44,739 nucleotides of DNA, from assembly GCA_016278515.1 (NCBI GenBank), contig JADQBR010000037.1:1-44739 (forward strand). Direction: 5' to 3'. The notes below the pieces were generated by a model that was not told the DNA's origin, ran no database searches, and saw nothing but the letters and a program-made list of their open reading frames with translations. A program made the position numbers and the translations under genes. This document shows positions 1 to 44,739 of this stretch, one piece after another. Every line of letters begins with the position of its first letter. Position 1 is the stretch's first letter. The stretch is from Bacillota bacterium. Lineage in GTDB: Bacteria > Bacillota > JADQBR01.

Positions 1-64
<64 letters not shown>

Positions 65-108
65 TTCAAGAGGCCAGAAGCCAGAGGCCAGAGACAAGAA
101 AAAAAGAA

Positions 109-130
109 GCAATTGGCTACAGCCAATTGC
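109..130. repeat. perfect 10-bp hairpin between tRNA-Ile and tRNA-Ala
   Basis: GCAATTGGCT, a two-base AC spacer, and AGCCAATTGC form a perfect inverted repeat. No T-run follows, so it is more likely a processing or structural hairpin in the rRNA precursor than a terminator. Confidence 0.6.
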
Positions 131-137
131 ACCAAAA

Positions 138-287
138 TCTTGCTTCTTGCGTCTTGCTTCTTGTAACCTTGATACGGGGGTGTAGCTCAGCTGGGAGAGC
201 ACCTGCCTTGCACGCAGGGGGTCAGCGGTTCGAACCCGCTCATCTCCACCATTTCAAGAAGCAGGAAGCAAGAGGCAAGAAGCAAGA
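138..287. repeat. inverted pyrimidine/purine-rich repeats bracketing tRNA-Ala
   Basis: The left arm (138-163) is made of CTTGCTTCTTG-type units. The right arm (262-287, with purine-rich extension from 255) is its reverse complement with two mismatches over 26 bases. The arms lie on either side of the tRNA-Ala gene and could pair in the precursor, extruding the tRNA on a long stem. A similar purine-rich stretch (68-108, AGGCCAGAAGCCAGAGG type) follows tRNA-Ile. Confidence 0.6.
176..251 (+). tRNA. tRNA-Ala (TGC)
   Basis: A complete cloverleaf can be drawn. Acceptor GGGGGTG pairs with CATCTCC using two G-U pairs. The anticodon loop CTTGCAC gives TGC, the T-arm contains GGTTCGAACCC, and CCA is encoded. 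It follows tRNA-Ile as in a typical rRNA spacer. Confidence 0.96.
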
Positions 288-350
288 AAAATCATTTCAA
301 ACATCAAGAAAAAAAGAAGTTTTAAACATCATATAGTTAAGAAGTTTCAA

Positions 351-542
351 ATGAGGTTAAGCTCAGGCAAGAAGTTCAAGGCAGTGAAGGTTTTTTACCC
401 TCAAGGGGCATTAAGTGCGACTAAGCCAACAAGTTGGCAAGTCTTCTTTTTAAAGGGAGCGTACTGGTTCGTACGTGAGCATTTAAAACTTGGAGCAACG
501 CAGAAAGTTGCTGCTTATGGTAAGCGGAGTTTCAAACCTCAT
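351..542 (+). repeat. structured tandem element, copy 1 (192 bp)
   Basis: The element is closed by ATGAGGTT (351-358) and AACCTCAT (535-542). It shares with copy 2 its first about 50 bases and its last about 85 bases, but carries roughly 50 extra bases in the middle. Inside is a hairpin with GCAAC/GTTGC arms around GCAGAAA. Both copies are preceded by a CATATA(A)GTTAAGAAGTTTCAA-type flank. A short open frame across it has no ribosome binding site and is not considered a gene. The function is unknown; it sits where a 23S rRNA gene would be expected. Confidence 0.6.
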
Positions 543-561
543 ATAAGTTAAGAAGTTTCAA

Positions 562-699
562 ATGAGGTTAAGCTCAGGCGAGAAGTTCAAGGCAGTGAAG
601 GTTTTTTATGAGGAAGCGTACTAACTCGTACGTGACCGATTAAAAAATCGAACAACGCAGAAATTCGACGCCTATGGTTGGCCGAAGTTGAAACCTCAT
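562..699 (+). repeat. structured tandem element, copy 2 (138 bp)
   Basis: The element has the same ATGAGGTT/AACCTCAT closing stem and the same start and end as copy 1. The inner hairpin is rebuilt with different arms (TCGAA/TTCGA) while the loop sequence CAACGCAGAAA is kept. It ends 14 bases before the 5S rRNA. The keeping of a stem with changed bases hints at a structured RNA, perhaps an rRNA-precursor processing element. Confidence 0.6.
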
Positions 700-713
700 A
701 TAAAGTTTAATAT

Positions 714-829
<116 letters not shown>

Positions 830-836
830 TCTATAA

Positions 837-911
837 TCCTCGGTAGCTCAATGGTGGAGCAACCGGCTGTTAACCGGTAGGCTGCTGGTTCGAGTCCAGC
901 CCGGGGAGCCA
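837..911 (+). tRNA. tRNA-Asn (GTT)
   Basis: The acceptor stem TCCTCGG pairs with CCGGGGA. The anticodon loop CTGTTAA gives GTT, the T-arm contains GGTTCGAGTCC, and CCA is encoded. It lies seven bases after 5S, a common position for a trailing tRNA in Firmicute rRNA operons. Confidence 0.96.
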
Positions 912-956
912 ATTGATAAGAGGCACTGTTAATACAACAGTGCCTCTTATCAATTA
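912..956 (+). terminator. rRNA operon terminator hairpin
   Basis: A perfect stem of about 20 bp (AATTGATAAGAGGCACTGTT, loop AATAC, and its complement) begins at the last base of tRNA-Asn. The T-tract is poor (ATTCT), but stem length and position make it the likely end of the rRNA transcript. Confidence 0.75.
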
Positions 957-1131
957 TTCTACTAAAAATTAAATTGGTAAGTTTTAAGCATGGGGTTTTG
1001 TTAGAAAATTATACAAGAAGGAATATCGAAGCGGTGTCAAGAAATAGACATGTTAGTACTGACACTTATGATAATTGCTATTTCATAGCGTTTTCTACAT
1101 ATGTAGAGGTTTAGAGGAGGTGAGGCACCAG

Positions 1132-2853
1132 ATGCGATTATTTCCTAGTAAGTATCTACGTGCAAAAGACATTATGGTTGCACCTGTTAAGTCTGTTAAG
1201 GAAACGGTAAAGTTATGTGATTTAGATAAGGAAGAATGTGCAGGATTTGTTGTTGTGGATAATGGTGGGTTTGTGGGAGTTGTATCGGTATCAGATTTAT
1301 ATGTTGCCTCTGACGAAGACTTAGTTGGCGATATAATGAAAAGAAAATTTATTCGCGTGAAGGAAACAACATTGGTTTCGGAACTAGTTGAAATGACTTT
1401 AAACGATGGTGCACTAGATTATTTCCTGGTAGACGGTGATAGTGGTCAGGGCTTAGTTGATAATAATATGCTCATAAAATATATGTGGGAAAATACTCTG
1501 GAGGCAGAGTCTAAGTTAGATGCTGTGTTAAACACGGTACACGAAGCAGTTACCATTATAAATGAGCAGGAAGAGGTTGTGGGGTGGAGTCCCCAGGCTG
1601 AGGTGTTATATGACTTAAAGATACAAGATGTTTTGGGCAAAAAGATTGAAACATTCTTTCAGAACATAATTGTTCCACGCGCCAAGAACGAAGATTTAAA
1701 GTTCAAGGATTTATACCATCAGTCATGTGGAGATACGCATGTTCTTATAAACGCAGAACCGATTAAAATTGGCAAAAAAATTATTGGCGGGGTGTCGTCA
1801 GAGCGTGACATAACTGAAATTTATTATTTGCATCAAGAACTTTCTAAAACGGATTTGCAGCTACGGAAATTAGAAAGGGAATTCGGCAATCAAAACCGGA
1901 ATGACAAGGATCCTTTTTTTAAAATTGTTGGTCATAGCAGTAAATTAAGTGAGGCACGTTTAATGGCTAAACGGGTGGCGCAAACTACGGCTTCTATACT
2001 AATTCGAGGTGAGAGCGGAACTGGGAAAGAATTGTTCGCGGAAGCAATCCATAAGGCAGGTCCTCGAGAAGATAAACCTTTTATAATTGTAAATTGTGGC
2101 GCTATACCTTCATCATTATTCGAAAGCGAGTTATTTGGTTATTGTGGTGGTTCATTTACTGGGGCCGATAAAGGTGGTCGTGCGGGAAAGTTCGAGGTAG
2201 CAAATAAGGGAGCCATATTCCTTGATGAAATAGGGGAACTGCATTTGGATATGCAGGTTAAGTTACTTCGGGTTCTTCAAAATAAAGCATTTTATCGAGT
2301 CGGGGGACATGAGCCAATTGAGGTGGATGTGCATGTTATATCTGCAACAAATCGTAATCTTGAAACTATGGTTGCAGAAGGAAAGTTTAGGGAGGATCTT
2401 TATTATCGCTTAAATGTTGTTAGTTTAGATATTCCACCCTTAAGAAGCAGAAAGGATGACATACCGGAATTAATAAATATATTTATGAACGAGTTTTGCC
2501 GGAAATATAACAGAGATAATTTAAAGCTGCACCCTGAGGTGGTGGAACTGTTAATCAGCTATTCATGGCCCGGTAATGTTAGACAGCTCCGTAACGTAAT
2601 AGAACGCATGGTGATCTTGACGGAAGAAGGAACAGTTTATAAGAAACACTTGCCCCAAGAAATTCAGAAATCTGGAGTATCGCAGTTCGTAGACTCCGGC
2701 TCTATTCTTAATCAAGAAACAAAAAGAACTGAGGAAGAGCTCATTTTAAGAGCACTGGAAGAGTGCGGAGGAAATAAATCAAAAGCTGCGAAGAAACTAG
2801 GGATTCCTCGCAGCACTCTATATTACAAACTAAAAGATTTGAATAAAACTTAG
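1132..2853 (+). CDS. sigma-54-dependent transcriptional activator (CBS-PAS-AAA+-Fis HTH), PrdR-like
   Basis: This 573-residue enhancer-binding protein activates RNA polymerase carrying sigma-54. Domains in order are a CBS pair (about 1-115, AKDIMVAPV and GDIMKRKFIRV), a PAS domain (about 125-235), an AAA+ core with Walker A GESGTGKE (about 292), and a Fis-type HTH (about 531-571, NKSKAAKKLGIPRSTLYYKL). The sigma-54 contact loop reads GSFTGA instead of GAFTGA (about 339). ATG 1132 was chosen because it follows AGGAGG; an upstream TTG at 1075 would add 19 residues. The CBS-PAS-AAA layout resembles the proline reductase regulator PrdR (recalled, not searched). It is convergent with a proline dehydrogenase whose promoter looks sigma-54 dependent, so that gene and the ferredoxin-AOR operon are the likely targets. 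CBS domains suggest a nucleotide signal. Confidence 0.9.
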   Translation: MRLFPSKYLRAKDIMVAPVKSVKETVKLCDLDKEECAGFVVVDNGGFVGVVSVSDLYVASDEDLVGDIMKRKFIRVKETTLVSELVEMTLNDGALDYFLVDGDSGQGLVDNNMLIKYMWENTLEAESKLDAVLNTVHEAVTIINEQEEVVGWSPQAEVLYDLKIQDVLGKKIETFFQNIIVPRAKNEDLKFKDLYHQSCGDTHVLINAEPIKIGKKIIGGVSSERDITEIYYLHQELSKTDLQLRKLEREFGNQNRNDKDPFFKIVGHSSKLSEARLMAKRVAQTTASILIRGESGTGKELFAEAIHKAGPREDKPFIIVNCGAIPSSLFESELFGYCGGSFTGADKGGRAGKFEVANKGAIFLDEIGELHLDMQVKLLRVLQNKAFYRVGGHEPIEVDVHVISATNRNLETMVAEGKFREDLYYRLNVVSLDIPPLRSRKDDIPELINIFMNEFCRKYNRDNLKLHPEVVELLISYSWPGNVRQLRNVIERMVILTEEGTVYKKHLPQEIQKSGVSQFVDSGSILNQETKRTEEELILRALEECGGNKSKAAKKLGIPRSTLYYKLKDLNKT

Positions 2854-2869
2854 GAAAATACTCTAATAA

Positions 2870-3796
2870 TTAGTGTTTAAACATATTTTTCATAATAAAC
2901 ATTATGTTTGCTGGTCTTTCAGCTAGTCTTCGGGAAAAGTAAGGGTACCAATCCTTACCATAAGGGACATAAATTCTAACCTTATATCCTTCCTGTGCAA
3001 GCTGCTCTTGTAATCCTTGGCATATGCCATAAAGCATTTGAAATTCGTACTGTGTCTTGGGGATGTTATTCTTCTTAACAAAATCCTTAGTAAAATTAAT
3101 AATGTTTTCATCATGACTAGCTACTGCCGTGTAGTTGCCCTCTTTTAGATGAATACCTATAATTCGCTTTAAATTTTCGTCTACATCCTGTTTTTGGGGG
3201 TAGGCGACTTCTTTCGGTTCTTTGTAAGCGCCTTTTACAAAACGATAGTTTGGTTTTAAGTACGCTAGCCTTTTCATATCTTCTAAAGTGCGATAAAGAT
3301 AAGATTGTAACGCTAAGCCAACGTTATCTGGGTATTTTTCTTTTAGGTATTTAAAGATTTCAATAGTTGCATCTATTCGAGGTGAATCCTCTATATCTAT
3401 TCTGACAAAGTTGTTTTTCTCCGAAGCTCTTTGGACTATCTGTTCTACATTCTCTTTGCAAAACTCTTGGTCTATATCCAATCCCATTTGGGTCAGTTTC
3501 AAAGAAGCATTACAATCGACACCAGTTCGCTCAATGGCATCTATGAGATATAAGCATTCCTGAGAGGCCCCAGCAGCTAGTTTTTTGCTCGGGACACTTT
3601 CGCCCAAATGATCTAATGTAGCAGAAATCCCTTTAGAATTTAAGGTTTTGACTGCTTCAATGGCCGTCTCTAAGGTTTCCCCGGCAACAAACCTACCGGC
3701 ACCTAAAGACAACCCGTATTTTGTGGCGAAACTATGAACTACTGTATTATTTGAGACTCCTAACACTACTGATCTGGCTAAGTTGTTTAATTCCAT
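2870..3796 (-). CDS. proline dehydrogenase (monofunctional PRODH)
   Basis: FAD-dependent oxidation of L-proline to pyrroline-5-carboxylate. The 308-residue length fits the stand-alone Gram-positive enzyme. Family landmarks are ATLDHLGESV near residue 60, the barrel strand FVKGAYKEPKEVAYP, ASHDENII, YEFQMLYGI and the C-terminal flavin/substrate segment YVPYGKDWYPYFSRRLAER, with the paired arginines that bind the proline carboxylate. ATG at 3796 is preferred because GGGGG lies eight bases upstream; ATG 3802 is too close to it. A -24/-12 sigma-54 element lies about 45 bases upstream. It is divergent from the ferredoxin-AOR operon and tail-to-tail with the sigma-54 activator (16 bp apart). No P5C dehydrogenase is fused or adjacent. 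Confidence 0.93.
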   Translation of the reverse strand: MELNNLARSVVLGVSNNTVVHSFATKYGLSLGAGRFVAGETLETAIEAVKTLNSKGISATLDHLGESVPSKKLAAGASQECLYLIDAIERTGVDCNASLKLTQMGLDIDQEFCKENVEQIVQRASEKNNFVRIDIEDSPRIDATIEIFKYLKEKYPDNVGLALQSYLYRTLEDMKRLAYLKPNYRFVKGAYKEPKEVAYPQKQDVDENLKRIIGIHLKEGNYTAVASHDENIINFTKDFVKKNNIPKTQYEFQMLYGICQGLQEQLAQEGYKVRIYVPYGKDWYPYFSRRLAERPANIMFIMKNMFKH

Positions 3797-3840
3797 TTGC
3801 ATTACCCCCGCAAGTTATGTTCGTATGTGCAACAATATAA

Positions 3841-3857
3841 TGCAAATTATTAGCCAA
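3841..3857 (-). promoter_or_regulatory. sigma-54 promoter of proline dehydrogenase
   Basis: On the minus strand the sequence reads TTGGCTAATAATTTGCA. GG (-24) and GC (-12) are separated by exactly ten bases, and TTGG and TTTGCA match the consensus. The predicted start near 3830 leaves a leader of about 34 bases. Support comes from the sigma-54 activator gene next door. Found by eye. Confidence 0.7.
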
Positions 3858-3905
3858 CCGCCAGGAATTGTAGCGATGAACCAGCCAGGAACGTCAAAAT
3901 GGGCA

Positions 3906-3961
3906 CAAATATTTGATAAGAGGTACTAATTAAATTAGTTCATATGGCAAGATTGTACAAT
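3906..3961. promoter_or_regulatory. cluster of three palindromes, candidate upstream activator sites
   Basis: Three perfect palindromes are packed here: CAAATATTTG (3906-3915), ACTAATTAAATTAGT (3925-3939) and ATTGTACAAT (3952-3961). They lie between the two divergent sigma-54 elements, about 50-105 bp from one and 95-150 bp from the other, the distance expected for an enhancer-binding protein. They are AT-rich, so some could be chance. The rest of the 3803-4168 gap holds no convincing gene. Confidence 0.35.
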
Positions 3962-4054
3962 AATAGTGGCGAAAAGCAGACACTATATGTTTAAAAAACT
4001 GACAATATAATTGGAGAAAAAGATCTAAAGGAAGGCAAAGAAGGGCTTGGGAGA

Positions 4055-4072
4055 TTGGTATAGATATTGCAA
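4055..4072 (+). promoter_or_regulatory. sigma-54 promoter of the ferredoxin-AOR operon
   Basis: TTGGTATAGATATTGCAA has GG at 4057-4058 and GC at 4069-4070 with the exact ten-base spacing, TTGG at -24 and TTGCAA at -12. The -24 block departs from consensus after GG (TAT for CAC). The predicted start near 4082 gives a leader of about 87 bases. Confidence 0.6.
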
Positions 4073-4168
4073 ATAAATTAGTAAGTGAAGAAGACGCTAT
4101 ATGGATTAACGCAGGGCAGATAGGCTAGGAAATGGCTCCTGCTATTACAAGAGAAAGAGGTGATTATT

Positions 4169-4555
4169 TTGAAAATCGTTGCAAAAAAACCAGAACTCTG
4201 TGATGGTTGCGGAATCTGTGAAGAAACTTGCGCGCAGGCTTGGTTTAAGGAAAAGGATAAAGAAAAGTCTGCTATAAGGATAATGGATAATCCTAACGGT
4301 GATTTTAATATTGTTGTCTGTGACCATTGTGGTGAATGTGTTGATGTTTGCCCGGTGGAGGCGATTAAAACAGCCAAAAGCGGTATTGTGACAATCAAGG
4401 ATAGCGATTGTGTGGAGTGCTACTCCTGCGTAGGATTTTGCCCTAAGGGAGCTATGTTCAAGCATCCTGAAGAGCCGGTGCCTTTTAAGTGTACGTCTTG
4501 TGGCAAATGCGTGAAAGAATGTCCGACTGGTGCAATTTATATGGAGGAAGTTTAA
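4169..4555 (+). CDS. polyferredoxin, four [4Fe-4S] motifs, AOR-associated
   Basis: A 128-residue electron carrier, probably the redox partner of the AOR that follows. It has four CX2CX2CX3C motifs: CDGCGICEETC, CDHCGECVDVC, CVECYSCVGFC and CTSCGKCVKEC. The last three are followed by P, as in bacterial ferredoxins; the first lacks the proline. The start is taken as TTG 4169, six bases after AGAGGTG; GTG 4160 lies inside that site. Stop and next start are 34 bp apart, with AAAGGAGG before the AOR gene. Such small Fe-S subunits beside AOR genes are known from other AOR operons. It would be made under sigma-54 control if the promoter at 4055 is real. Confidence 0.88.
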   Translation: MKIVAKKPELCDGCGICEETCAQAWFKEKDKEKSAIRIMDNPNGDFNIVVCDHCGECVDVCPVEAIKTAKSGIVTIKDSDCVECYSCVGFCPKGAMFKHPEEPVPFKCTSCGKCVKECPTGAIYMEEV

Positions 4556-4589
4556 GTAATAGTGCTTCAAACACAAAGGAGGTAAGACA

Positions 4590-6728
4590 ATGAGTGAAGA
4601 TCAAGCTCGGAAGGTGATTCAAACCTTTAAATATGAACCAAAACGATTGGAAAGAGGGTATTCAGACCGTACTCTCTATGTTAATTTATCTGACAACACA
4701 GTAAAAGCAAAAACTATCTCGGAAGAGACAAAAGACGTTTTTATCGGAGGCCGAGGCTATGGATTGTATTATCTATGGCAAGCGGTAACTGGAGTTACTA
4801 AGTGGAATGACCCGGAAAATGAAATTATCATATCCTGCGGACCCATTGCCGGGATTACTCAATATCCCGGGACCGGTAAATCTATTGTTGTTACTTTATC
4901 TCCGACCACGGGAACCGTAATAGACAGTAATGTTGGCGGCTATTTTGGGCCATTTATGAAGTTTTCAGGCTGGGATGCTTTAGAAGTTCAGGGCAAAGCC
5001 GAGCGTGACGTTGTAGTTTACATTGACGGGGATAAGGGTGTTGTTACAATTGAAGAAGTACCTCTTGGTGATCTAAATACTCATGTATTAGCCGAAAGAT
5101 TGACAGATTATTATTCTGAATCGGAAAATGATAAAAAGAATATCTCGGTTGTTTCAACCGGTACTGGTGCAGACAATTCCTTAATGGGAATGCTGAATTT
5201 TTCTTTCTATGACAGAAAACGAAAGGCCGTGCGTATTAAACAAGCTGGTAGAGGCGGTATTGGATCTGTTTTTAGGGATAAAAACATAGCGGCTTTTGTA
5301 ATCAAGTTTAGTAACGTCAATGGAGACTTAAACAATCCTGCTGATAAGAAACGGATTAATGATACGGGTATCAAAATGCATAAGGAAGTCGCTTCCATGG
5401 ATCCCAAGCAAAATAATATGCGTAAGCGTGGAACAACCATGTTGACCCCTATTGCTAACGATAATGATTTACTACCTGTTTGCAATTTTAAATTCGGCAC
5501 CCATCCAGATGCTGTTAAGATAACAAAATGGGAAGATAAGTTTTGTCATACCGGTAGTGACGGATGCTGGTACGGTTGTACAGTAGGATGTGCCAAGGTG
5601 GTTTTCGGTTTTGAGCTCAGGACAGGTCCTTATAAAGGACAAAAGGTGCTTGTGGATGGACCTGAGTACGAAACTATAGGTGCAGTTGGGTCTAATGTAG
5701 GGGTTTTTGACCGAGACCATATCTTAGAATGCAACTTCTATTGTGATACTTATGGCATAGATACTATTTCTTTTGGAACAGGCGCAGCGTTCATCATGGA
5801 ATGCTATGAAAACGGCATCCTTAATAAGGATATTACAGGTGGCCTGGAATTGAACTTTGGCAACCGTGAAGCAGTTATGGAATTGCTGCATCAGATTGCC
5901 GGCGGTGAAGGTTTTGGTAAAATTGCCGGTCAAGGAATCCGGAAGATGAAGAAAATATTTGTTGAACAATACGGAGCAAATTCTCGGTTCTTAGAAGATA
6001 TTGGCATGGAGGCAAAAGGTCTGGAATACTCAGAGTACATTTCAAAAGAATCTTTAGCTCAACAGGCCGGATACGGGATGGCCAACAAAGGTGCTCAGCA
6101 TGATGAGGCCTGGCTGATTTTTATGGATACGGTATTGAAGCAAATACCCACTTTTGAAGACAAAGCAGAAGCGCTGCATTTTTTCCCGATGTTTAGGACT
6201 TGGTTTGGGTTAGTTGGTCTATGTAAATTACCTTGGAACGATGTCGTTCCTGCTAATAATGCGGATACTGATGAGCCACAGAAAGTTCCTGAGCATGTAG
6301 AGAATTATTTAAACTTATATAATGGCGTGACAGGGAAAGAAGCTACAATTGACGATATTCTTTTTGAATCAGAGGCTGTATACAATTTCCAAAGAGTATT
6401 CAACTTAAAAATGGGTGTGGGTAAAAGAGAACACGACTCTATTCCGTATCGTTCTGTAGGGCCGGTCACTGTAGAGGAATATGAATCTAGGCAAGAGCGT
6501 TATGATGACCAGCTTAAAGATCTCATCGGCGTTGATCCCAGCGGTAAGTCTACGGAAGAAAAGATAAAAGTGGTCAGAGAGTATCGGGAGAAGCAGTACG
6601 AGATTTTAGTTGATACGGTTTATAAGCGTCGAGGATGGACTGATCAGGGTATCCCTACGCTGGATACTCTAAAAAGGCTGCGGGTAGACTTTCCAGACGT
6701 CGTGGGGCTAGTCAAAAAACACCTATAG
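4590..6728 (+). CDS. tungsten-type aldehyde ferredoxin oxidoreductase family protein
   Basis: The AOR family oxidises aldehydes to acids with ferredoxin as acceptor, using a bis-pterin tungsten cofactor and one [4Fe-4S] cluster. At 712 residues it exceeds the usual about 600, partly through an N-terminal extension of about 25 residues before RTLYVNLSD. Visible landmarks are FIGGRGYGLYYLW, NVGGYFGPFMKFSGWDALEVQG, AGRGGIGSVFRDKNIAA, the cluster motif C326-WYG-C330-TVG-C334 and the distal C545 (LCKLPWND). The first cysteine spacing is CX3C, where classical AORs have CX2C. The substrate cannot be read from sequence. Its position opposite proline dehydrogenase, with no aldehyde dehydrogenase nearby, makes glutamate semialdehyde an attractive but unproven candidate. 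Confidence 0.9.
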   Translation: MSEDQARKVIQTFKYEPKRLERGYSDRTLYVNLSDNTVKAKTISEETKDVFIGGRGYGLYYLWQAVTGVTKWNDPENEIIISCGPIAGITQYPGTGKSIVVTLSPTTGTVIDSNVGGYFGPFMKFSGWDALEVQGKAERDVVVYIDGDKGVVTIEEVPLGDLNTHVLAERLTDYYSESENDKKNISVVSTGTGADNSLMGMLNFSFYDRKRKAVRIKQAGRGGIGSVFRDKNIAAFVIKFSNVNGDLNNPADKKRINDTGIKMHKEVASMDPKQNNMRKRGTTMLTPIANDNDLLPVCNFKFGTHPDAVKITKWEDKFCHTGSDGCWYGCTVGCAKVVFGFELRTGPYKGQKVLVDGPEYETIGAVGSNVGVFDRDHILECNFYCDTYGIDTISFGTGAAFIMECYENGILNKDITGGLELNFGNREAVMELLHQIAGGEGFGKIAGQGIRKMKKIFVEQYGANSRFLEDIGMEAKGLEYSEYISKESLAQQAGYGMANKGAQHDEAWLIFMDTVLKQIPTFEDKAEALHFFPMFRTWFGLVGLCKLPWNDVVPANNADTDEPQKVPEHVENYLNLYNGVTGKEATIDDILFESEAVYNFQRVFNLKMGVGKREHDSIPYRSVGPVTVEEYESRQERYDDQLKDLIGVDPSGKSTEEKIKVVREYREKQYEILVDTVYKRRGWTDQGIPTLDTLKRLRVDFPDVVGLVKKHL

Positions 6729-6757
6729 TTCAATTTGGGAGTAGGTGATAAAATTAG

Positions 6758-6994
6758 ATGTTAATTACATTGAGACCAATTGGTCATCTAAAAGAGTTAT
6801 TCCCGGCCAACCAGGAAAAATATGAACTGGAGCTTTCGGGAACGTGGACCATTAGAAATATTGTCACGAAGAGTTTTGATGTTGATCCTGACAGCATCAG
6901 TGGGATAGTGGTTGAAGGAAAACATCGAAAATGGGACTATGAACCTAAAAGTGGCGATGAGATATTATTAATCCCTCCGTTAGGAGGGGGCTAG
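6758..6994 (+). CDS. MoaD/ThiS-like sulfur carrier protein
   Basis: A 78-residue ubiquitin-fold protein ending in LGGG, the flexible di-glycine tail that is thiocarboxylated to give sulfur for molybdopterin/tungstopterin dithiolene formation. ILLIPPLGGG is the typical MoaD C-terminus. It follows the AOR gene by 29 bp with AGGTGAT in front, so it is in the same operon and probably serves that cofactor. MoaD-like genes beside AOR genes are common. Confidence 0.87.
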   Translation: MLITLRPIGHLKELFPANQEKYELELSGTWTIRNIVTKSFDVDPDSISGIVVEGKHRKWDYEPKSGDEILLIPPLGGG

Positions 6995-7006
6995 ATTATA
7001 AACTTG

Positions 7007-7060
7007 CCTGCAGCTGGAGTGCTTTCGGATGGATTGACTGCTGCTGCAGGATGCGTTTTT
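7007..7060 (+). terminator. probable terminator of the AOR operon
   Basis: CCTGCAGC (7007-7014) pairs with GCTGCAGG (7043-7050), with three further possible pairs inside, and is followed by ATGCGTTTTT. The loop is long. The 7061-7257 stretch beyond holds no gene or clear promoter that I can support. Confidence 0.5.
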
Positions 7061-7257
7061 CACTCGCGGACATAAGTCCAACGTATTAACAATATTCGTG
7101 CTATAAGGCAGGACAATATAACTTTATAACGAATAGTTTTCATCACTCTAAAAGTAAGAACTTTTCTAAAAGTCATAAATAATAGTTTGAATACTTAGCA
7201 TATTGGGAAAATGTGGATAGGCCTAGGTGAAAGATTTTGTTCGGATTTAAGAGGCCT

Positions 7258-7272
7258 TATGGTCAGACCATA
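7258..7272. promoter_or_regulatory. FCD-GntR operator ahead of the hydroxyproline block A
   Basis: TATGGTCAGACCATA is a perfect palindrome around one central base and matches the TnGTnnnACnA pattern of FadR/FCD-type GntR regulators. It lies 50 bp before the OCD-family start codon. A related site sits before the gntR gene at 14259, so the encoded regulator is the obvious candidate ligand. Confidence 0.7.
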
Positions 7273-7321
7273 TGCTTACAGCACATTAAACAATAGCACA
7301 AAAGCAAAGGAGGCTAATTTT

Positions 7322-8290
7322 ATGTTATGTCTATCGCAACATGATATTTTAGAAGCAGTATCATTGAACGAGGTTATGGATGTTATTGAAACTGCATTAA
7401 AACTTGACCAAACAGGCCAGATTTTTATGCCCCCGCGCTCTCATATTGAGCATGGGAATGGAACTTTATTGCTTATGCCATGTTTTACTAAACAAAGTTT
7501 TGGGACAAAGTTAGTAACTGTCTTCCCGGAAAACGCGTCAAAGAATGCGCCTGCGGTTACTGGGGTTGTGGTGCTCAATGATGCGGAAACAGGGGTGCCT
7601 ACTGCACTTATAGACGGTAGAATATTAACGGCTATTAGAACTGGTGCTGTTGGAGGGGTCAGCGTTCGACACTTGGCTAGTAATACCGCCAAAACATTAG
7701 GAGTTGTCGGTGCCGGGCTGCAGGGCTATTATCAAGCTCTCTGTGCGATGACTGCAAGAAATATCAAGGATTTATATATTTATGATTTGTTTGAAAAAAA
7801 TCTTACTGTTTTTTCGGAGAAAGTAGCCGAGGAATTCCCAGAAGTGAAGGTACATAAAGCGGCAAGTTCCGAAGCACTGCTGGAAGCCTCAGACATTGTT
7901 ATTACTACCACTACCGCAAAAAAACCGGTGCTTCCTAACAATAAGGATTTGTTTGCGGGCAAACACTTTGTAGGGGTCGGCTCCTTTCAACCTCATGTTC
8001 AAGAGTATCCTAAAGCGGTATTTGATGCGTGTGAACAGGTTTTTATTGATACGGAACATGCCTTGGAGGAAACGGGGGATCTCATAATACCTCTCAAAGA
8101 GGGATGGTTAAGTAGAGACCAGATTGTTACCATGGGAAGCCTTCTTGAAAATGGCGTAGATACAACTGAACTTAAAAAGAAGACAACTTTCTTTAAATCT
8201 GTAGGAATGGCAGCATTTGATTTACTTGCTTCTCAGCTGGTTTATGAAAAAGCAAAAGAAAAAGGGTTGGGCTATGAATTTAAAATGTAG
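7322..8290 (+). CDS. ornithine cyclodeaminase/mu-crystallin family; likely pyrroline-2-carboxylate reductase
   Basis: A 322-residue NAD(P)-dependent enzyme, normal length for the family. Seen: substrate half FMPPRSHIEHGNGTLLLMPCF, GTKLVTVFPEN, LIDGRILTAIRTGAVGG, then the Rossmann motif GVVGAGLQGYYQAL, and DIVITTTTAKKPVLP. The family includes ornithine cyclodeaminases, alanine dehydrogenases and pyrroline-2-carboxylate reductases. Its place directly before a trans-3-hydroxyproline dehydratase-like gene, whose product would be pyrroline-2-carboxylate, favours the reductase role, giving L-proline. ATG 7322 follows AAAGGAGG; the frame stays open upstream to 7211, but that part runs across the operator and lacks a binding site. 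First gene of block A. Confidence 0.87.
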   Translation: MLCLSQHDILEAVSLNEVMDVIETALKLDQTGQIFMPPRSHIEHGNGTLLLMPCFTKQSFGTKLVTVFPENASKNAPAVTGVVVLNDAETGVPTALIDGRILTAIRTGAVGGVSVRHLASNTAKTLGVVGAGLQGYYQALCAMTARNIKDLYIYDLFEKNLTVFSEKVAEEFPEVKVHKAASSEALLEASDIVITTTTAKKPVLPNNKDLFAGKHFVGVGSFQPHVQEYPKAVFDACEQVFIDTEHALEETGDLIIPLKEGWLSRDQIVTMGSLLENGVDTTELKKKTTFFKSVGMAAFDLLASQLVYEKAKEKGLGYEFKM

Positions 8291-8310
8291 ATGGGGAGGA
8301 ATAGTATTAA

Positions 8311-9333
8311 ATGCTTCAATTTAAGAGGGTTATTAGTACCATAGATGCCCACGCCGAGGGAGAGCCATTAAGAATAGTCACTTCCGGCCTACCTCCTATC
8401 GTAGGTAGCACAATTCTTGAAAAACGCCGATATATCAAAGAAAATTATGATCATTTAAGAAAACTGCTAATGCTAGAACCCAGAGGGCATAGCGGAATGT
8501 ACGGTTGTATTATTACACCTCCTACTACGGAAGACGGGGATTTTGGAGTCTTATTTATGCATAACGAAGGATACAGCACTATGTGTGGACATGGAATCAT
8601 CGGTGTAACCAAGGTTGCTGTAGAGACTGGCATGATTGAGGCAAATGACGGTGAAAATATTGTGAGAATTGATTCGCCGGCCGGGCGCGTAACAGCATGT
8701 GCCCATGTAGAAGACCAAAAAGTGAAAAAGGTCAGCTTTGAAAACGTACCCTCTTTTGTTTACGCAGAAGATGCGAAAATTAATGTAGATGGTATTGGCG
8801 AAGTGGAAGTTGACATCGCTTTTGGCGGCGCGTTTTATGTTTTTGTGGATGCATCTAAGCTTGGCTTAAAAGTCGTACCGGAACAGATGCAGCGGTTGGT
8901 GGATGTCGGAATGGAAATCAAGCATAAGGTAATGGATGCTATGGAAGTAGTTCATCCGGAAGAAAGCGAGCTGCAAGGAATATACGGGACCATAATCACC
9001 GAGGCTGTTGAAATGGCAGCAGGAAAATTAGTTTCTAAAAATGTAACGATTTTTGCAGACGCTCAGATTGATCGGTCCCCCACGGGAACTGGAACTTCAG
9101 CCAGGGTTGCTTTGCTTTATAGAAAGGGATTATTAAAGCCAGGAATGAGGCTGATAAACAAAAGTATTATTGACACAGTGTTTGAAGGTTGGTTTGAAAA
9201 AACTTCTATGATAGGGAAGATTAGCGGTGTGGTGCCAATGGTGAGCGGGACTGCACATATAATGGGTTGGAACCAATTAGTGCTGGAAGAAGACGACCCG
9301 TTGCCGGAAGGATTTCGTATTACCGGTGGTTAG
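8311..9333 (+). CDS. proline racemase family, Cys/Thr type: trans-3-hydroxy-L-proline dehydratase
   Basis: The 340-residue protein has the proline racemase fold: IDAHAEGEPLRIV at the N-terminus, catalytic Cys92 in MCGHGI, and DRSPTGTGTSA where the second catalytic position (258) is Thr instead of Cys. In this family Cys/Cys pairs mark racemases and 4-hydroxyproline 2-epimerases, whereas Cys/Thr marks trans-3-hydroxy-L-proline dehydratase, which yields pyrroline-2-carboxylate. The gene follows the OCD-family reductase by 20 bp with GGGGAGG in front, a pairing seen in known hydroxyproline pathways. A second family member with Cys/Cys lies at 15062, so the two have probably divided the chemistry. 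Confidence 0.88.
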   Translation: MLQFKRVISTIDAHAEGEPLRIVTSGLPPIVGSTILEKRRYIKENYDHLRKLLMLEPRGHSGMYGCIITPPTTEDGDFGVLFMHNEGYSTMCGHGIIGVTKVAVETGMIEANDGENIVRIDSPAGRVTACAHVEDQKVKKVSFENVPSFVYAEDAKINVDGIGEVEVDIAFGGAFYVFVDASKLGLKVVPEQMQRLVDVGMEIKHKVMDAMEVVHPEESELQGIYGTIITEAVEMAAGKLVSKNVTIFADAQIDRSPTGTGTSARVALLYRKGLLKPGMRLINKSIIDTVFEGWFEKTSMIGKISGVVPMVSGTAHIMGWNQLVLEEDDPLPEGFRITGG

Positions 9334-9421
9334 AAAGACATTAATAGTCTCTTAAGGAGGTGATAGTCAAAGATAAGTCGTCGACGCTAGCAAAAACATG
9401 TAAATTCGAGGAGGTCGTAAA

Positions 9422-10609
9422 GTGAAAAAAGTATTTCTATTAGCTTTAGTTATTGGTTTAATGTCTCTTGCGGTATTTGGCTGTGGGAATCAACCACCTG
9501 CTTCAGATGATCAGCAGTCAGGTGAAAATGATCAAGCCGAGGAACAAACTGGTGAACAGGCAAGTTTTGATGGTGAGTTAAAAATAGGTATCATGGTTCC
9601 GACCACGGGGTCTGAAGCTACTTATGGAAAAGATATGGAAAACGCAATACAAATAGCTGTTGATGAAATTAATGCCGAAGGTGGTATTCTCGGTAAGAAG
9701 GTTGTAACTACAACCGGTGACGCAGCATGTGATCCACAGATGGCAACTGCTGCTGCAAGTAAGCTTGTTTCCTCTGACGTTACTGCTGTGGTAGGTGGTT
9801 ACTGCTCGGGAGCTACATTGCCGACTTTAAGCATCTATGGCGATGCTAATGTTCCTTTGGTAATTCCCGCGGCTAACTCAACTAAGCTGATTCCTAATAA
9901 CCCTGGGAATGCTTTCATGATTAACGGTACAGGTGCTCACCAGGCCCAGAAGGCTACGGCGTTATTCGAAAGATTAGGCGCTGAAAAAATAGCCATCGTA
10001 CATCAAGGAGACGGCTATTCTGAGGATTTAGCCAAGATAACTAATGACGTCTGGGAAGAAGATGGTCATGAAGTTGTTGCATTTGAAGTAGTTAACAAAG
10101 GTGAGCAAGATTTTTCCTCACTTGTAACAAACGTTAGATCAAAAAGCCCAGATTTGTTATATTGGACTGCCTACTATGCTGATGGTGGAATGCTAATCAA
10201 GCAGCTTCGTCAAGGTGGGTATGAAGGTGAAATTGTAGTTGGTGACGGTTCCAATTCACCAAAATTAATGGAAATTGCCGGGAATGCGGCTGAAGGCGTA
10301 TATGTTACTTCTAACCCGTTAGTAGAGTATCTACCGGCAGCAAAGAAATTCATGGAAGATTATAAGGCCCGTTTCAACAATGATCCCGGTCCGTATTCAG
10401 CTTTATCCTATGATGGCTTGTATCTGCTAGCTGATGCTATTGAAAGAGCCGGATCCACAGATAAAGAAGCAATTATTAAGGCTTTGGCAGAAACTGAAGG
10501 CCTTGAAGGTTTAGCAGGAAAGGTATCCTTTACTGAAGATAATGTTCTTGCTGAGAGTAACTTCGTAGTTTTACAAGCAAAAGGTGGTAGTTGGACAAAC
10601 GCTGAGTAG
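9422..10609 (+). CDS. livJ: ABC transporter substrate-binding lipoprotein (branched-chain amino acid type)
   Basis: A type I periplasmic-binding-fold protein of 395 residues that captures an amino acid and delivers it to the LivHMGF permease encoded next. It has a lipoprotein signal peptide (MKKVFLLALVIGLMSLAVFGC, cleavage before Cys21), an acidic Q/E-rich linker to about 48, then ELKIGIMVPTTGSEATYGKDMENAIQIAVDEINAEGGILGKK, the hallmark N-lobe. The start is GTG after GAGGAGGTCG. Ligands of this class include Leu/Ile/Val and many others; operon context suggests proline or hydroxyprolines. A hairpin follows the gene and may favour higher expression of the binding protein. Confidence 0.92.
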   Translation: MKKVFLLALVIGLMSLAVFGCGNQPPASDDQQSGENDQAEEQTGEQASFDGELKIGIMVPTTGSEATYGKDMENAIQIAVDEINAEGGILGKKVVTTTGDAACDPQMATAAASKLVSSDVTAVVGGYCSGATLPTLSIYGDANVPLVIPAANSTKLIPNNPGNAFMINGTGAHQAQKATALFERLGAEKIAIVHQGDGYSEDLAKITNDVWEEDGHEVVAFEVVNKGEQDFSSLVTNVRSKSPDLLYWTAYYADGGMLIKQLRQGGYEGEIVVGDGSNSPKLMEIAGNAAEGVYVTSNPLVEYLPAAKKFMEDYKARFNNDPGPYSALSYDGLYLLADAIERAGSTDKEAIIKALAETEGLEGLAGKVSFTEDNVLAESNFVVLQAKGGSWTNAE

Positions 10610-10644
10610 GCATATTGTTCAGTAAAATCAAGTTGGGATATTTG

Positions 10645-10677
10645 GGAGTTATCCTTTGATTTTAAAAGGATAACTCC
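10645..10677 (+). terminator. intercistronic hairpin between binding protein and permease genes
   Basis: GGAGTTATCCTTT and AAAGGATAACTCC form a perfect 13-bp stem with a seven-base loop. No T-run follows, so it is likely an mRNA-stabilising or partial-termination hairpin rather than a full terminator. Confidence 0.6.
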
Positions 10678-10731
10678 ACCATTTAATTAACAAGACACAA
10701 CATCATAGGTGAATGCTGAAAGGATGAGTGT

Positions 10732-11646
10732 ATGTCTACATTCGATATAATACTTCAACAATTAATTAATGGGCTGCTGATAGGCTCATTCTATAGTTTG
10801 GTTGCTCTGGGGTATTCAATGGTATACGGCATAATAATGCTATTGAACTTTGCCCATGGAGACATTTACATGGCTGGGGCTTTCGTAGCTTTTGTAATGC
10901 TGGCAGTGGTGTCTCCGGTGCTTGGAGCCGGGTGGCTGGGTATCGTCGCGGCAATGATTGCCAGTATGTTCTTGGTCGGCTTGCTGGGTGTATTTATTCA
11001 GAGGGTTGCATACCGACCCATGTTAGGTGCGCCGAGGTTATCAATTTTAATTACGGCAATAGGTGTATCACTGGTGCTTTACAATAGTGTTATGGCCATT
11101 ACTGATGGTGAATTTCAAGCTTTTACAACCGATTTAGGGTTTGCAGGAGTAGACGTTGGAAGTGTTCATATTACCTATACTCAAATTATACTAGTAGTAG
11201 CCACTGCAATTTTAATGATTTCCCTAAACTGGTTTATTTCCAAAACAATGTATGGAAAGGCAATGCGTGCGATTGCTCTAGATAAAGATGCTTGTAGACT
11301 TATGGGTATCAACGTGAACAAAATAATTGCTCTTACCTTTTTTGTCGGCTCAAGTTTAGCAGCAGCAGCAGGAACCATGGCCGGTGTTTATTACGGCAGT
11401 ATTCATTTTTTCATGGGCTTTGTGATTGGGCTAAAGGCATTTACTGCCGCGGTTATTGGCGGCATTGGTAGTATTCCAGGCGCTATGATAGGCGGTTTGG
11501 TTTTAGGTTTGCTGGAAGCGGCGGGAACTCAACTTCCTTTTATAGGTTCTGAGTGGAAAGACGTCTTTGCTTTCGGCCTTCTAATTCTTCTTTTAGTCTT
11601 TAGGCCAACCGGAATACTCGGCAAAACTGAGATTGAGAGGATGTAA
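10732..11646 (+). CDS. livH: branched-chain-type amino acid ABC permease, LivH family
   Basis: A polytopic membrane protein of 304 residues, one half of the transport channel. Seen: QQLINGLLIGSFYSLVALGYSMVYGIIMLLNFAHGDIYMAG, the LivH N-terminal signature; about eight hydrophobic segments; the cytoplasmic loop MRAIALDKDACRLMGINVNKII that meets the ATPase; and IGGIGSIPGAMIGGLVLGLLEA near the end. It is five bases from the next gene. Its partner is LivM. Confidence 0.93.
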   Translation: MSTFDIILQQLINGLLIGSFYSLVALGYSMVYGIIMLLNFAHGDIYMAGAFVAFVMLAVVSPVLGAGWLGIVAAMIASMFLVGLLGVFIQRVAYRPMLGAPRLSILITAIGVSLVLYNSVMAITDGEFQAFTTDLGFAGVDVGSVHITYTQIILVVATAILMISLNWFISKTMYGKAMRAIALDKDACRLMGINVNKIIALTFFVGSSLAAAAGTMAGVYYGSIHFFMGFVIGLKAFTAAVIGGIGSIPGAMIGGLVLGLLEAAGTQLPFIGSEWKDVFAFGLLILLLVFRPTGILGKTEIERM

Positions 11647-11651
11647 TTATT

Positions 11652-12665
11652 ATGAGCGTAGATAATCCAAGAGCTAGAGAAAAAGAGTTTCCTGATGTGG
11701 ATGGTGCTGTAAGTAAACAGACATGGGTAGATAGAGCTTATGAATTATTCGATAATAAAAAAATACGAAACAGCAGTCTGCTGGGCCTTGCTGCCGTTGT
11801 TTTATTAATACCAACTTTTGGCGGCAATTATGTGATGGAGATTTTCACCAATGCCTTCTTCTATATGGTACTATGCTTAGGGTTAAACATTGTGGTCGGA
11901 TATGCAGGCTTGCTTGATCTTGGATATGCAGCTTTCTTTGCCGTTGGTGCGTACACTACCGGAATATTGACTGCCCATTTTGGGATGAATTTCTGGTTGA
12001 CAATTCCATTTAGCGTGCTTTTCTCTGCTATGGCAGGCATTATTATTGGTGGCCCGACATTGCGGTTGCGCAGTGACTATTTAGCAATTGTAACTTTGGG
12101 TTTTGGCGAAATCACTCGGATTACCGCAAGAAATCTCGAGATAACAGGTGGGGCAAGTGGATTGATAGGTATTGACAGGCCTGAATTATTTGGCCTGCGG
12201 TTATATCAAATACAACATTTTTACTATGTCTTCTTTGTACTTGTTATTATAGCAATTTTTGTTGCCGTGCGATTACATCATTCAAGACTAGGGCGAGCAT
12301 GGCAGTATATTCGTGAGGACGAGGATGCTGCGGAAGCAATGGGTATTGACCGGGTTAAATTTAAGCTTTACGCGTATATTATTGGAGCTGTATTCGGTGG
12401 CGTCGCAGGTTCTTTCTTTGCGGTAAAAATGACAGCTATTTCGCCGCAAACATTCTTATTTACTCAGTCAGCCATGATTTTGTTGGCAGTGGTGCTTGGT
12501 GGTATGGGCAAGATTCCCGGCATGATAGTAGGTGCCTTTGTCTTGGTAATTTTCCCAGAAGTGTTTCGGGCTATTGGGGACTTGAGAATGCTTTTCTTCG
12601 GGGTAGTGTTACTAGTAATTATGTTATTCAGGCCACAAGGTATTTGGCCGGAACGGCGCAGCTAA
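11652..12665 (+). CDS. livM: branched-chain-type amino acid ABC permease, LivM family
   Basis: A 337-residue second permease subunit. A hydrophilic N-terminal tail of about 45 residues precedes about eight to ten membrane segments. LivM landmarks are LGLNIVVGYAGLLDLGYAAFFAVGAYTTGIL, LRLRSDYLAIVTLGFGEI, the ATPase-contact loop WQYIREDEDAAEAMGIDRVKFKLYAY, and GGMGKIPGMIVGAFVLV. It works with LivH in the cytoplasmic membrane. Confidence 0.93.
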   Translation: MSVDNPRAREKEFPDVDGAVSKQTWVDRAYELFDNKKIRNSSLLGLAAVVLLIPTFGGNYVMEIFTNAFFYMVLCLGLNIVVGYAGLLDLGYAAFFAVGAYTTGILTAHFGMNFWLTIPFSVLFSAMAGIIIGGPTLRLRSDYLAIVTLGFGEITRITARNLEITGGASGLIGIDRPELFGLRLYQIQHFYYVFFVLVIIAIFVAVRLHHSRLGRAWQYIREDEDAAEAMGIDRVKFKLYAYIIGAVFGGVAGSFFAVKMTAISPQTFLFTQSAMILLAVVLGGMGKIPGMIVGAFVLVIFPEVFRAIGDLRMLFFGVVLLVIMLFRPQGIWPERRS

Positions 12666-12700
12666 AATAACCAGTATCAAAAAGAAGGGGAAGAGTAATT

Positions 12701-13480
12701 ATGGCGATTTTAGAAGTAAAAAATCTCACCCTAAGATTTGGTGGGTTAACGGCGGTTAACGACCTGAGCTTTGGAGTTGACGAAGGTTCTATTACCAGCC
12801 TTATTGGACCAAATGGTGCAGGCAAAACTTCTGCCTTTAACTGTTTAACAGGGTTTTATAAAGCAAACGAAGGTGACATTGTTTTTGATGGTAAAAGTCT
12901 TATGAAAGAAAAGCCTCATAAGATTACTCAGTTAGGCATGGCGCGGACTTTTCAAAATTTAAGGTTGTTTAAGAATATGAGTGTCTTAGAAAATGTTATG
13001 GCAGGTATGCACTGTCGTGGTTCTGTCGGTGTTGTCGGTTCCATACTTCATACACCTAAACAACGTGCAGAAGAGAAGAAGATAAAGGAATATAGTGAAT
13101 ACTGCTTGGATTTTGTAGGCATATTGGACAAGAAAGAGCGCCTAGCGAGAAACTTGCCCTATGGAGACCAAAGGCGAGTTGAGTGGGCACGGGCATTGGC
13201 AACTAAGCCTAAACTGATTTTGCTGGACGAGCCAGGGGCAGGATTAAATTATGATGAAAAAGACGACCTAATCAAATTAATTCAGCGAATCCGTGAAAAA
13301 TTAGGGATTACAATTTTCTTAATTGAACACGATATGGGCTTAATTATGAAAGTATCTGAAAAGATTATTGTTATAGATTATGGGCAGAAGATTGCGGAAG
13401 GCAATGCCGAAGAAGTTCAAAATAATCCTCGAGTAATTGAAGCATATCTTGGCAAAGAAGAGGAGGATGAAGCAGTATGA
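12701..13480 (+). CDS. livG: branched-chain-type amino acid ABC ATPase, LivG family
   Basis: A 259-residue ABC ATPase. Walker A is GPNGAGKTS, the Q-loop region is ARTFQNLRLFKNMSVLENV, Walker B is LILLDEPGAGLN and the H-loop is IEHDM. The signature reads LPYGDQRR, a little off the more usual LSYGQQR. The ending IVIDYGQKIAEGNAEEVQNNPRVIEAYLG is typical LivG. Its stop overlaps the next start by four bases (ATGA), implying coupled translation with LivF. Confidence 0.93.
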   Translation: MAILEVKNLTLRFGGLTAVNDLSFGVDEGSITSLIGPNGAGKTSAFNCLTGFYKANEGDIVFDGKSLMKEKPHKITQLGMARTFQNLRLFKNMSVLENVMAGMHCRGSVGVVGSILHTPKQRAEEKKIKEYSEYCLDFVGILDKKERLARNLPYGDQRRVEWARALATKPKLILLDEPGAGLNYDEKDDLIKLIQRIREKLGITIFLIEHDMGLIMKVSEKIIVIDYGQKIAEGNAEEVQNNPRVIEAYLGKEEEDEAV

Positions 13481-14193
13481 GCGACATAGTTCTAGCACTT
13501 AAAGATGTTGAAACGTATTATGGTAAAATCCATGCCTTGCGCGGAATTAACATTGAAGTTAAGAAAGGACAGATTGTAACTCTTTTGGGTTCTAACGGAG
13601 CGGGGAAGAGCACGACACTCAAAACAATTTCTAATTTAGTTCAGGCATCCTCCGGAACCGTAGAATTTTTTGGTAAGGATATTACCAACGTTCAACCCTA
13701 TGATATAGTGGAAATGGGTTTAATCCACGTACCTGAAGGAAGAAGAATTTTCAGGGACTTAACTGTGGAGGAAAATTTGGAACTGGGGTCCTACACTCTA
13801 AAAGATGACAAGGAAAGAAAAAATAGAATGGACCACGTTTTTGAAATGTTTCCTATTCTCGAAGAACGCAAGAAACAGGATGGCGGCACTTTGTCTGGAG
13901 GGGAACAACAAATGCTTGCTATTGGAAGAGCTATGATGGTAAAGCCAAAGCTGTTGTTGTTGGATGAACCTTCAATGGGGCTGGCGCCAATTATTGTGCA
14001 GGATATTATGAAAATAATCAGGCGCCTTAATAGCGAAGGCACTACCATTTTACTGGTAGAACAAAATGCAAAAATGGCCCTTAAGTTAGCGCACTATGGT
14101 TATGTATTAGAAACTGGCAGTATTGCGATGGAAGGCGATGGGTCTCAATTAAGAGAAGACGAGACTATTATTAAAGCCTACTTAGGCTCTTAA
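13477..14193 (+). CDS. livF: branched-chain-type amino acid ABC ATPase, LivF family
   Basis: A 238-residue second ATPase. Walker A is GSNGAGKST, the signature is LSGGEQQMLAIGRAMM, Walker B is LLLLDEPSMGLAP, followed by TILLVEQNAKMAL. VPEGRRIFRDLTVEENLELG is a LivF hallmark. It closes transcription block A; I see no clear terminator before the regulator gene 122 bp further on, so some read-through is possible. Confidence 0.93.
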   Translation: MSDIVLALKDVETYYGKIHALRGINIEVKKGQIVTLLGSNGAGKSTTLKTISNLVQASSGTVEFFGKDITNVQPYDIVEMGLIHVPEGRRIFRDLTVEENLELGSYTLKDDKERKNRMDHVFEMFPILEERKKQDGGTLSGGEQQMLAIGRAMMVKPKLLLLDEPSMGLAPIIVQDIMKIIRRLNSEGTTILLVEQNAKMALKLAHYGYVLETGSIAMEGDGSQLREDETIIKAYLGS

Positions 14194-14256
14194 GCCTTAG
14201 AGTATGTCTTGGGCTGTACACTAGAGCTGTATAAGTCTGGGGCAATTTATATATTT

Positions 14257-14272
14257 GGTTGTCAGACCATAT
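14257..14272. promoter_or_regulatory. FCD-GntR operator ahead of the regulator gene (block B)
   Basis: TTGTCAGACCA (14259-14269) fits TnGTnnnACnA and shares GTCAGACCATATG with the site at 7258-7272. One arm is imperfect. It lies about 46 bp before the gntR start, fitting autoregulation of block B by its first gene. Confidence 0.65.
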
Positions 14273-14315
14273 GATGATAGCATGTCAAATTAAATGAGTT
14301 TGAGGATGCGTTATA

Positions 14316-15062
14316 ATGGAAGAAAGCTATATGGAGTTTGAAACCATAAAAAGGAATACTACTCCCCAGATGATCGTTAAACAGATAATTGCGACTTTGG
14401 AAGAAGGCAATTTAAAGCCAGGGGATAGGCTGCCCCCTGAGAGAAAGATGTGTGAAATGTTTGGTGTTGGACGGTCATCCATTAGAGAAGCCATAAAGGC
14501 TTTGGTGGTTATGGGTTATCTGGATGTCATCCAGGGAAAAGGAAGCTTCATCAGTAACAAGTTTCCTGATAGGGGACATTCTGCGAGACGCTTGGAAAAA
14601 GCGCTGGCGGAGGTATCTTTGGATGATTTGCTGGAGACGAGAGAAATTATGGAGTGCCAAGTAATAAGACTTGCAGCCCAACGTATTAAGAAAAACCAAA
14701 TCAAAAAACTAAAAAGCATTCTCGCCGTGCTGAAGAACACTGAGCAAAGGGATGCAGACGGGTTTTTCCTGGCAGATAAGGAATTTCATGATGTTATAAT
14801 TGAAGCAGCGGGTAATATTGTTATGGGTGAACTCATGCAAGTTATTAGAGGTGAACTGCACGAGTATGGTACTAAACTGGTCGTTGCGCTAAATGTAAGA
14901 GAGAAATCAATTAAATCGTGCGAGGAAATAATAACCTACTTGGAATCAGGCAAAGGTGATAAGGCAGCAGAATGGATGGTTTATCACTTGGACGTAGTTA
15001 GGGATACATTGGAAGACCTGGTTAATAAAGAAGGAGAGAGGGGAGAAGGGCTTAAAGTGTAA
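14316..15062 (+). CDS. GntR family transcriptional regulator, FadR/FCD subfamily
   Basis: A 248-residue regulator. The N-terminal winged helix (about 10-80) shows LKPGDRLPPERKMCEMFGVGRSSIREAIKALVVMGYLDVIQGKGSFI. The C-terminal FCD ligand domain has EIMECQVIRLAAQR, FHDVIIEAAGN and a final YHLDVVRDTL helix; conserved acidic and histidine positions suggest metal-assisted binding of a carboxylate. It heads block B and its last base overlaps the next ATG (TAATG). Matching operators occur before this gene and before block A, so it probably senses a hydroxyproline or proline intermediate and controls both. An ATG 15 bases downstream is an alternative start. Confidence 0.92.
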   Translation: MEESYMEFETIKRNTTPQMIVKQIIATLEEGNLKPGDRLPPERKMCEMFGVGRSSIREAIKALVVMGYLDVIQGKGSFISNKFPDRGHSARRLEKALAEVSLDDLLETREIMECQVIRLAAQRIKKNQIKKLKSILAVLKNTEQRDADGFFLADKEFHDVIIEAAGNIVMGELMQVIRGELHEYGTKLVVALNVREKSIKSCEEIITYLESGKGDKAAEWMVYHLDVVRDTLEDLVNKEGERGEGLKV

Positions 15063-16090
15063 TGCTTTTACCCAACAATAATATGCGGTTTAAACGAATG
15101 TTTACAACTGTAGATACCCATACGGCAGGGGAACCCACCAGGACGGTAATTGGTGGGATACCTTATATTCCAGGCAAAACAATTACAGATAAGATGATGT
15201 ACATGAAGGAAAAAGAGGATTGGATTCGAAGAATCCTAATGCATGAACCAAGAGGGAATGAGGTAATGTCGGGGGTTATACTTACTGAGCCCTGCACCCC
15301 GGGTGCAGACATAGGCGTCATTTTCATTGAAGTCGGCGGTTACCTGCCTATGTGCGGACATGATACTATCGGAGTAGCTACTTCCTTAATAGAAACAGGC
15401 ACTATCAAACCAGTGGAACCTTACACCAATATTGTGCTGGATACACCTGCCGGATTGGTTAATGTAAAAGTTAAAGTTGAAAATAATGTGGCCAAAGAGG
15501 TTACCTTTACCAACGTACCGGCCTTCGTGTTTGCCAAGGATGTACATTTAGAAGTTCCCGGATTAGGTACAATTATTAGTGATATCAGTTACGGGGGAAA
15601 CTTCTTTGTCATAGCGGACGGTAAGGATTTAGGGATTGATGTTACTAAAGAAATTGCACCAAAGATAGTTGAGATTGGTAAATTATTAATGGAGGCCGCT
15701 AATCAGAAAATAAAGGTTTTCCATCCGGAAAAGCCATTTATAGATTCTATTACCCATGTAGTTATTTCTGCCCCTCCTACCCATCCGGAAGCCAGTTTGA
15801 AAAATGCCGCAATAATACCACCTGGGTCTATTGACCGATCCCCATGCGGGACTGGAACCTCGGCAAAGATGGCAAGTCTGCACGCCAAGGGGCTGCTGAA
15901 TCTTGGGGAGGGATTTACCCATGAAAGCATTATCAGTACTATATTTAAATGCCGGTTGCTTGGTGAAACAAAGGTTGGAGATTTTCACGCAGTGGTCCCG
16001 GAAATAACCGGGAGTGCATATGTAACTGGAATGAACACCTTGGTGTTGGATCCCGATGATCCTCTTCAAGAAGGATTTCAATTGGGTTAG
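15062..16090 (+). CDS. proline racemase family, Cys/Cys type: 4-hydroxyproline 2-epimerase or proline racemase
   Basis: A 342-residue cofactor-independent racemase/epimerase. It has VDTHTAGEPTRTVIGGIP, catalytic Cys98 in MCGHDTIG and Cys262 in DRSPCGTGTSA, the two-base pair for proton exchange at C-alpha. The residue after MCGH is Asp, where the proline racemases and 4-hydroxyproline epimerases I recall have Asn or Gly, so substrate choice is open. The neighbouring HypD-like enzyme and the wider island favour interconversion of trans-4-L- and cis-4-D-hydroxyproline. The start overlaps the gntR stop, suggesting coupling. ATG 15083, where family alignment begins, has no binding site of its own. 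Confidence 0.87.
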   Translation: MLLPNNNMRFKRMFTTVDTHTAGEPTRTVIGGIPYIPGKTITDKMMYMKEKEDWIRRILMHEPRGNEVMSGVILTEPCTPGADIGVIFIEVGGYLPMCGHDTIGVATSLIETGTIKPVEPYTNIVLDTPAGLVNVKVKVENNVAKEVTFTNVPAFVFAKDVHLEVPGLGTIISDISYGGNFFVIADGKDLGIDVTKEIAPKIVEIGKLLMEAANQKIKVFHPEKPFIDSITHVVISAPPTHPEASLKNAAIIPPGSIDRSPCGTGTSAKMASLHAKGLLNLGEGFTHESIISTIFKCRLLGETKVGDFHAVVPEITGSAYVTGMNTLVLDPDDPLQEGFQLG

Positions 16091-16141
16091 TTTCAGTTTG
16101 TGAATGTTAGAAAACAGTGTTTATTGTTAGAAGGTGATAAT

Positions 16142-17029
16142 TTGGATCAGGGAATAATTTTTGATATTCAAAAATACTCGATACACGATGGCCCAGGGAT
16201 ACGTACAACAATCTTTTTAAAGGGTTGTCCACTAAATTGTTGGTGGTGTCATAACCCCGAGAGCCAGAGTTTTAACAAGGAAGTTCTGTTTTGGGAGGAC
16301 AGGTGTATTGGGTGCGGCGATTGTCTAAAAGCTTGTCCGACTGGCGCCATAGAAAAAGAAAGTAACAACAAATGCATTCTATGTGGAAATTGTGTCAAGG
16401 CATGCAGTACCGGAGCCAGGGAACTAGTTGGCAGAAGAGTTACGGTATCGGAAGTGATAAAAGATATTGAAAAAGATCTGATTTTTTATGATCAGTCAGG
16501 TGGGGGAGCGACATTTTCCGGTGGGGAAGCAGTTTCCCAAATAGGTTTTTTGAAGAGCCTGTTAAAAGGCTGCAGGGAAAGAGAAATTCACACCGCATTA
16601 GATACAACTGGTTTTTGTGACAGAGAATATTTATTTCAGATAGCAGACTTGGTAGATTTGTTTTTATATGACTTAAAAATTATGGATGACCATAAGCATT
16701 TAAAATACACGGGGGTATCAAATAACCGTATTCTACAGAACTTACGAGAACTGTCCTTATGCCATGACAATATTGTAATCAGAATACCCATAATCCCAGA
16801 CGTGAACGATCACGATAATGATATTGATGCCATGGGTAAATTCATTAAAAGTTTGCTCAATGTGAGAGAGGTTAATATTCTTCCTTACCATAATACGGGC
16901 ATGGATAAATATAAGAGATTAAATATAGAATATTTGCTTTCGGGAGCTACGCCTCCGTCAAAGGATAAGATGGAGCATATCAAGAAACGGTTAGAGAGGT
17001 TTGGATTGCAAGTTCAAGTAGGAGGTTAG
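16142..17029 (+). CDS. glycyl-radical enzyme activating protein (radical SAM)
   Basis: A 295-residue activase that uses S-adenosylmethionine to place the glycyl radical on the enzyme encoded next. GIIFDIQKYSIHDGPGIRTTIFLKGC leads into the radical SAM motif CPLNCWWC (CX3CX2C). An inserted ferredoxin domain has CIGCGDCLKACP and CILCGNCVKAC, typical of activases for dehydratase-type glycyl radical enzymes. GGGATFSGGEA and ALDTTGF follow. TTG 16142 is chosen because AAGGTGAT lies just upstream and the family begins near here; GTG 16100 would add 14 unconserved residues. It is five bases before the hypD-like gene, whose binding site overlaps its stop. Confidence 0.92.
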   Translation: MDQGIIFDIQKYSIHDGPGIRTTIFLKGCPLNCWWCHNPESQSFNKEVLFWEDRCIGCGDCLKACPTGAIEKESNNKCILCGNCVKACSTGARELVGRRVTVSEVIKDIEKDLIFYDQSGGGATFSGGEAVSQIGFLKSLLKGCREREIHTALDTTGFCDREYLFQIADLVDLFLYDLKIMDDHKHLKYTGVSNNRILQNLRELSLCHDNIVIRIPIIPDVNDHDNDIDAMGKFIKSLLNVREVNILPYHNTGMDKYKRLNIEYLLSGATPPSKDKMEHIKKRLERFGLQVQVGG

Positions 17030-17034
17030 AAACG

Positions 17035-19401
17035 ATGAATGACCGTGTATCAAGATTAAGACAAAAGAGTCTGGAAACGCCGACCAGCGTATCTGCTGAG
17101 AGAGCCAAATTGATTACGCGTTTTTATAAAGAAAAGAAATACGGCAATGCAGTTTCTATTCCGGTCCAACGCGCATTGTCATTTGAGTATTTGTTAAAGA
17201 ACAAAGAGATCTACATTGGCGATGAAGAATTAATTGTGGGGGAGCGAGGGCCTGAACCAAAGGCTGCGCCAACTTATCCTGAACTATGCTGTCACAGTCT
17301 GGACGATTTGGAAATACTAAATAACCGGGAAAAAGTGGCTTACGCTGTAGATGAAAAGGTTATGGCCAACTACGGCGAGAAGATTATTCCCTTTTGGCAG
17401 GGAAAATCCATGCGGGACATTATCTTTAACGAGATGTCTCAGGAATGGAAAGACGCATATAGTGCAGGGATTTTTACTGAATTTATGGAGCAAAGGGCCC
17501 CCGGTCATACTGTGCTGGATAACAAAATCTATCACAAAGGGTTTCTAGACTTCATTAAAGACATCGACGTCAGTTTAAAAAACCTGGATTTATTAAATGA
17601 TCCCGAGGCTTATAATAAACGGGAAGAGCTGAAGGCAATGCGAATCTGTGCCCAAGCCATCATTGTCTATGCCCAACGGCATGCGGAAAAAGCCAAAGAG
17701 CTTTTGGTAGAGGAGAACGACCCTCAAAGGAAAAAAGAGTTGGAAAAGATTGTGCAAACATGCAGCCATGTTCCGGCAAATGCACCAAGGGACTTTTGGG
17801 AGGCTCTTCAGATCTACTGGTTTGTTCACTTAGGTGTAATTACGGAGTTAAACACATGGGATGCGTTTTGTCCCGGCAGGCTTGACCAGCACTTGTATCC
17901 TTTCTACAAAAAAGGCATGGAGAATGGAGAATTTAGCTCTGACCAGGCTAAGGAACTGTTGCAGTGTTTTTGGGTGAAATTCAACAATCACCCGGCACCT
18001 CCAAAGGTTGGCGTGACAGCAGAAGAAAGTGGTACTTATACTGATTTTGCCAACATCAACTCAGGGGGATTAAAGCCAGACGGAACTGACGGGGTTAATG
18101 ATGTTACTTACTTAGTTTTGGATGTCATTGACGAAATGCAAATGGTACAGCCTAGCAGTAACATTCAGCTTAGCCAAAAGAATCCAGACAGATTCTTAAA
18201 AAGTGCGTGTAAAATCATCAGAAAAGGTTGGGGCCAACCGTCCATATTTAACGCGGATGCCGTTGTGGAGGAACTTCTGATGTACGGAAAGTCAATTGAA
18301 GATGCCAGGCAGGGTGGAACCAGTGGTTGTGTGGAAGCCGGTGCTTTCGGTAAAGAAAGTTATATTTTAACTGGTTATTTCAATTTACCTAAGGTATTGG
18401 AAATCACCTTAAACAACGGTGTGGACCCAAGAAGTGGGCAGAAACTGGGACCGGAGACCGGAGAGGCGACGCAATTCAAGACTTATGACCAACTGTTATG
18501 CGCATTTAAAAAACAGTTAAATTATTTTTTGGAAGTTAAGATAAAAGGAAATAACATAATAGAAAGACTTTACGCCGACTATATGCCGTCACCTTTCTTG
18601 TCAATATTAATTGATGACTGTATTTCGAAGGGAAAGGATTATAATGCTGGGGGTGCTCGTTACGACACTACCTACATTCAAGGAGTAGGTATAGGAAGTA
18701 TCACTGATAGTATGTCAGCCATTAAATGCCATGTTTTTGAAGAGCAGAGAATACCCATAGAAGACTTGCTGCGGGTATTAGCTAATAACTTTACCGGTGA
18801 AGAAAAAATAAGACAAATGTTTCTAAACAAAACACTCAAGTATGGAAATGATGACGACTATGCTGACGACATTATGAAGGAGATTTTCACGGCTTTTCAT
18901 AGTGCCGTTAACGGCAGAAAGAATACGCGTGGAGGAATTTATAGGGTTAATATGCTGCCGACCACCTGTCACGTTTATTTCGGTTCTGTAATAGGTGCGC
19001 TGCCCGATGGCAGAATGGCAGGGGAACCATTATCCGAAGGAATATCACCAGCCCAGGGTTCTGATATCAAAGGGCCCACCGCTGTCATTAAATCTGCGTC
19101 AAAAATGGACCATGTTCATACGGGAGGAACATTACTTAATCAGAAGTTTACGCCCCAGGTTCTTCAGGGAGATGGAGGCATTAGCAATTTAGCGCACTTA
19201 GTTAGGTCTTATTTCAAGCTTGGAGGACATCACATTCAATTTAACGTAATAAGTGCAGATACTTTACGATTTGCACAGGAAACCCCGGAGAAGTATCGTG
19301 ACCTTATTGTCAGGGTAGCCGGATACAGTGATTATTTCTGTGATTTAAGCAAACCTTTACAGGATGAAATTATTGGAAGAACAGAGCATCAGTCTTTTTA
19401 A
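17035..19401 (+). CDS. hypD: glycyl radical enzyme, probable trans-4-hydroxy-L-proline dehydratase
   Basis: A 788-residue glycyl radical enzyme. The radical site is Gly763 in VRVAGYSDYF and the thiyl residue is Cys432 in GTSGCVEAG, with Glu434 two residues on. In the characterised Clostridioides difficile HypD the corresponding residues are, from memory, Cys434, Glu436 and Gly765, so length and spacing agree within two residues. The ending LQDEIIGRTEHQSF is also HypD-like. HypD removes water from trans-4-hydroxy-L-proline to give pyrroline-5-carboxylate. Gut clostridia usually keep proC beside it; none is present here. Surrounding hydroxyproline genes support the call, though related dehydratases for other isomers cannot be excluded. 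Do not confuse with hydrogenase maturation HypD. Confidence 0.87.
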   Translation: MNDRVSRLRQKSLETPTSVSAERAKLITRFYKEKKYGNAVSIPVQRALSFEYLLKNKEIYIGDEELIVGERGPEPKAAPTYPELCCHSLDDLEILNNREKVAYAVDEKVMANYGEKIIPFWQGKSMRDIIFNEMSQEWKDAYSAGIFTEFMEQRAPGHTVLDNKIYHKGFLDFIKDIDVSLKNLDLLNDPEAYNKREELKAMRICAQAIIVYAQRHAEKAKELLVEENDPQRKKELEKIVQTCSHVPANAPRDFWEALQIYWFVHLGVITELNTWDAFCPGRLDQHLYPFYKKGMENGEFSSDQAKELLQCFWVKFNNHPAPPKVGVTAEESGTYTDFANINSGGLKPDGTDGVNDVTYLVLDVIDEMQMVQPSSNIQLSQKNPDRFLKSACKIIRKGWGQPSIFNADAVVEELLMYGKSIEDARQGGTSGCVEAGAFGKESYILTGYFNLPKVLEITLNNGVDPRSGQKLGPETGEATQFKTYDQLLCAFKKQLNYFLEVKIKGNNIIERLYADYMPSPFLSILIDDCISKGKDYNAGGARYDTTYIQGVGIGSITDSMSAIKCHVFEEQRIPIEDLLRVLANNFTGEEKIRQMFLNKTLKYGNDDDYADDIMKEIFTAFHSAVNGRKNTRGGIYRVNMLPTTCHVYFGSVIGALPDGRMAGEPLSEGISPAQGSDIKGPTAVIKSASKMDHVHTGGTLLNQKFTPQVLQGDGGISNLAHLVRSYFKLGGHHIQFNVISADTLRFAQETPEKYRDLIVRVAGYSDYFCDLSKPLQDEIIGRTEHQSF

Positions 19402-19483
19402 ATGCTCTTAGAAAGCATAAGTATGTAACAAGTTTACCCCTTCATAGCTGGAGGGTAGATATCATGTATTAGATATTAAAGGG

Positions 19484-19501
19484 GAAACTGGCGTCAGTTT
19501 C
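19484..19501 (+). other. small intercistronic hairpin before aconitase X
   Basis: GAAACTG, loop GCGT, CAGTTTC form a perfect 7-bp stem within the 133-bp gap between the hypD-like and aconitase X genes. CCCCTT (19437-19442) and AAGGGG (19479-19484) can also pair around it. There is no T-run; possible mRNA processing or attenuation site. Confidence 0.4.
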
Positions 19502-19534
19502 TCCTTAAATGTATGTTAAGTTGGAGGGGATTAG

Positions 19535-20770
19535 ATGAAGTTAACCGTAGAAGAAAAGCGTTTGCTCAATGGCGAACGGGGTGGTGCTGCCCGGTTGGCT
19601 ATGGAGATAATTGTCCGTCTTGGGGAACTTTATGGAGCTAAGGAACTAATGCCTATTTCTCAGGCTCATATCGACGGGTGTTTGTATACGGCAGTAGGAG
19701 AAGCCGGGCTGGAGTTTGCAGAAAAGTTATATGGTCTAGGCGCACAAGTAGTGGTGCCAACATCCCTCAATGCTACCTCTAGAGATATAGTTGAGTGGTC
19801 TAACCATAAAGTGGGTCTTGACTTTTCAGAGAAGAACATTCGAATGGAACAGGCCTATGTAGGCATGGGAGCGGTGCCTACATGGACTTGCGCTCCATAT
19901 CAAGCAGGATTGGTGCCAAGATTTGGCCAACAAATCGCATGGGCAGAATCAAATGCAATAGTTTATGCCAATTCGGTAATCGGTGCCCGGACTGAACGAT
20001 ATGGGGATTATACGGATATCTGCTGTGCCATTGTGGGCAGGGTGCCTAAGTTTGGCCTACACTTAAAGGAAAATCGCAGAGGACGTATTCATATAAGTTG
20101 CGAAGGGCTGTCCCTTGCCACCACTGCCGATTTTGCCGTTTTAGGGTATGTTGTAGGTGAATTAGCCAAAGATTTAATACCGGTGTTGACAGGAATGCCA
20201 ACATGGATTACCTCGGATCATTTGAAAGCCTTTGGAGCTGCCGCTGCTTCCTCCGGTTCAGTAGCGATGTTTCATATGGTCGGGATAACTCCCGAAGCTC
20301 CCGACTTTAAAACCGCTTTCCAAGGAGTAAAACCTGAGGTAGAATTATCTATATCAGATTTAATGTTGAAAAGTAAAAGGAACAGTTTGTCAAGTGTGGA
20401 CGTTACAGCAGTTGACATTGTTACCGTAGGGTGTCCTCACTTGTCTGCCGCGGAGCTGATAAAAATAGCTGCATTGATAAATGGACGACAGGTTTCAAGT
20501 AACATAGAATTATGGTTAAACACAAATAATACGGCTTACAACTGGCTGGAGAACACCAGCGTTATCTCTGATTTAAAAAAATCAGGTGCCAAGATTTTTA
20601 GAGATACCTGCTTTGTTAATACCGATCTTAGCGGTTGGGGGTTTAAAACGGTTATGACCAATTCAGGCAAATATGCCCACTATGTTCCCAGCAGAAACGG
20701 CATGAAGGTTGCTTTTGCTGATTTGGATAAATGTATCGAAACGGCTGTGTCCGGACGAATTGATAACTAA
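19535..20770 (+). CDS. aconitase X large (catalytic) subunit; likely cis-3-hydroxy-L-proline dehydratase
   Basis: A 411-residue aconitase X catalytic subunit (formerly DUF521). Seen: AHIDGCLYTAVGEAGLEFAEKL, VPTSLNATSRDI, WTCAPYQAGLVPRFGQQIAWAESNAIVYANSVIGARTERYGD, and cysteines 119, 300 (VGCPHLS) and 359 (RDTCF), the expected Fe-S ligands. Characterised members are cis-3-hydroxy-L-proline dehydratases in bacteria and phosphomevalonate dehydratases in archaea. This genome makes isoprenoids by the MEP route (ispD and ispF are in the window), and the gene sits in a hydroxyproline island, so the first role is favoured. The swivel subunit is the separate next gene. Confidence 0.88.
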   Translation: MKLTVEEKRLLNGERGGAARLAMEIIVRLGELYGAKELMPISQAHIDGCLYTAVGEAGLEFAEKLYGLGAQVVVPTSLNATSRDIVEWSNHKVGLDFSEKNIRMEQAYVGMGAVPTWTCAPYQAGLVPRFGQQIAWAESNAIVYANSVIGARTERYGDYTDICCAIVGRVPKFGLHLKENRRGRIHISCEGLSLATTADFAVLGYVVGELAKDLIPVLTGMPTWITSDHLKAFGAAAASSGSVAMFHMVGITPEAPDFKTAFQGVKPEVELSISDLMLKSKRNSLSSVDVTAVDIVTVGCPHLSAAELIKIAALINGRQVSSNIELWLNTNNTAYNWLENTSVISDLKKSGAKIFRDTCFVNTDLSGWGFKTVMTNSGKYAHYVPSRNGMKVAFADLDKCIETAVSGRIDN

Positions 20771-20784
20771 GAGGAGGAGAGAAG

Positions 20785-21198
20785 ATGGAACTTAAAATTC
20801 CTGTGCAACCGGTGGTTAAAGGAAATGCTAAAGGCAGTTTGGTAGTTTCCCAACAACCATTCAGTTTCTTCGGCGGATTTGATTTTAATTCGGGCATGGT
20901 TGTTGATCCCAGAAGCGATGTGTATCAGAAAAGCTTAAAGAACAAAATATTTGCTTATCCTGCGGGTAAAGGTTCCAGCAGTACCGCAGGAGTTATTTTG
21001 GAGGCTTTAAAACAGGGAGTTGCCCCCAGAGCAATCATAAATGTTGATGCAGAAAAGATTTTAGCAGTGGGCGCAATTGTTGCAGAAGTAGTATTTAATT
21101 GGAGCATTCCCATCGTTAGCGTAAGTAAGGAGGATTTTGCCCGATTGACAACCGGAAAACAGGTTGAAATCAGGGATGGGGAGATCATCATAGACTAA
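20785..21198 (+). CDS. aconitase X small (swivel) subunit
   Basis: A 137-residue swivelling domain (formerly DUF126) that closes over the catalytic subunit. FGGFDFNSGMVVDPRSD and FAYPAGKGSSSTAGVILEAL match the family's glycine-rich substrate loops. In some bacteria this domain is fused to the large subunit; here it is split, 14 bp apart, with GAGGAGGAG in front. It is needed for activity and should not be annotated as an independent enzyme. Confidence 0.88.
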   Translation: MELKIPVQPVVKGNAKGSLVVSQQPFSFFGGFDFNSGMVVDPRSDVYQKSLKNKIFAYPAGKGSSSTAGVILEALKQGVAPRAIINVDAEKILAVGAIVAEVVFNWSIPIVSVSKEDFARLTTGKQVEIRDGEIIID

Positions 21199-21218
21199 CT
21201 GACTAAGAGGGGAGAAAT

Positions 21219-21959
21219 ATGGAACTAGCAAACCAGATTGAAAACATTATTAATGACTGTGTACGTAATAGTAATAACAAAACTAAATATCGTGAACCTT
21301 TAATTGGATTTGCTGCTGCACAAGATCCTCTGTTTTTACAATTAAAGGAGATCATTGGGGACTATTATCTCCAACCGGTTGACTTGCTGCCGGGGGCGAA
21401 AACCGTAGTAGCCTTTTTTCTTCCGTTTAGCAAAAGTATAGTGATGGCAAACAGAGGTTCTCAGGTAGCAAGGGAGTGGGCTCTTGCTTATGTGGAAACA
21501 AATAATTTGATTAGCGAGACATGCGGCAAATTAAAATCTGAGCTGAATGTTTTGGGAATAACCACTGCTTCAGAAAAGGCTACCCATAATTTTAACGAAG
21601 AAGACTTGACTGCTCCTTGGTCTCATAAAAGTACTGCCTATATTGCCGGGCTGGGGACTTTTGGTTTACACCGGATGCTAATAACTACAGCGGGGTGTGC
21701 GGGTCGTTTCGGGAGCATAATCATTTCAGCGGAAATCCCACCTACTGACAGGCCGGAAGGGGAATACTGCCGTTATAAAGCTGACCAGAAATGTGCGTCT
21801 TGTGTAAGGAATTGTCCTACGGGAGCGCTGCAGGTTGATGGCCTTGATAAGTTTAAGTGTTACAAACAGCTGCTGGAAATGGATCAGCAATTTTCAGATT
21901 TGGGCCTCTGTGACGCCTGTGGGAAATGCGCTGTAGGACCTTGTGCCTTGGGAGAATAG
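21219..21959 (+). CDS. QueG-like (epoxyqueuosine reductase-related) iron-sulfur protein
   Basis: A 246-residue protein related to the Fe-S/cobalamin reductases of the QueG group. LLPGAKTVVAFFLPFSK and STAYIAGLGTFGLHRMLITTAGCAGRFGSIIISAEI correspond to the cobalamin-domain strands of QueG. The C-terminal half has CASCVRNCPTGAL and CDACGKCAVGPC cluster ligands. It is well short of the 350-390 residues of true QueG and lacks its C-terminal region, so tRNA modification is unlikely. It is the last gene of the hypD-aconitase X operon, 20 bp after the swivel subunit, which suggests an auxiliary redox role for one of those oxygen-sensitive enzymes, but this is a guess. Confidence 0.75.
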   Translation: MELANQIENIINDCVRNSNNKTKYREPLIGFAAAQDPLFLQLKEIIGDYYLQPVDLLPGAKTVVAFFLPFSKSIVMANRGSQVAREWALAYVETNNLISETCGKLKSELNVLGITTASEKATHNFNEEDLTAPWSHKSTAYIAGLGTFGLHRMLITTAGCAGRFGSIIISAEIPPTDRPEGEYCRYKADQKCASCVRNCPTGALQVDGLDKFKCYKQLLEMDQQFSDLGLCDACGKCAVGPCALGE

Positions 21960-22044
21960 ATAGTTGGACAACCCGGCATTGTTAAAAAGGAAGCCTAGCA
22001 GAATACCACCAGGAATATAGGAAATTTTATGCTAATGAATAAGC

Positions 22045-22083
22045 AATAAGCAGCTAAGAGAGGACTCTCGGCTGCTTATTTTC
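22045..22083 (+). terminator. terminator of hydroxyproline block B
   Basis: AATAAGCAGC pairs with GCTGCTTATT around an inner GAGAG/CTCTC stem, followed by TTC. It is a strong hairpin 86 bp after the QueG-like gene and marks the end of the catabolic island. Confidence 0.8.
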
Positions 22084-22242
22084 AATATTGTTTAAATATA
22101 TTATGATCGGCATAAAGTGCACTTTATTCGACAATTAATAAATACAGCCTTCTGCAACTGCAAAGTAAAATCGGCAACAAAAGGAGTATTCAAAGCTTTA
22201 AATGTCCATAATAACGGTAAATATTTTAAGGAGGTTTTGATA

Positions 22243-23580
22243 ATGCCAGCGTTTCATGGAACTATGAGTGTTAACGAAAAAGGGCACTTAGAGATAGGTG
22301 GATGTGATACGATAAAACTTGCAGAGAGGTTTGGCACGCCCCTTTATGTAATGGATGAAAATGAAATTAGGAGGCGTTGCAGAGAGTATAAACAGGCTTT
22401 TCAACAGCGCTATCCCAATGCAGAGGTGCTTTATGCTTGTAAGGCCTTTACTAGTCTGGCCATGTGCCAGTTAATTGAGCAAGAAGGCATGGGTTTGGAT
22501 GTAGTGTCCGGGGGGGAAGTCTATATTGCCTTGCAGGCAGGTTTTCCCGCGGACCGAATATATGTACATGGAAACAACAAAAGCAGAGAAGAGTTGAGTA
22601 TAGCAATTGACGCAGGTGTCAAAAAGATTGTGGTGGATAATTTTTGGGAACTGGAGATGCTGATGGATTTACTGACTGAAAAAAAAGAAGTGGTGGACAT
22701 ACTGCTGAGAATAACGCCTGAAGTGCAAGCCAGTACACATGATTATATCCAAACGGGACAGCAGGATTCTAAATTTGGGTTTAGCTTACATGACGGAGGA
22801 GCGATGACTGCAGTTGAGCAGGCACTGAGAAGTGATAATATTAATCTACAAGGTATACATTGCCATATTGGTTCGCAGATTTTTAACCCTGAGAGCTATC
22901 AGGCTACAGCCAGTGTTGCTTTAGATTTTTTTCGCACAGTTAAAGAGCAGCATAACTACGTACTAAACGTACTTGACTTGGGTGGTGGACTGGGAATAAG
23001 ATATGTTGAAGGTCAAAACCCACCCAGCATTGATGAATTCGTTGGAGCCATAACCAACACTGTTGTTAAAAAAGCCAACGAATTTCAGCTGCCTCTACCG
23101 AAAATAATATTAGAACCAGGCCGCTCTATCGCCGGTGAAGCCGGAATTACTCTTTACTCAATTGGTTCCAAAAAAGAGATACCAGATATTCGTACTTATT
23201 ATGCAGTAGACGGCGGAATGCCCAATAATCCTAGGCCAGCCTTATACGATGCGGAATATGAAGCAATTGTTGCAAATAAAGCCAATCAGGAACCTAATCA
23301 ACAAATTACAATCGCTGGGAAATGCTGTGAAAGTGGGGACATTTTAATATGGGATTTAGCTGTACCCGATATAGACCACGAGGATGTGCTGGCAGTACTG
23401 TGTACTGGTGCATATACATATTCAATGTCCAGCAATTATAACGGTCTGCCCAGACCGTCCATGGTCCTTGTGAGAGAAGGTAAAGCAAAGCTGATTATTC
23501 AACGGGAAACCTATAAGGACATTATAAAGAACCACCTGCGCTTGGAGGAATATCAGGTGTTCACCGAACATTGGAGTTGA
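22243..23580 (+). CDS. lysA: diaminopimelate decarboxylase
   Basis: PLP-dependent decarboxylation of meso-diaminopimelate to L-lysine, the last step of lysine synthesis. The 445-residue protein has the alanine racemase-like barrel with the PLP lysine in LYACKAF, SGGEVYIALQAG, HGNNKS, KFGFS, HCHIGSQI, EPGRSIAGEAG and the active-site cysteine in CCESGDIL. ATG 22243 follows AAGGAGG; the frame is open upstream to 22117 without support. It stands alone after a terminator. D-amino-acid or ornithine decarboxylases share the fold, but the motifs fit LysA well. Confidence 0.92.
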   Translation: MPAFHGTMSVNEKGHLEIGGCDTIKLAERFGTPLYVMDENEIRRRCREYKQAFQQRYPNAEVLYACKAFTSLAMCQLIEQEGMGLDVVSGGEVYIALQAGFPADRIYVHGNNKSREELSIAIDAGVKKIVVDNFWELEMLMDLLTEKKEVVDILLRITPEVQASTHDYIQTGQQDSKFGFSLHDGGAMTAVEQALRSDNINLQGIHCHIGSQIFNPESYQATASVALDFFRTVKEQHNYVLNVLDLGGGLGIRYVEGQNPPSIDEFVGAITNTVVKKANEFQLPLPKIILEPGRSIAGEAGITLYSIGSKKEIPDIRTYYAVDGGMPNNPRPALYDAEYEAIVANKANQEPNQQITIAGKCCESGDILIWDLAVPDIDHEDVLAVLCTGAYTYSMSSNYNGLPRPSMVLVREGKAKLIIQRETYKDIIKNHLRLEEYQVFTEHWS

Positions 23581-23690
23581 AGAATTGGAACTTCGAGACA
23601 ATGTGGTTGATAAATTTCATATTGAAAGTAAATGACCAATTGGGTTAGAATGTATAAGATTACTAATGTAACTGAAAAGAGGGTATGGTT

Positions 23691-24110
23691 GTGATTACTA
23701 AAGCAACATTTGTCAATGGAGGCAAAAACGGAGCATACATCACATGGGAACTAGCTAAGACCATTGTACCCGTCTATTTCTTAATAACTTTTTTAAAACA
23801 TACTCCCGTGATAGGATGGATTGCTAAATATTTTGCTCCGGTCATGGCTATTTTTGGATTGCCGGGAGATGCTTCTCTTCCTCTGGTACTAGGGAATGTG
23901 CTAAATCCCTATTTTGCATTAGCGGCAATCATCCCTCTTGATTTAACAGGTAAAGAGATAACTATATTATCCACTATGTTGTTATTAAGCCATAGCTTGT
24001 TTGTGGAAACAGCCATTAACAAAAAGACTGGTATTAAAGTGAAAGGAATTCTTTTACTGCGGCTCGGCTCAGCCATTATGGCAGGTATAATGCTTAATCT
24101 GTTTCTTTAA
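23691..24110 (+). CDS. small Gate-domain (nucleoside recognition/SpmA-SpmB-like) membrane protein
   Basis: A hydrophobic protein of about 139 residues with three to four membrane segments. LPLVLGNVLNPYFALAAIIPLDL and LSHSLFVETAI match the Gate domain found in nucleoside transporters and spore maturation proteins SpmA/SpmB. GTG 23691 is preferred because AGAGGG lies seven bases upstream; ATG 23685 is almost on top of that site. It pairs with the next gene, which carries the other half of the same fold. Substrate unknown. Confidence 0.75.
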   Translation: MITKATFVNGGKNGAYITWELAKTIVPVYFLITFLKHTPVIGWIAKYFAPVMAIFGLPGDASLPLVLGNVLNPYFALAAIIPLDLTGKEITILSTMLLLSHSLFVETAINKKTGIKVKGILLLRLGSAIMAGIMLNLFL

Positions 24111-24136
24111 GAGGATGTTTTAGGGGAGGGTTATCA

Positions 24137-24616
24137 ATGGATATAATAGCCGTTGTTCAGGAGATGGTGGTGGGGGGATTTAAGAGTATTTTCGGAATTG
24201 CGATTATTGTCTTCCCGCTAATGGTAGTGTTGGAAATTATTAAAGACTTGAAACTATTTGATAAGGTGTCCTTTCTCACAAAGCCCATTAGTCGATTGTT
24301 TAATATTTCGGATGAAGCGGGAATGCCGATATTAACTGGGCTGATTTTCGGCATTACTTATGGGGCTGGAGCCATAATTCAATCAGCGAGAGAAGGGGCC
24401 ATGAATGAGAGGGATCTCTATGTTGTAAATACATTCTTAGTTCTTTGCCACGGCATATTTGAAGATACTATTCTCTTTGCTGCTGTAGGTGCAAACATCT
24501 ATATCATATTAATATTTCGCGTATTTACGGCCGTAGCAATTACCTTTTTAATTTCCCGCTTTGTCAAAGAAAATCAAGCGGTTGCCAAAACAACGTTTTC
24601 AGATTTTAAAGGCTAA
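24137..24616 (+). CDS. Gate-domain membrane protein, partner of the preceding gene
   Basis: A 159-residue membrane protein with four or more hydrophobic segments. MPILTGLIFGITYGAGAIIQSARE and LVLCHGIFEDTILFAAVGA are the Gate-domain pattern (CHxxxEDT). It begins 26 bp after its partner with GGGGAGG in front. The pair may form one membrane complex, as SpmA and SpmB are thought to. The role in transport is inferred from the domain only. Confidence 0.78.
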   Translation: MDIIAVVQEMVVGGFKSIFGIAIIVFPLMVVLEIIKDLKLFDKVSFLTKPISRLFNISDEAGMPILTGLIFGITYGAGAIIQSAREGAMNERDLYVVNTFLVLCHGIFEDTILFAAVGANIYIILIFRVFTAVAITFLISRFVKENQAVAKTTFSDFKG

Positions 24617-24676
24617 AGCAAGAGGCCCTATTGACCGGCCATACTTTTGCTAAATCAGCACGTTATAGCTTCATGT

Positions 24677-24714
24677 AAAAGAAGCCTTGCCGCAAAAGTG
24701 GTAAGGCTTCTTAG
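24677..24714 (-). terminator. terminator, mainly for the minus-strand acyl-CoA synthetase gene
   Basis: AAGAAGCCTTGCC (24679-24691) pairs with GGTAAGGCTTCTT (24700-24712), one G-U pair. Read on the minus strand it is followed by TTTTAC, so it ends the convergent gene there; it may also stop the plus-strand Gate operon. Confidence 0.75.
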
Positions 24715-24732
24715 GGGTATAAGAAATTCAAT

Positions 24733-26625
24733 TTAAGTCAGTTCTTCTTGCATGCTTTCGACGGCATTCATAACTTCATCAATGCTGGCCCCGTCTTCAA
24801 TAGTACTGATATCACCCATGCTTTCTCCTTCAGCGACAGCCTTTATAACCCTGCGCATGATTTTGCCGCTGCGAGTCTTTGGAAGCATTGTAACAAATTT
24901 TATATCTCTAGGGGTAGCCACCGGTCCAATTTTTTCCCTAATTAGATTCCTTAGTTCTTTTCTTTTTTCATCATCGGCGTTTTGACCGTCTTTAAGAACT
25001 ATTAAGCAAATAATAGCCTGGCCTTTAATCTCGTCTTTAACTCCAATGGCCATGCCTTCTGCTACCGCAGGATGTGAAGAAATTACCTCTTCGACTTCAC
25101 GGGTACCCAAACGGTGACCCGCCACGTTTATTACTTCATCGGCCCTTCCTAGAACCCAGAAATAACCGTCCTGATCCTCAATTCCATAATCTCCGGTCAT
25201 ATAGAGAAGTTTATTCTGGAAAAACCCAAAATAGGAGTTCTTGTATCGCTCGTCATTTCCCCATATAGTTAATAGATTGCCGGGCGGGAGCGGAGGTTCT
25301 ACTACTAGAAAGCCTTTCTGCCCATTAGGCACTTGATCTCCATCAGGGTTTACAACCTTAATTTTGTAACCGACAACCGGTTTAGTGGGTGAACCTGGCT
25401 TGATAGGAAGAGCCTCTACACCGGGCATGTTAGATAACATTGGCCACCCGCTTTCCGTTTGCCAATAATGGTCGATAACTTTCACATCAAGCGCATCTGC
25501 AGCCCAGTTCCATGTGGAGTCGTCTAAGGGCTCCCCAGCCAAGAACAAATATTTTAATGAACTTGAATCATGAGTTTTGAGGTATTTCTCTGGATGCTTT
25601 CTAAGAATCCTGAAGGCAGTCGGGGAACTAAATACATGGGTAATGCCGTATTTTTCAACTATTTCCCACCAAACTGATGGATCGGGATGTATAGGTGTTC
25701 CTTCATACATAACAGTGGTTACACCCCTTAACAGAGGGCCATAGACAATGTACGAATGACCCACAACCCAGCCAATATCAGAAGTAGTAAAGTAGACGTC
25801 ACCATCATTGACGTCGTAGATTTGCTCCATAGAATTATGGAGAGCTACCATATATCCTCCTGTATCGCGTACGACACCCTTGGGTTTACCTGTAGTGCCT
25901 GAAGTATAAAGAATATACGAAGGATCGCTGCTCTCCATTTCCTCAGGTTCTACAAAAAACTGCCCTTTTTCTTCTATTGCTTCATACCAATCAAGGTCTC
26001 TTTCCGGGACCATATTTAGTTCAGCATAACCGCGGTCTAGAACCACGCAGTGTTCTATTTTATGCTCTGCCTTTTCTATTGCTTTGTCAACAATCCCTTT
26101 TAAAGGAACTACCTTCCCTGCTCTCAAGCCTGCGTCGGCAAGCAGAACTACTTTGGGTTTAGCATCGTCAATTCGTTCAGCCATAGACTCGTAACTAAAC
26201 CCGGCAAATACTACAGAGTGGATGGCCCCAACTCTGGCGCAAGCCAGCATTGCAATTGCTGCTTCTACTACCATTGGTAAGTAGATTACCACACGGTCAC
26301 CTTTGCCTACTCCTAGGTTTTTTAAAACGCCGGCAAATTTATTAACTTCTCTATAAAGTTCAAAATATGTCAGAATTCGCTTCTTCCCACTTTCAGGACT
26401 TTCCCAAATAATCGCTGCTTGACCCCTTTTGCTGCCAAGAGCATGGCGGTCGACTGCGTTGTAGCAAATGTTAGTTTTCCCGCCGACAAACCAACGATAA
26501 AAGGGTTCATTCGAATTATCTAAAACTTCATCCCATCTTTCATACCAATGCAGTTGTTCGGCTGCATCGGCCCAAAACTTATCTGGTGTTTTGATGGATG
26601 CATTATAAACAGATTCATAAGTCAT
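24733..26625 (-). CDS. acyl-CoA synthetase, propionyl-CoA synthetase (PrpE/ACSS3) type
   Basis: AMP-forming ligase of 630 residues that activates a short carboxylic acid with ATP and CoA. Seen: the N-terminal ACS domain (WYERWDEVLDNS, FVGGKTNICYNAVDRH), the P-loop YILYTSGTTGKPKGVV, the RDTGGYMVALHNSM segment typical of PrpE/ACSS3 (acetyl-CoA synthetases have TTGGYL there), DHYWQTESGWP, TGDYGIEDQDGY and the catalytic, acetylation-prone lysine in KTRSGKIMRR. Propionate or a similar short acid is favoured over acetate, but that is uncertain. It is alone on the minus strand with its own terminator and GGGGGA before the ATG. Confidence 0.87.
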   Translation of the reverse strand: MTYESVYNASIKTPDKFWADAAEQLHWYERWDEVLDNSNEPFYRWFVGGKTNICYNAVDRHALGSKRGQAAIIWESPESGKKRILTYFELYREVNKFAGVLKNLGVGKGDRVVIYLPMVVEAAIAMLACARVGAIHSVVFAGFSYESMAERIDDAKPKVVLLADAGLRAGKVVPLKGIVDKAIEKAEHKIEHCVVLDRGYAELNMVPERDLDWYEAIEEKGQFFVEPEEMESSDPSYILYTSGTTGKPKGVVRDTGGYMVALHNSMEQIYDVNDGDVYFTTSDIGWVVGHSYIVYGPLLRGVTTVMYEGTPIHPDPSVWWEIVEKYGITHVFSSPTAFRILRKHPEKYLKTHDSSSLKYLFLAGEPLDDSTWNWAADALDVKVIDHYWQTESGWPMLSNMPGVEALPIKPGSPTKPVVGYKIKVVNPDGDQVPNGQKGFLVVEPPLPPGNLLTIWGNDERYKNSYFGFFQNKLLYMTGDYGIEDQDGYFWVLGRADEVINVAGHRLGTREVEEVISSHPAVAEGMAIGVKDEIKGQAIICLIVLKDGQNADDEKRKELRNLIREKIGPVATPRDIKFVTMLPKTRSGKIMRRVIKAVAEGESMGDISTIEDGASIDEVMNAVESMQEELT

Positions 26626-26937
26626 GTGGTTTGTTCCCCCTAATATATTATATCTGGCTCATTGCAAGTTCTTATAAGATTGTGTGAAACTGTCACCTCC
26701 TAAATGACTATTTTAACTATTATAAAAATTTTGATAATGTGCTAATTTCATCATAAAACCATTTTTCCCGAAAAACAAGTCAATTTAGGTGAGTGGTGAT
26801 ATTTAGAATGCTAGTGGTAACTAATTTAGGTTAAATGGGAAACAATAAGAATACTAGTATTTATTAGCTACAAATAGAGAATTTGATATAAACGACTTAA
26901 ATCGCATGTTAGTGACAATTACTAAGCATAGCGGGAG
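26626..26937. other. non-coding gap between divergent acyl-CoA synthetase and ctsR
   Basis: About 310 AT-rich bases without a supportable gene. The minus-strand promoter of the synthetase must lie here; a TATAAT is present on that strand near 26718-26723 but with no well-spaced -35. No sigma-54-type GG-N10-GC element was found on the minus strand. Confidence 0.5.
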
Positions 26938-26968
26938 TTGCATAAGTGGGCAGTCTTATTAGTATAAT
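26938..26968 (+). promoter_or_regulatory. probable sigma-A promoter of ctsR-mcsA-mcsB-clpC
   Basis: TTGCAT (26938-26943) and a perfect TATAAT (26963-26968) are separated by 19 bases, slightly long. The CtsR boxes begin nine bases further on, so bound repressor would cover the start site. Confidence 0.6.
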
Positions 26969-26976
26969 ATAGCTAA

Positions 26977-27011
26977 AGGTCAGAAAAAGTCAGAAGGTTA
27001 AATAAGGTCAA
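26977..27011 (+). promoter_or_regulatory. two tandem CtsR operators
   Basis: AGGTCAG-AAA-AAGTCAG (26977-26993) and AGGTTAA-ATA-AGGTCAA (26995-27011) each follow the CtsR pattern of two direct heptads with a three-base spacer. The second ends 13 bases before the ctsR ATG, so autorepression is expected. Confidence 0.85.
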
Positions 27012-27024
27012 GAGTGGTGATGTT

Positions 27025-27495
27025 ATGGGAAGTCTGGCAGATAAAATTGAGCAACACATAAAGAGTTTGTTGGAGGATCAGAAAAAGGGTTCGGTCGAAC
27101 TAAGAAGAGTCGATCTGGCAAAGGTTTTTCAATGTGTACCGTCTCAAATTAACTATGTATTAAGCACAAGGTTTGCCATCCAACAGGGATATGTGGTGGA
27201 GAGTCGCAGAGGAGGAGGCGGCTATATTCGTATTGAGAAAGTGGATATGGGAGATGATGAAAAGTTATTAAAACTAATTAATGATGCATCAAATAAGCTT
27301 ATTAGCCAGCAGGTTGGAGAAGGTTTAGTTGACCGGCTTTGCGAAGAAGAGTTTCTTACAAAAAGAGAGGTAATGCTAATAAAGGCTATGATTAACAGGG
27401 ATGCCCTGCCTGTTGATTTACCACTAAGGGACTTAATAAGGGGTAACTTACTAAGAGCAATGCTACTGACTCTTGTTAGGGATGACTTTAATTAA
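27025..27495 (+). CDS. ctsR: class III heat-shock repressor CtsR
   Basis: A 156-residue dimeric repressor of clp genes that loses DNA binding on heating. LRRVDLAKVFQCVPSQINYVLSTRF is the helix-turn-helix and ESRRGGGGYIRI the wing and heat-sensing glycine loop. The C-terminal domain contacts McsB. It is the first gene of the four-gene stress operon, directly behind its own operator pair. Confidence 0.95.
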   Translation: MGSLADKIEQHIKSLLEDQKKGSVELRRVDLAKVFQCVPSQINYVLSTRFAIQQGYVVESRRGGGGYIRIEKVDMGDDEKLLKLINDASNKLISQQVGEGLVDRLCEEEFLTKREVMLIKAMINRDALPVDLPLRDLIRGNLLRAMLLTLVRDDFN

Positions 27496-27547
27496 AGTTC
27501 TCCAAGCAGAGAAATCATATAAAAGACATTGCGAAAGAGGTGAGCAT

Positions 27548-28060
27548 ATGTATTGTCAGAATTGTAAAGAGAGGCCAGCGGCAGTTCATATCACAAAGAT
27601 TGTTAACGGTGAGAAATCAGAGCTGAAGTTATGCCAAGAATGTGCAGCAAAAGTGCAGGGTGAAACCTTTAATTGGGAGCCGCATTTCTCTTTAAATAAT
27701 TTGTTAAGTAGTTTGTTTGAGGAAGCAGACTCCACTGTAAGCTTTGCGCCTCGCGCTGGGAAACAACAGGAGAGGTGCAATACGTGCGGCTTGACTTATA
27801 ATCATTTTCGGCAAACAGGGAAATTGGGCTGTAATGATTGCTATCAAACGTTTAAATCCCAATTATCCCCAGTTATTCGGCGTATACACGGCAGTGATGA
27901 CCATACGGGTAAAATTCCTCAAAGAAGCGGGGAAACATTACAAGTAAAGAAAAAGATTGAGCAGCTTAAGGGAACCCTTAAAGAATTGGTACAGCAAGAG
28001 GAATTTGAAAAGGCCGCTAAAGCTCGTGATGAGATAAAACAATTAGAAGAGAAAATGTAG
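27548..28060 (+). CDS. mcsA: McsA, activator of protein arginine kinase
   Basis: A 170-residue zinc-finger protein. CQNCKERPAAVHITKIVNGEKSELKLCQEC and CNTCGLTYNHFRQTGKLGCNDC hold four CXXC pairs. A C-terminal UVR-type coiled coil (EEFEKAAKARDEIKQLEEKM) contacts ClpC or McsB. ATG 27548 follows AAGAGGTG; the frame is open upstream but overlaps ctsR without a site. It sits between ctsR and mcsB as in other Firmicutes. Confidence 0.95.
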   Translation: MYCQNCKERPAAVHITKIVNGEKSELKLCQECAAKVQGETFNWEPHFSLNNLLSSLFEEADSTVSFAPRAGKQQERCNTCGLTYNHFRQTGKLGCNDCYQTFKSQLSPVIRRIHGSDDHTGKIPQRSGETLQVKKKIEQLKGTLKELVQQEEFEKAAKARDEIKQLEEKM

Positions 28061-28077
28061 GTTAGGAGGTATGTCTA

Positions 28078-29145
28078 GTGGCATTTAAAGAAGTAATCAA
28101 ACGAATACGCAGCCGATGGATGGAAGGGGCCGGTGCCCAATCGGATGTAGTTATAAGCAGCAGGGTTAGGTTGGCCAGGAATATACAAGGTATTCCGTTT
28201 CCTCACCTGATAAGCAAGGAGGACGCTGATAAGGTAATACAGAAAATGGAAAAAGCAATAAAAGCCATTGGCGAAAAAGATTTACCTTCACTGACAGTTA
28301 CCTCCTTATCTGAATTAGATGCGTTACAAAAACAAATACTAGTTGAGAAACATTTGATTAGTCCGTTGTTATTAGAAAAAGACCAAAAAGCGGCAGTAGC
28401 TTTGACAGATGAAGAAGAAATCAGTGTCATGATTAATGAAGAGGATCATTTGAGGATTCAATGTATACTGCCGGCTTTGCAGTTGCATGAAGCATGGCAA
28501 ATCGCGAATCAATTGGATGACGATTTGGAGAAACAGTTGGACTTTGGCTTTGACGACAAATTTGGCTATGTAACAGCCTGCCCAACAAATGCAGGTACCG
28601 GAATGCGTGCTTCAGTCATGCTTCACCTACCAGGTTTAATTATGACTAAGCGCGCCGGTAGAGTGCTTCCTGCACTGTCGAAAGTGGGCTTAGTTGTGAG
28701 AGGCCTGTATGGGGAAGGAACAGAGGCATTAGGTAATTTGTTTCAAATATCAAATCAGATTACCATGGGTCGCAGTGAAGAAGAGGTAATTAGCAATCTG
28801 GCCGGCGTTACTCAAAAAATTGTGGACCATGAGAGAGAAGCTCGTACGGTGCTTAAAAAAGAATTAGGCATTCATTTAGAGGATAAATTATGGCGATCCT
28901 ATGGAACATTACGTTATGCACGTCTGATAAAAACTGAGACAGCATTGTCCCTGTTATCCCAAGTTAGGCTAGGCGTGGATATGAACATTATTAAGGGGCT
29001 TGACCCTCGTGTTATGACTGAGTTAATGGTCATGATGCAACCGGGCTGTCTGCAGTATATTATGGGCCAGGAAATGGATGCGGGTATGCGTGATGTATAC
29101 CGCGCCCGCTTATTAAGAGAAAGACTTAAGATCGACAACACGTAG
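28078..29145 (+). CDS. mcsB: McsB protein-arginine kinase
   Basis: A 355-residue enzyme of phosphagen-kinase fold that phosphorylates arginines and so marks proteins for ClpCP; it also removes CtsR from DNA. Seen: [44 protein letters not shown] around the catalytic cysteine, and a C-terminal [13 protein letters not shown]. The start is GTG after TAGGAGGT. It lies 17 bp after mcsA and 11 bp before clpC. Confidence 0.95.
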
Positions 29146-29156
29146 GAGGTGTTAAC

Positions 29157-31646
29157 ATGTTTTCTAGATTTACTGAAAGAGCACAAAAAGTACTGGCATT
29201 AGCCCGAGAAGAGGTTGCTAATATGGGGCATCCCGCAATCGGAACCGAACACTTGCTGCTTGGTCTGTTACGCGAAGGCGAGGGTGTTGCAGCCAGAACT
29301 TTGGTAGAGATGGATGCAGATTTGGAAGCTTTGCGCAATGAGGTAAAGAAGGTAATTGGTCAGCCGCAGCAAACGGCGGGACATGAAATAGGACTGACCC
29401 CGCGGTCTAAAAAAGTACTAGAATTGGCAGCTTATGAAGCGCGAAGGCAGGGAGTTAACTATGTAGGAACGGAACATATTTTATTGGGTTTACTGCGGGA
29501 AGGTGAAGGTATTGCTGCTCAAGTGCTGGACAATATGGGCATAAGTTTAGAAATAGTGCATCAAAAGGTACATGAATTATTGGGTGCAAACAATCAAAAT
29601 TACAAACACCCTCTATTTAACATGCTTTCCAATATGAACAATTACAATGATTTTCCCTCGGAAGCCAAAACCAATGGACACTCAAAAGACGGCAAAGGGT
29701 CAGCAACACCGACACTGGACCAGTTTGGCAGGGATTTAACGCAATATGCTAAGGAGGATAACCTAGACCCGATAATAGGGAGGCAGAAGGAGATTGATCG
29801 GGTCATTCAGGTATTGAGTAGAAGAACAAAAAATAACCCCGTTTTGATAGGCGAACCGGGAGTTGGGAAGACAGCAGTTGCCGAAGGATTGGCACAGAAG
29901 ATAGTACAGAACAAAGTTCCGGAAATATTGGCTGATAAACGAGTGGTAACACTGGATTTATCCGCGTTAATCGCTGGGTCCAAATTCCGAGGGGAGTTTG
30001 AAGAACGTCTTAAAAAAGTAATACAAGAAATTGTTCAGGCCGGGAATGTAATGCTTTTCATAGATGAGCTTCATACATTAGTTGGTGCTGGGGCAGCCGA
30101 AGGAGCAATTGATGCTGCAAATATTCTTAAACCTGCGTTAGCCAGGGGAGAACTTCAATGCATCGGTGCAACCACTTTGGACGAATATAGAAAATATATT
30201 GAAAAAGACGCAGCGTTAGAAAGACGATTCCAGCCCATAACTATTAATGAACCCACAGAAGATGAAGCGATACAAATCTTGAAAGGTCTGCGGGATAAAT
30301 ATGAGGCTCATCATAGAGTGGAGATCACCGATCAGTCTATTGAGGCAGCGGTTACTCTTTCCAGTCGCTACATCAGCGGCAGATTTTTACCCGACAAAGC
30401 TATCGACTTGATAGATGAGGCTGCCAGTAGAGTGCGGTTAGATACCAGCACTACGCCTGATGCTATCAAGAAAATGGAGCATGAATTGGAGGATGTAAAG
30501 AAGGAAAAGGAAGCAGCGGTGCATGGGCAGGAATTTGAAAAGGCCGCACAGTTGAGGGATAAGGAACAACAGTTGAGTAAAAAAATAGAGGAAGAAAGAG
30601 AAGGCTGGGAAACAGACAGGGGTACCAGAAATGCAATTGTGGGACCGGAAGATATTGCTCGTATTGTTTCAACTTGGACTGGGGTTCCCGTTAACAAGCT
30701 GGAGCAAACAGAAAGCGAGAAATTACTTAAGTTGGAGGAAATTATTCATGAACGGGTTGTAGGACAGGTTGAACCTGTTAAAGCCGTCTCGAAGGCCATC
30801 AGACGTGCTAGGGCAGGCCTTAAGAGTCCAAAGAGACCGATAGGTTCCTTTATTTTCTTAGGGCCAACAGGGGTCGGTAAAACAGAACTTGCAAGAGCTT
30901 TGGCTGAGGCTATGTTTGGAGATGAAGATGCATTAATTCGTTTAGACATGTCCGAATACATGGAGAAACATGCGGTATCACGTTTAGTTGGAGCTCCGCC
31001 CGGATATGTAGGTTATGAAGAAGCTGGTCAATTGACGGAAGCGATACGTCGAAAACCCTATTCCGTGGTGCTGTTTGATGAAGTTGAAAAAGCGCATCCG
31101 GAAGTGTTTAATATTCTACTCCAGGTACTGGAGGATGGACGCTTGACAGACAGCCAAGGGAGAAGTGTTGACTTCCGTAACACAGTTCTCATTATGACCT
31201 CGAACGTAGGTGCTTCTACTATAAGAAGAGAGGCTAAGGTCGGTTTTAAGGCTGACGATACTGACTCCTATGAAGGCATGAGACAGAACATTATGGAACA
31301 ACTGCGCAAATCATTTAGGCCAGAATTCCTTAACCGGATTGATGAAACCATAGTGTTCCATTCATTGAATTTAGAAAACATTAAAAAGATTGTCGGCTTA
31401 ATGTTGGAAGAGTTAAACAAGCGTATAGGGTCTCAGAAACTAGCCTTGGAAGTAACGAATCAAGCCAAGGAAATTATTGCGGAAGAAGGATACGATGAGG
31501 AGTATGGGGCACGACCGCTTAGAAGGGCCATCCTTAAGCTGGTTGAGGATCCTATCTCCGAGGGATTATTAGAAGGGCAGTTCAATCCTGGGGATACACT
31601 TAAGGTATCGGTGGATAAAGGAAAAATTAAAGTTGACAAAAAATAA
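29157..31646 (+). CDS. clpC: ATP-dependent Clp unfoldase ClpC
   Basis: An 829-residue AAA+ unfoldase feeding ClpP. It has two N-terminal Clp repeats (about 1-145), first AAA domain with Walker [10 protein letters not shown] (about 231) and Walker [15 protein letters not shown], a middle coiled-coil domain with the UVR sequence [18 protein letters not shown] (about 460) where McsA/MecA-type adaptors bind, and a second AAA domain with GPTGVGKTE (about 568) and [15 protein letters not shown]. It ends the ctsR operon and is followed by a strong terminator. Confidence 0.96.
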
Positions 31647-31654
31647 AAGATTTC

Positions 31655-31697
31655 TAGAACAGCATGTAGAATTAACTCCATGCTGTTCTATTTTTTA
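31655..31697 (+). terminator. terminator of the ctsR-clpC operon
   Basis: TAGAACAGCATG (31655-31666) pairs perfectly with CATGCTGTTCTA (31679-31690), followed by TTTTTT. Classic intrinsic terminator nine bases after clpC. Confidence 0.92.
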
Positions 31698-31749
31698 GAG
31701 ATGAAATAACTACGCATTTTAGCAGGCTAGATACAAAGGGGGGGCAACT

Positions 31750-33108
31750 ATGGCCAAAAATAAGACTATATTTGTTTGCCAAGAATGCGGAAATGAAAGT
31801 TTGCGGTGGCAGGGGAAATGTATTTGCGGAGCTTGGAATTCTTTTGTTGAGGAAGTGGTAGTAAGTGGGGTCAATAAGAACCCTAAGCCGCTAGATAATT
31901 TAAGGAGCAAACCGGTTCCCGTAGCTGATGTAAAATACGGGGAACAATATCGAATAGAGACAGGTGATGGTGAGTTAGATCAGGTGTTAGGGGGAGGGTT
32001 AGTCCCCGGTTCATTGGTGCTGATTTCCGGAGATCCGGGTATCGGGAAGTCTACCTTGCTGCTCCAGATAGCAGATGGTATTAGTCAAAAATACGGTACA
32101 GTACTATATGTCTCAGGTGAGGAATCTCAGGAGCAAATTAGACTGCGAGCGGATCGTTTGGGAGTTAACAGCAAAGGGTTGCTAATTGTAACCGAAACAA
32201 ATGTTGACGTAATTCAAAGCCACTTGGAGGAATACAGCCCAGTGTTTGTGATTTTAGACTCCATACAGACCCTTTATACCGGCAATCTAACTTCTGCACC
32301 TGGCAGTGTTTCACAAGTGCGGGAATGTGCAGGTTGTATATTAAAATTTGCTAAAACGCTTAACATACCATTTATGATTTCAGCCCATGTTACGAAACAA
32401 GGAGAAATAGCCGGACCGCGCGTGCTTGATCATATGGTGGATGTAGTGCTTTACCTAGAAGGGGAGAAAAACTACGGGTTCCGTATGCTTAGGTCATTTA
32501 AAAACCGCTTTGGAACAACCAATACGTTAGGTGTTTATGAAATGGTACAGGAGGGCATGAAGGAAATTACCAACCCTTCAGAATATTTGTTGAGCAATCA
32601 AAGTAAAGGGGTCTCGGGCGCGGTGGTAGTAGCAAGTGTGGAAAACACGCGACCGCTGCTAGTGGAACTGCAGGCTTTGGTTGTCAGCAACGACCTAGGC
32701 ATTCCTCCAAGAAGGACTGTTGTAGGAGTAAATAGGGATCGCTTAAGCTTAATTGTTGCTGTGCTGCAAAAGAGAGCGGGGTTGTTTATTGGCAGTCATG
32801 ACATCTATGTTTCGTTGTTAGGAGGTGTCGATATTAATGAAACCTCTATTGATTTAGGTATTGCAGTTGCTATTTACTCCAGTTTGAGGGATTGTTCAGT
32901 TGATGGGAAAACCATTGTTCTGGGAGAATTAGATTTGGCAGGAAGGGTCCGCCCCATATATAATATCGAAAGGCTTGTGCAGGAAGCGCAGAAACTGGGG
33001 TTTAAAAAGTGTATTTTGCCGTATGCCAATCTCACAAAACTGCCAAAAAGTAAAATAGAGGTAATAGGCGTTAAGAGTATTCAAGAGACCATAGAATTGC
33101 TATTTTAA
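31750..33108 (+). CDS. radA: DNA repair/recombination protein RadA
   Basis: A 452-residue branch-migration ATPase. An N-terminal zinc finger (CQECGNESLRWQGKCICGAWNSF), RecA-like core with Walker A GDPGIGKST, the RadA-specific FKNRFGTTNTLG, and a C-terminal Lon-protease-like domain (about 280-450, SLLGGVDINETSIDLGIAVAI) are all present. ATG 31750 follows a G-rich site. It lies between clpC and disA as in Bacillus. Confidence 0.95.
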   Translation: MAKNKTIFVCQECGNESLRWQGKCICGAWNSFVEEVVVSGVNKNPKPLDNLRSKPVPVADVKYGEQYRIETGDGELDQVLGGGLVPGSLVLISGDPGIGKSTLLLQIADGISQKYGTVLYVSGEESQEQIRLRADRLGVNSKGLLIVTETNVDVIQSHLEEYSPVFVILDSIQTLYTGNLTSAPGSVSQVRECAGCILKFAKTLNIPFMISAHVTKQGEIAGPRVLDHMVDVVLYLEGEKNYGFRMLRSFKNRFGTTNTLGVYEMVQEGMKEITNPSEYLLSNQSKGVSGAVVVASVENTRPLLVELQALVVSNDLGIPPRRTVVGVNRDRLSLIVAVLQKRAGLFIGSHDIYVSLLGGVDINETSIDLGIAVAIYSSLRDCSVDGKTIVLGELDLAGRVRPIYNIERLVQEAQKLGFKKCILPYANLTKLPKSKIEVIGVKSIQETIELLF

Positions 33109-33160
33109 TCTATTAGGTTCAGCCACTAATTGGCATTTTTAAAATCGAATAACCATAGTC

Positions 33161-33211
33161 ATAAAGACATACGTTTTTAAGAACTTTAAAAATTATGTCT
33201 TTATTATTTTT
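33161..33211 (+). terminator. terminator after radA
   Basis: ATAAAGACATA (33161-33171) pairs with TATGTCTTTAT (33194-33204), with further A-T pairing inside, followed by TATTTTTG. The radA and disA genes are therefore probably not one transcript, despite their conserved order. Confidence 0.75.
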
Positions 33212-33252
33212 GCGGCATGATATGTTTTTATGTCAAAATGACCAGATTTTCA

Positions 33253-33280
33253 TTGATATCTGACAGTCGTAGGTTATGAT
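33253..33280 (+). promoter_or_regulatory. possible sigma-A promoter of disA
   Basis: TTGATA (33253-33258) and TATGAT (33275-33280) are 16 bases apart, beyond the radA terminator and about 70 bases before the disA start chosen here. Confidence 0.5.
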
Positions 33281-33357
33281 AATTTTGATCTCCCAGGATA
33301 TTTATGAGGGTATTAATAGATAATAAGGATAGCAACTTACTAGTGGAGGGACTTTTG

Positions 33358-34425
33358 GTGAAAGATACTGAGCGACTAATTAGTGCCTTAGAACAATTGG
33401 CACCAGGGACCCCTTTGAGAGAAGGCATTAATAATGTTTTGCGGGCAAAAACCGGCGGCCTGATTGTTTTAGATGACACCCCTCAAATAATGGATATAGC
33501 AGAAGGAGGGTTTGAAATTAATTGTCCATTTACTCCGTCAGCCTTATACGAACTGGCAAAAATGGACGGGGCCATTATTTTGAATAGAAAAGGAGATAGA
33601 ATTCGTAAAGCAAACGTGCATCTGCTGGCACGACCTTCCATACCTTCAATGGAAACCGGTATCAGACATCGGGTCGCGGACCGAGTAGCGCAGCAAACTG
33701 GTGTGCTGGTTTTGGCTATTTCCCAGCGACGCAACATTATAACTTTATATAAAGGAGCCACCAAATTCATATTTAGAGATGTTTCTTTTATCCTGACAAA
33801 GGCAAATCAAGCATTGCAAACTTTAGAGAAGCACAAACTTGCCATGGAAAAAGCTTTAGTTAATTTAAGTATTTTGGAATTTGACCAGTTGGTAACTCTT
33901 CACAATGTTTTAAAAAGTCTTCAGAGAGTAGAGATGGTTCAACGAATTATGCGAGAAATTAATATGCAAATTGTACAATTGGGTTCAGAGGGACGTCTAA
34001 TTAGTATGCAGTTGGAGGAACTAAGTTCAGGGGTAGCTAAGGAAAGATTGTTATTAATAAAAGATTATTTTATTTCCCAAGGAGAAAAAACTGCGGAGCA
34101 GGTGGTGGGGTTAATTGACCAGTGTTCTGCGGACGAGGTGAGAGATTCTCTTTCCTTAAGCCGCATTCTGGGTTATGGCGGTACCCTAAGTAGCCTTGAC
34201 TTATCTTTGTCGCCAAAAGGCTACAGATTGTTGGCCAAGTTGCCGCGTTTGCCTATGCCGGTCATTGCTAATCTGGTTAATAGGTTTGAGACACTGCAGG
34301 AGGTGTTGGCAGCAGGACTATGTGACTTAGATGAAGTTGACGGGATAGGAGAAGTTAGGGCAAGAGCGATACATGAAGGACTAAAAAAGTTACGGGAACA
34401 GATTTTGCTGGATAGGCAGTTTTAA
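33358..34425 (+). CDS. disA: DNA integrity scanning diadenylate cyclase DisA
   Basis: A 355-residue enzyme making cyclic di-AMP from two ATP while scanning DNA. The N-terminal DAC domain has DGAIIL and GIRHRVADRVAQQTG (the DGA and RHR catalytic motifs); a linker helix bundle and a C-terminal helix-hairpin-helix domain (LDEVDGIGEVRARAIHEGLKKL) follow. GTG 33358 is chosen because GTGGAGGG lies eight bases upstream and the family starts here (KDTERLISALEQLAPGTPLREG); ATG 33304 would add 18 unconserved residues. Confidence 0.94.
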   Translation: MKDTERLISALEQLAPGTPLREGINNVLRAKTGGLIVLDDTPQIMDIAEGGFEINCPFTPSALYELAKMDGAIILNRKGDRIRKANVHLLARPSIPSMETGIRHRVADRVAQQTGVLVLAISQRRNIITLYKGATKFIFRDVSFILTKANQALQTLEKHKLAMEKALVNLSILEFDQLVTLHNVLKSLQRVEMVQRIMREINMQIVQLGSEGRLISMQLEELSSGVAKERLLLIKDYFISQGEKTAEQVVGLIDQCSADEVRDSLSLSRILGYGGTLSSLDLSLSPKGYRLLAKLPRLPMPVIANLVNRFETLQEVLAAGLCDLDEVDGIGEVRARAIHEGLKKLREQILLDRQF

Positions 34426-34535
34426 ACGAACTTTAAAGGGAAAATAAAAATAGGGCACCTGAGCTTAGTAGATGTCCTATGGAGATGTTAACCCGCTAGC
34501 TTAATATTTGATTTTGGTCACATCGCAATAACTTA

Positions 34536-34946
34536 TTATGTGAAATTAAAAAATCTTAAAGTGGCAACTTTTTTGTCCTCTTTGGTTATTACCTCTTCCA
34601 GGCTCAGACCTAAAGTTTCACAAAGTGCAGTAATGTAGAATAAGGTTTTGCCCAGCTCTGCTTGAATTACGTCTTTGCATTCTTCGCACAACTCCCCCTT
34701 TAGATGGGTTTCTAAGTAAACCTTTAAATCGCTCAAAGATGCACATTCAGGTATTTCCTTTTTCTCCGCGTGGACTTTTACACAACCACAATTAGTAACA
34801 GCTTTTACTACGGCGCGGTTTACCCTAGCGTTAGTTTCCTGATTTTTAGATAGAATATCGAGGATGCTCTGATGGCGTACAAGAAATTGGGAAACAGTAT
34901 CTTGAAAGTCTGATAGAACTACTTTAGTTTCATCGCCTGACCCCAT
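34536..34946 (-). CDS. conserved clostridial protein of unknown function (possibly annotated DUF1573)
   Basis: A 136-residue soluble protein. The N-terminal half (FQDTVSQFLVRHQSILDILSK, RVNRAVVKAVTNCGCVKV) is helical. CGC and CEEC give three or four cysteines that might bind metal. The end, ELGKTLFYITALCETLGLSLEEVI, resembles the helix of MazG-like pyrophosphohydrolases, but the EExxE metal motif is not evident. I recall similar proteins near carD in other clostridia, without an assigned function. ATG 34946 is preferred, 11 bases after GGAG; TTG 34958 is too close to it. It is the only minus-strand gene between ctsR and the window end. Confidence 0.7.
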   Translation of the reverse strand: MGSGDETKVVLSDFQDTVSQFLVRHQSILDILSKNQETNARVNRAVVKAVTNCGCVKVHAEKKEIPECASLSDLKVYLETHLKGELCEECKDVIQAELGKTLFYITALCETLGLSLEEVITKEDKKVATLRFFNFT

Positions 34947-35033
34947 GGTAATAATCAACTCCTTTCATAAACTATAATAATTATAATGTTTTACAACGCC
35001 TGTTGTCAACGAGGTGCCAATTGTAAAATATCG

Positions 35034-35063
35034 TTGACATCGACAAAATTCATGTGATATAAT
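35034..35063 (+). promoter_or_regulatory. sigma-A promoter P1 of carD
   Basis: Perfect TTGACA (35034-35039) and TATAAT (35058-35063), spacer 18, with TGTGA before the -10. Confidence 0.8.
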
Positions 35064-35074
35064 TAAATATTTTT

Positions 35075-35104
35075 TTGACACAAACAACTTATATTTGGTA
35101 TAAT
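35075..35104 (+). promoter_or_regulatory. sigma-A promoter P2 of carD
   Basis: A second perfect pair, TTGACA (35075-35080) and TATAAT (35099-35104), spacer 18, exactly 41 bp downstream of P1 and 37 bp before the carD ATG. Both are consensus in both hexamers. Confidence 0.8.
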
Positions 35105-35141
35105 TGTTCTATCAAGTGTTAATTAGGGGGTATTTGAATAG

Positions 35142-35618
35142 ATGTTTAAAGTGGGAGATAGAGTGGTATACCCAATGCATGGGGCAGGAGTTATAGAATC
35201 AATTGAAGAAAAAGAAGTACTAGGTGAAAAACGGCAGTATTACATCATGAAGATGCCGATTGGTGACATGAAGGTAATGGTCCCCATGGACAGTGTTAAT
35301 GAGATTGGTTTAAGACAGGTAGTGGATGAAGATGGTGTGCAAAAAGTTATGAGTATACTCAAAGATAAAAAGAGCGAAATGAGTGCCAACTGGAATCACC
35401 GTTACCGTGCAAATATGGAGAAAATAAAAAGTGGAAATATCTTTGAAGTGGCTGAGGTAGTAAGAAACCTAATTCTCCGAGATAGAGAGAAAGGGTTGTC
35501 TACCGGTGAACGTAAAATGCTAGAGAATGCTAAACAAATTTTAATTAGCGAATTGGTCTTGGCTAAGGGCGAAGAAGAAGGGCAGGTGGAAAACCTTCTG
35601 GAAGGCGTTTTCGCTTAA
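35142..35618 (+). CDS. carD: CarD family transcriptional regulator (CdnL-like)
   Basis: A 158-residue RNA-polymerase-binding protein. The N-terminal Tudor-like domain (FKVGDRVVYPMHGAGVIESIEEKEVLGEKRQYYIM) contacts the beta subunit, and a C-terminal helical domain touches DNA at the transcription bubble and stabilises open complexes, particularly at rRNA promoters. It has its own tandem consensus promoters and its own terminator, so it is a single-gene unit. Confidence 0.93.
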   Translation: MFKVGDRVVYPMHGAGVIESIEEKEVLGEKRQYYIMKMPIGDMKVMVPMDSVNEIGLRQVVDEDGVQKVMSILKDKKSEMSANWNHRYRANMEKIKSGNIFEVAEVVRNLILRDREKGLSTGERKMLENAKQILISELVLAKGEEEGQVENLLEGVFA

Positions 35619-35621
35619 TAT

Positions 35622-35649
35622 CGGGAACTAATAGTTCCTGGTCTTTTTT
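35622..35649 (+). terminator. terminator of carD
   Basis: GGAAC, loop TAATA, GTTCC, followed after TGG by TCTTTTTTG. Short stem with a good T-run, four bases after the stop. Confidence 0.8.
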
Positions 35650-35677
35650 GTTTTAGGGCGAATAGCGTAAAGGCTAA

Positions 35678-35719
35678 ACGGTCTGTGACCTTGAATTAAT
35701 TTCCAACAGACCGTATAAT
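35678..35719 (+). promoter_or_regulatory. promoter with overlapping 9-bp dyad before the PIN/TRAM gene
   Basis: TTGAAT (35691-35696) and TATAAT (35714-35719) are 17 bases apart. ACGGTCTGT (35678-35686) and ACAGACCGT (35706-35714) form a perfect inverted repeat whose second arm ends on the first base of the -10. This looks like an operator gripping the promoter, though it could also form an RNA hairpin in read-through from carD. Confidence 0.65.
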
Positions 35720-35760
35720 GTCACTTGTGTTATGTAAAAATATAACAAGGAGGTGAAATG

Positions 35761-36888
35761 ATGTTATCTAAATTTATTAGATTACTAATTACGGGTGTCG
35801 TAGGTGGTAGTGGTTTTTCACTGAGTAATAATCTGGTTCTTACTTGGTATGAAGGTCCTATGCAGGTGACGTGGGCTATCATAGGGTTGTCAACAATTGT
35901 TTCTGCACTCATAGGATTTTATTTCGCTCCTTTCATTATTCGTTTTGTTGTTCAGATAACAGGCTGGATGGAAACGAAATTATCTAAGACTCCTATTCAA
36001 GACATTGTCAGTGGCGCAGTGGGTCTTGTTCTTGGTCTTATTATTGCTCTTTTATTACGTGCGCCCCTGGAGCTGATACCTATCATAGGTCATTATCTAC
36101 CATTGGTGGTCAGTCTAATTTTGGGGTATCTGGGATTAAGTGTGGGAGTTAAAAAGAAAGACGACCTACTGTCTTTATTTTCCATAATTCCCCGTGTGGG
36201 CAAGGAAAAAACACCCCATAAGTCTGGGCCAGGAGACAGGGGCAAGCCTAAAATACTAGATACCAGTGTAATTATTGACGGCCGTATTTCAGACATTTGT
36301 AAGACTGGTTTTGTTGAAGGGGTATTGATTATCCCAGGATTTGTATTGGAAGAATTAAGGCATATAGCAGATTCTTCGGATTTATTAAAGAGGAATCGTG
36401 GGCGCAGAGGATTGGATATCTTGAATAAGATGCGAAAGGAACTGGATGTCTTAATAAAAATCCATGAAGAAGACTTTGAGGATATTGCTGAAGTAGATAG
36501 CAAGCTAGTTAGACTAGGACAAAAAATTGACGGGGATATCTTGACCAATGACTTTAATCTTAATAAGGTTGCCGAACTGCAGGGAGTCAACGTACTTAAT
36601 ATTAACGAATTGGCCAATGCGGTTAAACCGGTGGTGCTGCCAGGTGAGGAAATGACGGTACAGGTTATTAAGGACGGGAAGGAAGTTGGCCAAGGTGTTG
36701 GTTATTTAGATGACGGCACTATGATAGTTGTTGAAGGCGGAAGAGGATACATTGGTAAAACTATCAAAGTGTTGGTAACCAGTGTGCTACAAACAGCAGC
36801 AGGTAGAATGATTTTCGCTAAACCTAAACCTAAAGATAATGAAAAAAGAAATGCAAGTCGCCTAAGTGAGGGGAGTTTTGGTGGTTAG
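35761..36888 (+). CDS. membrane-anchored PIN/TRAM domain protein (YacL-like)
   Basis: A 375-residue protein. Four hydrophobic segments in the first about 125 residues anchor it. A PIN nuclease domain (about 160-285) follows, with acidic residues in ILDTSVIIDGR, EELRHIAD and GDILTNDFNLNKVAEL. A C-terminal TRAM domain (GEEMTVQVIKDGKEVGQGVGYLDDGTMIVVEG) probably binds RNA. The role is likely an RNase, but targets are unknown. ATG 35761 gives better spacing to AGGAGGTG than ATG 35758. It overlaps ispD by eight bases. Confidence 0.9.
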   Translation: MLSKFIRLLITGVVGGSGFSLSNNLVLTWYEGPMQVTWAIIGLSTIVSALIGFYFAPFIIRFVVQITGWMETKLSKTPIQDIVSGAVGLVLGLIIALLLRAPLELIPIIGHYLPLVVSLILGYLGLSVGVKKKDDLLSLFSIIPRVGKEKTPHKSGPGDRGKPKILDTSVIIDGRISDICKTGFVEGVLIIPGFVLEELRHIADSSDLLKRNRGRRGLDILNKMRKELDVLIKIHEEDFEDIAEVDSKLVRLGQKIDGDILTNDFNLNKVAELQGVNVLNINELANAVKPVVLPGEEMTVQVIKDGKEVGQGVGYLDDGTMIVVEGGRGYIGKTIKVLVTSVLQTAAGRMIFAKPKPKDNEKRNASRLSEGSFGG

Positions 36889-37558
36889 ACAAGTTACCGC
36901 AATAATTCCTGCGGCCGGAAAAGGAAGCAGGATGGGATCTGAGTTGAACAAACAATATTTGAAACTTAAAGAGAAGCCCATCTTAGCTCATACTTTGGAG
37001 GTTTTTCAACGCACTTCTTTAATAGATAGAATAATAGTAGTTGCTTGCAAAGAAGAAGTAGAATTTTGCAAAGAGCATGTAGTAGCTAAATATAGTTTGG
37101 ATAAAGTAGCGGCGGTAGTACCAGGTGGTAAGGAACGTGTGGATTCAGTTAGAGTTGGCTTGGATTACTGTTATCCAGATACTGAATTAGTGGTCGTGCA
37201 TGATGGAGCGCGACCACTTTTGACTTATAATTTACTGAGCCAGGTTCTGGAAAAAGCTCGGGAGACAGGTGCTGCAATTGCTGCAGTACCTGTTAAAGAT
37301 TGTATCAAACAGGTTGTAGGCGGGAAGGTTGAGAAAACCTTAGACAGGCGGCAGCTCTGGGCGGTTCAAACACCCCAGGCCTTTAATTATGCTTTGTTAA
37401 AAAAAGCTTATGCCAGCAATTTGACTGATTTGATATATGATGATGCAATGGTGGTAGAGCTATCTGGCGGCAGTGTCTCCGTAGTGGAAGGCGATTACAA
37501 GAATATTAAAGTTACGACACCTGAAGATTTGAGCATAGCCGAAATCTTCTTGCGATAG
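36881..37558 (+). CDS. ispD: 2-C-methyl-D-erythritol 4-phosphate cytidylyltransferase
   Basis: MEP isoprenoid pathway: CTP plus methylerythritol phosphate to CDP-methylerythritol. The 225-residue protein has IIPAAGKGSRMGSELNKQYLKL (nucleotide loop), VPGGKERVDSVRVGL, VVHDGARPLL, VPVKDCIKQV, WAVQTPQAF and YDDAMVVE. GTG 36881 follows GAGGGGAG and overlaps the upstream stop by eight bases. An upstream GTG at 36866 is possible but not supported. The MEP enzymes argue against a phosphomevalonate role for aconitase X. Confidence 0.95.
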   Translation: MVRQVTAIIPAAGKGSRMGSELNKQYLKLKEKPILAHTLEVFQRTSLIDRIIVVACKEEVEFCKEHVVAKYSLDKVAAVVPGGKERVDSVRVGLDYCYPDTELVVVHDGARPLLTYNLLSQVLEKARETGAAIAAVPVKDCIKQVVGGKVEKTLDRRQLWAVQTPQAFNYALLKKAYASNLTDLIYDDAMVVELSGGSVSVVEGDYKNIKVTTPEDLSIAEIFLR

Positions 37559-37600
37559 CTAACCGCCACTAACACCCCTTTTGCCGGGGACATTCCTGAT
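37554..37600. repeat. short dispersed repeat, copy A (ispD-ispF gap)
   Basis: This 47-bp unit starts GATAGCTAACCGCCACTAA and ends GGGGACATTCCTG. It recurs upstream of cysE, once forward (39970) and once inverted (40045-40087). The ispD stop codon lies inside it. CCCC and GGGG within it can pair. It resembles REP units moved by RAYT transposases, none of which is in the window. Confidence 0.6.
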
Positions 37601-37633
37601 AGATTTTTAGATACATAAGATTTGGAGGATACC

Positions 37634-38110
37634 ATGCGAATAGGAATTGGTTATGATGTTCATCGGTTGGTTAAAGATAGGGAGTTAATTTTAGGCGGTG
37701 TAAAAATTGATTTTCAATTAGGCCTAGATGGACATTCGGATGCGGATGTTCTAACCCATGCAATTATGGACGCTATCTTGGGCGCCATCGGACAAGGTGA
37801 CATCGGCAGGCATTTCCCGGATACCGATGAAAAATATAAAGGCATATCCAGTATGCTATTATTAAAAGAGGTTTTTCTATTGTTGCGTCAGGCGGGTTAT
37901 GTTATCAATAACCTAGATAGTATTATTGTAGCTGAGCGGCCTAAAATGAATCCTTATATTGGACAAATGGTGATTAATCTGTCAGAAGTACTAGCGGTAG
38001 AAAGAGGCAGAATTAATATTAAGGCAACTACTACAGAAAGACTAGGGTTTGCCGGCAAAGGACAAGGAATTGCAGCCCAAGCAGCAGTAACAATAAAACG
38101 TAATAGCTGA
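37634..38110 (+). CDS. ispF: 2-C-methyl-D-erythritol 2,4-cyclodiphosphate synthase
   Basis: The MEP step that releases CMP and closes the cyclodiphosphate ring. At 158 residues it is of normal length for a homotrimer. Metal ligands are visible in GIGYDVHRL and in DGHSDADVLTHAIMDAILGA; DIGRHFPDTD, RPKMNPYI and KATTTERLGFAGKGQGIAAQA are also typical. ATG 37634 follows TGGAGG. IspD and IspF are separate proteins here, unlike the fusions in some bacteria. Confidence 0.95.
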   Translation: MRIGIGYDVHRLVKDRELILGGVKIDFQLGLDGHSDADVLTHAIMDAILGAIGQGDIGRHFPDTDEKYKGISSMLLLKEVFLLLRQAGYVINNLDSIIVAERPKMNPYIGQMVINLSEVLAVERGRINIKATTTERLGFAGKGQGIAAQAAVTIKRNS

Positions 38111-38112
38111 TG

Positions 38113-38141
38113 TTGCATAATGCAGTAAAGCTAGTTATAAT
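38113..38141 (+). promoter_or_regulatory. sigma-A promoter of gltX
   Basis: TTGCAT (38113-38118) and TATAAT (38136-38141) with a 17-base spacer, just after the ispF stop and 51 bases before the gltX ATG. Confidence 0.65.
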
Positions 38142-38191
38142 TTTTATTAGTGTGGGTAAAACATAGAAACGCTTTACGAGGAGGTATTTTA

Positions 38192-39652
38192 ATGGAAAAA
38201 GTAAGGGTGAGATTTGCACCCAGTCCCACAGGACCTTTACATATTGGTGGGGCGCGTTCTGCCTTATTTAACTATTTATTGGCTAAGAAATATAACGGAC
38301 AGTTTATTGTAAGAATAGAAGATACTGACAGAGAAAGGTCTGGTATTGAGTGGGAAGAAAATATTCTTCAATCTTTGCGCTGGCTGGGTTTGGACTGGGA
38401 TGAAGGGATTCAAGTTGGCGGAGAATACGGGCCGTATCGCCAAATGGAACGATTGGATATTTATAAAAAATATACAGAAAAATTACTAGACAGTGGGCAG
38501 GCATATTATTGTTATTGTTCGACTGAAGAGTTAGATAATGAAAGGCAGGAACTTTCCGCTAAGAATGAACTACCTAGATATTTGGGTCGCTGTCGAAACT
38601 TAACAGAAGGGCAGAAAGCGGAGTTTGAAGCCCAGGGCAGGAAACCGGTAATTAGATTTAAAGTTCCCCCAGGGGAAAGAATAGTTGTCGATGATATGGT
38701 CAGAGGCAAGGTATCATTCGAAAGCGACGGAGTCGGTGACTTTATTATTGTTAAGTCAGACGGGATACCAATCTATAATTACGCTGTAGTGATTGATGAT
38801 GCATTGATGGAAATTTCCCATGTTATTCGAGGGGAAGAACACCTGTCTAATACACCCCGTCAGGTACTGCTTTATCAAGCGCTAGGTATTGAATGTCCTC
38901 ATTTTGCGCACATCTCTCTTATTTTAGGTAAGGATCGTTCAAAAATGAGTAAAAGGCATGGCGCAACCTCGGTTATACAGTATCAAAAGGAGGGCTATCT
39001 GCCTGAAGCGCTGGTTAATTTTTTGGCCTTACTGGGTTGGTCTCCAGATGGAGAGGAAGAGATATTCACCTTAGAGGAATTGGTGAAAGAATTTGACATG
39101 GATAGGGTCGCCAAGAACCCGGCAGTATTTGATATGGAGAAGCTAAAATGGGTAAACGGTGTTTATATTCGGCAGGCTGATACTGAATTAATAGCACGGA
39201 AAGCAATGCCATACTTACAGGAGAAAGGCTATCTCCCCAATGATAAGGATATTGACTGGAAGCATCTGACTGCTCAAATAGCCATTGCAAAAAAATATTT
39301 GTCTACCATCAGTGAAGTGTCGGACTTTTTTCAACAGTTCTTTGGTATAGAGGTAGAACTGGAAGACGATAACGCCCGGGAAATATTACAGCAAGAACAG
39401 GTTCCCGATGTAGTGGAGGATTTTAAACAGAAGCTGATATCTTTGACTGAGATTGAACCTAGTGCTGTTAAGAAGATGTTGAAAAGTATCACCAAAGACT
39501 TAAATCTGGGCGGCAAAAAAGTATTTCAACCGCTTAGAGTTGCAGTTACCGGTAAGACCAAAGGACCGGAACTACATGAGTTAATACCGGTTCTAGGGGT
39601 AGAAGCTTGTATAAAACGAGTAAATTCAATTCTTCAACAGGCAGCGCGTTAG
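38192..39652 (+). CDS. gltX: glutamyl-tRNA synthetase
   Basis: A 486-residue class I synthetase that charges tRNA-Glu. VRFAPSPTGPLHIGGARSALFNYL contains the HIGH-type motif and SKMSKRHG is the KMSKS loop. C-terminal helical anticodon-binding domain present. ATG 38192 follows CGAGGAGGT. Whether it also charges tRNA-Gln cannot be told here. Confidence 0.95.
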   Translation: MEKVRVRFAPSPTGPLHIGGARSALFNYLLAKKYNGQFIVRIEDTDRERSGIEWEENILQSLRWLGLDWDEGIQVGGEYGPYRQMERLDIYKKYTEKLLDSGQAYYCYCSTEELDNERQELSAKNELPRYLGRCRNLTEGQKAEFEAQGRKPVIRFKVPPGERIVVDDMVRGKVSFESDGVGDFIIVKSDGIPIYNYAVVIDDALMEISHVIRGEEHLSNTPRQVLLYQALGIECPHFAHISLILGKDRSKMSKRHGATSVIQYQKEGYLPEALVNFLALLGWSPDGEEEIFTLEELVKEFDMDRVAKNPAVFDMEKLKWVNGVYIRQADTELIARKAMPYLQEKGYLPNDKDIDWKHLTAQIAIAKKYLSTISEVSDFFQQFFGIEVELEDDNAREILQQEQVPDVVEDFKQKLISLTEIEPSAVKKMLKSITKDLNLGGKKVFQPLRVAVTGKTKGPELHELIPVLGVEACIKRVNSILQQAAR

Positions 39653-39657
39653 ATGCA

Positions 39658-39686
39658 TTGACAAAGGAACGGCATCAGGTTATAAT
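39658..39686 (+). promoter_or_regulatory. consensus sigma-A promoter of the cysE-cysS T-box transcript
   Basis: Perfect TTGACA (39658-39663), 17-base spacer, perfect TATAAT (39681-39686). It begins five bases after the gltX stop. Confidence 0.88.
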
Positions 39687-39692
39687 TACTGA

Positions 39693-39960
39693 AAAATAAA
39701 TATGGAAAACTGCCATGAGGGAAAAAGTAGGCGCAATAAAGCTTTTTAGAGAGGGTATGCCAATGGCTGAAAGCATGCCTAGGTTGATTTGTGTTGAAGT
39801 GCGTTCCTGAGCAATATTACTGAACGGTTTTTTAAACTTATTAGGTAATATCGGTGAGAACCGTTAAATTTATTAACAAGTTGAAACGCCCAGTTGGGTT
39901 TAAACAGAGTGGAACCGCGAGTCCCTCGTCTCTGTAAGGAGAAGAGGGACTCTTTTTTTC
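39693..39960 (+). ncRNA. T-box riboswitch, cysteine-specific, controlling cysE-cysS
   Basis: The T-box sequence GAGTGGAACCGCGAG (39907-39921) is followed by the terminator GAGTCCCTC (39919-39927) / GAGGGACTC (39944-39952) and seven Ts. In the Stem I region, GAAGTGCGTTCC places TGC (39800-39802, Cys codon) as the likely specifier. Uncharged tRNA-Cys would favour the antiterminator and expression of serine acetyltransferase and cysteinyl-tRNA synthetase. Its 5' end is taken from the promoter at 39658. Confidence 0.9.
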
Positions 39961-39969
39961 GCTTTATCC

Positions 39970-40088
39970 GATAGCTAACCGCCACTAATATCCCGGTTAA
40001 GGAATGGGGACACACCTACTGAAGATAGGGTTAATCTTTGAGGGCAGGAATGTCCCCGATATAAAAGGGGATAAGTGGCGCTAAGCTC
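39970..40088. repeat. palindromic mobile-type repeat within the cysE leader
   Basis: A forward unit (39970-40012, GATAGCTAACCGCCACTAAT start) faces an inverted unit (40045-40087, ending AGTGGCGCTAAGCT). Outer arms and an inner GGGGACA/TGTCCCC stem could fold the whole into one hairpin. The unit is shared with 37554-37600. It is a likely REP/MITE-type insertion between the T-box terminator and cysE. Confidence 0.6.
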
Positions 40089-40106
40089 CTGGATAGGCTT
40101 AACTAA

Positions 40107-40139
40107 GCATCAGATGGGGAACAAACCCCCATCTGATGC
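40107..40139 (+). other. strong 13-bp hairpin before cysE
   Basis: GCATCAGATGGGG (40107-40119) and CCCCATCTGATGC (40127-40139) pair perfectly around a seven-base loop, followed by AAGTTTTCGC. It could be a second weak terminator or an mRNA-stabilising structure; it lies 41 bp before the cysE start. Confidence 0.6.
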
Positions 40140-40180
40140 AAGTTTTCGCTTTACCATCATTAGAGGGGGAGGTCGTTACC

Positions 40181-40846
40181 TTGTTTAAGCAATTAAAAAG
40201 AGACATCAGAGTGATATTCGAACGGGATCCGGCAGCCAGGAGTGTATTGGAGGTTATTTTTACTTATCCCGGTTTTCATGCACTTATTGTTCATCGCACA
40301 GCTCATTGGCTTTTCCTTAGAAAACGTTTCTTTCTGGCGCGTTTTATATCGCAATTTAGTCGTTGGTTAACTGGAATAGAAATTCATCCAGGTGCTAAAA
40401 TAGGTCAAGGGGTATTTATTGACCATGGCACAGGAGTAGTCATCGGTGAAACAGCTGAAGTAGGAAATAACGTTACTCTTTATCAGGGTGTTACCCTGGG
40501 TGGAACTGGTAAGGAAAAAGGCAAGAGGCATCCGACGGTAAAAGACAATGTAGTTATTAGCACGGGGGCTAAGGTTTTAGGGTCGATTGTCATAGGGAAA
40601 AATGTTAAAATAGGTGCTGGGTCAGTTGTCCTTCGTGATGTGCCTGATAACTGTACGGTAGTAGGGGTGCCGGGAAAAGTGGTAGTAAAAAATGGTAGGA
40701 AAATTGCTGATATAGACGTAACTGCCATCGATTTACATCATGACCAACTACCCGATCCAATGGCCGAAATGGTCTTGTGTCTTCAAAGAAAGATAGACCG
40801 ACTGGAAAGGCGAGTTGAAGAATTGGAGGTTACTGAGAGTGGTTAA
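40181..40846 (+). CDS. cysE: serine O-acetyltransferase
   Basis: First step of cysteine synthesis: serine plus acetyl-CoA to O-acetylserine. The 221-residue protein has FERDPAARSVLEVIFTYPGFHALIVHR, then left-handed beta-helix hexapeptide repeats with IEIHPGAKIGQGVFIDHGTGVVIGETAEVG and GVTLGGTGKEKGKRHPT. The catalytic His/Asp region is intact. TTG 40181 is the start: GGGGGAGGT lies seven bases upstream and family members begin MFKxLKxDI. The stop overlaps cysS by eight bases. Confidence 0.94.
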   Translation: MFKQLKRDIRVIFERDPAARSVLEVIFTYPGFHALIVHRTAHWLFLRKRFFLARFISQFSRWLTGIEIHPGAKIGQGVFIDHGTGVVIGETAEVGNNVTLYQGVTLGGTGKEKGKRHPTVKDNVVISTGAKVLGSIVIGKNVKIGAGSVVLRDVPDNCTVVGVPGKVVVKNGRKIADIDVTAIDLHHDQLPDPMAEMVLCLQRKIDRLERRVEELEVTESG

Positions 40847-42287
40847 GCTTTATAATACCTTGAAACGAATAAAAGAAGAGCTCCATACAAGGGAAACAGG
40901 TAAAGTGAAAATGTATGTCTGTGGTCCAACGACCTATAATTACATTCATCTGGGCAATGCGCGACCCATAGTAGTGTTTGATACGGTTAGGCGGTATCTG
41001 GAATATCGCGGTTATGACGTGATGTTTATCCAAAACTTTACTGATATAGATGATAAAATAATAAATAAGGCCAAAGAAGAAGGCGTTAGTGCGAAAGAGT
41101 TAGCGGAAAAGTATATTGAGGAATATTTTAAAGACGCAGACGCACTAGGGGTAAAGAGAGCAGATCACCATCCAAAAGTGACCGAGCACATGGATGATAT
41201 TATTAATATGATTGAAGTAATAATTGAAAACGGCTTTGGCTATGAAGTAGATGGAGAAGTTTACTTCGATGTCCGGAGCTTCCCCGGGTATGGAAAACTA
41301 TCTCAGCGATCCGTTGATGATATGAGATCTGGTGCCAGGGTGGAAGTGGACAAAAGGAAAAAGGACCCGTTAGATTTCGTTTTATGGAAACCGGCAAAAC
41401 CGGATGAACCATCATGGGACAGCCCTTGGGGTGAAGGCCGGCCTGGTTGGCATATAGAATGTTCTGCTATGTCCCTGAAATACTTATCTAACGGTTTTGA
41501 TATTCACGGAGGCGGTTTTGACTTAATTTTTCCTCATCATGAAAATGAAATTGCCCAGACAGAGGCGTCCACAAAGGAGAAACCATTTGTTCGCTACTGG
41601 ATGCATAACGGCTTCATAACAATCAACCAAGAGAAAATGTCTAAATCCTTAGGCAACTTCTTTTTGGTTAGAGAAATTTTGGAGAAATTCCCTCCGGATG
41701 TTGTTCGATATTATCTACTAGCTACTCACTACCGTAGTCCTTTGGACTTTGACGACACTAAATTGGATATGAATGCTAAGGCATTGGAAAAACTAAAGAA
41801 CACCAGAGCCAGGCTTCAGGAATTAATGACCCAAGTAAGTATAGTAGAGGATATCCCCTTAGAAGGAGTACACCTGAGAATGATTCGGGAGATTGACAAG
41901 GCCCGCAATAAATTTGAAGAAGCAATGGATGACGATTTTAATACGGCATTGGCTATAGCGGGGCTATTTGAAATTTCCAAAGAGCTTAACAACTATATAA
42001 ATCAGCGGGACTTTTTATTAGACAAGCAGCAGACAAAAGTTGTCGCAGCTGGCAGTCGCCTATTCGAGGACCTAGGTACGAGTGTATTAGGAATATTCGG
42101 ATTAGAGACCGGCAGCGATAAAGAAAATAATTTAGAAGAATCTTTAATACAGCTGCTAATAGATATTCGGCAAAAGGCCCGCGGTAAAAAGGATTGGGCG
42201 ATGGCAGATTATATTCGGGATCAGCTCACTGAATACGGAGTGATTCTGGAGGATACGCCCAAAGGGTGTAGATGGAAGAAGGGATAA
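40839..42287 (+). CDS. cysS: cysteinyl-tRNA synthetase
   Basis: A 482-residue class I synthetase. MYVCGPTTYNYIHLGNARP holds the first zinc cysteine and the HIGH-type motif, GWHIECSAMS and HGGGFDLIFPHHENEIAQ the other zinc ligands, and KMSKSLGN the KMSKS loop. GTG 40839, ten bases after TGGAGG, gives the usual MVKLYNTL start and overlaps cysE by eight bases. Controlled with cysE by the T-box. Confidence 0.95.
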   Translation: MVKLYNTLKRIKEELHTRETGKVKMYVCGPTTYNYIHLGNARPIVVFDTVRRYLEYRGYDVMFIQNFTDIDDKIINKAKEEGVSAKELAEKYIEEYFKDADALGVKRADHHPKVTEHMDDIINMIEVIIENGFGYEVDGEVYFDVRSFPGYGKLSQRSVDDMRSGARVEVDKRKKDPLDFVLWKPAKPDEPSWDSPWGEGRPGWHIECSAMSLKYLSNGFDIHGGGFDLIFPHHENEIAQTEASTKEKPFVRYWMHNGFITINQEKMSKSLGNFFLVREILEKFPPDVVRYYLLATHYRSPLDFDDTKLDMNAKALEKLKNTRARLQELMTQVSIVEDIPLEGVHLRMIREIDKARNKFEEAMDDDFNTALAIAGLFEISKELNNYINQRDFLLDKQQTKVVAAGSRLFEDLGTSVLGIFGLETGSDKENNLEESLIQLLIDIRQKARGKKDWAMADYIRDQLTEYGVILEDTPKGCRWKKG

Positions 42288-42289
42288 GT

Positions 42290-42709
42290 ATGGAAACGGG
42301 AGTTTCTTTGGAACGATTACGATCCTTATCCCCTGTGGTTATGGCTTACATTGGGGATGCGGTTTATGAACTATATGTTAGAAAATTACTAATCAGTCAA
42401 GGACCGAAAAAGATCAGCAAACTGCATAAGCAAGCTGTTAGTTGCGTCAATGCATCCACTCAAGCTAAACTTTATCACTATTTAGAGGAGCATCGGTTGT
42501 TAACGGAAGAAGAATTAGTTATCATCCGTAGAGGGAGAAATTCTAAGACGGGCCAGTCGCCTAAAAACGCGGATATTACTGATTACAGGCATAGCACAGG
42601 CTTGGAGTGTCTTGTGGGTTATCTACATTTAAAGGGAGAAGAGGCGCGGTTAGAACAGCTGTTAGGATATCTGGCTGAGATAGTTAATGGATGGGGGGAC
42701 GGAAAATGA
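42290..42709 (+). CDS. mrnC: Mini-ribonuclease III (MrnC)
   Basis: A 139-residue RNase III catalytic domain without a dsRNA-binding domain, which matures 23S rRNA ends. SPVVMAYIGDAVYELYVRKLL holds the signature with the catalytic Asp; RRGRNSK and GLECLVGYLHLKGEEARLEQLL follow. ATG 42290, two bases after the cysS stop and preceded by AGAAGGGAT, is preferred over ATG 42272. The stop overlaps thyX (ATGA). Confidence 0.93.
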   Translation: METGVSLERLRSLSPVVMAYIGDAVYELYVRKLLISQGPKKISKLHKQAVSCVNASTQAKLYHYLEEHRLLTEEELVIIRRGRNSKTGQSPKNADITDYRHSTGLECLVGYLHLKGEEARLEQLLGYLAEIVNGWGDGK

Positions 42710-43383
42710 AGGCAGTTTTGATTAGTTATACGGAGCAACCTGAGAAAAAAGTGGCGGCAGCTGCCAGGCTTTGTTATTCCCCGATTGGGGCCCAGGAAAT
42801 TTTAGATGAATTAGATCAGACGACGGCGGAAAATTTTTTACGTAAGTTAATTGCTTTAGGGCATTTGTCTCCACTGGAACATGTTTCGTTTACTTTTGCA
42901 ATTGAGGGCGTTAGTCGAGTGCTTAGCCATCAAATGGTGCGCCACCGTATAGCGTCCTACTCACAGAAATCACAACGGTATGTCAGCGAACATGAATTTG
43001 AATACGTTATTCCGCCCGCTGTTAAAAATAACCCGGCAGCATTGGAAGTATACAAGGAAAAGATGGCTGTTATTGCCAGTGCGTATTCGGAATTGGCGGG
43101 AATGATACCGAAAGAAGATGCGCGCTATCTCTTGCCTTCCGCCTGCGAGACTAAGTTCGTCTGTACTTTTAATGCCCGCAGTTTACTGAATTTCTTTGAG
43201 CACCGCTGCTGTCAGAGAGCCCAGTGGGAAATAAGAGGTTTAGCGAAAGAAATGTTGAGACTGGTACGGGCAGTGGCGCCGACAATGTTCGAAAAAGCCG
43301 GTGCTGCCTGCGATGTTTATGGGATTTGTTATGAAGGTAAGATGTCTTGTGGCAGGGTGAAAAATATTATTACTCGAGGATAG
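42706..43383 (+). CDS. thyX: flavin-dependent thymidylate synthase ThyX
   Basis: FAD-dependent methylation of dUMP to dTMP using methylene-tetrahydrofolate and NADPH. The 225-residue protein has the ThyX motif RHRIASYSQKSQRY, with HLSPLEHVSFTFAIEGVSR before it and RSLLNFFEHRCCQRAQWEIR after it. ATG 42706 overlaps the mrnC stop. Confidence 0.95.
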   Translation: MKAVLISYTEQPEKKVAAAARLCYSPIGAQEILDELDQTTAENFLRKLIALGHLSPLEHVSFTFAIEGVSRVLSHQMVRHRIASYSQKSQRYVSEHEFEYVIPPAVKNNPAALEVYKEKMAVIASAYSELAGMIPKEDARYLLPSACETKFVCTFNARSLLNFFEHRCCQRAQWEIRGLAKEMLRLVRAVAPTMFEKAGAACDVYGICYEGKMSCGRVKNIITRG

Positions 43384-43391
43384 GTGAAACA

Positions 43392-44132
43392 ATGGAAGTC
43401 CAAATTGAAGGACGTATACCAGTATTAGAAGCACTTAAGGCTGATCGCGCAATAAAGCAGATCTTATTGGCTAAAGGGAGTAAAGGGAAAATAATTGAGG
43501 ACATTGAAAGCCTTAGTAGTCGCAAGGGGATTCCCTGCAAATGGGTAACAAAACAAATAATAGAAGAGCGAGCCGATACTCGTGGGCATCAAGGCATAAT
43601 TGCAACGGCTCAACAAAGGGATTATGTATCGTTAGAAGAAACTGTTTTAGAAATAGATTTAAAAGAAAAACCGATTATTTTAATGTTAGATCATCTGCAA
43701 GACCCCCAGAATTTTGGAGCTATCATTAGAATCGCGGAAACCGCAGGTGTGAAAGTTATCATCATACCCAAGAATCGCAGTGTGGGGTTGTCGCCGGTAG
43801 TTGCTAGAGTGTCTGCTGGTGCGGTAGAATATTTGCCGGTAGCGCAGGTAAACAATTTAGCTCAGGCCATTGACTGGTTGAAAGAACAAGGTTATTGGAT
43901 TGTTGGTGCGGAAGCAGCAGCCGGCACTACAGTTTATCGAACAGACCTTGTTGTGCCTATGGTGATGGTGATCGGCAGCGAAGGAAAAGGTTTAAGTAGA
44001 TTAGTTAAAGAAAAATGTGATTTCCTGATAAACTTGCCATTAAGGGGAGAAGTTAATTCCCTCAACGCATCTGCGGCGTCTGCGGCGCTCTTATTTGAGG
44101 CTGTTAGGCAGCGATTAGAGAAAAAAGAATAG
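43392..44132 (+). CDS. rlmB: 23S rRNA 2'-O-ribose methyltransferase, SpoU family (RlmB-like)
   Basis: A 246-residue SPOUT-fold methyltransferase. The N-terminal substrate domain begins IEGRIPVLEALKADRAIKQILLAKG. The three SpoU motifs are LDHLQDPQNFGAIIRIAETAG, MVIGSEGKGLSRLVKEKCD and INLPLRGEVNSLNASAASAALLFEA. ATG 43392 follows AGGTGA. By homology it targets G2251 of 23S rRNA; other guanosine targets are possible. Confidence 0.93.
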   Translation: MEVQIEGRIPVLEALKADRAIKQILLAKGSKGKIIEDIESLSSRKGIPCKWVTKQIIEERADTRGHQGIIATAQQRDYVSLEETVLEIDLKEKPIILMLDHLQDPQNFGAIIRIAETAGVKVIIIPKNRSVGLSPVVARVSAGAVEYLPVAQVNNLAQAIDWLKEQGYWIVGAEAAAGTTVYRTDLVVPMVMVIGSEGKGLSRLVKEKCDFLINLPLRGEVNSLNASAASAALLFEAVRQRLEKKE

Positions 44133-44142
44133 GTGATTCCGG

Positions 44143-44652
44143 TTGGAAGATATTTTAATTGTAGATGGTTACAACATAATTAACTCGTGGCCTGAGCTGG
44201 TGGTGCTGAGAAATGATAGCTATGCTCATGCGCGGGACAAGCTCTTGGAGATACTGCAGGGCTATCAAGGGCTAGCTAGTGTGAAAGTGATAGTAGTCTA
44301 TGATGCCCATTTAGTTAAGGGTGGCTTGCAGCGGCAGGAAAACATCGGCGGTGTTCAAGTAATTTTCAGTGGTGAAGGAGAAACTGCTGATATGATTATA
44401 GAAAGGCTTGCCGACCAACTTACTTCTAGATTTGACGTAGCCGTCGCGACTTCCGACTGGGCCGAACAACAATTAGTAATTCAAAGAGGTGCAACCAGAC
44501 TTTCTGCCCGAGAGTTACTGGAAAATGTTAACAAATATAAAATTAATAGTCGCAAGTATTATAGGGGAAATACCATAAATAGCCAGACTCTGGATGCAAG
44601 AATAGAAGCAAAAGTGCGGGATACCTTAGAAAAATGGCGAAGGAAAAGGTAA
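44143..44652 (+). CDS. yacP: NYN domain RNase, YacP/Rae1 family
   Basis: A 169-residue PIN-like nuclease. ILIVDGYNIINSWPEL and VIVVYDAHLVKGG carry the acidic metal ligands, with DMIIERLADQL and VATSDWAEQQLVIQRGATRLSARELL after. The Bacillus homologue Rae1 cuts mRNA on the ribosome. The start is TTG 44143 after AGGTGATT. It follows rlmB by ten bases as in other Firmicutes. The remaining 87 bases of the window hold no gene that I can see. Confidence 0.92.
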   Translation: MEDILIVDGYNIINSWPELVVLRNDSYAHARDKLLEILQGYQGLASVKVIVVYDAHLVKGGLQRQENIGGVQVIFSGEGETADMIIERLADQLTSRFDVAVATSDWAEQQLVIQRGATRLSARELLENVNKYKINSRKYYRGNTINSQTLDARIEAKVRDTLEKWRRKR

Positions 44653-44739
44653 AATGCCTGATATGATTGGATGCTGCTTTTCTATCAGAACTGACGCATG
44701 AAGCTTAAGATTGATAACTGATAAGGGATAGCAGAAATT

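Follow-up and report, generated by a model that had tools for sequence, protein, structure and literature searches.

A candidate divergent sigma-54 control region between proline dehydrogenase and ferredoxin-aldehyde oxidoreductase genes in a Bacillota bacterium

The PRODH/Fd-AOR gap and its two -24/-12 elements

The 44,739-nucleotide stretch analyzed here, referred to as the window, corresponds to contig C92; the genome it belongs to measures 4.27 Mb and has a completeness rating of 100%. Within it, a gap of 366 bp (3803-4168) is flanked by a proline dehydrogenase gene (PRODH) on the minus strand and by a ferredoxin and aldehyde ferredoxin oxidoreductase (AOR) gene pair (Fd-AOR) on the plus strand. 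The features considered below are as follows.

1132-2853, plus strand: PrdR-like sigma-54 activator with CBS, PAS, AAA+ and Fis-type HTH domains (Pfam Sigma54_activat 5.5e-69, HTH_8, CBS, PAS)
2870-3802, minus strand: PRODH (PF01619 3.9e-36; NF045947 335 bits), predicted target of the minus promoter
3841-3857, minus strand: candidate sigma-54 -24/-12 element TTGGCTAATAATTTGCA, best matrix score in the window
3988-4004, minus strand: probable activator site (UAS) TGTCAGTTTTTTAAACA, TGT-N11-ACA, from comparison with genome G001 (TGTCAGTTTTTTGCACA)
4055-4071, plus strand: candidate sigma-54 -24/-12 element TTGGTATAGATATTGCA, third best matrix score in the window
4169-4555, plus strand: polyferredoxin of 128 aa with several 4Fe-4S motifs (several Fer4 families), first gene of the plus operon
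4590-6728, plus strand: AOR family enzyme (AFOR_N and AFOR_C)
6758-6994, plus strand: small MoaD/ThiS-like protein of 78 aa, 3' of AOR (ThiS 0.0026, below cut-off)

PRODH starts with ATG at 3802, and the likely ferredoxin start is a TTG at 4169 preceded by AGAGGTG. The polyferredoxin and AOR are paired in nearly all relatives, and the same MoaD/ThiS-like protein lies 3' of AOR in G001 and G111 (34-45% identity); its gene is shorter than a usual ORF listing takes in. Further along, positions 7211-21198 hold a hydroxyproline and proline catabolism cluster comprising an ornithine cyclodeaminase/pyrroline-2-carboxylate reductase family gene, two proline racemase family genes, a Liv-type ABC transporter, a GntR regulator, a trans-4-hydroxyproline dehydratase (1369 bits, over cut-off) with its activase, and two AcnX-like pieces resembling cis-3-hydroxyproline dehydratase. 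At the other end, positions 1-911 contain tRNA-Ala and tRNA-Asn, a likely 5S rRNA at about 720-830 (identified by eye) and near-identical repeated stretches around 330-700.

A first-pass annotation had described two sigma-54 elements with exact GG-N10-GC spacing facing away from one another in this gap, and their positions, their spacing and the gap length were all confirmed from the sequence. Both TTGGCTAATAATTTGCA and TTGGTATAGATATTGCA carry a TGG-N9-TGC core, TTGGTATAGATATTGCA having T instead of C after GG. TTGGCTAATAATTTGCA lies 38 bp from the PRODH start codon with an expected transcription start near 3830, and the start expected from TTGGTATAGATATTGCA is near 4082. The spacing alone proves little, and we rejected it as evidence by itself, since the window contains 78 copies of TGG-N10-GC where 68 ± 8 are expected. 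The stricter pattern TTGG-N8-TTGC occurs four times in the window, and two of these matches fall in the 366-bp gap. Across the genome, where our statistics are pattern counts, it occurs 303 times compared with 463 for the wrong spacings N7 and N9 combined (~231 each), leaving only about a quarter of matches above background; given this modest excess, a single match is weak evidence.

Scoring with a matrix, as the annotation had proposed for the whole genome, favored the pair within the window, whereas genome-wide the TTGG-N8-TTGC pattern exceeded background only modestly. The 13-position consensus matrix ranked TTGGCTAATAATTTGCA first and TTGGTATAGATATTGCA third in 44.7 kb; it was hand-built on the published consensus, which makes its ranks sound and its absolute bit scores approximate. 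In 20,000 dinucleotide shuffles of the gap, the score of the plus element was reached 42 times, that of the minus element 134 times and both together never, in agreement with the earlier judgment that two such elements are unlikely to be accidental. A search of the gap for a sigma-70-like promoter found none, compared with 1.6 expected.

The adjacent activator and a candidate binding site

The annotation had made its proposal depend on an rpoN gene, and one is present in the genome together with about 32 full-length sigma-54 activators with strong domain matches. The activator gene it had placed near the gap encodes a full sigma-54 activator (1132-2853; longest open frame from 1075), which lies on the far side of PRODH from the gap and reads toward PRODH. 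PrdR is the closest named family. The activator scores 581 bits with the NCBIfam PrdR model, below the equivalog cut-off of 795, and six of its orthologs score 588-605 bits; by these scores, we class the activator and its orthologs as a PrdR-like group and not as PrdR in the NCBIfam definition. No prd gene adjoins the 1132-2853 locus. PrdR responds to proline in C. difficile (PMC7438776), and sigma-54 activators mostly adjoin their targets (PMC6615313). The latter source pairs PrdR with prd genes and AorR with aor-moaD; none of its groups includes PRODH, alone or together with AOR. In excerpt, the sigma-54 list for Bacillus thuringiensis (PMC4428206) includes proline genes and does not name PRODH.

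Between the two promoters, TGTCAGTTTTTTAAACA conforms to TGT-N11-ACA, a site type reported for PrdR and others (PMC6615313), such that a PrdR-type TGT-N10-12-ACA site is found upstream of a target. Relative to the expected transcription starts, its center is at about -86 (plus) and -166 (minus). A search of the window genome gave the 3988-4004 site itself as the only exact match, no match with one mismatch and 25 with two, although the motif was partly derived from this locus. The motif has independent support from G111 (matched by 0 of 400 shuffles) and G117 (1 of 400), where it recurs beside activator orthologs and near a sigma-54 site; matches in G035 (9 of 400) and G278 (10 of 400) offer weak support, and by the same shuffle test the motif was not significant in G084, G227, G118, G273 or G080. 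In G052 it overlaps a terminator-like hairpin, and the T-tract after the hairpin may be a terminator. A second TGT-N11-ACA at 3818-3834 was not counted as a site because it lies downstream of the expected minus start and, by our estimate, ~0.3 chance matches are expected per gap. The neighboring PrdR-like protein encoded at 1132-2853 is likely to activate both promoters.

Conservation of the PRODH promoter and of the divergent layout

We next asked how often PRODH relatives carry a comparable element. A genome contig search yielded mainly aerobic bacilli, and the genomes compared include none of the window genome's genus. Enough flanking sequence was available for 106 PRODH relatives. In 23 of them a sigma-54 site (score ≥ 15.1) lies upstream of PRODH on its strand, no more than 250 bp away, and seven have an upstream site on the opposite strand, whereas three control stretches (inside the gene on either strand, and downstream on the PRODH strand) yielded 0 sites. 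The comparison with orthologs that had been suggested for both elements therefore bears out the minus element. The sites mostly fall 30-60 bp before the PRODH start. In G001, which belongs to the same family as the window genome, the activator, PRODH and the site occur in the order seen here; G006, G052 and G278 have activator, site and PRODH, and in G048, G086 and G152 PRODH has a sigma-54 site with no activator found beside it. As a prediction from sequence, the minus promoter is well supported, and TTGGCTAATAATTTGCA is very probably a sigma-54 promoter.

The claim of a divergent pair also gained from this comparison, as pairs linked to PRODH recur with partners from the proline pathway. In ten loci, the window locus included, a site on the PRODH strand is accompanied by a second that points the other way. 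The divergent partner is a P5C dehydrogenase, normally the second enzyme in proline catabolism, in six (Paenibacillus and relatives; two checked with NCBIfam), the proline symporter PutP in two, a 130-aa gene in G001 (no Pfam match, and no homolog in the loci compared) and Fd-AOR in the window. With ten such loci, divergent wiring is a recurrent feature of proline oxidation genes, and what sets the window apart is its unusual partner. Promoters of this type are known; the pairing of PRODH with Fd-AOR looks new.

Fd-AOR and a proposed role in proline oxidation

Our main reading, to which we assign a probability of roughly 0.65, is that both elements are sigma-54 promoters under the control of the adjacent activator; the AOR substrate is not part of this claim. 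The gap would then control proline oxidation in both directions through sigma-54. The sigma-54 form of RNA polymerase would occupy both -24/-12 elements, and the PrdR-like activator, probably sensing proline or a related compound, would bind the TGT-N11-ACA site and open both promoters. The minus transcript would yield proline dehydrogenase, which converts proline to P5C, and the plus transcript would encode ferredoxin, AOR and the MoaD-like protein. AOR would in turn oxidize glutamate semialdehyde to glutamate with ferredoxin as acceptor, replacing an NAD-linked P5C dehydrogenase.

P5C, the product of PRODH, is in equilibrium with glutamate-5-semialdehyde, which is an aldehyde, and AOR enzymes take many aldehydes. 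In the genome, rated 100% complete, the sole match to the P5C dehydrogenase model TIGR01237 scores 260 of 660 bits, and this aldehyde dehydrogenase fits MMSDH instead (545 against 448.5). Because there is no P5C dehydrogenase match, AOR stands in the regulatory place of P5C dehydrogenase and AOR chemistry is suitable, we infer that Fd-AOR could oxidize glutamate semialdehyde with ferredoxin as acceptor. Since P5C dehydrogenase or PutP takes the partner position in related bacteria, ferredoxin rather than NAD may be the acceptor with which this anaerobe completes the oxidation of proline. We advance only tentatively the fuller proposal, in which a tungsten/molybdenum AOR replaces P5C dehydrogenase and produces reduced ferredoxin, with one PrdR-like activator coupling both steps through the divergent sigma-54 region. 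Searches of a literature library found no paper joining AOR with glutamate semialdehyde and proline, and for AOR with proline dehydrogenase returned only a review of the beta-grasp fold.

The gene order around related Fd-AOR pairs bears on both the substrate and the plus promoter. In G084, examined with longer flanks, all genes point the same way: an activator comes first, then a sigma-54 site, the gene for a 2Fe-2S protein, those for a SoxA-like and a SoxB-like oxidoreductase, and finally Fd-AOR. This order is kept in G118 and G035, where the AOR is distant (27-30% identity); the loci of G227 and G117 are cut by contig ends, and G111 carries an extended version. About 3 kb upstream of the ferredoxin, G273 and G080 have a more distant activator with a site after it, and in G048 and G086 an activator and AOR share one contig with no strong site between them. 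The stretch from the 2Fe-2S protein through the SoxA-like and SoxB-like enzymes to the ferredoxin is itself a conserved operon (locus L220 of G084, 2968-6322, and also L222, L223, L225 and L226), with a sigma-54 site at its head and a PrdR-like activator adjoining. The window is without the SoxA/SoxB-like oxidoreductase genes, and the site stands directly before the ferredoxin.

It is quite possible, if short of an even chance, that both promoters are real and AOR is co-regulated with PRODH yet acts on another aldehyde, for example one derived from hydroxyproline or other amino acids: relatives of Fd-AOR follow SoxB/SoxA-like amine dehydrogenase genes and not PRODH, hydroxyproline genes are also present in the window, and the range of aldehydes accepted by AOR enzymes is wide. 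Set against this are PRODH as the divergent partner here, P5C dehydrogenase or PutP in the same place elsewhere and the genome's want of a P5C dehydrogenase match.

For the plus element, conservation among orthologs gave a divided answer. The arrangement in which an activator and a sigma-54 site head an operon containing Fd-AOR is seen in G084 and, on weaker or incomplete evidence, in other relatives, but a site directly before the pair is not: 29 related Fd-AOR loci have no strong sigma-54 site within about 1 kb upstream. Fd-AOR operons headed by an activator and a site therefore support sigma-54 control of Fd-AOR, not this exact element. Also weighing against it, the plus element has the T after GG and overlaps 4024-4125, part of a coding-like stretch at 4007-4125 that is open in two frames (first IIGEKDLKEGKEGLG, followed by EIGIDIANKLVSEEDAIWINAGQIG and a stop), which is possibly a gene remnant and for which no convincing homolog was found in 299 genomes, Pfam, NCBIfam, plasmids or any of the loci. 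Together with the abundance of TTGG-N8-TTGC across the genome, these observations would fit a plus match that arose by chance in degraded coding sequence, leaving the minus promoter alone real and Fd-AOR transcribed from another, unrecognized promoter. We regard this as unlikely, given that the plus and minus sites were jointly rare in shuffles, that the plus element is on the right strand and at the right distance for the ferredoxin start, that the candidate activator site lies at a usable distance upstream of it, that G001 shares the divergent layout with a near-consensus plus site, and that the remnant peptide is without a homolog. The plus promoter is thus predicted with less certainty than the minus promoter, and TTGGTATAGATATTGCA is probably a sigma-54 promoter. 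Separately, two sigma-54 activators that resemble each other occur at locus L042 (1815-14003; G000 contig C10). Behind each lies a TTGG-N8-TTGC site and then an operon; these operons contain HpaB-like and AMP-binding genes, and another AOR lies between the two activators.

Activation of both sigma-54 promoters by another of the ~32 activators is very unlikely: PRODH does have a site with no activator beside it in G048, G086 and G152, but the activator adjoins here and in G001, G052, G006 and G278, the site motif occurs near orthologous activators, and such activators mostly adjoin their targets (PMC6615313).

If control by the adjacent activator and the proposed AOR reaction are both correct, the locus would represent a new branch of PrdR-type regulons that turns on proline oxidation rather than reduction, and a ferredoxin-linked route from P5C to glutamate would be predicted. 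Amino acid fermentation would then yield more energy, with low-potential ferredoxin reduced instead of NAD.

Three known systems resemble this arrangement in part. The PrdR/prd operon of Clostridioides difficile and relatives shares the nearest activator family, a link to proline metabolism and TGT-N10-12-ACA sites (PMC6615313, PMC7438776); however, PrdR drives proline reductase (prdABDEF, prdC), whereas the predicted targets here are proline oxidation genes, and the present activator falls short of NCBI's PrdR cut-off (581 of 795 bits). AorR/aor-moaD of Clostridium likewise places an AOR gene with moaD under sigma-54 control (PMC6615313), but as a single operon tied to alcohol formation, in contrast to the divergent arrangement with PRODH and an adjoining PrdR-like activator found here. 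Closest in layout are the divergent pairs of Paenibacillus and alkaliphilic bacilli, in which PRODH lies on one side and each gene has its own -24/-12 element, facing away; there the partner is P5C dehydrogenase or PutP, whereas here it is Fd-AOR.
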